This document shows positions 1 through 64,000 of a stretch of 64,000 nt of DNA, one piece after another (the stretch's first letter is position 1; the number at the start of each line of letters is the position of its first letter). The position numbers and the translations under genes were made by a program. The notes under the pieces are model-generated. The model saw only the letters and a program-made list of their open reading frames with translations, did no database searches and was not told the origin of the DNA. This stretch comes from Halichondria panicea. Lineage: Eukaryota; Porifera; Demospongiae; Suberitida; Halichondriidae. The stretch spans positions 1,798,001 through 1,862,000 of the forward strand of contig NC_087381.1 in assembly GCF_963675165.1 (NCBI RefSeq), written 5' to 3'.

Positions 1-370
1 TGTAAATGCAGTAGATTTCTTTAAGTGATATTCATTTGGGACTTATGCCCCACCATCCCACCCAATAACTCATTTGGTTCCTTTTATAGGCTACTACTTT
101 TATAACTACTAGTGGGAAAAAAACCTAAAAATTTTACTATGGAATTCAGCAAAACTGATGAATACACTAAATTCCTTCAAAACACATGTCTTTTATTACG
201 ATTTATATGACCAGTCAGATGAGTTTAACGTCATTGGGCAACAAGTTAGTTATTGCAGGCGCCCTCGTGCAACATGCCATATATTGCACTGGATGACATA
301 ACCCTCGGCCCCGAGGGCATTATATTGCTCCAGTGCAATATATGGCATGTTGCACTCTGGCTGGGCAATA
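1..370. repeat. Dispersed repeat with internal hairpin, copy A
   Basis: This stretch is nearly identical to 54765-55146. Both copies contain an imperfect inverted repeat (about 269-360 here) in which a segment around GCAACATGCCATATATTGCA is followed by its reverse complement. Copy A has a few extra bases at the hairpin apex. No coding potential is visible. It is probably a non-autonomous element, or part of one, because the second copy lies inside an intron of the downstream GPCR gene. A related ATATTGCACT hairpin lies near 53190-53290. Confidence 0.7.
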
Positions 371-1160
371 ACTAATACATAATAACCTATAGTTTGGGGC
401 AGCCAGCACTGGCCATGCAGTATACGAAATAGCGAGTGGCCGCATTTCAGGGCGAGTTTTGCGCAGTAAACATAATTATTGCTAGCGATCCGTGTCAAAC
501 CAAATGGCTGGTATATCGAGGTGGCCGTACTTCTTCAGAGAGCCGGAATAGCAAGACTCTACTGACTCGCATGATGGTATCCACGAGTACACATTTTTGC
601 GATTCATAGAAATAGCAGAAATTAATACCACGAAAATATGTCACCTTATAAAGGTATAGTCAGTATTATCCCACTCATGTAATGACATGATGGTAGAGTT
701 TTTATAGACAGATCATGCTATGATTTTTTCTCACAGGCGATTCAGCATAACCATCATCATGTAAGTGGAGCGTGTTTAACTGCCATGCTTGAGCACTGGT
801 TGACCCAGACCGACCCTCCCCCCTCCTGGTCCGCTCTCATTGAGGCTCTCAGATCCCCTACTCTTGGTCTGTGGGACATTGCCAATGAGATTGAGACTTA
901 CAATAGACAAGTGCATGAATACATGCATTGTCGACAGAGTTATTAATTATTTTCGATGTCATTTTCTCCGACTCTATTAGAACATATATATACTGTACGT
1001 GTTATTTTTTTGGTTTGTATTCTTGTTTGTTAGAAAATACAGTATAACTATAATTATATGTATATAGCTATAGCTATACATAATTATTATATTAAATATC
1101 AGTCAATTTGATTATTATTGTGATGAAATGAATAATATCAGTACATGCATACATGCATGG
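371..1160. other. Intergenic, repeat fragments only
   Basis: No exon could be supported here. Roughly 395-575 resembles the right part of the mariner-like MITE at 8444-8853: it shares a 'cgaggtggccgtact' stretch and an ending near 'gagagccggaatag'. The rest is AT-rich sequence without recognisable features. Confidence 0.5.
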
Positions 1161-1163
1161 TGC

Positions 1164-1664
1164 ATCGAGTACTGTTTTGGGCCAGAATTTAATGACCAGA
1201 CTTGTTGCAACTACTTTAACGAGAGTAGTTGTGTCGAAAACTTCCCTCTAGGTCAAGTATCTGGTACCAACTTTGTATGTGGTGAGTTTGATTAACATGA
1301 ATTGATGGAATTAACGTTTTTTGCAGGATGTTCAACACTGAATGATGCAAATGGAGAGTTTTCGTATAGTAATGATACAGACCTTGGTAGTGTGGCCACT
1401 CTAATTTGTACACGTAAGTAGCTAGCGTGTATATATGCTAATTAAGTCCATTCTTTCCAGCTCTCTGTATGCATGTGGTGTTGCCCTTATTGGTTGATGG
1501 AGACATTTCCTACACTGACCCCCCCCCTCCCCCCCCCCAACAAACTTGAAGCTGGCACCGAAGCAAACTTCCCCTGCAACATATGATTCCTGATAGATCC
1601 TGAGAATGGACATACAAGAACATGTCTGACTAGTGGAACGTGGTCGGGCAAGAGTCCAACATGC
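1164..1664 (+). pseudogene. Decayed adhesion-GPCR ectodomain exons (Cys-rich module plus two CCPs)
   Basis: Three exon-like blocks match, in order and on the same strand, exons 2-4 of the GPCR at 40739. About 1170-1273 is the Cys-rich module, where one Cys of the NCPLG motif has become Phe. About 1327-1415 is the first CCP, missing roughly 75 bp of its middle so that two Cys are lost. About 1460-1664 is the second CCP, with a poly-C expansion that breaks the frame. Splice donors and acceptors are still recognisable. Together with the relic at 11618-11722, it suggests a third, dead receptor copy upstream of the two better ones. Confidence 0.85.
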
Positions 1665-1669
1665 AGTGA

Positions 1670-2457
1670 GTTTATACTGCATATCAGGCATATCATACTA
1701 GTAAAGCTGTGTTTATTTTGTTTGTGGTTTTTTGCATTTTCTATAAATGTAAGCAACACTATAAGACAGTATGTGGTGTTTGGTACATGCATGCATCTTT
1801 GTATTCCTGCTGTAGCCTGTGAAGGAGGCTAATAAATTATATCATGTAAGGAACATATCATACCAAGGGCGGTCAATACACCTTTGATCATACCCAGGAG
1901 AAAACCTGCTGTTCCACAGCAAGCAACTCATCATTTCATGGTAATTTTCTTGGGCACGCCCCCCAATTTTATTTATCATGTAAAGTCTCTTTATAGAAGT
2001 GTATTGCAATTTAGTACAGTGTTTAAAATAATACGGTATACGGGTATAGTGAAAATGAAATACGTGTAGTCTAGATAATTAATAGTGAAAGTGAGTCTCA
2101 TGCACGACACCGATTACTGCACATGCACACTAAACTGTTGCAGAGTTGACAGGCTGCTAAGGGCTTGTTGTACTTAATAATAGCTAGTGAGGTACTAGGT
2201 AATCAAAATAATTCAACAGTCAGCCAAGCAAGCAGAACGTGTTATAAGTAAAAAAAAGTGCATATACAGTGTAGCGATGTGGTTAGCATTTGTTATAGAT
2301 CTATCTATACATCTTATACAGCATGCAGACACTACACTATCAGCATATATATCACTATCAGCTAAAGTCGATTCTCTACTTGTGCGGTGGGTAGTCCCCA
2401 TATACATGCATGAACTTAGTCCCGATATGCTGGAGGCAAGTACTGAGCAGAAGGTGG
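1670..2457. other. Intergenic and probable 3' flank of the minus-strand SRCR gene
   Basis: No supported exon. 1690-1800 still aligns with the intron that follows the CCP exons in the GPCR copies (compare 14820-14940). Beyond that the sequence is unremarkable. The region 2213-2457 lies directly after the stop codon of the SRCR receptor and would be its 3' untranslated region. Confidence 0.4.
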
Positions 2458-5400
2458 TTACTCAGTGGGGTACTGAGCAGGGGGTGGTTGTCCAGTGGGG
2501 CACTGAGCAGGGGGTGGTTGTCCAGTGGGGTGCTGAGCAGGGGGTGGTTGTCCAGTGGGGTACTGAGCAGGGGGTGGTTGTCCAGTGGGGCACTGAGCAG
2601 GGGGTGGTTGTCCAGTGGGGTGCTGAGCAGGGGGTGGTTGTCCAGCGGGGTGCTGAGCAGGGGGTGGTTGTCCAGCGGGTTGCTGAGCAGGGGGTGGTTG
2701 TCCAGTGGGGCACTGAGCAGGGGGTGGTTGTCCAGTGGGGTGCTGAGCAGGGGGTGGTTGTCCAGCGGGGTGCTGAGCAGGGGGTGGTTGTCCAGCGGGT
2801 TGCTGAGCAGGGGGTGGTTGTCCAGTGGGGTGCTGAGCAGGGGGTGGTTGTCCAGTGGGGTACTGAGCAGGGGGTGGTTGTCCAGCGGGGTACTGAGCAA
2901 GAGGTGGTTGTCCAGCGGGGTACTGAGCAGAGGGTGGTTGTCTAGTGGGGTATTGCTGAACAGCAAGGGGTGGTTGTCCAGTGTGGTACTGAGCAGGGGG
3001 TGGTTGTCCAGTGGAATCAGGGGCTGGGGGTTGCTGAGGGTAGGACGTGTGATACTGAGGGTCGGCATATTGTCCAGTCGGGTAGACAGCCACTGGTTGC
3101 ATATTTTGAGGGGGGGTTTGTGGGGAATAGGGAGGAGTTTGATCCGTGGGTTGCTGCATGGGATAGGCTGGATCTTGTGTATTTGACGCAGTGACTACAT
3201 CTGTCGACGCAGCATTATTGATTAGGGGAGTACTGCGTGCGTAGAGAGCCAGACGACGTCTTCTCCTTATTAAACTACGGACCAAGAAGACAATCAAAAC
3301 TGTGATGATGATGATCGGAATAGGAATAGTCACTATAAGAGCGATCGTGTTGCCGGATATTAATAAACCTGCATAAAATAGTAATAGCTACATGCAGTAT
3401 GCAATATCAGCGTCGATAAGCATGTATATCCAGTTTGAATATATACGTAGAACCTCGATTATTCGGCCCTCCATTATCCAGAACCTCGATTATCCGGCTT
3501 GGCAATTATCTTTTTTAGAAAATGGGCGTGTCACTTAAATGCGCATGCGCATTGCAGCTGTTACTATGGAGACAGGCCTGTGGCACAGCTGTTTATCAAT
3601 TAAGTAGGTGAATCAAGGCGTGGTTTATCAGGCCTGCCTCTGGAACCAAGGTGTTTGGAATCGGGATAATCGAGGTTACGCAATAATTAATTCAGATAAT
3701 TCGGAGCTAAAAAAAGTCTCAGCCATTACTGTATTGATAATTATAGTGACTCTTACCTGCAGTACAGAACAAGGCCACATCTTCTGAATGGCTGCAATCT
3801 TCATCTCCAATAGGGTTAGCAAAACAATCAATGAGTTTGCTCTCAATTCCTGAGCAACGAAGCTCATCCAGCCATGTCCGCGTGGTTGATGAAGCTTGGG
3901 AAAAACTATAAATAGGAATAAATCATTATGCACAAGTCAAGCTGTATAATTATAGACAATAGAAGCTTGGTACAAACTGTATACAATTTCTTCAAGTGGA
4001 TAATTCGATAGTCAGTGAGTTAAAGGGCCGGCTATGCTATACTTATAACATGACTATACTATTTTCTGATGAGCTTATACACACTCACCCTAGTGTTCCA
4101 ACTGTTCCGTATCGAGTGTAGGTTGAGAACCCTAGTTGACGACAAGCCACTCTTGCATCATTTGAGCCGAAGCTGTCCTGACACACTGTCCCCCATTGTC
4201 CACTGTAATAGATCTCCAGTCTGCCAGAGGAGCCTCCAGTTAGACTAAAGCTGCCTACCAGCCTCAGGTCTCCACTTGAAGGGCCTATATAAATGCATTG
4301 CATGGCTATAATTATTGATGGCTAATCGGAGTGTAACAATGCTATACGCACTATTCGTACTCATTTCTTACTTGCAGTTCTTCCAGTGCAGATCAAGGCT
4401 ACATCTTCTGAATGGCTGCAATCTTCAACTCCAATAGGGTTAGAAGGACAATCAATGAGTCTGTTCTCACTTCCTGAGCAACGAAGCTCGTCCAGCCATG
4501 TCCGAATGGTTGATGAAGTTTGTGAAAAACTATAGGAAATCATTATCATAACTATTACACAAGGTCAAGCTGTATATAAAGAGAAAAGAAAGTTCGACGT
4601 GATTTCATTGAAACTTGGTACAAACTGTATACATTTCTTCAACATGGATATTTCAAGTAAGTCATGAAAGGCTACACTCTAAAAACGTTGGTGTGCCCAG
4701 CACACCAAATTTGGTGTGCCACATTTGTCCCAATACACACACCAGTTTTGGTGTGACGTGCACACCAAAATTTTAGTGTGCACGTCACACTACAATTGGT
4801 GTGACTGTCACACTTAAATTGGTGTGCTAGATTATTAACGGTGTGAGGGTCACACCTAAATTAGTGTGCTATTTCAGTACTGGTGTGAATTGCACACTGC
4901 CAAAAACAGGCCAAAATTGTACAAAAAGAATAATAAAAGTAAACTATTCTACAATGTCATACATGTTTGTTCTGTTTCTCAGTTCTGCTGTTTCTTCATC
5001 ACAAGGACTTTGCATTTCTGTTTTCTTCAGGAGTATATTGCCTGTTCTGTTTCTTCATCACAAGGACTTCACTTCTGTTTTCTTCACGGGTATATTGTTT
5101 TGTGTTTATTCATCACCAAGACTTCATCTCTACGAGTATCCAGTTGTACTTGATTCTGCATGTCAAATACGTAAACATTTTCGATGTCTGTATGTGTTGG
5201 CATCTTAATAGTCATAAAAACATTTGTTATATCATCGTAGCTGCATACATAATGATAATTATCTTATGTCCCTACAGTGGTTCTGGAAACTATATCGTTG
5301 TTGGTGAACTCGGATGTAGCATACAATTCATAGCTCCATATATTATCTTGTACAAAACAATAATTATAGTGTTTGTCATAATGCAATATTTTGGTTTGGG

Positions 5401-7168
5401 TTGTTTGAGAATGTACGTGTATAATTATAGCAATTATAATTATTAAAAAAGCACACCATAAAAAGAGAATCCAGCACACCATTTTTAATGGTGGATCCAG
5501 CACACCGATATGACACACCATTTCAGAGAAAGCACACCATCAAAAGAGGTGTGAATCCAGCACACCAATATATGACACACCATCTTTAATGGTGTGAATT
5601 CAGCACACCAATTATGACACACCATCTTTACTGGTGTGAATCCAGCACACCAATTATGACACACCATCTTTAATGGTGTGAATCCAGCACACCATTCGTC
5701 AGTTGGTGCACACCAGTTTTGTTAGCACACCAAAGTGACACACCATTTTCAGGTTACCACACCAAATGACACACCTAATTCACAGCATGGTGTGCCATGC
5801 ACACCTAAAAGTTGGCACACCATGCTAAAGGTGTGCACGTCACACCAAATTGTGTGGTGTGCCAGATATTTGGTGTGACGTGCACACCGCTGTTTTTAGA
5901 GTGTATATATATAGTTAACACGACTATAATTTTTTTTCTGATGAACTTACACATGCAAGTACTCACCCTAGCGCTCCAACTGTTCCGTATCGAGTGTAGG
6001 TTGAGAACCCTAGTTGACGACAAGCCACCACTGCCTCATCTATACCAAAGCTGTCATTACACACTGTCCCCCATTCTCCACTGTAATAGATCTCCAGTCT
6101 GCCAGAGGAGCCTCCTGTTTGGCCAAAGCTGTCTACCAGCCTCAGGTCTCCACTTGAAGGGACTATAAATAGCAATTCGGCTATAATTATTTATGGCTAA
6201 TCGCGGAGTGTAACAATGCTATATATACGCACTATTCGTACTCATCTATATATAATTATACTTACCTGCAGTACTTCCAGTGCAGATCAAGGCCACATCT
6301 TCTGAATGGGAGCAATCTTCAACTTTGCCAATGAGAGTATTAGCAGGGCAATTAATGAGTCTGCTCTCAGTTCCTAAGCAACGAAGATCGTCCAGCCATG
6401 TCCGAGTAAATGATGAAGGTTGGGAGAAACTATATTATAGAAGGTAATGGTCATGTCTGCATGTGTCTAAATTTTGAATTGCACCAGCTACAGAAATTAC
6501 AGTGTATAGCAATACCATGCATGCAGGAAGTAAATTATGACTGGGAGATATTTTATAGGAGTAAAGCAGCCCCACCCCCGAACACTGCAAAAACACTCTC
6601 TCTTAACAACGCTGCTGCAAAACAGCCCCACTCCGAACTCCTTCAACGAGTGGACTGGACAAGACTACAAAATTAGATGTGTACTGTAAGCCTGCAATGT
6701 GCTATGTGGCCTTTACTTTTGTAAAATGCCATATATATCATTCAATCCCTCCATGCTCTGTGGTCAGTCATGCAGTGCAGAATATGAGATTCAGTGCATT
6801 ATGCTGCATAATATTATACATCACATAGCAACAGCATAATTATAAACTTTATTGACACTGTACAAACTCTACAATAAAAAGGAATACATTTCTTCAAGAT
6901 GAACGATTCGATGGCAAGAAAGGTTAGTAAACACGATCACTGCATGAGTGATGAGCTTGTATACATACTCACCCTAGCGTTCCAACTGTTCCGTAATGAG
7001 CGTAGGTTGAGAACCCTAGTTGACGACAAGCCACTCCTGCATCATTTGGGCCAAAGCTGTCCTGACACACTGTCCCCCATTGTCCACTGTAGTAGACCTC
7101 CAGTCTGCCAGAGGAACCTCCTGTTTGACCTGAATTGCCTACCAGCCTCAGGTCTCCACTTAATTGTC
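2458..7168 (-). CDS. SRCR-domain transmembrane receptor with Pro/Gln repeat tail (5' end missing)
   Basis: Seven exons on the minus strand, all joined in phase 1: 7168-6973, 6429-6266, 6162-5967, 4529-4372, 4284-4089, 3905-3757 and 3368-2458. Their total (1,970 nt plus one carried base) keeps one frame to a TAA, giving about 656 residues. Each of the three SRCR domains uses two exons. The first half reads GDLRLV...SGRLE(V/I)[14 protein letters not shown]...[10 protein letters not shown]; the second half reads TWLD(E/D)LRC.G.ES.L..C...[12 protein letters not shown]. The last exon encodes a hydrophobic helix ([20 protein letters not shown]), a basic stop-transfer RRRRR, and a disordered cytoplasmic tail with about 17 decapeptide repeats of the [10 protein letters not shown] type. 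The family is scavenger-receptor-like and binds extracellular ligands; the ligand here is unknown. No signal-peptide exon was found upstream of 7168, so more SRCR domains could precede. The intron between 4529 and 5967 carries a 1.2-kb transposon. Confidence 0.85.
2465..2955 (-). repeat. 30-bp minisatellite coding the PPPAQ tail
   Basis: About 17 tandem 30-bp units (plus-strand core GAGCAGGGGGTGGTTGTCCA) lie inside the last SRCR exon. The unit is a multiple of three, so several other frames on both strands also stay open; the minus-strand PPPAQ frame is chosen because it continues into the transmembrane helix and the SRCR exons in phase. Units differ mainly at the codon between Q and P (Y, H, C or Q). 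The array is expected to vary in copy number between alleles. Confidence 0.9.
3446..3680. mobile_element. Tigger/pogo-like MITE in the SRCR gene intron
   Basis: The ends are inverted repeats: AACCTCGATTATTCGG on the left and ATAATCGAGGTT on the right, in the style of mariner/pogo elements. An internal second copy of the left motif lies at 3480-3500. No open reading frame. It sits in the intron between the last SRCR exon and the transmembrane exon. Confidence 0.65.
4675..5903. mobile_element. TA-flanked MITE with GGTGTG subterminal repeats
   Basis: The left end CACTCTAAAAAC mirrors the right end GTTTTTAGAGTG, and TA flanks both sides, as expected for a TA-targeting DNA transposon. Both subterminal regions (about 4690-4900 and 5450-5890) are packed with GGTGTG(N)CACACC motifs in both orientations. 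The middle (about 4900-5440) is unrelated AT-rich sequence with a short duplicated 'cttcatcacaaggactt' motif. No transposase. Located in the intron that splits the second SRCR domain. Confidence 0.8.
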
Positions 7169-7465
7169 CTTTTTATATGAAAGACACGAACATTAATACC
7201 ACTGATGATTATATCTTCTCACGTATTACCAGTATAGGCCACACCCCTCCCACACACATAATGTATAGGTATTCATGCGCGAGGGCTGTATGTACGGCTG
7301 TATTTAGCTGCGCAGCACGAGGGCATGACCTCATAATCTACTTATAGTCATTCATCTTTCTTTACTAGACTACATAATGATTATATATATTGCAATTGGT
7401 TGCCTTTTGACCTCTGAGATCAAAGGAGGAATAGCAGTGCCAATAATTATAATTATGGCATATTG

Positions 7466-7773
7466 CAGTGGCGTAGCCAGGATTTTGGGAAGGGCAGGGC
7501 TCAAATTAGTTGAGCATAATTATAGGCACTGAATTTCATAGCATTTTATCTAAAAAAAAGGTCATCACTTTTCCTCAGCAGTAAGCATGCACATCAGATG
7601 GCCCTGCCCACATTTCCATTGAATGACATCATTCTAGTAACTATATATGCATGCAGTATACAGTGCAGAATAGATCGACAGATTGCAGTGATTCAAGCAA
7701 AGTTGGAGTTGATGGAGTACAAAAAAGGAGGGGGGGCTCTAGCCCCGTGAGCCCCCCTCTGCCTACACCACTG
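7466..7773. mobile_element. CAGTGGCGTAG-family MITE, 5-bp target duplication
   Basis: Begins CAGTGGCGTAGCCAG and ends with the imperfect inverse (CTACACCACTG). It is flanked on both sides by TATTG. A G/C-rich 'gggctctagccccgtgagccccc' segment lies near the right end. Members of the same group, also with 5-bp duplications, occur at 10533, 15007, 17078 and 36558. Confidence 0.8.
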
Positions 7774-7968
7774 TATTGTACTGTGGTCAGTGGCATACCT
7801 TTCAGCTGCAGTGAAGTGCCCTAACTCCCACCCTAATTAACTGTCAAATCATTGCTTTTTTATAGTGCACACTGAATGAGATATTTATGGTTCCTGTGGG
7901 AAATTTATCACTGAGGCGGCAGCATAATTATGTATAATAAATTATGGTTTTAAGAGTATAGCTATATA

Positions 7969-8217
7969 GATAAGAGTAAGGTGTTGAACTGCTGTAGTAA
8001 TCGTGGAACCGCATTTGCTTTGACATGCTTCACATCACTATTAAATTAATAAGTGCTGTTAAGTACACTGTGGTCTGTGGTTTGTAGCACTGAACTGCAC
8101 AATCACAGCATGTGCGGTTTCTGGGTAGTGTTTCTAACATAGTACTGATTTCTATCAAGTGATGACGCAGGAGCAGGCAATTGCTATTACTAGCAGTTCA
8201 ACACTCTTACTCTTATC
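7969..8217. mobile_element. GATAAGAGTA-family MITE, complete copy
   Basis: Terminal inverted repeats GATAAGAGTAAGGTGTTGAA and TTCAACACTCTTACTCTTATC enclose about 200 bp without coding potential. TA flanks both ends. Homologous copies: 15745-15955 (right end lost), 44707-44939 and 50675-50925. The shared core is 'catatcattgtcgtcactg' in the other copies. Confidence 0.75.
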
Positions 8218-8443
8218 TACTCTTGATGGTTTCGATGGAGTTACTATATAAATATTGTAATCCTAGCCACCAAAAACAGAACAAAAACGACCAAATTATC
8301 TCGTTTCTACTCATTCTATGCAGAAAATGGTTTTCAAGGCAACAAATTAGTTATTATTAAATGGCAATTCGTTCCCACATTGCTGTTTATTGGCCCGGTA
8401 GTAGATTGTGGTCAAGGGCCTTTATAGCCATGTAGTAACTATA

Positions 8444-8853
8444 GACTCTCGTTAATCCGGTCCCCCTTGGCCCAGGATAGAGTGCATGGCTTGGCCGGAA
8501 TATAGCGAGGTGGCTGTATTTCCGGAAATAGCCGCGGCTTAAAAACGACCTTACCTTGAATCTAATCTAATTTTGCGGTTCTTGTCTCCAGGATACTGCT
8601 CTCTAAGTATAAAGTATAAGTGTAATCCTGCTAAACCATACCCAAAACGTCATATACGGCCGTAATAAATGTACATGGAAAACCTAGTTTGGGACAGCCA
8701 GCACTGGCCAATATACGGAATAGCGAGTGGCGGTACTTCAGGGTGAGTTTTGTGCAGTATAATTAAACATATAGCTAGCAATCCGTGCCAAACCAAATGC
8801 ATGGCCAGTATATCGAGGTGTGCCCGTACTTTAGAGAGCGGGAATAGTGAGTC
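8444..8853. mobile_element. Mariner-like MITE, about 410 bp
   Basis: TA-flanked ends GACTCTCGTTAATCCGG and GGAATAGTGAGTC form inverted repeats. Internal 'cgaggtgnnngtact' words recur. Fragments of the same element are seen at 395-575 and at 19118-19205. Confidence 0.65.
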
Positions 8854-9630
8854 TATACTGTATTCATATAAAATTTAGTACTGCAAATAACCACTATAAA
8901 AGGGATGTAAGTCCAAGGGCAGTGGGTGGTACTTTAGGTGAAAAATTACCCTCTTTGATTGATATTGCTGATACCACATCCTGGTAATATCTTTGATGTG
9001 TTCTGTCAGTAGACGATAAGAAATCTTAGAAGTTTATAGGGTTTATAATCTTCAGCATTGCTAATACTTTTGTTTTTCAGAATGACTTAATGATCTAATT
9101 GTAGTTATATATACGAGTAACAAACACTCCAGGACAGAAACAACACCTGTAGCTATACAGAATATTCTATATACGAAGTACGCCAGATCTCGCTCAAATT
9201 CATACCAGTCTACTAGTCATGCACACAACATCACAGTAGTTAGAACAAGATGGTACCAAGTTTGACATTCACAATTCATTATACTTATAGCGGGTAATTT
9301 TCGTGAAATGACGCAATGCAGTGCAGGCAGTTATGAAATTGTTTACTCACGAAAAGCTTAATATGTGGATGGGTGTAAAAATGGTTAAATGGGTGACTGG
9401 TTTTGTAGGCAGAAGCAGTCAAATTATAGCCAATTCATGAGAGCTCACCTCCAACAGCCCAAACCAGGTTTAGGAAAGTGACTGACTTCCACAGCAAGCA
9501 ACTCATTCTTGGCAATGCTTCTTACAAACTCAGTACAGCGTTACTGCACTGTAGGGTAATGACAATTCTGTCCGGAAATAGCCAATTTACCATGCACATG
9601 TGCACTAAACTATTGTAGAATCTCCTCTGT

Positions 9631-10299
9631 ATGGATCTAGTCGTCCTATCTGCGCTCCTGGTAGTATCAAGGGCTTATATTTGTGAAGAGAGAAGAGGGT
9701 ATGCAACTCAGGCTATTCTCAGACTCAGCAAAATTCGCTTGTTATCCTTTTTCCTGAGGCAAGAGATGAATGTAAATGTCAACTGCCAAGTACACGCAAG
9801 TATATGCAAGTATATATAATAGGCTGGCTGGTGGCGGCTGCTCTACTACTAACTCTGTACTCCTCTGTGCACCATGAGTTTAATAACAATGATTGCTCAG
9901 TATTAGGCCTAAAGCTTGCTATGTATAGCAGGTCAAGGTCTCCGTTTGTGCATGTAGTACTACGGTATACCATTCAAGACCATTATCCAAATATACGACA
10001 CCTTCAAGCTTAATTAAAACAGGGGCATTTACTTTTTTATGCACATTCAGTCAGGTGGCCAATGACGCGTTTTAATGAAGACCATTCTTCTCTATCATCA
10101 CTTTAAACGAATGTACTGCGGTGTGTTTTAACCTCTTGTCTGCATGCATGAGTACTGATGGTAGTCAACGAACTGCTCCTCCTAGTTTTTGTCTCTAGTC
10201 CTATATAGTTGTTCTGTTATCAGCCAGTTGTTGTCATTATGTTAATGGATATTTGTACCATAATGTATGAGGTGCCGTTTGTCTCAAAACGGTGTAAAA
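9631..10299. other. Intergenic, no supported exon
   Basis: A short open frame at 9631-9819 begins MDLVVLSALLVVSRA, which resembles a signal peptide, but no good splice donor follows it and no partner exon was found. Otherwise featureless. Confidence 0.35.
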
Positions 10300-11375
10300 G
10301 TGAGACATATATATATATGTCCATGAGTATATTTATATATGTCCATCATGGGTATTTATAAATGTCCATTTGGTATTTAGTGGGTATTTATCAAAGTGAG
10401 GGTATTTATCAAAAGGTGATGATACTTTTCAAGGTGGTGTGGATTTGTTACATTACAAGTGATAGTCACGTGACTGCTACATAACCTGCCACATGGTCAC
10501 AACGCAAGCCACGCCCCTTCACTAACTGCAGCCAGTGGCGGATCCAGAGGGGGTTCTTTGGGTTCAATTAAACCCCCCTTTGAGAAAGAAGTGAGTGGGA
10601 GGCTCAAGCAACTAGTTAGCAAGTTGTTTTCTCACTTACCTTTAGTCCTTGTTAGTCTTGCGAAGCTTTGTCTGTGCAGTTTCAGTGACTATGAACGCTA
10701 AAAACTCTCCAGCATAGTGCATGCAGACTGCTTATGAAAAGTGATGACCTTTTTCTAGGAAAAAATTCGGCGCATGCTCACTGTTTCGAAGAAGTGACGA
10801 CCTTTTTTTAGGTAAATTTAACAGTCGCTCAGAGCCCTGGAACCCCCCTTTCAAGAATCCTAGATCCGCCACTGGCAGCACATGCATGTGCATGTGGAGT
10901 TGTCCCAGTTGCCAAGCCCACTCTAGATAGTGGGCGTGGCAGATCAGCTACTCAGCATGCTAATCCATGACATTATGTGGGTGTGGTTTTATGATACGAG
11001 TGGGTTGATGAGGATGTTTTATACACATCTACAATCTGATTGGTGGCGCCAAGATCCTGGCGCACTCCACTGACATGCACACTGTTGTCAGACCCTTCTA
11101 CGAGTGAAGGGGCGTGGCTTACGCTGTTACCATGTGGCAGGTTATGTAACAGTCATGTAACTATCACTTGTAATGTAACAAAACCTTGAAAAGTGTTCTG
11201 ATAAATACCATCACTACCCACTAACATTTTTAAATATACCCATGGACATATATAAATACCCATGGACATTTATATATACCCATGGGCATATAATAAATAC
11301 CCTTGGACATTTATATATACCCATGGACAAAAAAATGTCTATGAGTATTTATAAATACCCATGGACATTTATAAA
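10300..11375. repeat. Long foldback element
   Basis: The left arm (about 10300-10520) and right arm (about 11095-11375) are inverted copies. Shared words include 'gtgaaggggcgtggcttacg', 'catgtggcaggttatgtaac' and 'atcacttgtaatgtaac'. The outer ends are built of CCATGGACAT/ATTTATAAATA units. A CAGTGGCGGATC element (10533-10874) has inserted just inside the left arm. No coding sequence. Confidence 0.8.
10533..10874. mobile_element. CAGTGGCGGATCC-family element, 5-bp target duplication
   Basis: Starts CAGTGGCGGATCCAGAGGGG and ends with the inverse (TAGATCCGCCACTG). It is flanked by GCAGC on both sides. The body is close to the element at 36558-36947, including 'aagaagtgagtgggaggc' and 'gaacccccctttcaagaatc'. 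A 5' fragment of the family lies near 48992. Confidence 0.85.
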
Positions 11376-11617
11376 TGTGGATTCGAGGCTACCTGTACTA
11401 TGGATATCTGCGTGTGTACTACCTCGTGCAGTTGTATGTATTCCCTCGGCTGGGCCCTCGGAAATGCATAGAACTGCCCTCAGTAGTAATAAATCCAATA
11501 CACCCTTGCTTATCCATGGTACAACTATTACTATTATTGTGTGGGTATCGAGAGGTATATCTGTAATACCGTGAGATGCATGTTGATCACGGTACTTCTC
11601 TTTTTATCTTTTCACAG

Positions 11618-11722
11618 ATTAATTTTGTATTTATATCATTGCCCTGAGGATGATTCAGAAAGGGATAGCTCTAAGGACAGGCAGGAAAGGCTCTCAGAGT
11701 AGAAAACAGAAAAGTATTGCAA
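11618..11722 (+). pseudogene. Relic of an adhesion-GPCR third-intracellular-loop exon
   Basis: This block aligns with the exon at 28676-28791 (and 60763-60878), starting at the same acceptor (TTTTCACAG before ATTAATTTTG) and ending at the same donor (TTGCAAG then GTACGT). Small deletions break the frame within ten codons. The flanking introns (about 11540-11870) are also recognisable. No other 7TM exons were seen near it. Confidence 0.85.
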
Positions 11723-11729
11723 GGTACGT

Positions 11730-12344
11730 ATACTTGCTCAGAATCCATTGTAGATATATATATTTGATCGATATATACGTGTATGCATGCAGCTAGCCTC
11801 GACTCCAGCCCCTTCAATATAGTGGGCCTGGTATTAAATTTTACTGTTGGCACGTGGGTGGACAATTAATTTATTATTTACCGTATTTTATCTCATTGAA
11901 CGTTTAAAACAGTATTCTATCTTATTGAACGATGATAAAAACAGAAAAAAGAAAAAGGAGAGGCTACCTCTCTGTATATACTGTAGACAGAGACAGCTAA
12001 GTAAAACCTCAGCTCTGTAGATTTATCCATTAACTTGAGGCTCGGATCGGACACACACTCAGGCGACAAGTCAATCTCATAAGAAATTAGTTAAACCTGT
12101 GGGTAAAAAATAAATGTGGATAAGTGCAGTGGCTGCGACGTAACATAATGTGAGGATTACTTATTGATTTACACAATAGATTTACCATTGAAAGCACTAT
12201 CCATTAATACACACTCAAGCAACAAGTCCCTCGGATCGGATACACACTCAGGCAACAAGTCCCTCGGATTGTAAGCACATTCAGGCAACACATTTCTCGG
12301 ATCAGATACCACGTACTTACTCTGTGACCAATTTTCGGCAAATG
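11730..12344. other. Intergenic
   Basis: No supported gene. A short near-tandem repeat at about 12045-12300 ('cactcaggcaacaagtccctcggat') gives spurious open frames on the minus strand. It adjoins the helicase relic and could be decayed coding sequence of it. Confidence 0.35.
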
Positions 12345-12684
12345 TCACAACAATGCTTCCTTCCAGAGAGAATGGCACTGAACGTTGAACAGACACACCA
12401 ACACTTTGAAGATGGCTTCACTAAGATAAACAAGAGGAGAAATCACCATCACAACACTTCTTTCAGAGAGAGGTACACTGGTCCTGTCAAGCTTCACATC
12501 AATCAAGAAAGGGAGAGTCTGGAAAGCAGATGGACTTGCCATAGCCGGTCGGTACGGTATCCACATAAACACCAACGTACAGACACTTCAACGCCTCCAG
12601 CTGCTTGTCTTTCAAGACTAGACCTGGTTTTCCAACACAGGATAACGCGTACACGAGAGCAGAAGAGAAGGTAGCAGCCATTAC
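12345..12684 (-). pseudogene. RecQ-like ATP-dependent helicase relic
   Basis: One minus-strand frame (12684 down to about 12510) gives a helicase N-terminus with a Q-motif-like segment (LKDKQLEALKCLY) and the Walker A motif TGYGKS. The next motif (FQTLPFLIDVKLD, then VVMVISPLV, equivalent to motif Ia) is in a different frame from about 12535 to 12345. A frameshift therefore lies just after GKS. Motifs II-VI are absent. RecQ-like fragments of this kind are common as dispersed copies in invertebrate genomes. Clearly non-functional here. Confidence 0.8.
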
Positions 12685-14029
12685 TACTTGGACTAGATTT
12701 CTTTTTTCAATAACATCATTATATGAAACAAATATCAATGTTTTACAACTAAATGCGAAAAAAGAATACTGCTACAATTTACGATTACCAACTATATATT
12801 TGGTATGTATGGGCTAATAATCTATATAGACAAGACCCATGCACAAAAACATTATAATTATAACGAGTGTTGCAAGCGTGCACTTGCTAATGCCTCTCGC
12901 CATATTTTTGCTTTCGCTCAAAAGTATTAGAGTGTTATAGAAGAGGTAAATAATTGGATCCAAATAATTTGCAATGTGCTTTAATTGTTTCACAAGAAAG
13001 GGGTGTCCACAGTTATTAATAGTGCATACTGATCGTCTTAAATGGCCTGTAGCCAAACAGTGGGAGCAAACTTTTGTCAAAGGCATAGTCATTAGTCTGT
13101 GAGATAAGCAGAATTCAATCACAGAAAGTAGTATCTATAACAAGCAGTCTAAAAAGAGGATTGTGGCTTACCATGCAGGACCTCAACATTGATTTTGCTA
13201 CAACTGGGTATTGAGCGCGCATGCGCATTACATCCAGGAATAAGGGGTGTGTCTGCAAGATCAATAATGCAATGGCTACTAAAATAGCTAGCTTCTTTAG
13301 CAGCTCTTTCTGACTCTTGTAGCTTACAAAAGCTAGCGCTTTAGTGCAAGGCTAACTCATAAGTTGAAAAGAAAGTTTGTGCGAACAGATGATGCTATGA
13401 AAGATTCTGAAGAGACTGCAACAGCCTTCAATGTGAGTCAAACTAGCCATAACTTGAGAAAAAGAAGCTTTAGTTTGCTAATTCACGAATTAAAATCCAA
13501 GAGAACGTGGCTAGAAGCCTATAGAAGCTGTTAGTTTTCGTCGCATTGCAACCGTTGAGCAGTTACAACTGGAACAGACACACAGACACACACACACCGC
13601 ACAGTCAGCTTTACCGTATCCCTCGTGCGGCTACGCCTCGAGGCATAACAATGTGGTAAGATTGGCGGAGGAAACACCAAAAAAGAGTAGAAACAAGAAA
13701 GTGTATGAGAGCAATCACATAACTCCAATCCGTAAAATATTTTGAGTCATGACCGACCTCTTCTAGGGGGAGACGGCCTCCAGTTCCTGATCGTCACCAG
13801 GCATAAATTATAACAGAGGTGATTTACTGCACTCTGTTCTATATTAACACCGAGTGGATTACCAAGGTTACACCAAACATGTGCATGCGCATACTTGAGT
13901 ACTCATGCACATAATTATAACAAGTGGGCAGCTACCTGCACTCTATTACCAAGACAATGTGAAACTATGCAGCTTTATAGTAAAGCTGCATGTGGGGTCT
14001 AAGCTATAGAATTTTCTAACTCTAGTAGA
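12685..14029. other. Intergenic and promoter-side flank of GPCR copy 1
   Basis: 13655-14029 is homologous to 40290-40738, immediately upstream of GPCR copy 2, and so is part of the duplicated unit; any shared promoter would lie there. 13240-13600 is a copy of a dispersed repeat also seen near 50380-50640, 59690-59960 and (inverted) 52190-52400. A minus-strand open frame at 12814-13122 contains LDPIIYLFYN, which superficially resembles a class-A GPCR helix-7 motif, but lacks supporting context. Confidence 0.5.
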
Positions 14030-17000
14030 ATGTGGGTTCTTAGGCTCGTTTGTTTTGAGGCCTTGCTCATAGGCCAAGTCTTCTCTCAAGAATTAAACGC
14101 TTGTGAAAGATTGACTGAAGGAGACCTAGGAACCACGGACTTGTCTCAAACTGGTTTGGTGGCTGCCGCTATTATCACAACAGTTGGTGATGGCATTGTC
14201 ATCTCTACTCGTCTGATTCCTGGTAGCATAAATATTGTGTGTGAAGCCCAGCACGAGATTCGATACAGATACAGACACACATCAGCTCTCTTTTCTTATG
14301 TCTGTACCACTACTGGTAACACACTTGCATCCTGTGATAATTCTACAGTCATCACAGCCTAACTAACTTTGAGCTGTGTGGATCGTGCCTGGTCTCTCAC
14401 TGTCCTTGGCACTAGTGTTTCTCCCCTAACACCAAATCCTGTGGCCAATGCTTCAACTTCAATAGCCTCTACTTGTTCATTGTGCTTTCCTCCAAACAAT
14501 ACTTTTGTTGACTCTTTACAGTTGGTGGTTTCAACGATTACCCATTGTGTTGGTAAGTACTCTGTCATTTACCAGTGTAAGCTTTTAATATGAACTGTTT
14601 AATAGAATGTGATAACTGTGCTGTTGGTCTTGGACGCTGCTTTGGCCCAGATGTTAATGACCAGACTTGTTGCAACTACTTTAACGAGAGTAGTTGTGTT
14701 GAAAACTGCCCTCTAGGTCAAGTATCTGGTTCCGACTTTGTATGTGGTAAGTTTAATTAACATGAATTGATGGAATTAACGGTTTTTGCAGGATGTTCAA
14801 CACTGAATGTATATAATTATGTAAAGCTGTGCTAATTGTTTGTGGTTTTTTGTGCATTTTCTATAAATGTAAGCAATTACACTAGGAGAGTGGTGTTTGT
14901 TACATGCATGCAGCTTTGTATTCCTGTTGTAGACAAATATACGTCCTACATTTAATTGCTTGGTATGCTGTGTTGGTTTGTAGTGTATAAGACAGCTGCA
15001 TAGGTACAGGGGCGTAGCCAGACTTTTGACATAGGGGTTTCCTTTGAAAAACCAGCGGCGCGGTAGCGCCGGGAAATTTTAGCCACGCCTACTTCCGGTG
15101 CCACACCCTCTTGATTGGGGCACACCTACTGCTCATTGTTTGTAATGACTTTTTTTACATGTTTGTGAGAAGCTAGCTAGACTAGCTAGTCTAGCTAGCT
15201 ATAGACATTCTAAAAGGCAGGTGTCAATTGTGTATTGCTAGTCTAGCTGAGCACCATTACATTTACCTGAGAGGTTTCATGTGGCTGAGATTGTTCTAAA
15301 CTTGTCCTTCCTGAATATCGAATAAAGTTGTGCTTAGAGCTGAGTCTGAGAATACTGGAGCATGCAGGATTGATACTAGAACTTAAGTCTTGGTCTTCTT
15401 TGTTTGAGGTAGCTAGCTAGCTAGCTGAGACAAAGCTAGCCAAAGTGAAACGATTCACGGTGCTATCTCTACATGATTTGCAGCCACGTGCATGAAAAGA
15501 TGGGCAGGGCTGCTTGATTTCAATTATTGGGGAGCCCTGCCCAATTTTCTCAGCAGCTCTTGGGGGGGTTTCTGGGCAACCAGGAAACAATGGTAGCTAC
15601 GCCCCTGAGGTATGCGTGTCACCCAATACTGCATGAAAGAATGTTACCATGAGTAATAGATAACAGGAAACAGTGGGCGGCTTATGCATTGCTCAAGAAC
15701 ACTCGTAAAGTTTCATAATTATTTCAATGAAAACACCAAGAGTAGATAAGAGTATGAGTATTGAACTGCTGTAGTAAACACGAAACCTCAGTTGCCAAAC
15801 TCTGTATCATATCATTGTCGTCACTGTTCAATAAATGAGCGTTGTATAGTTTATTGTTTACTTTTCTTGAGTAAATGTCGTCTGTGATTTTTAGCACACC
15901 TGTATCAGGAACTGTGCAATCAGCATGTGCTGTTTCTGAGAAGTGTTGCTAAAAATAACTCATTTCTCTAGAATGTATACTCCAGCTAATGACGTCATGT
16001 TAACTATGACGTCACGACGATACTACTGTGAGTTTCTCTGATTCCTGAATTAGACTCCCTGGCCAGTTAAGTTTTGTTACATACTGTAAAACCTCGATTT
16101 AAAGCGACACTTTTAAATAATTACGTTTTGCAAAAGTAGATTTAATGTACACAACAAATTATATGGTGCTATATCGGTGAAATGTCCAAGTGTCGCTTAG
16201 TTAGAGGGTCGCCTTAAATAGAGGTTTTACGGTACTTCTGTCAGCACTCTTATTCATTATGGCGGATTGACAGGAATCCACCATGAGGGAAAGACCTAGA
16301 GGACATGTTCCATAGCACATGCAGGGAATGTGAGTGGATAACGGAGAACCAACACATCAACAAAAGCACTTTTGTGCAAGCAAAATCCATGCTCAGCAAT
16401 TGGCAGGGTCGTTAGCCAGCTAGAAACACCTCTTGTGCCAGCTCCATGGCCTTGACATTACCTTGGCTTATTTTTTAGCGTGCGTGGGCGTGAAAATCAG
16501 TGCCTGGCGACAGTTAGCTAGCTATAGTCTCCGCATGGGATAATAATTATACGACCTCCCACATCTACTTCTCGCAAGTTAAATAGCTAGGGTTTGAACT
16601 GTTCTTGAGATGAGGGAGAAACTGCTTACTGTCCTCTTAGTCTACGATGTGCCATTTATGTGGTAAGTAAAGCAATCAGTAGATGAAGTTACAAGTAATA
16701 GTTGTACCTTGGATATTGCGCCCTCGGGGAATAAATAGAACTGCCCTCGGTAGTACAATAACAATACACACGCAGATATCCATGGTACAGGTAGCTTGTA
16801 CTATTAACACCTATTGATTAGAAGCTGTTATCCAACCCATTTACAACTGTCTTTGATCCCTGCCGTGCATGCACTGTGCACATTTTGTGTGTGTGTGCTT
16901 GCACTTGACAAACCACATTTACAACTTCAGACACCCGCACATTTTTGTGCTTTCCACAGATTTTGTCTCGGTAGTCTTCTTTAAAAGAGAGAGTCCTTAA

Positions 17001-20000
17001 AGGGTGGAGGGAGGGCTTCAGGCTGACCACAGCCAATGCAATGACCTTAGGATATATGAATGTACACCCTAGCAGGGCAGTGGCGTAGGAGGGGGGGGGC
17101 TCCAGGGGCTGGAGCCCCCCCATCTTTCTAGGCTATTAAATAGAGATGACTTATCCAAGCTGCACTATGTCGATAAGCCTTACTCTTTTTTCCATTAAAA
17201 CCTAGAGCCCCCCCCCCCCCCATTGAGAAATTGCTTTCTATGCCACTGCAGGGTACGTCTATCCCTCTACTAACAGTACAAGCATAACACTCTCCTCTTC
17301 AGTGTCGGATTCAGCCAATGCTAGAGTGAATACATTATTGCCAACACCGTCACAAGCGCCAACTCATTCAGCGTCAGATTCAGCCAGTCCTAGCGATATT
17401 GCGGTATTGTCAACAGTTACACTATTGAAAATATCAACTCATTCGGTGTCGAGTTCAGTCAGTACTAGCCTGACTGCATTTGTGTCAATTCCTTTAAAGT
17501 CCGATTCGGTTAGTTTTTTCAATATTGCAGTTGTGTCAACTCTGCCGCAAATGCCAACTCTGTCGTCAATGAGTCCTAGCGAGACTGCAGTGGTGTCAAC
17601 TCCATCACAAACTACTTTGGCGTCAAATTCAGTCAGCACTAGTGTGTTGTCAACTCTATCGCAAACCCCATCTCCTTCTGCGTTGAATTCAGTCAGCACT
17701 GGTGTATTGTCAACTCCATCACAAATATCGACTCATTTGGCATCAAATTCAGTCAGTACTAGTGTGTTGTCAACTCCATCACAAATTGCAACTCCTTCGA
17801 AGTCCAATTTGGTCAGTTCTATTGATATTGCAATTGTGGCAACTACATCGCAAATGCCAACACCTTCATTGAAGTATTCTGTAAGTCCTAGCAATATTGC
17901 AACTCTATCACAAACCCCATCTCCTTCTGCGGTGAATTCAGCCAGCACTGGTGTGTTGTCAACTCCATCGCAAACCCCATCTCCTTCTGCGTCGAATTCA
18001 GTCAGCACTGGTGTGTTGTCAACTCCATCGCAAACCCCATCTCCTTCTGCGTCGAATTCAGTCAGCACTGGTGTGTTGTCAACTCCATCGCAAACCCCAT
18101 CTCCTTCTGCGTCGAATTCAGTCAGCACTGGTGTGTTGTCAACTCCATCACAAATTCCAACTCCTTCGAAGTCCAATTTGGTCAGTTCTATTGATATTGG
18201 AATTGTGGCAACTACATCGCAAATGCCAACACCTTCATTGAAGTATTCTGTCAGTCCTAGCAATATTGCAACTCCATCGCAAACCCCATCTCCTTCTGCA
18301 TCGAATTCAGTCAGCACTGGTGTGTTGTCAACTCCATCGCAAACCCCATCTCCTTCTGCGTCGAATTCAGTCAGTACTAGTGTGTTGTCAACTCCATCAC
18401 AAATTCCAACTCCTTCGAAGTCCAATTTGGTCAGTTCTATTGATATTGCAATTGTGGCAACTACATCGCAAATACCAACACCTTCATTGAAGTATTCTGT
18501 CAGTCCTAGCAATATTTCAACTCTATCGCAAATCCCATCTCCTTCTGCGTTGAATTCAGTCAGCACTAGTATGTTGTCAACTCCATCACAAATGCCGACT
18601 TCCTCAAAGTTCGTTTTGGTTAGTCCTAACGTGATTGCAGTGGTGTCAACTCCATCCCAAACACTAGTTCAAATAGCAGCAAGTTCTACCACAAGCATGG
18701 CCATGATTCAAGGTGCCCCAATAATTATAATGATAATAATTATGCAATAGTTATATTATGATTATTATTATATATAGTTGCAACAGCAAACCAAGAAGCA
18801 ACTAACACAGTTTCAGCAGCTCCATCCCCCACAAGCAATTATGGTAAGCATTATAATTATTGTTAGCACTAAAAATTAGGATTATAGCTATAAGATAAAA
18901 TTATGCTATCACGATAATTATGGGTCTTAATTTATTCCCCTTCTATACAATAAACAATTCCGTCTGTAGGTGCTGCTGCATGGGATGATGAATAACCTTG
19001 TACCTGTTCATATAATGATTATTGTTCCTATTGTTGTCAACGGATTACTCTATAGCTATAGAACTAGTTGATGCATTAATAGTTCATTCGCTTTATTGTT
19101 ATAAATATAGATACAGTATATAGACTCTCACTATTCCGGCTCCCAGAAGTACGGTCACCTCGATACACCGCCCATTCTTTTGGTTTGGCACGGATTGCTA
19201 GCTAGATGTTTCATTTCAGCTCCTGAAGACTTAGTAGTCAATTCATTTTTGCATAATGTTCATAGTAACACATGCATGCTTAATCAGATGGTGCAAAATA
19301 ACAATTTTTTTATCACTGCTTGTTTCTTTAGAATGAGTGTCTGAATATCGATGCCTTACTCTAGTTTGACTCATAGTAAGGCTACTGCAGTATCTTCATA
19401 ATCTTTCATAGCATCATCTGTTCGCACAACCTTTTATGACGCCATATAATTATTTAAACACGTATCAAGATGCATGAGTGGACAGACAGAGGTAGTCTAT
19501 ACAAGAATTTAACCATTTCGACGATGTCTCAGACTCTTTCCTTTCCAAGTAGTGTAAACAATTGCTTGCTGGTTGCTTGAAAATTGTTGCATGGTTGCAT
19601 ACAACAGTTGTAGGCAATGAATTTCCTGAAAGTTGCCTGCATGATGTATGTATGGTGGCGGTGGCCTATAGCCTTAAGATGTAATAATTATGCTTGTAAA
19701 AAAATTATGTACGTATAATATACGTACATAATTTTTTTTTATGTCATTCTCTCTTCTTAGAGTTCGATGGCGGCTGTGAATTAGATCTTGATTTGACCTG
19801 GAGTATAGAGTGGCCAAACACACCCAGCGGCTCAACTAGCACACAGCAATGTCCTGGAGGAAACTCTGTCACTGGTAAGGTCAAATTGTACGCAATATAA
19901 ATGTGTTGAGGCATACATGCGTGTATTTCATACCATATTGACTGGATTGTTAGAGTGTACGTAGGTGTCAGTATTCAATTTCAGTTGGCTACGTCCTGTG

Positions 20001-23000
20001 AGGATGTTGAAAGACAGCTAAAAGTGTGTCTATTGTCGCGTGCTGTAATACATGTTACATAAACCGGCTTCCACCATGTGGTGTTATAAGTTTGACTTTT
20101 TCCTCACTTGTTCACTTGGAATTTTGTAACTCTTTGTTATGCATGGCGCAGGCCAAGCAACAAGGCTCTGTAATAGTGAAGGAGAATGGGAGGATCCGAA
20201 TGTATTAAGCTGTCAGCAAATGGAGTTTATGGAAATAGAAGTCAAGGTGAGATTTAATTATAATACTGCGTGCAATTGCATAATTATATGTAGGAGTGTA
20301 ATAATTATGTGGAAGGGAATAATTATTATTAACTTTATAATTATTTTCTCAGCCAGAGCATGTATATACACTCCTGCACATACGTATTCTGGATTACCTT
20401 TAGAGTAGCTTACATAATTATATAATATGTAGATATAGCCTTACTCTTTTTCCATTCAAAAAACTAGACCCCCCCCCCCCCCATTGAGAAATTGCTTCCT
20501 ACGCCACGTACTGTATACACACTTGTTTTCTAATATACATACATGTATTCTGTTACTGTAGATACACACCTGTTTTTCTGTATAATATATAGACCTCTAA
20601 CCTTCTGTCTGGCACCCTGGACTCCGCTACTATTGTAGCAAACACGGTAGTGATCACTCAGCAGCTAGCAGTGATCACTGAAGCTAATACCACTCCACTG
20701 CTGCTGCCCTCTTCCCTCAACACGACTAATCAAGTGTTGACTGTTGTTATTAATGCCCTGGAACAAGTGGGAAATGATACAGTAACCACAGTAACCAACG
20801 AGGTTAATAATTCATAGTTGCAGTAATACTAATTGTTTCGTACATATACAGCTTATTGTGGATGTCTTCAGTAATATCTTGGAGAGAAATAACTCAATAA
20901 TTTGGATGGCTTTGCAAGAGGTAAATTTCATTCGGGCATAAACTATAAGTTTTAGACTCGCTGGCCAGTCCATCCTAGGGATTGGGACTGGTCAACTGCC
21001 AATCATTGAGTTGTTCTAGTGGAATTTTAATTAGTTGTATGACATCATCTTGTGGTTTGTTAAAGTTGCGTAACTATTAAGTGAATGTGGGTTATGTCCC
21101 ATGGTTTATCTAACACAACATAAGACACAGCCCAACTACAACGAATTACGTGGGTGAAATATGTCACATGACATTGCACTGTGATTGGTTATTACCGATT
21201 TCGGTAATGAGAACAACTCGTTGATTGGCAGTTGACCAGTCCCAATCCCTATAGATTGGACTGGTCAGCGAGTTAACTTGTATATATACATGCTCGTCCC
21301 AGAATACAGGAGGTAGTCAAGTGCTTCTCAGCAACGTGGAGAGGTTTAGTGTACTGGTGGCTCGCTCTCAGAGTGGAAATGACTCAACCGAGCCTGTCAG
21401 AATATCAAGGCCCAATATTGGTAAGCTTTGGTTTGTGTGTTATACCGAAAACCACATGCATACGCATAAATCTTGCATACATGCATGCATAAAGAGTATT
21501 ATTGATTTCGCTTTAATCTGTTTGACAGCGATTTCTGCTAAGCTGTATGATGGATCTCAAAAGGATGAGCTCAAGAAGAACCTAACATTCCCTCAAGAGG
21601 AAGATTTGGCAAACTATTCCTTTTCAGCATTTGTTCCCGCTCAGATAAGTATTCCTTCAGAGTTTCTACAAGAGAGGCTGAGTCAGCAAAATGGTAATCG
21701 GTAATCGCTATTTCTATACTCTCACATGCAGGCTCCCTCCAATAATTCTACTTTCACAGGCTCCCTCTAATACTAGCTTCTACTATTTCCTCGTAACATT
21801 TATTTATTCATTGCATAAAAGTTGCCTGTCTATATGTGCATGATCATACGATGTATATATAGGTATCTAATAGGGCACTTGAAATTTGTAGATGTGCATG
21901 CATATATAGGCCTTCATTCGAGTGAGCATTTGCAGTGCTTATTTTTATACACACAATTGACATGCAGGTAGTAGCCTGCCGGTTACGTTCATCCTGCTTC
22001 AAAACCTAGAGGCTTTCCTTCCCTCCTCTGCTCGTGGACTAGGTGACAACACTGGAAGTGCTTCAGTGGTAATCTCCTCTCAGGTCGGAGATAGGAGCTT
22101 CATTGGTGCATCTGTATCTCTCAAAGAATCTCCGATTCTCTTAAATTTCAGTTTCCAATCTGTCCAAGTAAGTTGCTAGTACTCACATATGCAGAGCCTG
22201 AGTGTTACTAACCGTGTAGCCGCATATACTTAACACATATAATATAACCCTGCCATATGCAACTATATTATGGTGGCCATGCTGAGAATGTTCTTTGATA
22301 ATTATGACTCATAATAGTGTCTCAGCTATACATAGCGTATAATTATAAGCTTATTGTCAAGTTCTGCAAGTTAATGCAACTAACCAAATATATTATTGTG
22401 CAAGTGCTTTTGGATACGATCGTCATTGGGAACTCATTCATGCAAGTACCGGTATTAACACTAATCAATTCATGCATGTATGTACACACATTTCCGATTA
22501 ATATATATATATTCACGGTTGCTTACTTCAGGTTAATAAAAGTACAGTTCAGTATCATTGCGTTTTCTGGAATTTCTCAAATCCGTAAGTGAATTGCTCA
22601 CTAACAGTATTGCTCTGATTAGCACACACAGTATACTCAGTCTCAAACCTGGCTGCTATAGTAGAATACTTTATCCTAGCTATATAATTACGGTCTCAAC
22701 TATAAGTATACTGGATCATTGAGTACCATGGCATGTATCATTTTTGGTTTTTCCACGCAGTGTTGGAAACGGAGGATGGATTACTGATGGAGTGAACACT
22801 GTGGGGAATGCTTCAGATGGAGCAGGCAGGAGTACTGTTAATTGTACAAGTTCTCATCTAACCAGCTTTGCAATACTCTTCACTGCTGTTAGAACGGTAC
22901 CAAAATGGTTTTTATTGACAATTTTTAGGAGGCCAAAAAGTCTAGTTTCCAAGCCCTTTTTGTGTCATAATTATTTACAATCACATGTGATGTTCCACTT

Positions 23001-26000
23001 ACAGGGAAAAAGTTGTAAAAATATCCCTTAAATGTAAAATTTGTATACGATCAACATTCAGAGTGCAGTGCACGGTTAAACCCTATATTATATATGCAAT
23101 GTGATTTCTGGCCACAGAATGAAACCAGAGGAGATGAATTTGCTCTTGAATTGGTGTCCTATATTGGCTGTGCTATCTCCATCATCAGTCTTCTGCTTGC
23201 TGTCATCTTCTATCTTGTTCAAGGGTAAGAAATCATGGACATTTTAATCTGTGGACTATTATGTAGAGTTTCAGTATTGAAAGAGGTTCAGTATAATTAT
23301 AATAGATACCCTTTCCTCAGTAAAAAACTATACGTGCATGTGAGTTGTACTTCTGTGAAATAAAATTAATGCGGTCATGTTCAATGTTTTCTTGCTTTAT
23401 ACAGTAAAATGTAACGTCTCTCCTGCCTTACATTGTAGGAAGACGTTGTTTACTTCTGTCCACAACTTTGTTCATCTGAACCTCTGTATTTCACTGCTTC
23501 TATCCTATTCCGTTTTTGTTGCTGGAGTGAGTACTGCCGTCGGCGATACTGTGAGTCTAAGTTGTACATGTATATACAGTGATAAAAAGCACGAATCAAT
23601 TGATATTTTGGTTTTGGGTGTACTAATTTGTATTTGTGTGTACATATATAATAGGGATATCTATATATATATTGCAAATCTCCCTACCATACTCGTTCAA
23701 TTCAATTATCTCATTGAATTTCAACAAAATTTTACTATACAGTCATTATTATGTGTTAAAATCGTTGCACTATAATAATAGGTTGGATGTGCGTTTGTTG
23801 CTGCTCTACTGCACTACTTGTTCCTGTCCACTTTCTGCTGGATGTTGTGTGAGGGAGTGATGCTCTACCTGATGCTGGTGGTGGTGTTCAGTCAGCTTGC
23901 AAAGACATGGTGGTTCTTTCTACTCCTCGGTTATGGTGAGTGTACCGTATTACTGGAATATTAATTTTATGGATGAAAATCTTTACAAATGTGCCAAATC
24001 AGTAAAAAAATGGACCCTTTTGCGATCTAACTATTGCGTTCTGGCAAGGATCGTGTGTATTTACCAGTACTAATTTCGGTTTTGCGATTTTATTGAGCAA
24101 CTCTCGCAAAGTTTGCATAATTATGTTTGATACTCACAAAACAATCTAGTAATACGGCTATACCTTGGTATAAAAAGTCACAATTCATGAATATAATTAA
24201 ACCTCTATAATGAGGGTATAGGCATCAATATTATGGTTACATTCCATTCCAATAAGTGTACGTACGCATGGAGTGTAACATATAATTATGTCACCACTGT
24301 AACAACTGTAACACCAGTCACCACTGTAACAACTGTAACACATGTCACCACTGTAACACATGTAACCACTGTAACAACTGTAACATCTGTCAACATTGTA
24401 ACAACTGTAACAATTGTAACAACTGTAACAACTGTAACACTTGTCACCACTGTAACGCTAGTCACCACTGTAACAACTGTAACGTCTGTCAGCACTGTAA
24501 CAACTGTAACAACTGTAACACCAGTCACAACTGTAACACTTGTCACCACTGTAACAACTGCAACACCAGTCACAACTGTAACACTTGTCACCACTGTAAC
24601 AACTGTATCACCAGTCACAACTGTAACAACTGTAACACCAGTCACAACTGTAACACTTGTCACCACTGTAACAACTGTAACACCAGTCACAACTGTAACA
24701 ACTGTAACACTAGTCACAACTGTAACAACTGTAACGCTAGTCACCACTGTAACAAGTGTAACATCTGTCAACACTGTAACAACTGTAACACATGTCACCA
24801 ATGCAACACATGTCACCACTGTAACAACTGTAACACCAGTCACCACTGTAACAACTGTAGCACTTGTCACCACTGTAACAACTGTAACACATGTCACCAA
24901 TGCAACACATGTCACCACTGTAACGCTAGTCACCACTGTAACAACTGTAACACTTGTCACCACTGTAACAACTGTAACACATGTCACCAATGCAACACAT
25001 GTCACCACTGTAACGCTAGTCACCACTGTAACAACTGTAACACTTGTCACCACTGTAACACTAGTCACCACTGTAACAACTGTAACACTTGTCACCACTG
25101 TAACGCTAGTCACCACTGTAACAAGTGTAACATCTGTCAACACTGTAACAACTGTAACACATGTCACCAATGCAACACATGTCACCACTGTAACAACTGT
25201 AACACCAGTCACCACTGTAACAACTGTAACACCAGTCACCACTGTAACAACTGTAACACTTGTCACCACTGTAACACATGTCACCACTGTAACGCTAGTC
25301 ACCACTGTAACAACTGTAACACTAGTCACAACTGTAACAACTGTAACACTTGTCACCACTGTAACAACTGTAACACATGTCACCAATGCAACACATGTCA
25401 CCACTGTAACGCTAGTCACCACTGTAACAACCGTAACACATGTCACCACTGTAACAACTGTAACATCTGTCAGCACTGTAACAATTGTAACAACTGTAAC
25501 AACTGTAACACCAGTCACCACTGTAACAACTGTAACGCTAGTCACCACTGTAACAACTGTAACACTTGTCACCACTGTAACACTAGTCACAACTGTAACA
25601 ACTGTAACACCAGTCACCACTGTAACAACTGTAACACTTGTCACCACTGTAACACTAGTCACAACTGTAACAACTGTAACACTTGTCACCACTGTAACAA
25701 CTGTAACACTAGTCACCACTGTAACAACTGTAACACCAGTCACCACTGTAACAACTGTAACACTTGTCACCACTGTAACACTAGTCACAACTGTAACAAC
25801 TGTAACACTTGTCACCACTGTAACAACTGTAACATGTCACCAATGCAACACATGTCACCACTGTAACGCTAGTCACCAATGCAACACACGTCACCACTGT
25901 AACAACTGTAACACCAGCCACCACTGTAACACCAGTCACAACTGTAACAACTGTAGCACTTGTCACCACTGTAACACTAGTCACAGCTATAACAACTGTA

Positions 26001-29000
26001 ACACATGTCACCACTGTAACACTAGTCACAAATGTAACAACTGTCAACTGTAACACATGTCACCAATGCAACACATGTCACCACTGTAACAACTGTAACA
26101 CTAGTTACCACTGTAACAACTGTAACATCTGTCACCACTGTAACAACTGTAACACATGTCACCAATGCAACACATGTCACTACTGTAACACTTTAGTCTG
26201 GCACCACTATAGACTATAAGTACTATAAGAACTAGTGTTACAGTTGTTGCATGTGTTACAGTGGTGACAAGTGTTACAGTTGTGACTAGCGTTACAGATG
26301 TTACAGTGGTGGCATGTTGTTACAGTTGTGACTAGTGTTACAGTTGTTACAGTGGTGACTGGTGTTACAGTTGTTACAGTTGTGACTAGCGTTACAGTTG
26401 TTACAGTTGTGACAAGTGTTACAGTTGTTACAGTGGTGACAAGTGTTACAGTTGTTACAGTGGTGACTAGCGTTACAGTTGTTACAGTTGTGACTAGTGT
26501 TACAGTTGTTAGAGTGGTGACTAGCGTTACAGTTGTTACAGTTGTGATAAGTGTTACAGTTGTTACAGTGGTGACAAGTGTTACAGTTGTTACAGTGGTG
26601 ACTAGCGTTACAGTTGTTACAGTTGTGACTAGTGTTACAGTTGTTACAGTGGTGACTAGTGTTACAGTTGTTACAGTGGTGACTAGCGTTACAGTTGTTA
26701 CAGTGGTGACTAGTGTTACAGTTGTTACAGTGGTGACAAGTGTTACAATTGTTACAGTGGTGACTAGTGTTACAGTGGTGACAAGTGTTACAGTTATTAC
26801 AGTGGTGACTAGCGTTACAGTTGTTACAGTTGTGACAAGTGTTACAGTCGTTACAGTGGTGACATGTGTTACAGTTGTTATAGCTGTGACTAGTGTTACA
26901 GTGGTGACAAGTGTTACAATTGTTACAGTGGTGACTAGTGTTACAGTGGTGACAAGTGTTACAGTTGTTACAGTGGTGACTAGCGTTACAGTTGTTACAG
27001 TTGTGACTAGTGTTACAGTTGTTACAGTGGTGACAAGTGTTACAATTGTTACAGTGGTGACTAGTGTTACAGTGGTGACAAGTGTTACAGTTGTTACAGT
27101 GGTGACTAGCGTTACAGTTGTTACAGTTGTGACTAGTGTTACAGTTGTTAGAGTGGTGACAAGTGTTACAGTTGTTACAGTGGTGACAAGTGTTACAGTC
27201 GTTACAGTGGTGACATGTGTTACAGTTGTTATAGCTGTGACTAGTGTTACAGTTGTGACATGTGTTACAGTTGTTACAGTGGTGACAAGTGTTACAATTG
27301 TTACAGTGGTGACTAGTGTTACAGTTGTGACATGTGTTACAGTTGTTACAGCTGTGACTAGTGTTATAGTTGTTACAGTAGTCAAGTGTTACAGTTGTTA
27401 CAGTTATGACTAGTGTTACAGTGGTGACAAGTGTTACAGTTGTTACAGCGGTGACTAGCGTTACAGTTGTTACAGTGGTGACAAGTGTTACAGTTGTGAC
27501 TAGTGTTACAGTTGTTACTGTGGTGACAAGTGTTACAGTTGTTACAGTTGTTACAGTGGTGACAAGTGTTACCAGTTGTTACAGTGGTGACTAGCGTTAC
27601 AGTGGTGACAAGTGTTACAGTTGTTACAGTTGTTACAGTGGTGACAATAGTTACAGTTGTTACAGTTGTTACAGTGGTGAGTTGTGACTAGTGTTACAGT
27701 GGTGACAAGTGTTACAGTTGTTACAGTGGTGATAAGTGTTACAGTTGTTACAGTGGTGATAAGTGTTACAGTTGTTACAGTGGTGACTGGTGTTACAGTT
27801 GTTGCAGTTGTTACAGTGGTGATTGATGTTACATTAGTTACAGTAGTGACATAATTATATGTTACACTTAATTATGTGGAATGGAATGTAACCATAATAT
27901 TGATGTCATTATAGAGGCTTAATTATATTCATGAATTGTGACTTTTTATACCAAGGTATAGCCAGTAATACCAAGGCGTATAAAAGAAGAGAGGGCATGC
28001 AACTCCACTATCAGTACACGTAGCTAGCAGAGTTCAAATGTGGGCGGAGGAATGTGTGCATTTGCATAAAGTGCTAGAAATAGAAATTTCATTTCATGCA
28101 CAGTCATGCACATTCAACCGCCCACGTTTGAACTCTGCTCATATAGGAGTTGCATGCCCTCTCTTCTTTTATACGCCCTTGGTAATACGGTATATTTTGA
28201 ATGCTATACTTTATCAATACAGCCATCATTATTAGCTACAAGCAAGAATCAAACGATCAACCTAATAATGAATTGCTTGCCTCGTAGTGACTCCTATTCC
28301 AATAGTTGCTGTAACAGTGGGCATCAGGTGGCAGTACTATGAAACCCTTGATGTGTGAGTTTGCATGGCGTACAAATTGGTGTGTATAAAAGTAATATCC
28401 GCTTATATGAGTATCACAGCTATTGCTACGTATGTGCTATTGCCAGTAAATGTATTTAACAAAAAATATAAAAATTAATTCTTCAGCTGTTGGTTGCCAC
28501 TGGCAGATGGAACTATTTTCGGATTCATTGTACCAGTTCTTGTCATTATGTTGGTGAGGAAATATCTATTGTATTCGATATTGTGTGTGTGCCGAGAGGT
28601 ATCTGTAATAAAAATTAATATTGCTAGTATTATATCATTCTATGTTGATGTACTTCTCTTTCTATCTTTTTACAGATTAATTTTGTATTCATTGTCATTG
28701 CCCTGAGGGTGATTCTGAAGAACCAGAAAGAAAGAGCTGTAAGGACAGGCAGGAAAGACTCTCAGAGTGGAAAACAGAAAAGTATTGCAAGGTACGTACT
28801 TGCTCAGAGTCCATTGTAATTATAGATATACGTGCCATGCATGCATGCCGTACGGATATAAAAATGTACCAGGATTTTAGTTCGGGTCAGCTTAATCTCT
28901 ATATATAATTATACTGGTATGCATGGGCTAATAATAAATCTCTATGAATTGTATAATATTATTATGCTAATTTTCTACCATAATAATTAATCATAATTAT

Positions 29001-30312
29001 TATGAAATTCAGATCCATTTTACTGGCCACTGTTGTCCTTCTTCCTCTCCTTGGTCTAACTTGGCTATTTGGTCTCCTCGTGATCGTTGCTACATCACCT
29101 GTCTTTGATTGGCTCTTCACAATACTCAATTCACTCCAGGTATAATTAGGTGACATAATTAGGTCGTAATTACGACATTCGTGCATGCATGCTTGAATGA
29201 CCAATTTTTGCAGGGCTTGGCTATACTATTCTTTCATGTGATCAGGACTGATAAGGTATACATAGAATTTTCCAGGAAGGAGATTAATTGATGGTATGAT
29301 GCATGTGCAAAATGAACTATTTACCACACTGTAAAAGTTAGGATAATTATAAGGAAGTGTGTACATGACACAGAGAGACCTATATTTAACCGTATATATG
29401 TCCAGTAAAGGTTACACGCATGCATGCTCGCATATTATTGAACATGCCTCTTTTATAATACTCTCTCTCTCTCTCTCTCTCTCTATACACCTCCCCTTTC
29501 TCTTAATTCGGATTAGTAAGCTGGGAAGTATTCGTGTTCAATGCTATAATTATATACATGCATATTATTATAGTAGAATGTGTATATGATTGTACCCATG
29601 CATGCATGCATCCTATGATTATATTGTTTTTAGGTGTGGAGTAGAATTGGTCCGCATTTCTCATCTGCTTCCAAGTGGTTCTCAACACATTTTGGGCATG
29701 CGAGCAGAAAGTTCAGATCGGTAGGTCAAATTTTGTGGACGTGTGTTTAGCATACATGAGACTATACATTATTGGCCCCTCTGTTTTAAGTATCAAAATA
29801 ATTTCCAGCTATAATTATATTCAAGATTTCAAAATGATTTCATCTCAGTTATTTTTATAGATGACAAGATCTTCTGCTTACACAAATAAGTCAAAGTCTA
29901 TTTCCGAGCTCAAGGGTAAGTTTTGTGCTCATGAATGCATGAGGATGGAAGATTAGTATATCGTATGTATATTTATTTCGTTATACCTATAATTTTATAC
30001 AATGTGTTTCTGAACTGAAATACAATTGAAAGTTAATTGTCTGCAGACACTGGATTGGGCGCACTAAGGTCAACTCTCCCTTCTGACAGCACTCTTAAAC
30101 AAGTGCCCTCCTCAAGCCTAAGCTTCACTAACCCTCAGTCTCAATTTCATTCCGACCCGGTGAAAGAAGACTTCGCCCTGTCACAGGAGGTTCCTATGGA
30201 AACTATGGACTTACAAGAAGTGGAAGATGAATCAATTCATTTTAAGTTTAAATTTAAAGGAGCCACGGTAGTCGTCTACCCTAATGCTGGTGTATCTACT
30301 GCAGAATTATAA
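14030..30312 (+). CDS. Adhesion GPCR, copy 1 (mucin-stalk form, premature stop in exon 1)
   Basis: Exons: 14030-14552, 14606-14746, 17252-18712, 18778-18843, 19761-19874, 20152-20246, 20593-20802, 20852-20920, 21303-21420, 21529-21693, 21968-22167, 22532-22584, 22761-22896, 23118-23224, 23439-23550, 23782-23935, 28288-28354, 28487-28553, 28676-28791, 29013-29139, 29214-29255, 29634-29720, 29861-29915, 30047-30312. They sum to 4,551 nt (1,516 codons plus stop) with compatible phases. Order: signal peptide (MWVLRLVCFEALLIGQVFSQ); N-terminal region; Cys-rich module ([15 protein letters not shown]); Ser/Thr stalk; HRM-like domain (WPNTPSG...QQCPGG...[11 protein letters not shown]); GAIN; GPS with CVFWNFS and HLTS (cleavage expected between L and T); 7TM with GLTWLFG in helix 6; cytoplasmic tail ending VSTAEL. 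Codon 111 is TAA (14360-14362), where copy 2 has CAA; the frame stays open beyond it. The CCP exons of copy 2 are deleted: only a 24-bp stub of the first remains at 14792. Either a recent pseudogene, a null allele or a sequence error. Confidence 0.85.
15007..15607. mobile_element. CAGGGGCGTAGCCAG-family element in intron
   Basis: 601 bp with CAGGGGCGTAGCCAG at the left and GCTACGCCCCTG at the right, flanked by AGGTA on both sides. The body carries GCTAGCTAG runs and 'gggcagggctgcttgatttc'. The equivalent place in GPCR copy 2 (about 43490-43510) has no insertion, so it arrived after the duplication or was lost from copy 2. Confidence 0.85.
15745..15955. mobile_element. GATAAGAGTA-family MITE, right end missing
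   Basis: The left terminus GATAAGAGTATGAGTATTGAA and the 'catatcattgtcgtcactgttcaataa' core match the copies at 44707 and 50675. The right inverted terminus is not present. Confidence 0.65.
16084..16232. mobile_element. 149-bp mariner-like MITE
   Basis: Left end CTGTAAAACCTCGATTTAAA and right end TTAAATAGAGGTTTTACGG are inverted repeats flanked by TA. A second inverted pair (GCGACAC/GTGTCGC) follows. Intronic in GPCR copy 1. Confidence 0.8.
17078..17248. mobile_element. CAGTGGCGTAGG MITE sitting on a splice acceptor
   Basis: 171 bp from CAGTGGCGTAGGA to TATGCCACTG, with CAGGG repeated on both sides (17073-17077 and 17249-17253). The duplicated CAGGG contains the AG of the acceptor for the mucin exon, which starts at 17252. 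The MITE therefore regenerated the acceptor and replaced the upstream pyrimidine tract with its own C-rich and T-rich sequence. A related fragment is at about 20435-20510. Confidence 0.8.
17252..18712 (+). CDS. Mucin-like Ser/Thr/Pro stalk exon of GPCR copy 1
   Basis: A single 1,461-nt exon (487 codons), phase 1 at both ends (entry GG|TAC after G; exit CAA|G then GTGCCC). It encodes Ser/Thr/Pro-rich repeats of about 20 residues, for example STGVLSTPSQTPSPSASNSV, interleaved with a longer repeat (SSIDIAIVATTSQ then LKYSVSPSNIAT). It has no Cys and no hydrophobic segment, as expected for an O-glycosylated extended stalk. The open antisense frames are by-products of the repeat period. No counterpart exists in copy 2, where CCP domains occupy this place. 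The next small exon (18778-18843, ATANQEATN...) continues the same kind of linker. Confidence 0.8.
17639..18590 (+). repeat. 60-bp coding repeats and 250-bp higher-order repeats
   Basis: Near-identical 60-bp units ('tgttgtcaactccatcgcaa' core) occur in runs, the most uniform at 17945-18140. A composite block (60-bp unit, 'ttcgaagtccaatttggtca', 'attgatattg', 'ccttcattgaagtattctg') recurs about three times, at about 17780, 18155 and 18410. This is recent unequal exchange inside one exon. Confidence 0.8.
20593..22896 (+). other. GAIN/GPS coding block of copy 1
   Basis: Seven exons (20593-20802 to 22761-22896) make up the GAIN domain. The GPS is split: CVFWNFS lies in the 53-nt exon ending at 22584, and GGW plus the HLTS cleavage tetrapeptide lie at 22761-22896 (H at 22855). 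In adhesion GPCRs the receptor self-cleaves here and the residue after Thr starts the tethered agonist; the sequence that follows is SFAILFTAV. The first Cys (VFW context) and the second Cys (VNCTSS) expected of a GPS are both present. Confidence 0.85.
20955..21273. mobile_element. ACTCGCTGG inverted-repeat element in intron
   Basis: About 65 bp at the left ('ctcgctggccagtccatcct...caactgccaatca') returns inverted at the right ('tgattggcagttgaccagtcc...cagcgagt'). It lies in the 20921-21302 intron of copy 1; the matching intron of copy 2 (55902-55958) is only 57 bp and has no trace of it. Confidence 0.8.
24285..26205 (+). repeat. Satellite arm 1 (9-bp period)
   Basis: About 1.9 kb of 9-bp-phased words: CTGTAACAA, CTGTAACAC and NTGTCACCA, often grouped into 18-27-bp units such as CTGTAACAACTGTAACAC. 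Higher-order blocks of about 100 bp recur (for example those containing 'caccaatgcaacacatgtca'). The period is a multiple of three with few stop codons, so frames on both strands remain open for hundreds of codons (Val/Thr only). It lies within an intron and is not protein-coding. Confidence 0.9.
26220..27850 (-). repeat. Satellite arm 2 (inverted orientation)
   Basis: The same words as arm 1 in reverse complement (GTTACAGTTGTTACAGTGGTGAC). The switch lies at about 26190-26235 around a short unique spacer ('gtctggcaccactatagact'). Arms 1 and 2 could pair as a hairpin of more than 1.5 kb per strand. Repeat grouping differs between arms, so they have diverged by unequal exchange since the inversion arose. 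Confidence 0.9.
27972..28181. mobile_element. 210-bp foldback element using the same target
   Basis: Ends are inverted repeats (CAAGGCGTATAAAAGAAGAG at the left; CTCTTCTTTTATACGCCCTTG at the right). They are followed inside by a second inverted pair ('agagttcaaatgtgggcgg' and its inverse). GTAATAC flanks both ends, so the site reads AGTAATAC, 3.8-kb element, AGTAATAC, this element, GTAATAC. Absent from copy 2. Confidence 0.8.
29461..29484. repeat. (CT)n microsatellite
   Basis: About 12 CT dinucleotides in the intron before the first cytoplasmic-tail exon; the corresponding run in copy 2 (about 61540) is only four or five units long. Confidence 0.9.
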
Positions 30313-30771
30313 TTATAGGCCTGTAAAAACAGTGTGAAGTATTACTTCTATCGATTAGTTCATAGTTTATAGTGTCAACGAACATGTATTGCTAAACCTT
30401 GACATTAATTTACACATATCAAAATTATCTGTACATACATCCAATCAGGATACAGTATAATTATTGGACAATTTGTAGGACATAATAAATGCATGGTCAT
30501 TGACGTATATTTTTGTAGAATGTATAAGTGAATGTTGAGTTTTAGACATTATTATACTACATATACATGTTGACATGCTAAAATTATTCCAAGCATAATT
30601 TATCAGGGCGCCTACTCTGCAGTTAAAATAAAATGTTTGGACGTGGCTGTTATTCGAAAACAAGTACTCGTTTGACAACATGCAATTTAATTACTGATAC
30701 GGGATTAAATTACTGTACGAATTCCTGTCACTATAATAGCACATCATACGATTATAATTATGCTGTAATAA
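30313..30771. other. 3' flank of GPCR copy 1, between convergent genes
   Basis: Homologous to 61850-62569. AATAAA words at about 30484 and 30626 are candidate polyadenylation signals for the GPCR; the first is conserved downstream of copy 2 (about 62236). The GATM 3' end converges from the other side. Confidence 0.45.
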
Positions 30772-31419
30772 TTATTCTAAGTATGATTGACATGGCCACA
30801 ATTTGAAATATGATTCTAGCGTTCCCTTTTGTCGTACGTCGGAAGTCCAGCAGTGGAAGCCACCTCCCAGAGAGTTGGCATGGCGAATTGAGACCTGCAT
30901 CAAAATAATAATACATAAAGAGATGCACCGCAGATGCTGATGCCTCGGTGAAGAGGTACTAATATAGCTTTTATACACACATTGCCATATATCATGATGA
31001 ACGTTCTTAATTCTGCTGCATGCAGGCAGAATCTAGATGGGCGTGCCTGTCCCATGCAGCCATAAAATAGTCTTCAAATGCACAATAGCACTCACTGTAT
31101 ACATGCACTATAGCTGTCAATGTAATATAAATATACATGTATACACATTATAACTATAGGTGCACATTGTGCCATAAGAATTCCATTTCTGATGAAAATC
31201 AATTCCATTTCTGCATGTAAATTATCTAATTTACAATTATACATACGTAATTATTACCTTAATGCATTTTATGCCTAGGCTTTCAAACATCTTCTGTGTT
31301 AGCTCTTTGTGTGCCTCCACCAGCACTCTCCCTGGGTCCAGCATCAGCACATTCATTGATAGCCATTTGGAGGGCATCCAGAGAGGATCAGGCAATAGCG
31401 GCTTGGGGGCCTCCACTAT
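30772..31419 (-). CDS. GATM: Glycine amidinotransferase, last two exons, copy 1 (partial)
   Basis: Two minus-strand exons, phase 0: 31419-31258 (54 codons) and 30894-30772 (to TAA). The first encodes [20 protein letters not shown]...[12 protein letters not shown]. The second encodes [24 protein letters not shown]. Both match the C-terminus of animal GATM, the mitochondrial enzyme that makes guanidinoacetate for creatine synthesis; the Cys in GGGFHC is the known catalytic Cys. Compared with copy 2, the last exon reads Q instead of R after DVR, and a base change removes the usual stop after ESYF so that eleven extra codons follow. No upstream exons were found to the right, so this copy is probably a truncated by-product of the segmental duplication. 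Confidence 0.85.
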
Positions 31420-33298
31420 CTAGCGTGTGAGTGCATGTGTGGGGTGGGGGTGGGAGTGAGTTAAACGTGCAATTAAAGGCACTTCACATTCTATAAGATG
31501 CATTAACGGCTTGGGGGCCTCCACTATTTAAAGGTGTATGAGGGTAGACATGTGTATATATGATTGGAAACACTTTCATTGGCTTTAGGATCATGTGTTT
31601 AAGCTATAGTAACTGGTTACAAACACATTATCATACACATAATACGTATATGTACTCAATTTACAATAGTATATATGTACATGTCAATCTTCATTACTTA
31701 TATAGACCGTCTCAACGTATACACCACTCAACATACATAGTCCAAATTAACTCAAGGCTAAACGTGCATTTACATCTACGTATTACTATACATGTACCTG
31801 CTACTTATTACTACAAATGAATGTTTTTGCAAGTCAGCATTCTATCTATAGTGCATGGGGGCACTCAGGGGGGAAACTTCTACCATCTACTTAAATGGCA
31901 TTCAAATTGCATCTCTTAGAAGCTACCATTTCTTGGGGAAAATTAACATTTTATTGCACAGTTAATTGTGCATGCAATCACAAATTTTAATACTCACAAG
32001 AGTTCTAGCTATAATAATGAAAGCACAGCGGGTGCATGCTGATGCCTCGGTGGATGCATGTGCAAAGCTACATAACATAAAGCTACAAGCTATTGCTAAT
32101 ACACACATAATATCGTGATGAACATTTTTGCATTAGGCTAATCACAGGGAAACTCAAAGAGTGGGAAATGATTGATAATCGTAATTGTTGCTAAAAGGAT
32201 GCCAAAAGTACAGTCTAAATAAAGTTAATGGCTGCTACCGTGACACCGATCAGTACAGTAGAGCCTTGCAGCTCTCTTCTCACTCTTGCAGCTAACCAAT
32301 AGCTATATATAGTGTTCTATAGTGCAGACCTATAACAATACCCTCCATTGACAAGTTTTGCTCCGCACTTTTCTGAAAGGGATCCAATGACATTCCAAGT
32401 AGGCATATAACTCAAAGCAAACATTATATTGCAAGTCTACAAATTAATTCAGCTACTATGGAATGCACTGAATCCCCTGAAGTGTAAGTGCGGTTACAAT
32501 TACAGGGCTAATATGACGTTGAGCAATCTGATAGGCTGCAATGCTCGTTGCAGCTGAGACGAGTGACTGGTAGGCAGTTTGCCAGTCCCTCGCGCTACGC
32601 ACGCGAGGGGCTGTCGCCGCCAGTCTAGCTAGCTAGCTAGCTGCCAATGTGCAAGTTCAAGCTTCTTAGTTTATGCTCGCTTTTATTCGACAACAAAGCT
32701 CTAACATCAAAATCTACTATTGTTAAAACTAATAACTTATTGTGTGAAGGCTATCCATGCTGTAAACGCAGTGCTGTGGCAGCCAGGTGAGCAGATCCTG
32801 AACTTACAAACAGACAAACAAACAGACAAATCAAACGACTACTATACCCATGGCCGCCCACGCGCGCCTCGGGTAATAACCTCCTCTGAACACATTCATC
32901 TCTATAAATCTACAAGTATAGTATAAACTGAAGAAGAGAGGGCATGTGCTATGGGATGGAAACGTATAATCTTGGTTGCCGGATGCGTGGTCTTCTTTTC
33001 TTTCTTGCCTCCTTGAACAGTGGCCTGGTCTCGAGGCTAGGCTGGGACGTTTATGGTCAGCCAGAGGAAGTCTAATGCATGCATGCTCTCAATAAGAGGA
33101 ATTACTGTGAGCATTATAATCATTTTGTAAAATTTTCTCTGCCACACTGCATGCCTGATTGAACTTGACGAAATAGGCTAACCAAGTGTTAGCTATAATT
33201 ATTACATGAAATATAAAAAATACAAAACAAACGTGATAATTATAGATTATGCTGAATAATAATAAATAGCTAATTATTGATAATTATGGCCATGCACA
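31420..33298. other. Intergenic; first 0.8 kb duplicated at the window's right end
   Basis: 31420-32207 aligns with 63213-64000. At 31505-31530 the acceptor region of the GATM exon is repeated ('ggcttgggggcctccactat'), without the rest of the exon. 32030-32450 belongs to the dispersed 'gatgcctcggtgg' repeat. No other GATM exons or genes were recognised. Confidence 0.5.
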
Positions 33299-33391
33299 TT
33301 AGAAGTATGATTCTAGCGTTCCCTTTCGTCGTACGTCGCAAGTCCAGCAGTGGAAGCCACCTCCCAGAGAGTTGGCATGGCGAATTGAGAC
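33299..33391 (-). pseudogene. Orphan copy of the GATM terminal exon
   Basis: 93 bp with an intact acceptor (CTGCAG then GTCTC) and stop, encoding [20 protein letters not shown] and KGTLESYF. It is the third copy of this exon in the window, and the one closest to vertebrate GATM because it keeps WTCDVRRKG where the other two have S in place of C. No preceding GATM exon was found within the next several kb on this strand. It may be an isolated fragment, or the true last exon of a GATM gene whose other exons were displaced. Confidence 0.7.
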
Positions 33392-33399
33392 CTGCATTA

Positions 33400-33726
33400 A
33401 ATTAAACTGTACATGTCACTGTATAAATACCGTATATGCTTAACCAGGAGCCGCGGCTACTAAATGTTTTTGCTGGAAGAGGAGGCTACAATTAGAGAGA
33501 GGCCACTGTTCAAGAGCGGCGTTTATTAGCTCTAGCTAATTCAACAACCTTTAGTTTGTCATCAAAAGTTCTTTTCACCTGCATAAACTTGAACTCTGCC
33601 ATGAGAAAGTCTTTGTGAAGCACTAACAAGCTGCTACCTGTACCTAGTAACTACGTACATGTAGCTAGCTAGCTGCTAGTATTATTTTTTTGGGTTGCCG
33701 CTAGTTGGGCGGAGTCCAACCAACTA
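33400..33726. other. Intergenic repeat patchwork
   Basis: Contains a segment around 'ggctactaaatgttt' and 'gaggctac' that recurs at 34870-34930, and GCTAGCTAG runs. No gene seen. Confidence 0.4.
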
Positions 33727-33735
33727 GGTTGCCGC

Positions 33736-34815
33736 TAGCCTCGATCCCAGGCCGAGTTTTCGCTTTTATAACGGTTAGGCGAACAACTGGGCCTGGTACT
33801 AGTTGTCTGCGCATGCGTCAGTCGTTCGTCAGATTCTGACGAATGGATATTCTTGTTCACTTTCGTGACATTTATATTCGTGTACTATCGTGTACTAGAA
33901 GTCAGTTCCCGTTTTATCATTATTGGAATCGATTGGAATGGCTCTTAGCTGAAGCTTCTCTCTTCTCTGAAGCTTATTCTGAAGACTGAACAACAAGGGA
34001 AGAGGTATAAAGCTTTGTCAAGCTTGTTAAGGTCAGATATTTTTGTGTGGGCCCTATGGCCGGCTATGCTATCAAGTCTTGTTCATGTTTGGCAAGAATG
34101 TAGGTAGACTATAGTTTCATCATTAATATGGTGGATCAAGTGAAGAGTGTGAGCTAGAGAACTTGGTGCTGCCATCATCAGCTCGTCGACAATGACACTA
34201 TAACCGAGAAATTTAATATGTATAGATCTACACGTATTTAAAATGTCTACTTCTCTGCAATGGCTAATATCCAGCTATCCCAACAGTGCTCCTCTTGGCT
34301 ATACTAACGGACGAGACTGGACAGTTTGAGGTAAGGGTTTAACCGTCTTTGGTTTCTTTTAATATTGTCCTATACTCACAGACACAGGACTGGAGTATGA
34401 CCTGCTCATTCGAGCGTTGCTGGGTAGCTCAGAGACATCAAGAGAATCTACGTTTTCTCAAGCAATGAGTTACGAGTTGGGGCCTAGAATCAGAGAAGTC
34501 CAGCAGCCTGCTAAATCTTTTTGAAACGTAATTTGAAGGCATTCAATCATCCTGAAGTTGCCCTGGGTCACTGTAATTGTGCTGCAGCACAACTGGCAAC
34601 TCCCCAGGCCTTTGTGAAGCAGCTCCCTATGTGCATCTTTTGTGTACTCACTCTGTGCATTTTCTGTGTACAAATTTCTATTATTGATTTATTAAATATT
34701 TTTGCCGACCACAAATATACAATGAAAATTTGACGCATGCGCAGACAACTAGTACCAGGCCCAGTTGTTCGCCTAACCGTTATAAAAGCGAAAACTCGGC
34801 CTGGGATCGAGGCTA
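33736..34815. mobile_element. 1,080-bp element with about 84-bp inverted ends and 9-bp target duplication
   Basis: The left end TAGCCTCGATCCCAGGCCGA and the right end (exact inverse through GGCTA) pair over roughly 84 bp, up to CATGCGTC/GACGCATGCG. GGTTGCCGC is repeated on both sides (33727-33735 and 34816-34824). A 9-bp duplication is characteristic of Mutator-like elements. The interior contains no recognisable transposase, only short open frames. Confidence 0.85.
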
Positions 34816-34989
34816 GGTTGCCGCATGCAGAAATGCTAGAGTCAAAGTTCACTGAGGCTACTATTTGAGAGCGGCTACTAAATGTTTCATTTTGCTAGCA
34901 AGGGAGGCTACTATTTGAGTGCGGCCTCTGATCGAGCATACAGTGCACACTTTTCTACATTTCTCAGGTAAATTGAAGAGAGGTGCATT

Positions 34990-35545
34990 CCAGACCATAG
35001 AGATAGAAGAGAAAGGGATTGGCAACGGAGTGCACTTCCGGTACCATCCGTGTTTCGCCTCGAGGCTTACTTCTACATGGGAGTCTAAACATGAATAATT
35101 CATGAGAATTGTTTTTACCGTGTATAAAAAAGTCTACAAGCAGTTCTACTGCTAAACATCAACTTCACCTCATTTGTGTGGCGATTTGGGACATAGCACA
35201 CTACTTAGTAACACAACCTTAGCTATATCATAGGTGCTATAAGCAGGTAGCAGGAACACAAGCATGAAAATGCCTCTGACAGAGGCTCTGTGTACCTCTA
35301 GCTACTTCACGAAATCAAGATTATATTTTATTCATTTCTAAATGATACCTACCATCAGGGGGCATGTGTTTAAGTGTTGGAGGGGTCTTTGAGAAGTAGG
35401 CATTAGATACAATAAGTTTCCCGGGTTTTCGCGGGAGTTTTAGGGCGAAACACGGATGGTTTCAGGCCCATCTGTGTTCATTCAATGTAAAAGCATCACG
35501 TGAACTGCCCCCGTTGCCAATCCCTTTCTCTTCTATCTATGGTTA
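34990..35545. repeat. Inverted repeat pair
   Basis: 34993-35060 ('agagaaagggattggcaacg', 'accatccgtgtttcgcc') returns inverted at 35440-35543. The spacer is unremarkable and contains no gene. Probably another degenerate foldback element, lying just upstream of the kinase exons. Confidence 0.65.
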
Positions 35546-35935
35546 ATTAAAGCATGTGTATACACAGAAGTATGTGAACCTAGTAACTATACATAATTAT
35601 ATGTACTGGCTAACACAGCAATTCTTTTCAAACAGCATATCAACTGGCACAAAATTATTACAAGAGTGAACACAGCCATTTTCATCTCCACAAATCAGCT
35701 ACAACGCTCTGACCGAGCTAAAGCTTACTTTACAGGCCTATATTATAGTCAAAGCCAATCACAATGGTATAGCACTTCAGCCTGCAAACAAAGATTCTGC
35801 TATATAACAACAGATTCTTTGCTTGCCAGTAACTCTTCATTTTCTGGACCAGCGGTAGCTGTGAGTCAATCATGCTCCCAGCAAAACTCTTGATATTATC
35901 TGTAATCTCATTAACTGTCATGCCATTCTCCACAG

Positions 35936-38125
35936 ATTCTGGCAGTGAGGAAACTGCTATTAAAGATGTGCCATCAAATTGCACTGGGAATGGCCTATTT
36001 GGCCGAGCAGAAATTTGTCCATCGAGACCTTGCAGCCAGAAACTGCATGTGAGTTAAATAACTGTATATACATTCCTAGTTTTTTGTATACATCACTGCT
36101 ATTATACAGTTTTAGTTTTGATAACTCTCATTGGAAAGTACCAATGCATCGATTATTGTAACAGCATCACAGTCAATAATACACTCGTTATAACGATTGT
36201 TTCGGTGTGTTTGCACTTTATAGACATAATACATTCCTATAGGCTGGACTCGGGAGGGGGTATCAGGGTGGGGGACTTTGGTCTGGCTGAGGACGTCTAT
36301 GCTAGCGGCTACTTCAGACAAAACAACAGAGCTAATGCGAAGGTCCCCTACAAATGGATGGCTTTGGAAAGTCTCAACGATGTCATCTTCACAGAGAAAA
36401 CTGATGTGGTGAGTATAATTATGATATACCCATGCATACAGCGCAATGCTTCATTTTCGTGTGACTAACATCATGTAATAGATGGCTCTTTCTTACACTA
36501 TAACAATTTAAACTCCAGTTACGTGTAATAATTACCACTCAAGTATAATTATAGCAACAGTGGCGGATCCAGAGGGGGTTCTTTGGGTTCAATTGAACCC
36601 CCCTTTGAGAAAGAAGTGAGTGGGAGGCCCAAGCAACTAGTTAGCAAGTTGTTTCTTTCTTACTAGCTTTCACATGCACTTCTCACTTACCTTTAGTCCT
36701 TGTTAGTCCTGCAAAGCTTTGTCTGTGCAGTTTCAGTGACTATGAAGGCTAAAAACTCTCCAGCGTAGTGCATGCAGACTGCTTATGAAAAGTGATGACC
36801 TTTTTTTTAGGAAAAATTCGGTGTGTTAATGCGCATGCTCACTGTTTCGAAGAAGTGACAACCTTTTTTTTAGGTAAATTTAACAGTCCTTGACCGGCCG
36901 CTCAGAGCCCTGGAACCCCCCTTTCAAGAATCCTAGATCTGCCACTGAGCAATAGTTGTTGCTCTCAATATCATGACATGTACTCGTTGTCTATGTGCCC
37001 ATGCAGTGGTCGTATGGTGTGACTGTGTGGGAGATATTCAATAGAGGACGGACCCCCTACCCTGCCGTAGACCCACTGTCCCTCATCCAGCTGCTGGAGG
37101 AGGGGAGGAGACTAGAGAGATCTCTAAACGCAGCCTGTGCCACCGAGATGTGAGTGTACTGAGTTTGTATGTATATTGGTGTATATATAGCACCTGCTGC
37201 ATGAGTACTGTAAGTGTTTGCAAGCCTCTCTTGGAGTTGGCTTCAATTGAAGGGAAAGGATTGTCATGTGACTTACTACCATTCTACTATAATTATTCCC
37301 CAAGGCCTCTTTAACCTGTAATTGTACAAGCCCTTAGGAGAGTTACTTTGGGTTGTGGATTTTCACTTCCAACTGACCGTACACCCATGCAGTTCTGTTG
37401 TGATGCGTAAGTGTTGGAGGGAGGACCCAGAGGAGAGGCCAACCTTCTCACAACTGTCCTCCATTGTGGAGAGGCTACTGACAGCCATCGCTGACTATAC
37501 TGAGCTCGGTATGGTGCTAGTAGACACTAGTCAAGAGGAGGAGCAGCTCAGTAAGTCAGTGTATCCTATATATACCTTATGTGCATGAGCATTTTTATGT
37601 GTTGTGGTTTTATAATTATGTCGTGTCCGCCCACTAAAGTCCCTCATCACTATGGCAACCTTCCGTTAGCTGACCCTCTAACAATTGAGAATAGTGCCTA
37701 CTGCCTCGAGGAGGACAGTCAAGAGAAAGAAAAGCTCAGTAAGTGTGCATGCATGTAGACACAATCTAATTTAGAGATTTTAAAGGTTCCTGTATATAAT
37801 AATTATTATACATGCACTATATAATTATAATCATGACATTGGCTAGAGAAGACTGTTTATAGCTGTATATATATGATTCCTATCAAGGACTAATTAAATG
37901 GAGTCTCTGCATGTACATGCATGCATGAATGCTGTATGCTTTGATTTCATTATCCGCTTGGATGCTATATAATTATACGTATATCAACAAACTTGTTCTC
38001 ATTATATATATACGATTTTGTTTCTGGCAGATAATGTGCCCACGCTGACACCCACTGATGAAGTACCTCATCACTATGATGACCTTCCATCAGTAACTGA
38101 GAACAGTGTCGTAGGAAAGAATTGA
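35936..38125 (+). CDS. Receptor-type tyrosine kinase, C-lobe and tail only (5' part missing)
   Basis: Six exons: 35936-36048, 36243-36408, 37007-37149, 37393-37550, 37640-37738, 38031-38125. They sum to 774 nt (257 codons plus stop) and stay in one frame. Motifs in order: [20 protein letters not shown] (catalytic loop with Asp, followed by N), DFGLAEDVY (metal-binding Asp), [12 protein letters not shown] (activation-segment end), [19 protein letters not shown] (helix F), [19 protein letters not shown] (helix H/I with conserved Arg). The HRDLAAR and KWMALESL signatures mark a tyrosine, not serine, kinase; the pattern resembles Met/TAM-type receptors but the subfamily is uncertain. The tail repeats PHHYGNLP and PHHYDDLP, possible phosphotyrosine docking sites. 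No glycine loop, VAVK lysine or transmembrane exon was found upstream, so this looks truncated. Confidence 0.8.
36558..36947. mobile_element. CAGTGGCGGATCC-family element in kinase intron
   Basis: 390 bp, starting CAGTGGCGGATCCAGAGGGG and ending TAGATCTGCCACTG, flanked by AGCAA on both sides. Close relative of 10533-10874. It lies between the DFG exon and the helix-F exon. Confidence 0.85.
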
Positions 38126-38333
38126 CTACCATAACAACAGACAATTAAATTGAATGCTTTTACTATGTGTTAAAGGTCGAATGGTTGTCCTATTCACTGT
38201 GCAAATTAAATAAGTATCATGTATATCTATCATACTAATTATGTGACTGTCAGATGAATAGAGCAGATCTATAAGTTGTAGACTGACTATTTGCTAAAAG
38301 CAGAATCAACAAACACATGCATGCAAGATGATT
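38126..38333. other. Intergenic between kinase tail and minus-strand exon
   Basis: Short 3' flank of the kinase; nothing recognised. Confidence 0.35.
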
Positions 38334-38510
38334 TTAATGCCCAGCAAAAAAATTAAGACTAAAATTATAATAGTTAGCTTTATCCACTTCTCGAATTAGA
38401 CTTTTAAGTTCAGCTTGTTCGTCTGTAACAGCTGCTTCTTGTAGGAAGGCTTGGTACTCATTCTCAATTACTGTGTCTGAGGGGAAGTATGTGGTGTGTG
38501 TTAATTGAGC
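38334..38510 (-). CDS. Possible last exon of an unknown minus-strand gene
   Basis: After an acceptor-like GAGTGGCAG at 38511-38519 (minus strand), 58 codons run in frame to a TAA: AQLTHTTYFPSDTVIENEYQ, then a polar, charged stretch with AAVTDEQAELKSLIREVDK. The composition is protein-like rather than low-complexity. No partner exon was found between 38.5 and 40.6 kb, and I do not recognise the family. It could equally be a chance open frame. Confidence 0.25.
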   Translation of the reverse strand, partial: AQLTHTTYFPSDTVIENEYQAFLQEAAVTDEQAELKSLIREVDKANYYNFSLNFFAGH

Positions 38511-39069
38511 CTGCCACTCAGTGAGTATATATAGATTTAGTACATAAATCGACATAATTATTCCTATAGGAATATATATAATGTATGCTTTAAACAATTA
38601 TGATGTCCATATAAATTGCCATGGTAAAAAATGTATAGGTGTACTGTCTCACACTGCATGCACCATGGCAATCGAGAGAGGAAAACATGCATGCTATAGC
38701 ATGTATAAACCTACCAATTAAGCATGGAAGGGTTGTACTATACTATCTATAGTCAACAAACTGCTTCTCCTAGTTTTTGGGTCTATAGTAGCCCTAGATT
38801 GTTAGTCTATAGTTGTTCTAGAAGAAACTGTTTTCAGAAGTGCCAGTTATTATAATTGTCATTATGTTAATTGGTGAAGAGATATCAGATCCCTTTCTGA
38901 ATCATCCTCAGGGCGGCATGCAATGATAATTGATACATAATTAATCTGTGAAAAGATAAAAAGAGAAGTACTGTGATCAACATGGATGCATGACTGACAT
39001 TAACTAGCCCATTAATAAGATAGTGCATGTATTATTATGATGACACAGCCATTAATACTGTACTGTTAA

Positions 39070-39412
39070 GGCCAGTGTTCGTCAATGTCTTGTTTCTGGT
39101 TTGGAAATCACCTTACCACTAGTGAGGGAGGGAGGTTATCATTATTCATTATTGTGACATCACTTCCTGTAAAACCCATTTCCTGTTAATTAAAATAACC
39201 ACACTGGATATACAATAAAACCACAAATATGAAAAAGGAAAATCTTACCTAATCTATGCTGCAATCTATGCTATTTATCATGTGACACACCCACAAAAGT
39301 AGGTGTGGCTAATGAAAATAATGGAGTGATGTCATAATAATGAGTTTTTTGATGAGGCAGTGAAATTTGAGGAGGGAGGTAACCAGAAACAAGACATTGA
39401 TTAACATTGGCC
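39070..39412. mobile_element. Harbinger-like MITE with TAA target duplication
   Basis: Left GGCCAGTGTTCGTCAATGTC and right GACATTGATTAACATTGGCC are inverted ends, extended by TTGTTTCTGGTT on the inner side and GGAGGGAGG. TAA lies on both sides. A 3-bp TWA-type duplication and GGCC termini fit PIF/Harbinger. About 343 bp, no coding. Confidence 0.8.
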
Positions 39413-39471
39413 TAAAGTGCAGTACTTCAAGAGCATGGAGGTCTATGCCTATACTAATTATCTACTGAGCC

Positions 39472-39538
39472 TAGTCTCGAATACCCGCCTCAACCTAAAA
39501 GCTTGAAGCTTTTAGGTTGAGGCGGGTATTCGAGACTA
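39472..39538. mobile_element. 67-bp perfect palindromic insertion with 9-bp target duplication
   Basis: 33 bp (TAGTCTCGAATACCCGCCTC and on) followed by one G and the exact 33-bp inverse. TACTGAGCC is present on both sides (39463-39471 and 39539-39547). The TAGNCTCGA start and the 9-bp duplication are shared with the 1,080-bp element at 33736, so this may be a minimal member of the same Mutator-like group. Confidence 0.8.
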
Positions 39539-39654
39539 TACTGAGCCAGTGCATAATAATATCTACCTGCATGAGATGAGAATGTAGAGCTGAAGGGAAG
39601 ATCAACAGTCACTGCACTAGCACTAGGCAGTGTAGGTCTGCATGCTGTACTTGT

Positions 39655-40130
39655 AGAACGGTGAACGGTTTATCAGCCACGCCTATCTATTTCATGGCCA
39701 CAAATGAGGCGTGGCTGATTATCTGCAGAGTCATTAAAAGATGGCGGAATTGTCTAGGTATGAGAAGTAGAGCCTGAGAGGTCATCTGCCTTGTGAAAGC
39801 GATCGCAAATCTGAAGAAAATATTTTTAATCCAGGTTGTTTTCATTTGGAAATGCTATGCAGAATATCCAAGAGATGCTCCTACTTGAAGAAAATGCTCC
39901 CCAAGAAACGTCAGTCAGACAAAGTGCGGTGAAAGTTAAAGTAGTGCAATTTTTAAAATGACAATATTAATTCATTAAAACGTTCATGGATTATGAAATG
40001 AGAGATACAAAGAGAGAAAAGGCTAAATAAACTATCTGTCCAGCCAGTTTCTTGATGTGGCCTTTCCCTGCAGAGATAGAACTGTATCTACGGTAAACCT
40101 ACTGGTTTTACCAATACGTGCATGCATGCA
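39655..40130. repeat. Segment duplicated at 54180-54700
   Basis: Shared words include 'agccacgcctatctatt', 'agatggcggaattgtctagg' and 'cagccagtttcttgatgtgg'. Here an extra inverted GAGGCGTGGCTGAT completes a hairpin with CAGCCACGCCT. The other copy sits in a GPCR copy 2 intron. Confidence 0.7.
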
Positions 40131-40738
40131 GCATACGGGACTATTAATATACTAATAGATCTACCAGGATTTTAGTTTCAGATCAGTTTAATCTTACTCG
40201 CTAAATCAACTATAATATATTTGGTATGCATGGGCTAATATATAGACAAGACCCACGCACAAAAACATTATGCAATGTGAAAAATTGCTAAGATTGGGCG
40301 GAGTAAACACCAAAAAGAGTAGAAACAAGAAAGTGGACGAGAGCAATCACATAACTCCAATCCGTAAAATATTTTGAGTCATAATCAACCTCTTCTAGGG
40401 GGAGGCCGTCTCCAGTTCCTGATCATCACAGCCATCAATTATAACAGAGGTGATTTACTACACTCTGCATGTTCTATATTAACACCGAGGGGATTACCGA
40501 GGTTACACCAAACATGTACATGTGCATGCTTGAGTACTCATGCACACATAATAATGATCATGCATGATAGCTAGCTCATGTTGAGTGTATTATAATTACA
40601 AAGCAACCAGGAAACTGTGGCTATAGTAATTCAATTATAACAAGTGGGCAGCTACCTGCACTCTGTTACACTATGCAGCTCTATATAGGAAAGCTGCATG
40701 TAGGGTCTATAAGCTATAGAATGTCTAACTCTAGTAGG

Positions 40739-43700
40739 ATGTGGGTTCTTAGGCTCATTTGTTTTGAGGCCTTGCTTGTAGGCCAAGTCTTCTCTCAAGA
40801 ATTAGCTTGTGAAAGATTGACTGAAGGAGACCTGGGAACCACGGACTTGTCCTCAACTGGTTTGGTGGCTGCCGCTATTATCACAACAGTTGGTGATGGC
40901 ATTGTCGTCTCTACTCGTCTGATTCCTGGTAGCATACATATTGTGTGTGAAGCCCAGCACGAGATTCGAGAGAGATACAGATACACATCAGCTCTCTTTT
41001 CTTATGTCTGTACCACTACTGGTACCATGCTTGAACGCTGTGATAATACTACAGTCATCAGAGATCAACTAACTTTGATCTGTGACGCTCGTACCTGGTC
41101 TCTCTCTAGTTCTCTCTTCAGCAATCCTGAGTTTGCCCTAACATCAAATCCGTCGGCCAATTCGTCAACTTCACTAGCCTCTACTTGTTCATTGTGCGTC
41201 CCTCCAGACAATCCTTTGGTTGACTTTGTTGGCTTGGCGGTTTCAAACGTTACCCATTGTGTTGGTAAGTACTCTGTCATTTACCAGTGTAAACTTTTAC
41301 TGTTTTATTTAATAGAATGTAACTGTACTGTTGGTCTTGGACGCTGTTTTGGCCCAGATTTTAATGACCAGACTTGTTGCAACTACTTTAACGAGAGTAG
41401 TTGTGTTGAAAGCTGCCCTCTAGGTCAAGTATCTGGTACCAACTTTGTATGTGGTGAGTTTGATTAACATGAATTGATGGAATTAACATTTTTTGCAGGA
41501 TGTTCGACACTGAATGATGCAAATGGAGAGTTTTCGTATAGTAATGATACAGACATTGGTAGTGTGGCCACTCTTACGTGTAATAACGGTTATGAAGATA
41601 ACAACTCACCAGCTACTTGTACGCCATCTGCTGTCTGGACTACCACACCAATTTGTACATGTAAGTAGCTAGCATGTATGCTACTGCTATTAAGTCTATT
41701 CTCTTTCCAGCTCTCTGTATGGTGTTGCCCTTATTGGTTAATGGAGAGATTTCCTACACTAATCCCCCCAACAAACTAGGAGCTGGCACCAAAGCAAATT
41801 ACACTTGCATCCCAGGATTCCTGATAGATCCTGAGAATGGACATACAAGAACATGTCTGACTGGTGGAACGTGGTCAGGCACGAATTCATCATGCCGCGG
41901 TGAGTCTATACTGCATATCATCTGTGCTTTACAGTAAACCTGTGCTAATTATGCCTCGGTGCGCATGCGGATGCGCAAGCGAGGTTGGTGAGTTCTTATC
42001 TTGGTGTAGAGGGATTCTAGGCAAGCTAGACAAATTATCTAGAGACAGGCTCCTAGCTACAACTAGTTACAGACAAATTTACTTCACAATGTAGCTTAAA
42101 CAAATACTTAGATGGAGAAGCAAAACATCAACTACTGACAATACAGATAAAGTGAAGTGAGGCAAAGAAGCAACACCTTAAACGGTGGAGCAGGGCCCCA
42201 AAGGCTCGCACAACAACAAAGGGAGGAAGTGGAGCATTAACAATGAGAAAAGAGTATGGGATATCAAATCATGGTTAAGGTAGTAGTAAATACATTACGT
42301 ATGGTGCTAATAAGGTTCTAATTGGGGCGAGTACTGCAGAGAGCTCATGCAGCGACCAGATATCCGTCTGTCTGGAATTCATCCGTCTGTCTGTCGCTTG
42401 AAGCTTTTTAGCGTGACGATCTGTTTGTCTCACAGTTCAAAGCTTTTTAGCGTGCCGATCGCTGCAAGACATCTCAAGTAATAATAATTTTACTCGAATG
42501 CACTAGATGTAACTGATACAGCTCAACAACTAAGGCAATGAGGCAATGGCGTTGGGAACGCCATATCAAAGACACCATCTGCTGGCAAGGCTAAGGGAAG
42601 TTTGACAACAAGAAAGAGCATAAGACAGAAGCTCAGCTCATCTGTCATCTGTCTGAAGAGGAAGAAAGAACAATTAGAGAGACCTTTACGAAACAGCAAG
42701 TCGAACAAGTAACTACCCACTACTAATTCTCGTTGCTATAAGGCTCGCCCCACACAATGCTTCCAGCATTCCTCTAGTAAATGTTAATTAAAGTAAGATG
42801 CATTGAGCGTGAACAGAGGTATATGGTAGTGTGTTTGTGTGTGTGTCTGTGTAGACTGCTCAGATATGTATACAGCTGCTCAAGGATCAATGAAGTGCAA
42901 GTAAGAGTTTCTATAGACTTCTAGTCATGTTTTCTTGGATTTCAATTTGTGGATTTGCAAAATAATGCTTCGTTCTCAAGTTATGCCTAGTTTTGCTTAC
43001 TTGAAATGTTATCTTAGCCGAGTGCGTAGTAAAACTTGTCTATGGAGTGTTGCTATTCTACTTAGTAGTTAGCTCTGCACTAGAACGCTAGCTATTAGTA
43101 GCTGCAAGAGTGAGAAGAGAGCTGCAAGGCTCTACTGATATGATGCAGCAGCCATTAATTTTAGCTTAGACTTTGTACTTTTGGCATCCTTCAATCAATC
43201 ATGATCATTTCCCACTCTTTGAGTTTCCCTGTAATTACAGATGCAAAATTACTGTAAGAACATTATGAAATCTGGAATAGCTAGTAACTTTCTGTTATGT
43301 AGCTTAATTTGACACTGATCCATCGAGGCATTAGCACCCACGGTGCTTTCTTGTTTGTGGGTAAGAGAGCGATCTTTGTTACATGCAACTTTGCATTCCT
43401 GTTTTAGACAAATACGCCCTATACATTTAATTTTAATTGCTTGGTATGCTGTGTTGGTTTATAGAATTATAGCTAGTGTATAAGACAACCTAGAAAGCAT
43501 GCAGGTGTCACCCAATACTGTTCCAGTCAAATGGCCATAGATAACAGGAAACTGTGGGCGACTTATACATAAGTATATGTATATTGTATATGTATGCATT
43601 GCTCAAGAACACGCATCAGTTTTACTGCTGATCATATGATCTCCAGCCAGTCAACTTGGCTAAAAAAGGAGTCACATGATCAATTTAATACTTAATACAC

Positions 43701-46700
43701 ACTTAAGTGTGCTTTAAGTTGGGTTTAACAACATAATTATAATACAAGCAGATTGAATATGTACAGCTGAAAGTTGAATGTTATTGTCAACTTTGATGTG
43801 TTTGAGTCCACCCTTATTCGTCTTCGTTTCCAAAATCAACATATTCGAGATAAACACGACCTTTCTCATCAACTTTTTCGTGAATGCTTCAGATTGCAAT
43901 GTTCTGCAGACCAAAAACCTTATAGTAAGCAGTGTGACGCAAGGCCTTGTGTACCGAATTGCTGACTTGACCATAGCCTTACTTCTTCGTCTGGACAAAT
44001 ACGCTCAGCTTGCTTCAAAGACGTACCTAAGCCAGATCCCTGTAAGCGATTCATTTTAGCATCGAAGGTGCTTCGAAAATGTTCATATCTTTCATCAGTT
44101 GAACATAGTGGATTAATATCGTAGCGTTCCTTTTGGTTATGAAACAGCAAACCATTCGGTGGATACTCACTGCCATTCAGTTTGCACACCTCAAGCACAC
44201 ATTTTCCCATCCAGTAAGCGAGATTACGGCCTGGAGACTTATCCAGTAGTGGGGTTGTTGGTAGAACTCGAGACATGACATCAACAGGGGAAATCAGTCG
44301 AGAACATACCCAGTCAGTCCAGGTTTGCTTTCGTCTTGCCAGGGAAGCTTTAGATCGTATTTCCTTCTCCTTTGCATCAGTTACTGGATCTGTAAACCTA
44401 CTCAAACTCACCATTACATTTTAGCTAGCTACCAGCAACTGATTTAATGGATGAACAGGTACAAAACTGGTTTAACACGCACCATGAGGCTAGAGCTCAT
44501 GTGACAGCTAAATCCTTTAGAACACACCTAGCCAAGTCACGGCTGATGCATTTGGATGGCCTCTCGGTTAGATAATGCACTCGGCTGCGCCTCGAGCACC
44601 ACGTTAACCTCGAGGCCATCCTCGGTACACAGATTAAAACACTTAATCTTGGCTAGGTGTGTTCTAAATAATACTTCGATGTAAAACATATAGTGATATG
44701 TCTATAGATAAGAGTATGAGTGGCTGTAATAAACGCGGAACTGCATTTGCCAAACTCTGCGTCATATCATTGTCGTCACTGTTCAATAATGAGTAAACTG
44801 TTTATAGTGTTCTTGAACTGTACATGTGGTCTGTGATTTGTAGCACAACCTGTATCAGAAACTGCGCAATCATGTGCCGTTTTTGGGAAGTGTTGCTAAA
44901 ATAACAAATTTTTTTACTGTTCAACACTTTTACTCTTATAGCACCCATTTCTCTGAAAAATGTATCCAGCTATGACGTCACATTAACTATGATGTCATGA
45001 CGATGCTACTGCATGCCTTAAGCAAAGGGCTGTGGAAGTCAGTCACTTTCCTGAGCGTGGTTAGTATGCATGGGGTGCCAGATGTGTCAAAATTAAAAAA
45101 TTTCCCGTATTTATATATATCCACGTGTGTGTATTTATAAAACAAGATGGTTATGTATAGGATATACCACACCGAAGAGGAGGATATACACCCATATATC
45201 CTCCGCTACCATGGTTACTCCGAGGCGTAGCCGAGGGGTATGTAACCATAGTAGCAGAGGATATATAGGGTGCATATCCTCAGAGTAGGTGTGGCATATC
45301 TGACTTATATACCACGTGACTGCAGCACTATAAAAGAAACCTCCCCTAGCAACAATTCAATCCACGATGCAGACTACAAAAAGAGCAATGGCTATGCCGG
45401 ATTTCACGGCCGTCATAGAGCTAGCTAGTTAAGCAACATGTCGACTCCTACAGATGCTCAAGAGCTTCCTTGGTACAAGCGTTGACTATTCGACGTCCCT
45501 CACTGGAGTTGCAAGCTCTTTTTGGATAAAATGTATCTAAACCACACCCATGGACCCATGGAGGCTTAGCCATCTTGTTGGAGAGCAGCTTCCGTATTTC
45601 TGCCGTCGCTTTGAGTCTTAGTACCGTCAAGCATGGCTCCTTTCTCTTTGCTTACTTTCTTGAACAAATAAATAAAAACTTGAAAACGGTGCATACCTGG
45701 GGCTGTATGTTATTTTTCTATGTATCCTACAGCTGTTGACCAATGAGATCAATTAGTGGTGACGTAAGTGTAGTATCAATAGCGTAATAATAATTACAAA
45801 TCCATTCTCATGCAGATTTATATACCCATGCTCAGATTTATATATCCATATATACCCAGTGTCTAGATATTGATACATCTATGCATGTCCAAATTTATAT
45901 CCATAGCTATGCCCATCATTTATAAATCCCACACCCAGATTTCAATGATATCAGTCAAGTGATACTTATGTGATTAAGAGGTTGCAGCACATCAGAGGAG
46001 GCTGGAACCTCTTGACCTTAGCTAATTAGGTCACTAATTGGATTTTTCCAAACTTACTTCAAGCCTAAAATCGAAAAGACCCCCGGCCGCCCCTCCCCCC
46101 CCATGGGGTGCTGTTTGTGTCAAAACACAGTGTATAAAAACTGTATATGTTTAATATACACAAAAATCAACTCATGGTATCGGGCTCCCGATTTACTAAA
46201 TCGGGATCACAAATCGGGCTTACGCTTTAATAAATCAGGATCACGCTTTAGTAAATCGGGAGCCCAATTTAGTAAAGCGGGAGCCAAAGCGTGATCCCTA
46301 ATTTAAAAGCGTGATACCGATTTAGTAAATCGGGAGCTCCGATTTAGTAAAGTGTGATCCCGATTTAGTAAAGCGTGAGCCCAATAGTACAGTGAGTGGA
46401 TTTTAAACATGCAGTTTTTACACATTGTGTTTTGACACAAACGGGATCCCATACCCCCCCCCCCCTGTAAAATAACGTTTTAAGCTGACAGGCACTAAAA
46501 ACTATAGTAAGTCTGTAAGAGAAATCCAATTAGTGATGGGTTAACGAGAGTCTATACTGTGCTGTCATTACCGTATAACGGGTTGGGGGGAAATTTCATT
46601 TACCTTGAATGTGGAGATTTTCATGAGTAAATATTTCTTAATTGCCTGCACTGCATTGCATGCATGTGTTACAGTATTAATTTTCATGTCTTGCATATCA

Positions 46701-49700
46701 TAAAGGACAATCAAGACAATTAAGTGGAGACCTGAGGCTGGTAGACAGCTCAGGCCAAACAGAAGGCTGCTCTGGCAGACTGGAGGTCTATTACAGTGGA
46801 CAATGGGGGACAGTGTGTGATGACAGCTTCGGCCCAAATGCTACAAGAGTGGCTTGTCGTCAACTAGGGTTCTCAACCTACACTCAATTCGGAACAGTTG
46901 GAGCGCTAGGGTGAGTGAGTGCCTGTGTAAGCTCATCACTGAGTGATCGTGGTTAACAATGTAACTATATATCCTTTCTTACCATCGAATTGTCCATCTT
47001 GAAGAACCGCTTTATTGTAGAGTTTGTACAGTGTTAATGTTAATTAATAAGCTATGCAGCATAATGCACTTATGGTTTCTTCCAACCTTCATCAACAATG
47101 ATATATATATATATATATAGGAATCATTTATCCTCCATGCAGTCCTGCATGCATGCATGGTAGCACTGTACACTGTAATTTCTATAGCTGGCAATTGTGA
47201 TCATGACCTAAAAGTACATAATTATATAGTTTCTCTCAACCTTCATCATCCACTCCGATATGGGTGGACGAGCTTCGTTGCTTAGGAACTGAGAGCAGAC
47301 TCATTGATTGCCCTGCTAACGCTATCGGAGTTGAAGATTGCACCCATTCAGAAGATGTGGCCTTAATCTGCACTGAAAGTATTGAAAGTGAGTACGAATA
47401 GTGCGTATAGCTTACATTACTACACTCCGATTAGCCATCAATAATTCTATAGCCATGTAATGAATTGCGCTATTTTAGGACCTAAGTTTTAGGTCCTTCA
47501 AGTGGAGAGTCGACCTGAGGCTGGTAGACAGCTTAGGCCGAACAGGAGGCTCCTCTGGCAGACTGGAGGTCTATTACAGTGGACCATGAGGGACAGTGTG
47601 TGATGACAGCTTCGTCTCAAATAATGCCCTGCGCCCCTTTTTGTTTGTAAAATGTTAGCTCTGAACTGGCTCATTTCAGTGGCGGGTGCAGGAAATCTGA
47701 AAGGGTGGTCCCTAAAGGACAACGAGCCCAAAGGGCGAGTAGTCTTAATTCCTGCTCTTTTCCTGTGTCGTACGAGTAGACCAGAGTTAATAGCAAACAG
47801 CATAATATTTATAATTTTACTTGCCATTAATTTTTGTTTGTTGATACTAAGTCAGGGTACAAGTAATAGTTGTACCATGGATATCAAGGGTGTATTGGAT
47901 TTGTACTACCAAAGGTTAGTACAAACACAGTACACACACACAACTGCACGAGGTTAGTACAAACACAATACACACACAGATGTCCATGGTACAGGTAGCT
48001 TGTCGAACTACCGATACTTCTACACAAACACTGTACACAAAGTAACGTGACATCCTGTCAATTGCACGTGAGCAACTCGCAATTGATGACGTTTGTGCAA
48101 AGTTACGCAACGCACAGAAGTTGTTAATAGTGAGTAAAGAGTGCAAGTGAAGAGGATAAAATCGACTATTGTCTCTATTTTGATGATTTTTGTGAAGAGA
48201 TCGTCTCCTATCAGTGTGCAGTGAGCAGCTCCACAAGCTCTGAACGTTGAACGCGAACAACTAGCTAGAATTGTTCGATTACCACACCCCTAAAAACGTC
48301 ATAGTTAACATTTACTAGGAGATTACTAGTAAAAAATTTACAATACTTTATCACGTGCGAGTCATGTTACTTTGTGCACAGTGTTTGTGTAGAAGTATCA
48401 GTAGTTCAGACACTCTTCTCTTCTTATGTACTCTTGGTACTATGAATACTGTTGATTAGAACCAATCAGAAGCTGTTAATCCAACCCATTTACAACTGAG
48501 TAGTAGTAGTAAACACTCTTTGGTCCCTGCTGTGCATTGCACTGTGCATGTTTTGTGTTTTTTGCAGGATGTTCGACACTGAATGATACAAAAGGAGAGT
48601 TTTCGTATAGTAATGATACAGACATTGGTAGTGTGGCCACTCTTACGTGTAATAACGGTTATGAAGATAACAACTCACCAGCTACTTGTACGCCATCTGC
48701 TGTCTGGACTACCACACCAATTTGTACATGTAAGTAGCTAGCGTGTATGCTACTGCTATTAAGTCCATTCTTTCCAGCTCTCTGTATGGTGTTGCCCTTA
48801 TTGGTTAATGGAGAGATTTCCTACACTAATCCCCCCAACAAACTAGGAGCTGGCACCAAAGCAAATTACACTTGCATCCCAGGATTCCTGATAGATCCTG
48901 AGAATGGACATACAAGAACATGTCTGACTGGTGGAACGTGGTCAGGCACGAACGCAACATGCCGCGGTGAGTCTATACTGCATATGACCAGTGGCGGATC
49001 CAGGGGGAGATCCCAGGGTGCCACGGATCCCCCCTTTCAGTCTAGCTATTGTGGCTTTACTACAGCTACCAGCTAGCTATTTATCAGTTTTTTACTTTGA
49101 TTCAATGATTGTACCTGTGTATCAACTGCCAAAGGAGTGTTCAGGTTTATGGAATGCCATAGTGGACAATACTAGAGTTTGATTCCGATTGTTGATGGCG
49201 ATTATCGATTTCCTTTAAAGTGATCGATCATTGGAATCGATTCACACCATCGATTGCCATAGAGGAATCGATTGCAGGAATGGATTGCCACCATCGATTG
49301 TTGGAATCGATTGTAGGAATCGATTGTAGAGTTCGATTCCGATTGTCGGTTGCCTTCCCAGCTGTCATAGAGGAATCGATTCCTGCAATTGATTGCCACC
49401 ATCAATTGTCATCAATGAAACGATTCCCACAATGATTACAGGGATCGATTGCCACCATCGATTGTCAGAGGAATCGATTCCCACAATAGATTGTCATATA
49501 GAGGAATCGATGTGGTAATCGATCATAGGAATGGATTGTTGGAGTCGATTGCCCCTCTCGGCTCATTAAAAATTATGATTACAAAGTTGTTCATAGCACA
49601 TGCCTGTACAATTTACATTGATATAGCTAATTATATTATCTTCGCAATCGTTTTATCAACAATAATAGTGTTATATCAACCAAGGTATAGATCTATACGT

Positions 49701-52700
49701 ACATAGATCTGCATCCTACGATCGATGGTTGGTGACGATCGATCCCTCTACAATTGATGGTGGCAATCGATTCCAAAGATCGATTGCTGGGAAGGCAATA
49801 GACAATCGGAATCGACCACTCTACAATCGATTCCCGTAATCGGTTGTGGCAATCGATTCCAGTTCCTCTATGATAATCGATGGTGGCAATCGATTCCTGC
49901 AATCGATTCCTCTATGACAATCGATGGTGGCAATCGATTCCTGCAATCGATTCCTCTATGACAATCGATGGTGGGAATCGATTCCAACGATCGATCACTT
50001 GAAAGGAAATCGATAATCGCCATTAACAATCGGAATCAAACTCTAGTATTGTCCACTGTGGCATTCCATACAGGTTAGCCTAGGCTAGATAGTTGACTGT
50101 TCGTGGCAGCTAGCTAGCTCTACGCAAGTCTATTATGGGACTTCCCCTAGCTGAGTATGGGATTTTCCCTAGTCACATTGTGAGCAGAAGTAGACAATTA
50201 CGTCCTACTTGCAGCCAGAGGAGGTACGACATCTGCGTGTCAAAGGAAATGTTTTAGACACACATTCCTTAGGTCAAAGTTCAATATAATAAGCAATGTG
50301 TGTGTTAAGACACGCGGATGACACGCGGATGTCGTACCTCCTCTGACTTGCAGCTCTCTTCTCACTCTTGCAGCTACCAATAGCTAGCGTTCTAGTGCAT
50401 AGCTAACTAAGTAGAGTAGCAACACTCGGTGAACAAGTTTTGCTACGCACTCCTTGAAAAGACTGCAATGGCATTCCAATTCCAAGTAAGCAAAACTAGG
50501 CATATCGAGAAGGAAGCATTATTTTGCAAATCCACAAATTAAATCCAAGAAAACATGACTAGAAGCCTATAGAAACTCTTACTTGCACTTGATTGATCCT
50601 TGAGCAGCTGTAGCTGTCTTCACATGCACACAGACAGACATGCAGTTTTACAATCATTTCTATGTAAAACACCAATAAGAGTATGAGTGTTGAACTGCTG
50701 CATGTAATAAACGTGGAACCGCATTTGCCAAACTCTGCGTCATATCATTGTCGTCACTGTTCAATTAATGAGTGTTGTTGAGTAAACTGTTTATAGTGTT
50801 CTTGAACTGTACATGTGGTCTGTGGTTTGTAGCACACCTGTATCAGGAAATGCGTGTGCTGTTTCTGGGAAATGTTATAATTATACAAATTAGTCAACAC
50901 ACTTCTTACTCTTTTCTAGCACTCGAATGTACTCTAGCTAATGATGTCACGTTTAACTGAACTATAACGTCATGGCGATGCTACTGCATGCCTTAACGAA
51001 AGGACTATTATCTATAGACGGATAGTAATTTTAGCGTTTTCAGATTTTTCTCTGTTTTTAGGATACTAATTTGGGAGTCATGCAGATACAGCTGAACAGG
51101 GGCTTAGAATACTCTCAAAAGTACATTACATGTATACCAAGATTAGCTAGACTTACAGAGGAGTAGGAAGATGTTTTTGTAAGGGGGTGCTTTACAAATC
51201 TGGGGATCCGGGGGCTTGCCCCCGGAACATTTTGGCATTCTACATTCCCGGAGATTAATTCTGAGCAAATTTGGTATAAAATTATCAGTATCAAAATTTA
51301 AATAATTAATTCTAGTTTACCTGGATTAATTGTTCTGCCATATACTTTAAATCTATAGAATCTGTTAAGTGGGTATGAATATACAATAAGAAAAGATTGC
51401 ATTGTTATTGTACTTCGGAGGAATGTTTCAATCTTCGCAGTGAAGAAAACAAACGTTCGGCAGTTAGACAGCATGTCTATTTTAGGATCCAATTATTATA
51501 GTCTAGCTACCCTCTTTTAGTAGAGCTGTTCATGGAAACTTACCATTGATGTCAAAAATGAGAGGAGACTTGCTTGTTGCAGATTCGCAATGTGCTTGCT
51601 CTTTATAAGAGATATCTACGATATGGTTCATCTAGCTGACCTTTGTACTGTGTACGTAACTATGCTAGTATAGCTAGCTTAGTAACTAATAGCTAGCTAG
51701 CTAGCTAGCTGTTCTGAACTTCATGGAGGCAAGTAGGTAAGGTAGCTTGAGATAAGGGGGTGCTCCAACACCCTGAGCACCCGTGCTTCCTACGCCACTG
51801 CTATAGGGTATAGAGTATAGTTCAGCGGTGCTGTATGTAGCACTGTACTGGCTGGCAAGAATCTGCAAACACTGTATATGCATTGATAACTCGCCAGAAT
51901 AGAGGGGATCGCTGGGGATCGGGTTGGTTAATGAAAGGTTTAATTATTCAAAGTAGCCAGAGAGATACATAAATGTTGTCTTCAGTCTCCAATGACCATG
52001 CAACACCAGCTAGAAGTTTACATAGAAAATCCTTGTCAATTTCTGTGCCAGCTCAGCAAAAAAGTGGTTTACAGCATTTGATTGTGGGTTAGGCTATTTG
52101 GTTTTTAGCCCTTCAATTAGCTATAGACAAGGTATCCTAAAATTGGCTTCGAATTTTACATTTGCGAATAATGTACAATGTCATGTGAATGACGTTGTAA
52201 CGGATTGGAGTTATGCTAGCAACGGTTCAACAGCTTATATATAGGCTTCTAGCCACGTTCTCTTAAATTTTGATTCATCGGATTAGCTTCTTTCTCGTTT
52301 GACTCACAGTGAAGGCTGCTACATATATATAGCATCATCTGTTCGCACAACCTTAATTATGATGCCATATAATTATTTTAACACGTATCAATGAGTGAGG
52401 ACTCAGGTAGTCCAAGAATTTAGTTGTTTATCCATTTCGACGATGTCTCTTCTTTTTCCTTTGTCGTACGAGTAGACCAGAGTTAATAGCAAACAGCATA
52501 TAATTTCTAATTATATCTGCCATTTTGTTGTTGATACAAGGTCAGGGTACAAGTAGTGCAATCAGTTGCTTGCTGGTTGCTTTCAGGAATTAAATTGCCT
52601 GAAAGTTACCTGCATGATGTATTATAGTGGCAGTGGCCTGGCCTGTCATTATATAATTTTATGTACATGTGTCATTCTCTCTTCTTAGAGTTCGATGGCG

Positions 52701-55700
52701 GCTGTAAAGTAGATTTTGATTTGACCTGGAATATAGAGTGGCCAAACACACCCAGCGGCTCAACTAGCACACAGCAATGTCCTGGAGGGAACTCTGTCAC
52801 TGGTAATGTCCAATTGTTCACAATAATTATTTGAGGCATATGTGCATGATGCAAACATTGCTTGTATTATACTGACTGGATTGTTAGAGTATATAGGTGT
52901 CAAACAGTTGGCTACGGTCCTGTAAGTGATGTCAAAGTGTGTCTATTCGAGTACCTTAAGGTGACATATTTTCGCGAGTATTAATTTCTGCTATTTCTGC
53001 GAATGTAAAATCTCCTTAAAACCACTTGTGAGTACATAGAATCACTATAATTATGAATAATTTCACAACTTGAGTAGGCAGAATTTAATACCAGCAAAAT
53101 GAGCTAAACAGTGAAAACGCAAACAAATCTACCTGTGAAAATATGTCACCTTAAGATATATTTGTTGCCCAGTGAGTGGGCAGATCAAAGCAATCCAGTG
53201 CTCAGTATATGGCATGTTGCATCACTGCCATGGCTACCATATATTGCACTGCATTATATGGCATAATGCACTGGATTATATGCACTTGCACTGTGTGTAT
53301 ATGCAGTAGATTTCTTTAAGAGATCCGACTAGAAAAACATTTGCAATGTGAAAAATTGCTAGGATTGGCCAGGGGAACCACAAAAAAGCATGGGAACAAG
53401 AAATCAGACGAGAGCATAACTCCAATCTGTTACAACGTCAATCACATGTATACTGGTAGTTTTCCCATGTTTTCCCAGCCAATATGCCACGCAATTTTTA
53501 CTGGTGGAGTGATGACCAATCCCTATATATATTTATTATACATCCATTTTAGAATGTGGGGCACATAATTATGATGATTTGTGATGAATTGATGTTCCTA
53601 ATACATGCAGTGTTGAGCACAGGTACACACAGTCCATCCATGCGTAGTAACATGCACGGACCGTACTGGTGACTGCATGGAATGATGTGGTGGATGGAAG
53701 CTGATAGGTGGATTTGGAACACAGTCTAATATACTATGTATTGTACATGTTCATGACGTTGTAACGGATTGGAGTTATGCTCTCGTCTGATTTCTTGTTC
53801 CCACGCTTTTTTGTGGTTCCCCTGGCCAATCCTAGCAATTTTTCACATTGCAAATGTTTTTCTAGTCGGATTCCCTTTCTTTTTCAGTACAGTTTAGGTA
53901 TCATGACATGCATAAGTGGAACGTCAAGAGGCAGTACAAGAAGAGAAGACAGGACTAATCAGATATCTTCTCGAATATCTCTGGACTAATAATTTATTGC
54001 TTGATAATTAGACCCTATGTTGAATTTGCGAATCAGTATTAAATGACAGCCATTTTAAGAGCATGATATCTAGCCAGTGCATATAGCATGCCTGTCAGAG
54101 AAAGGGAGCTAGAGCTGAACAGTGTGAAGAAAAGGAACACCTCAGGCTCTGGAAAAGCACTGCTGCACTGATTTTAGGCGCACGGTTTATTAGCCACGCC
54201 TATCTATTATTATTGGCCACAACGCAATTGCTGAGTCATTAAAGATGGCGGAATTGTCTAGGTAAGAGAAATAAAGACTGAGAGGTCATCTGCCTCGTGG
54301 AAGCAATCTCAAATCTGAAGAAGCGCTTTGTAATCCAGGTTGTAGTCGTTTGGAAACCCTGTGCAGAATGTCCTGGAGATGGCTGTACTTGGAGTAAATG
54401 CTGGGCAAGAAACTTACTTACTTACTTACTTACTCACTTACTTAGTCAGTCAGACAAAGAGCGGTGAAACGTGGAAATAGTGCAATTTTTAAAATGAAAA
54501 TATTCATTCATTAAAATGTTTATGGATTATGAAATGAGAGATACAAAGAGAGAAAAGGCTAAATAAACTATCTGTTCAGCCAGTTTCTTGATGTGGCCTT
54601 TCCCTGCAGAGATAGAACAGTTTGAACATGAGTCAAAATAATTGAAATATTGCTAAACACGGGCAAACCCACTGCCAATCCTATGTAAAACCTACTGGTT
54701 ACTACCATATAATTGCACTGCATTATATGGCATAATGCACTGGATTATATGCACTTGGACTGTGTGTATATGCAGTAGATTTCTTTAAGAGATATCCATT
54801 TGGGACTTATGCCCCACCATCCCACCCAATACTCAGTTGGTCCCTTTTATAGGCTACTACCTTTACAACTACTAGTGGGAAGAAAACCTAAAAAATTTAC
54901 TATGGAATTCAGCAAAACTAATGAATAAACTAATGAATACACTAAATTCCTTCAAAACACATGTCTTTTATTACGATTTATATGACCAGTCAGACGAGTT
55001 TAACGTCATTGGGCAACAAGTTAGTTATTGCCGGCGCCCTCGTGCAACATGCCATATATTGCACTGGATGACATAATGCCCTCGGGCATTATATTGCTCC
55101 AGTGCAATATATGGCATGTTGCACTCTGGCTGGGCAATAACTAATACGTGTTGCATTACAGCAATGCATGTGACATAAACCGGCCACGTGCATGGTGTTA
55201 AGTTTGACTCCTATATTCCTCACTTGTTCTCTTGATTCTTTGTTATGCAGGCCAAGCAACAAGGCTCTGTAATAGTGACGGAGAATGGGAGGATCCGAAT
55301 GTATTAAGTTGTCAGCAAATGGAGTTTATTGAAATAGAATTCCAGGTGACACTATAATTTATTATGACAGTAATAATCGCTGGCGTACATTTGCATTCAT
55401 GTGGAAGGGGACTTAATAACTCAATCAGAGCATGACATTGTACTCGTGCATATATTTCGCGTTACCTTCATTCATTCAGAGTAGCTTTCATAGTACATGT
55501 ATCATCGTTACTGTATATGTATAATTATATACACACTGTTTTTCTAATGTTCTGTATAGATCTCTAATCTGTCTGACACCCTGGACTCTGCTACTATTGT
55601 AAAGAACACAGTAGTAATCACTCAGCAACTAGCAATGATCACTGTAGCTGATACCACTCCACTGCTGCCCTCCTCCCTCAACACGACTAATCAAGTGTTG

Positions 55701-58700
55701 ACTGCTGTTATAAAAGCCCTGGAACAAGTGGGAAATGATGCAGTAACCACAGAAACCAACAAGGTTAATACTAATTAAATGTATTCATAGTTGCAGTAAT
55801 ACTTAGTTTGTTTCGTACATAATGATATACAGCTTATTGTGGATGTCTTCAGTAATATCTTGGAGAGAAATAACTCAATAACTTGGATGGCTTTGCAAGA
55901 GGTAAATTTCATTCAGGCATAAATTAAATATAATTATATGTTAATTTGTGCGTCCCAGAATACAGGAGGTAGTCAAGTGCTTCTCAGCAACGCAGAGAGG
56001 TTTAGTGTACTGCTGGCTCACTCTCAGAGTGGAAATGACTCAACCAAGCCTGTCAGAATATCAAGGCCCAATATTGGTGAGCTTTGGTTTGTGTGTTATA
56101 CCGAAAACCACATGCATACGCATAAATCTTACATGCATGCATGCATATAAATTATAGAGAGTATAATTATTGATTTTGATTTAATCTGTTTGACATGCAG
56201 CGATTTCTGCTAAGCTGTATGATGGATCTCAAATGGATGAGCTCAAGAATGACCTAACCTTCCCTCAAAAGGAAGATTTGGCGAACTATTCCATTTCTGA
56301 ATCAGCGGTTGTTCCCGCTCAGATAAGTATTCCTCCAGGGTTTCTACAAGAAAGGCTGAGTCAGCAAAATGGTAATCGCTATTTCTACTATCACAGGCTC
56401 CCTCTAATACTAGCTTCTACTATTTCCTCGTAACATTATTTTATTTATTCATTGCATAAAAGTTGCCTGTCTATATGTGCATGATCATACGATGTATAAT
56501 ATATATAGGTATCTAATAGGGCACTAGAAATTCGTAGATGTGCATGTATATAGGCCTTTATTCGAGTGAGCGTTTGCAGTGCTCATTTTTATACACACAA
56601 TTGACATGCAGGTAGTAGACTACCGGTTACGTTCATCCTGCTTCAAAACCTAGAGGCTTTCCTTCCCTCCTCTGCTCGTGGACTAGGTGACAACACTGGA
56701 AGTGCTTCAGTAGTAATCTCGTCCCAGGTCGGAGATAGGGGCCTCACTGGTGCATCTGTGTCACTCAAAGAATCTCCGATCCTCTTAAATTTCAGTCTCC
56801 AATCTGTCCAAGTAAGTTGCTAGTATACTCACAGAGCTTGTGTGTTACTAACCGAGTAACTGCATATATATACTTAACACATAATTATAACATAACCCTG
56901 CCATTCATCTATAATTATTATGGCAGGTTTTGGGCCTGAGAATGGTCTTTGATTTCAGCTACATGATAGTTGTGATAGACCAGTGGCGTAGGAAGAGGGA
57001 GGCTGACGGGGCTAGAGCCTCCCCTTTTGTGCTCCATCAACTCCAACTTAGCTTAAAATACTGCGATCTGTCAATCTATTCTGCAGTACTGCAATAGTTA
57101 CTAAATGTGGGCAGGGCTATCTGATGCGCATGCTTACTGCTGAGGAAAAGTGATGACCAGATAAAATTCAATAACTATATGCTAGCCCTGCCCTTGATCA
57201 TTCTAGTCCATCACAATAGTGCATGTATATAAGCTTATCGTCAGTGTATTTAATGCAACTAACCAAGCTAATTATGACTATTGTACACGCAAGTGTTAAC
57301 TTATGGATAAAATCGTTCATGCAAGTATTACTAATCAATTCATGTACACACATTTCCGATTGTATTGTTGCTTACTTCAGGTTAATGAAAGTACAGTTCA
57401 GTATCATTGCGTTTTCTGGAATTTCTCAGATCCGTAAGTGAATTGCACACTAACAGTATAATTATATTGCCCTGATTAGCACACACTGTATACTCATGCA
57501 GTCTCAAACCTGGCTGCTAGAGTAGAATACTTTCTTCTCTCTAGCTATATAACTGTATAATTACGGTCTCAACTATTATACCGGATCATGGTATGTATCA
57601 TTTTTGGTTTTTCCAGTGTTGGTAACGGAGGATGGATTACTGATGGAGTGAACACTGTGGGGAATGCTTTAGACAGAGCAGGCAGGAGTACTGTCAATTG
57701 TACAAGTTCTCATCTAACCAGCTTTGCAGTACTCTTCACTGCTGTTAGAACGGTACCAAAATGGCTTTTATTGAAAAGAAAGGCAATTTTGGGAGGCCAA
57801 AAAGTCTAGTTTCCAAGCCCTTTTTTGTCATACAATCACATGTGATGTTCCACTTACAGGGAAAAAGTTACAAAAATATCCCTCAAATGTAAAATGTATA
57901 TACGATCAACATTCAGTGCAGTGCATGGTCTATATATATGCATGTGATTTCTGGCCACAGAATGAAACCAGAGGAGATGAATTTGCTCTTGAATTGGTGT
58001 CCTATATTGGCTGTACTATCTCTATCATCAGTCTTCTGCTTGCTGTCATCTTCTATCTTGTTCAAGGGTGAGAAATCATGGACATTTTAATTTGTGGACA
58101 ATTATGTAGAGTTTCAGTATTGAAAGAGGCTCGGTATAATTATAATAGAGACCCTTCCTCGTAAAAAAATATACGTGCATGTGAGTTGTACTTCAGTGAA
58201 CTAAAATTAATGTGGTCATGTTCAATGTTTTCTCGTTTTATACACAGTAAAAAATAACTTCCTTCCTGCCTTACATTGTAGGAAGACGTTGTTTACTTCC
58301 GTCCACAACTTTGTTCATCTGAACCTCTGTATTTCACTGCTTCTATCCTATTCCGTTTTTGTTGCTGGAGTGAGTACTGCCGTCGGCAATACTGTGAGTC
58401 TAAGTTGTACATGTATATACAGTGATAAAAAGCACCAATCAACTGTTTATATGGTTTTGGGTATACTAATTTGTATTTGTGTGTACATATATAATATAGG
58501 GATATCTATATATAATTATTGCCAATCCCCCTACCATACTCAATTATCTCATTGAATTTCAACAAAGTTTTACTATACAGTAATTATTATGACTTGTGTT
58601 AAAATCGTTGCACTATAATAATAGGTTGGATGTGCGTTTGTTGCTGCTCTACTGCACTACTTGCTCCTGTCAAGTTTCTGCTGGATGTTGTGTGAGGGAG

Positions 58701-61700
58701 TGATGCTCTACCTGATGTTGGTAGTGGTGTTCAGTCGGCTTGCAAAGACATGGTGGTTCTTTCTACTCCTCGGTTATGGTAAGTGTACCGTATTACTGGA
58801 ATATTTTGCTGGTGAAAATCTTTACGAATGTGCCAAATCAGCAAAAAAATTGACCCTTTGCGATCTAACTATTGCGTTCTGGCAAGGATCGTGTGTATTT
58901 ACCAGTACTAATTTCGGCTTTGCGATTTTATTGAGCAACTCTCGCAAAGTTTGCATAATTATGTTTGATACTCACAAAACATTCTAGTAATACGGTATAT
59001 TTTGAATGCATATACTTTATCAATACAGCCATCATAATTATAATTATTAGCTACAAGCAAGGATCAAACGATCAACCTAATAATGAATTGCTTGCCTCGT
59101 AGTGACTCCTATTCCAATAGTTGCTGTAACAGTGGGCATCAGGTGGCAGTACTATGAAACCCTTGATGTGTGAGTTTGCATGGCGTACAAATTGGTGTGT
59201 ATAAAAGTAATATCCGCTTATAATTATGAGTATCACAGGTATTGCTACGTATGAATTAAGTAAATGCTATTGCCAGTAAATGTATTTCTTTGTTTTAACG
59301 AAAAATATGAAAATTCTTCAGCTGTTGGCTGCCACGGACAGAAGGAACTATTTTCGGATTCATTGTGCCAGTTCTTGTCATTATGGTGGTGAGGAGATAT
59401 CTATAATTATGGATATAATTATTCGATATAATTATTGTGTGTGTTCCAAGAGGTATCTGTAATAAAAATTAAGCATAATGGAAGCACTGCAGGTGATGCT
59501 GATGCCTCGGTGGAGATTCCAAAGCTACATAACATAAAGCTACTAATAATACACATGATGAACATTTTTTTAATTTGCATACTGCTGCATGCAAACTCAA
59601 AGAGTGGGTAATGATCGACCATGATTGATGTTAAAAACGATCGATGCCAAAGTTCAAGTCTAGCTGCCATCAGAGCCTTGCACTACCAATAGCTAGCTAG
59701 CGTTCTAGTGCAGAGCTAACTATTAAAAGTAGAGTAGCAATACTCTGTAAACAAGTTTGGCTACGTGCTCTTCCGAAAAGACTGCAATGGCATTCCAAGT
59801 AAGCAAAACTAGGCATAACGTGAACAAAGCATTATTAATTTTGCAAATACACGAATTAAAATCCAAGTAAACATGACTAGAAGCCTATAGAAACTCTTAC
59901 TTGCACTTCATTGATCCTTGAGCATGCAGCTGTATAGCAGTCTACACACACATACAGACAGACAGACACACACACAAACACACTAGATCTACCGTATACC
60001 TCGCTTGCGCATGCGCACCGAGGCATAAAACTAGGGGATGCTGGAAGCATTATGTGGGGCGAGCCTATAGCCTTAGCAAAGACAAAGAAGTTGTAGCGAG
60101 TTGCTGTTTCCTTCGTTTCCTAAAGATCTCTCTAACTGCAATTCTCTTTTCCTCTTCAATTCGAACCTTTTGACGACAGACTAGCTTCTGTCTCATAGCT
60201 CCTACTTGTTGTTAAACTTCCTTAGCCTTGCCAGCAGATGGTCTCCTTGCAATGGCGTTCCCTTAGTTGTTGAGCTGTATCAGTTTCATCTTACTGTTTC
60301 GTAAAGGTCCTCTAACTGTTCTCTCTTCCTCTTCAGACAGACGACAGACGACAGACGAGCTGAGCTTCTGTCTCATTACCTCCTTTTTGTTGTCAAACTT
60401 CCCTTAGTCTTGCCAGCAGATGGTGTGTTTGATATCCCAACGCCATTGCCTCACTGCCTTAGTTGTTGAGCTGTATCAGTTTCATCCAGTGAGTTCGAGT
60501 AGAAATAAAAATTAATGTCTTGCAGCGATCATCATGCTACAAAGCTTTGAACTACAAGACAAACAGATCGTCACGCTAAAAAGCGTGCAAATGGAGCGAT
60601 TGTCATGCTAAAAAGCTTCAAGTGACATATAGACAGACAGACACTCAGACGGATATCCGGTCGCTGAGCTTTTCTCTACAGTACTCGAAACTATGGGACT
60701 CGCCTCAGGGCTCGCCCCAATTATTTATAATTATGCATGTTGATGTACTTCTCTTTTCACAGATTAATTTTGTATTCATTGTCATCGCCCTGAGGGTGAC
60801 TCTGAAGAACCTGAAAGGAAGAGCTGTAAGGACAGGCATGAAAGACTCTCAGAGTGGAAAACAGAAAAGTATTGCAAGGTACGTACTTGCTCAGAGTCCA
60901 TATAGATATAGATATACGTGCATGCACATGCATGCCGTATACGGATATAAATCTACCAGGATTTTAGTTCGGGTCAGCTTAATCTTACTCTCTGTCTATA
61001 TATAATTATACTGGTATGCATGGGCTAATAATAAATCTCTATGAATTGTAGATACTATATATAATGCTAATTTTCTACCGTAATAATGAATCATAATTAT
61101 GAGGTTAGTATTAATTCAGATCCATTTTACTGGCCACTGTTGTCCTTCTTCCTCTCCTTGGTCTAACTTGGCTATTTGGTCTCCTCGTGATCGTTGCTAC
61201 ATCGCCTGTCTTTGATTGGCTCTTCACAATACTCAATTCACTCCAGGTATAATTAGGTGACATAATTAGGTCGTAATTACGACATTCGTGCATGCATGCT
61301 TGAATGACCAATTTTTGCAGGGCTTGGCTATACTATTCTTTCATGTGATCAGGAGTGATAAGGTATACACAGGAAGGAGATTAATTGATACATGTGCAAA
61401 ATGAACTATTTACCACACTGTAAAAGTTAGGATAATTATAAGGAAGTGTGTACATGACACAAAGAGACTTATATTTAATCGTATGTCCAGTAAAGGTTAC
61501 ACGCATGCATGCTCGCATGTTATTGCTCTTTTATTATACTCTCTCTCTATATACACCTCCCCTTTCTCTATAGTAAGCTGGGAAGTATTCGTGTTCAATG
61601 CTATAATTATATGCATAATTATTATTATAGTAGAATATGACTGTATATGATTGTACCCATGCATGCATGCTATAATTATATTGTTTTTAGGTGTGGAGTA

Positions 61701-61849
61701 GAATTGGTCCGCATTTCTCATCTGCTATGGACTTACAAGAAGTGGAAGATGAATCTCCTCCAATGCAAACAATTCATTTTCAGTTTAAATTTAAAGGAGC
61801 TACGGTAGTTGTCTACCCTAATGCTGGTGTATCTACTGCAGAATTATAA
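40739..61849 (+). CDS. Adhesion GPCR, copy 2 (four-CCP form, intact frame)
   Basis: Exons: 40739-41264, 41316-41453, 41499-41660, 41711-41899, 48568-48729, 48778-48966, 52689-52802, 55251-55345, 55560-55763, 55833-55901, 55959-56076, 56201-56371, 56612-56811, 57381-57433, 57617-57752, 57961-58067, 58282-58393, 58625-58778, 59103-59169, 59322-59388, 60763-60878, 61120-61246, 61321-61362, 61691-61849. Total 3,477 nt: 1,158 codons plus TAA, with all phases compatible and no internal stop. Order: signal peptide ([20 protein letters not shown]); novel region; Cys-rich module; CCP1 ([11 protein letters not shown]...VW...PIC), CCP2 (NYTCIPGF...GGTWSG), CCP3, CCP4; HRM-like; GAIN; GPS with HLTS (H at 57711); 7TM; tail ending VSTAEL. 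An in-frame ATG 66 bp upstream exists, but 40739 directly precedes the signal peptide and matches copy 1. The intron after CCP2 holds a splice-competent SRCR domain. The ligand is unknown; the family signals through G proteins after release of the tethered agonist. Confidence 0.9.
41940..43345. mobile_element. 1.4-kb 'CCTCGGTGCGCATGCG' repeat element in intron
   Basis: GTGCTAATTATGCCTCGGTG at the left and CATCGAGGCATTAGCAC at the right form imperfect inverted ends. Inside are the 'atccgtctgtctg' and 'gcttgaagctttttagcgtg' words and a long stretch matching 59470-60715 in the opposite orientation. Outside it the intron resumes similarity to copy 1 (43380 on matches 14890 on). No intact coding sequence was seen. 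Confidence 0.65.
43760..44414 (-). pseudogene. DUF3504 (ZMYM/QRICH1-like, Crypton-derived) relic
   Basis: The minus strand from 44414 encodes a 164-residue stretch with [20 protein letters not shown], then YPPNGL, DINPL, a [20 protein letters not shown] segment and LWSSQQFGT. These match the C-terminal domain of ZMYM2/QRICH1-type proteins, which is thought to derive from the tyrosine recombinase of Crypton transposons. After FGT the homology continues only by changing frame ([23 protein letters not shown], then [13 protein letters not shown]), with in-frame stops. It is a broken copy inside an intron of GPCR copy 2. Confidence 0.8.
44517..44668. mobile_element. 150-bp hairpin element
   Basis: TTAGAACACACCTAGCCAAG at the left and CTTGGCTAGGTGTGTTCTAA at the right are perfect inverted ends. 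The inside contains a second inverted pair around 'gaggc'/'gcctcgag'. No coding. Confidence 0.75.
44707..44939. mobile_element. GATAAGAGTA-family MITE
   Basis: Left GATAAGAGTATGAGTGGCTG and right ACTGTTCAACACTTTTACTC termini, with the conserved 'catatcattgtcgtcactg' core. See 7969-8217 for the complete copy. Confidence 0.7.
45178..45275. repeat. Imperfect palindrome
   Basis: 'ggatatacacccatatatcc' with 'gctaccatggttac' returns inverted as 'gtaaccatagtagcagagg' and 'tatagggtgcatatcc', around a CGAGGCGTAGCCGAG centre. Foldback type. Confidence 0.7.
46101..46451. repeat. Inverted-repeat element with internal GATTTAGTAAA tandem repeats
   Basis: Ends: TGGGGTGCTGTTTGTGTCAA with 'aacacagtgtataaaaactg' on the left, returning inverted as 'cagtttttacacattgtgtt' and TTGACACAAACGGGATCCCA. 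Between them, about 46185-46385, lies a degenerate tandem array of CGATTTAGTAAATCGGGAGC-like units in both orientations. Weakly similar ends (GGTGCC then TCAAAA) occur at 10271 and 45072. Confidence 0.75.
46706..47387 (+). CDS. Complete SRCR domain in two exons, inside GPCR copy 2 intron
   Basis: Exons 46706-46910 and 47230-47387 on the GPCR's own strand. First half: [50 protein letters not shown]; second half: [34 protein letters not shown]. Both are flanked by good sites (CATAAAG acceptor, GTGAGTGAG donor; TATATAG acceptor, GTGAGTACG donor). Total 363 nt (121 codons), phase 1 at entry and exit, and no stop. It could therefore be spliced between CCP2 and CCP3 of the GPCR without changing frame. 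The sequence is closest to the SRCR domains of the minus-strand receptor at 2458-7168. Alternatively it is a silent relic; no promoter or partner gene is visible. Confidence 0.7.
47493..47640 (+). pseudogene. Truncated second SRCR half-domain
   Basis: Starts with the usual acceptor and GTCCTTCAAGTGGAGA, but a 5-bp insertion shifts the frame right after it. A TGG of the GQWGTV motif has become TGA, and homology stops after GACAGCTTCG. Non-functional. Confidence 0.85.
48555..48985 (+). repeat. Duplicated CCP pair (copy of 41488-41915)
   Basis: Both CCP exons, their shared short intron and a few bases of flanking intron are near-identical to 41499-41899, differing at only a handful of positions (for example ANG versus TKG after LND). 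The block was inserted where copy 1 reads 'ctgtgcacattttgtgtgtg' (about 16880): copy 2 reads 'ctgtgcatgttttgtg' and then the CCP acceptor. Near-identity indicates a very recent event or gene conversion. Confidence 0.85.
49136..50078. repeat. Foldback element with GAATCGATT repeats
   Basis: The left arm (49136-49560) and right arm (49710-50078) are inverted. Outer parts match well ('atggaatgccatagtggaca', 'tactagagtttgattccgat', 'gcgattatcgatttccttt'). Inner parts consist of 20-25-bp tandem units built on AATCGATTCC and GATTGCCACCATCGATTG. The central spacer is unique AT-rich sequence. Non-coding; the open frames follow the repeat. Confidence 0.85.
50216..50345. mobile_element. 130-bp MITE with 9-bp target duplication
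   Basis: CAGAGGAGGTACGACATCTG at the left and the inverse (ATGTCGTACCTCCTCTG) at the right. ACTTGCAGC on both sides (50207-50215 and 50346-50354). The 9-bp duplication is of Mutator type, but the termini differ from the TAGNCTCGA group. Confidence 0.85.
50675..50925. mobile_element. GATAAGAGTA-family MITE
   Basis: Left AATAAGAGTATGAGTGTTGA and right CAACACACTTCTTACTCTT, with the 'catatcattgtcgtcactg' core. Intronic in GPCR copy 2. Confidence 0.65.
53325..53875. repeat. Foldback repeat in intron
   Basis: 53325-53455 ('ccgactagaaaaacatttgc', 'ggattggccaggggaacc', 'cgagagcataactccaatc') returns inverted at 53748-53872. A third, partial copy lies at 62025-62120, and related sequence flanks both GPCR starts (about 13660 and 40280). 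Confidence 0.75.
54411..54450. repeat. (ACTT)n microsatellite
   Basis: About eight imperfect tetranucleotide repeats inside the segment duplicated from 39655-40130; the array is absent from that other copy. Confidence 0.85.
54765..55146. repeat. Dispersed repeat with internal hairpin, copy B
   Basis: Near-identical to 1-370, including GCCCTCGTGCAACATGCC. It lies in the intron that splits the HRM-like domain of GPCR copy 2; the matching copy 1 intron (19875-20151) is only 277 bp and lacks it. Confidence 0.75.
56981..57200. mobile_element. CAGTGGCGTAGG element fragment
   Basis: Left terminus CAGTGGCGTAGGAAGAGGGA with 'ggggctagagcctcccc' and 'ctccatcaactccaactt', similar in reverse to 7466-7773. 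The other terminus is missing. Intronic in copy 2 and absent from copy 1. Confidence 0.7.
59470..60715. mobile_element. 1.2-kb repeat element in the TM5 intron of copy 2
   Basis: The intron 59389-60762 is 1,374 bp, against 122 bp in copy 1. The extra DNA begins near 'gatgctgatgcctcggtgg' and ends near 'gggctcgccccaatta'. It carries 'ctagaagcctatagaaactc', 'cttgcgcatgcgcaccgagg' and two near copies of a 'gttgagctgtatcagtttcatc' block. It matches the element at 41940-43345 in reverse orientation. No intact open frame. Confidence 0.7.
61691..61849 (+). other. Fused terminal exon of GPCR copy 2
   Basis: In copy 1 the cytoplasmic tail uses three exons (29634-29720, 29861-29915, 30047-30312). Here the first 12 codons of the first exon ([12 protein letters not shown]) run directly into [10 protein letters not shown] of the last. 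A deletion has removed the rest and both introns between, keeping the frame. A 15-nt insertion (PPMQT) follows. The tail is 52 residues after the fusion start, instead of about 135 in copy 1. Confidence 0.85.
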
Positions 61850-62569
61850 TTATAGGCCAGTGTGAAGTACGTATTACTTCTATCGATTAGTTCATAGTTT
61901 ATAGTGTCAACGGACATGTATTGTGCTAAACCTTTACATTAATTTACACATATCAAAATTATCTGTTAGTTAAAGATTATTAGCCATTATAAATTTTTAT
62001 GACAATTGTATATAAATTAAAGTCTCGCAAAAACATTTGCAACGTGAAAAGTCGCTAGGATTGGCCGGGGGAAACAAGAAATCTGGCGAGAGCATAACTC
62101 TAATCGGTTACAACATTATTCACATGTGTATATTTGCTCCATGCCGGTAGGGTGATGTTCATGCACTTCTATACACATACATCCAGTCAGGATACAGTAT
62201 AATTATACATAATTATTGGACAATTTGTAGGACATAATAAATGGTCAGACGTACATTTTTGTAGAATGTATATTAAGTGAATGTTGAGTTTTAGACCTAT
62301 AATCCATCCATACATGTTGACATGCTAAAATTATTCCGAGCATAATTTATCAGGGCCTTACTCTGCAGTTAAAATAAAATGTTCGTACGCGGCTGTTATT
62401 CGAAAACAAGCCCTGTGCAGCTACTCGTTTGACGTGCAATTTAATTACTGATACGGGATTAAACGTACGAATTCCTGTCACTAATAGCACATGCTTATAA
62501 TATGTACATCATACGATTATAATTATGCTGTAATAATTATTCTAAGTATAATGATTGACATGGCCACAA
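61850..62569. other. 3' flank between convergent GPCR copy 2 and GATM copy 2
   Basis: Matches 30313-30771 apart from an inserted fragment at about 62025-62150 that resembles the foldback at 53325. AATAAA near 62236 is a candidate polyadenylation signal. Confidence 0.45.
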
Positions 62570-63212
62570 TTAGAAGTATGATTCTAGTGTTCCCTTTCGT
62601 CGTACGTCGGAAGTCCAGCAGTGAAAGCCACCTCCCAGAGAGTTGGCATGGCGAATTGAGACCTGCATCAAAATATACATAAAGAGAGATGCACCGCAGA
62701 TGCTGCTGCCTCGGTGGAGAGGTCAAAGCTCATAATATAAAGCTACTAATAGCTTTTATATATACACACATTGCCATATATTATGATGAACGTTCTTAAT
62801 TCTGCTGCATGCAGGCAGAATCTAGATGGGCGTGCCCGTCCCCAGCCATAAATAGTCTTCAAATGCACAATACACTCACTGTATACATGCACTATAGCTG
62901 TCAATGTAATATAAATATATACATGAAACTATACACATTATAACTATAGGTACACATTGTGCCATAAGAATTCCATTTCTGCATGTAACATTTCTGCATG
63001 TAAATCATATAATTTACAAATCATTATAATTATACATATGTAATTATTACCTTAATGCATTTTATGCCTAAGCTTTCAAACATCTTCTGTGTTGGCTCCT
63101 CGTGTGCCTCCACCAGCACTCTCCCCGGGTCCAGCATCAGCACATTCATTGATAGCCATTTGGAGGGCATCCAGAGAGGATCAGGCAATAGCGGCTTGGG
63201 GGCCTCCGCTAT
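62570..63212 (-). CDS. GATM: Glycine amidinotransferase, last two exons, copy 2 (gene continues past window?)
   Basis: Exons 63212-63051 (54 codons) and 62662-62570 (30 codons plus TAA), phase 0 junction. Encodes [20 protein letters not shown], then [23 protein letters not shown] and [20 protein letters not shown] ending KGTLESYF. The catalytic Cys of GGGFHC is present. Unlike copy 1, it keeps DVRRKG and the normal stop position (vertebrate GATM ends two residues after QSY). The remaining exons are expected to the right of the window edge; none was seen in the 0.8 kb available. GATM is a mitochondrial arginine:glycine amidinotransferase in creatine synthesis. Confidence 0.85.
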
Positions 63213-64000
63213 CTAGCGTGTGAGTGCATGTGTGGGGTGGGGGTGGGAGTGAGTTAAACGTGCAATTAAAGGCATTTCACATTCTATAAGATGCATTAAC
63301 GGCTTGGGGGCCTCCACTATTTAAAGGTGTATGAGGGTAGACATGTGTATATATGATTGGAAACACTTTCATTGGCTTTAGGATCATGTGTTTAAGCTAT
63401 AGTAACTGGTTACAAACACATTATCATACACATAATACGTATATGTACTCAATTTACAATAGTATGTACATGTCAATCTTCATTACTTATATAGACCGTC
63501 TCAACGTATACACCACTCAACATACATAGTCCAAATTAACTCAAGGCTAAACGTGCATTTACATCTACGTATTACTATACATGTACCTGCTACTTATTAC
63601 TACAAATGAATGTTTTTGCAAGTCAGCATTCTATCTATAGTGCATGGGGGCACTCAGGGGGGAAACTTCTACCATCTACTTAAATGGCATTCAAATTGCA
63701 TCTCTTAGAAGCTACCATTTCTTGGGGAAAATTAACGTTTTATTGCACAGTTAAGTGTGCATGCAATCACAAATTTTAATACTCACAAGAGTTCTAGCTA
63801 TAATAATGAAAGCACAGCGGGTGCTGATGCCTCGGTGGATGCATGTGCAAAGCTACATAACATAAAGCTACAAGCTATTGCTAATACACACATGATATCA
63901 TGATGAACATTTTTGCATTAGGCTAATCACAGGGAAACTCAAAGAGTGGGAAATGATTGATAATCATAATTGTTGCTAAAAGGATGCCAAAAGTACAGTC
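63213..64000. other. GATM upstream intron or flank, duplicated
   Basis: Near-identical to 31420-32207, so the segmental duplication runs to the window edge. Includes the small repeat of the GATM acceptor at about 63300 and a 'gctgatgcctcggtgg' repeat at 63822. No exon seen. Confidence 0.5.

Follow-up and report, generated by a model that had tools for sequence, protein, structure and literature searches.

Adhesion G protein-coupled receptors (GPCRs) with SRCR domains in their extracellular part have been described in Amphimedon queenslandica, where two receptors, Aq712029 and Aq715659, are reported to carry multiple SRCR repeats (Krishnan et al. 2014, PMC4302439). The locus analysed here would share with them the adhesion 7TM region and an SRCR domain in the ectodomain, provided that the cassette described below is spliced. 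Nevertheless, in the account of that paper the SRCR repeats are multiple within the receptor, whereas here a single intronic domain lies between CCP domains and its inclusion is putative. Thus, the SRCR-bearing adhesion GPCR appears not to be new as a receptor type, since it is published for Amphimedon and several such receptors are apparent in the genome studied here.

Regarding the SRCR family itself, growth by tandem duplication has been reported for sponges (PMC10855680). The arrays of that report are clustered and recently duplicated, as are those found here, although the domains it describes mostly have three exons and ours have two. The third system to compare with is the shuffling of class 1-1 modules, which as set out by Patthy (2021, PMC8001218) concerns symmetric phase 1-1 extracellular modules and phase-1 introns. 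The same arrangement is found at our locus, but in contrast to those modules the intronic SRCR domain would be unfixed and is possibly unused. A literature search combining SRCR, exon shuffling and intron phase found nothing.

Class 1-1 exon shuffling is mostly inferred from finished genes. The locus that we describe lies in a window of 64,000 nucleotides of Halichondria panicea (NC_087381.1, positions 1,798,001 to 1,862,000 of the forward strand; positions below are those of the window unless another contig is named), and it keeps together a donor family, broken outer exons, a recipient intron and sister copies free of SRCR. Therefore, the first steps, namely duplication, decay of the partial exons and splicing of the module, could be measured in one species, provided that splicing is shown. 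We think it probable that the SRCR sequence in this intron is a duplicated gene fragment that arrived at the DNA level and that could be spliced in, its use being unproven.

The SRCR domain and its host receptor

The intron between CCP2 and CCP3 of adhesion-GPCR copy 2 holds two exons that make up one complete SRCR domain. They measure 205 nt and 158 nt, 363 nt in total, and are open throughout; the pair is in phase 1 at entry and exit, has AG/GT at all four borders and lies on the strand of the host (+). Exon 1 (46706-46910, +) is entered in phase 1 and left in phase 2 and covers positions 3-46 of the Pfam SRCR profile (PF00530) with 51.2 bits, whereas exon 2 (47230-47387, +), which is left in phase 1, covers positions 56-100 with 41.0 bits, both scores being over the curated cut-off of 26.1 bits. 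Furthermore, the six cysteines of the local SRCR family are all at their usual positions. By its phases, the intronic SRCR is a symmetric class 1-1 module in a phase-1 host intron. The first-pass annotation had already placed two phase-1 SRCR exons of 363 nt on the host strand between CCP2 and CCP3, and Pfam, the borders and the frame agree with this.

The same annotation had called the exons splice-ready, which holds for the AG/GT borders but is overstated in view of the AAAG acceptor and of the damaged signal-peptide exon and dead half exon that flank the domain. Actually, the acceptor of exon 1 is ATAAAG, that is, AAAG instead of CAG. An AAAG acceptor is also found in the neighbouring SRCR gene (AAAAAG) and in three sampled genes; seven other sampled first exons of the same type have CAG. 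The donor region of exon 2 is 7 bp shorter than that of the neighbour's second SRCR domain, and the GTGAGT that remains is still a good donor.

The host is laid out as an N-terminal domain, CCP1-2, CCP3-4, an HRM-like piece, a GAIN-like stretch, a GPS and 7tm_2. The CCP1 exon (41499-41660, +; Sushi 23.9 bits) is followed by the CCP2 exon (41711-41899, +; 38.4 bits), which ends in phase 1. Beyond the SRCR exons, the CCP3 exon (48568-48729, +; 23.1 bits) begins in phase 1 and is a near copy of CCP1, and the CCP4 exon (48778-48966, +; 37.3 bits) is a near copy of CCP2. CCP3-CCP4 (48558-48993) duplicates CCP1-CCP2 (41489-41926) with 97.3% identity, a difference of 2.7% between the pairs, and the copy is near-precise, taking in little beyond its splice signals. 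The HRM-like piece, the GAIN-like stretch, the GPS and the first part of the 7TM region follow at 52691-58780 (+), with exons matched to those of copies 0 and 1. In Pfam the GPS of copy 2 reached 24.8 bits (cut-off 22.5) and 7tm_2 53.4 bits for 58625-58987 (cut-off 20.6); the HRM-like piece remained at 20.5 bits, below its cut-off of 26.2, and the three GAIN-like pieces, named by eye, had no Pfam match. In copy 2 the 7tm_2 region is thus preceded by a GPS, as in an adhesion GPCR.

All the host borders that we checked are in phase 1, that is, the end of the N-terminal domain, both sides of CCP1 and of CCP2, the entry of CCP3, the exit of CCP4 and the entry of HRM. Therefore, a complete SRCR module of whatever origin would keep the frame when inserted in this orientation, and the phase match of the SRCR domain is unsurprising and needs no special explanation.

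Copies 0 and 1 have no CCP match (in copy 1, by tblastn at E<=1e-3). The SRCR exons had been said to be lacking from copy 1, which is borne out by tblastn without a match at E<=1e-3, although this copy has no CCP match either. A fragment of a third receptor copy is found at 1172-1815, with a truncated CCP1 and a CCP2 with a frame change, and the alignment with it suggests that copy 1 lost its CCP pair by a deletion near 14809/14821.

The larger fragment and its SRCR relatives

The two SRCR exons are the intact middle of a bigger colinear fragment, 45029-47627, which consists of a damaged signal-peptide exon, an intron 1 with repeats, both exons of SRCR1 and half of an SRCR2 exon, in this order. 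Judged by its homology, the source of this fragment is the 5' region of a receptor gene with an SRCR array. The extent given in the first-pass annotation was right for the two exons and missed this larger context, with broken partial exons on both sides.

On the left, the remnant of the signal-peptide exon (45029-45062, +; LWKSVTFLS core, label given by eye) is 88-97% identical to the exon upstream of five SRCR genes, with E down to 5e-11, whereas 50 shuffles of the intron gave no match at E<1e-4. A 27-nt core occurs exactly in the remnant and with two mismatches in the neighbour's copy of the signal-peptide exon (9468-9494), where 0 are expected by chance. According to the frame check and the alignment, the remnant has kept neither the family's start codons nor its phase-1 GTGAG donor. 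Intron 1 contains an interspersed repeat of 629 nt (45152-45780) with copies elsewhere of up to 91% identity, at least 39 of them full or near-full among the best 40 of 760 candidates scored, and an inverted-repeat element (46103-46452; inverted self-match of 73% over 350 nt) for which no second copy was found among the scored candidates. Next to the SRCR exons there is a remnant of the intron 1 of an SRCR gene (46560-46676, +); its best match, at C5 ~727.7 kb, has 76.5% identity over 132 columns, and shorter pieces of it match two further SRCR genes. Upstream DNA was read for five genes, and in three of them parts of intron 1 match 46560-46684; the signal-peptide exon, the intron-1 pieces and SRCR exon 1 follow one another there as they do in the fragment. 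In six alignments the similarity next to SRCR exon 1 dies out at 46657-46678, so that the fragment would seem to begin there if the upstream parts of the genes were not considered. The neighbour's upstream DNA also matches 44703-44939, in three inverted and non-colinear pieces, and there is one short out-of-order match at 46538-46556 (E 0.004); both are presumably unrelated repeats.

On the right, the homology to SRCR genes continues through exon 2 and the next intron into the first exon of the second domain, of which a dead half is left (47498-47627, +), with a 5-bp insertion, an in-frame TGA and no donor. The break is sharp, as 50 of the 68 alignments that pass 47560 stop at 47627 or 47628 and none extends further; when five overlapping loci were left out, 41 of 55 stopped at 47627-47628. 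The alignments thus point to a right-hand cut inside an exon. The left-hand cut apparently also lies in an exon or close to one, but is less certain, because the matching stretch is just 34 nt and because of the inverted matches at 44703-44939 to the neighbour's upstream DNA. Downstream of the fragment, the same intron holds an interspersed inverted-repeat element (48001-48440) of up to 96% identity, with at least 39 other copies among the best 40 of 415 candidates scored.

A retrocopy (processed pseudogene) was ruled out, because the intron between exons 1 and 2 and the one that follows exon 2 align with the introns of SRCR genes; retained introns point to duplication at the DNA level.

Fragments of this kind are unsurprising in a genome with at least 213 SRCR profile matches, many of them on the same contig. 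This number is a lower bound, as the best 150 of 1364 candidates were scored in the search of the 131-Mb genome, and so is the number of DNA matches to the fragment, at least 184 including itself (40 of 109 candidates scored). The related SRCR gene that had been reported nearby is real. It is a receptor gene on the minus strand, which runs from a signal-peptide exon to a third SRCR domain (3757-9506, -), with three two-exon SRCR domains from about 7168 to 3757 and, past SRCR3, a hydrophobic segment and a Pro-rich tail to about 2.4 kb. The tail of this receptor is a long Pro/Gln-rich repeat of QPPPAQ type (2440-3014, -).

To compare the domains, first and second SRCR exons were searched with tblastn at E<=1e-6, which gave 57 and 56 respectively. 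Before pairing, three of the first exons, including the dead half exon, and two of the second were set aside, and the 54 pairs used come from the window and from 20 further stretches of the genome. The nearest relative of the intronic SRCR among the 53 other domains compared lies at C5 ~724.3 kb and is 7.8% different, whereas the neighbour's first SRCR domain is 9.8% different. Therefore, the neighbour at 2.4-9.5 kb is a relative, as the first-pass annotation had proposed, but neither the closest one among these 53 nor the favoured donor. In the tree of the 54 domains, 26 of the 51 inner branches have a support under 80, and the insert falls into no supported group that comprises half the rows or fewer. 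The age of the arrival is bounded from above only.

Signs of use and rival explanations

The comparison of Ka/Ks that had been proposed as a check was run over the 54 SRCR domains and is non-discriminating. The insert and its nearest relative have a pairwise NG86 Ka/Ks of 0.70 (dN 0.075, dS 0.107), and the median of the insert is 0.69 over its 23 pairs with dS 0.15-0.45, versus 0.64 over 1059 other pairs, which makes it the 21st highest of the 51 rows with pairs in this dS range. Because the sampled family itself is near 0.64, Ka/Ks is uninformative on use versus decay. Against the eight nearest relatives the insert has 4 private replacement changes and 2 silent ones (the other 53 rows sum to 175 and 134), counts which are too few to use in the case of the insert.

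Regarding the protein, of the 67 positions that the family conserves the insert has rare residues at five (G15E, S17C, D41A, A42T and L76V); with this number it shares seventh place among the 54 rows, whose median is 2. S17C is a seventh cysteine, at a position where none of 52 relatives has one. We take this position to be C1 as defined for group B SRCR domains; the partner that C1 usually has is absent here. These five residues, including the extra cysteine, lean against use.

On the other hand, the central 363 nt have no frameshift, stop or lost splice dinucleotide, and the damage is confined to the two outer pieces, the inner domain being spared. A simple neutral simulation, whose indel rates were chosen by us, left the 363 nt intact at a divergence of 3.9% with a probability of about 0.08-0.17, which fell to 0.02-0.06 when the divergence was set to 6%. 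Furthermore, with 0.052 the insert has a shorter terminal branch than is typical of the family (median 0.072). Intactness and a short terminal branch could both mean selection on a spliced product, although intactness is weak evidence of use, and we consider the evidence on use as a whole, which comes from the sequence, weak and mixed.

These observations also bear on whether the shuffling is already complete, that is, whether the copy-2 mRNA regularly contains the SRCR cassette and selection keeps a CCP-CCP-SRCR-CCP-CCP receptor. The intact frame, the phase 1-1, the splice sites and the strand would be expected in this case, as would a whole inner domain between broken partial exons, and a paralogue on C9, described below, has two same-strand SRCR domains between its N-terminal domain and 7TM. 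We nevertheless consider completed shuffling unlikely, given the five rare residues with their extra cysteine, the AAAG acceptor and a Ka/Ks that is no lower than that of the family. Far less probable is a nested mini-gene for a secreted single-SRCR protein, made of the signal-peptide remnant and SRCR1 and ending a few codons past exon 2. In-frame ATGs do lie by the remnant, at 44997 and 45003, a phase-1 GT comes after it at 45064, and there is a stop shortly past exon 2 if the exon-2 donor is ignored; but these ATGs are non-homologous to the family's start, the weak GT is a poor donor, the 629-nt repeat would lie within the intron of the mini-gene and neither AATAAA nor ATTAAA occurs from SRCR exon 2 to CCP3.

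Within the fragment and past its end, this intron has repeats that could be read as traces of a transposable element that captured the SRCR exons and carried them in. However, they do not bracket the fragment, since two are inside it and one starts 373 nt past its end, and for either interspersed element the alignments of the 39 copies listed are confined to the element and leave out the flanking query bases. The queries of the repeat searches stopped at 46690 and began at 47620, the SRCR exons being outside both, and no element bracketing 45029-47627 was found among the 40 candidates scored per search. We therefore regard the capture as slightly less probable still than the mini-gene. The least probable explanation of all is an artefact of assembly or haplotype that joined SRCR to GPCR sequence. 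SRCR and GPCR genes are indeed multicopy, with similar ones nearby, but none of the 53 other domains compared is less than 7.8% different from the intronic SRCR, which rules out a misplaced copy of one of these.

According to the explanation that we prefer, the duplicated gene fragment, a 5' fragment of an SRCR gene would have arrived in the CCP2-CCP3 intron by duplication at the DNA level, with its introns retained, and an SRCR family that is dense and has duplicated recently may have favoured this arrival, together with the repeats on this chromosome. Since then the partial outer exons would have broken, while the lone complete class 1-1 domain would have kept its frame and splice signals. 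If the domain is expressed at all, the GPCR transcript would most likely include it as an optional in-frame cassette and at low levels, and selection would most likely not have fixed it yet. Exon shuffling in progress, as the locus had been described at first, is then a fair hypothesis for the anatomy (a complete class 1-1 domain that has splice sites, runs in the direction of the host and is followed by no canonical poly(A) signal before CCP3), but the function is unproven and the receptor type would not be new.

We hold it possible, though rather doubtful, that the cassette is already included in part of the copy-2 transcripts, with CCP4 and CCP2-SRCR-CCP2 forms in one individual. If so, this would be exon shuffling seen before fixation: the dead outer exons of the donor would still document the event, and the chemistry of the SRCR domain would be changed by its new extra cysteine.

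Related receptors and other features of the window

A paralogue of the host is found at C9 ~2476.7-2445.9 kb (minus), with all its domains on one strand over about 31 kb: an N-terminal domain, two SRCR, Ig-like, FN3, EGF and somatomedin-B domains, and then a GPS and a 7tm_2 exon. It resembles the host in its N-terminal domain, which is of the same family (40% identity), and in its 7tm_2 exon, which differs at 2 of 52 residues. However, its SRCR exons are distant (45-48% identity) and stand among Ig-like, FN3, EGF and somatomedin-B domains, and no CCP match was found in the 10 kb that hold its N-terminal domain. SRCR sequence followed by 7tm_2 on the same strand is also found on C11 and on C2 near 7.01 Mb, and a third such pair, by coordinates only, on C2 near 6.95 Mb. 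From their order and strand, we infer that these SRCR-7tm_2 arrays on C9, C11 and C2 are each one gene.

Furthermore, two paralogues on C2 have the N-terminal domain and CCP1-2. In one of these two (L015, C2:2791801-2801700) the N-terminal domain and the CCP pair are followed by a single hydrophobic segment, seen by eye, and the stretch has no match to the HRM, GAIN, GPS or TM exons of the host. The domain mixes found on C9, C11 and C2, together with copies 0 and 1 without a CCP match, indicate that domain exchange is common in the family of the host receptor. Therefore, the SRCR locus is one more instance of it, and its interest comes mainly from the outer parts that are still visible.

Some other features of the window are worth recording. 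Beside the fragment of the third receptor copy, 20-24 nt at 1912-1935 (-) resemble the SRCR signal-peptide exon (E 0.002-0.02). In copy 1, an open frame of 507 residues (17227-18750, +) sits between the N-terminal domain and the HRM-like piece; it consists of Ser/Thr/Pro-rich repeats with a 60-bp period in 15.8 copies and is possibly a mucin-like stalk exon. Finally, 24289-27850 is a minisatellite with units of 27, 45 and 72 bp, whose halves are inverted relative to each other.
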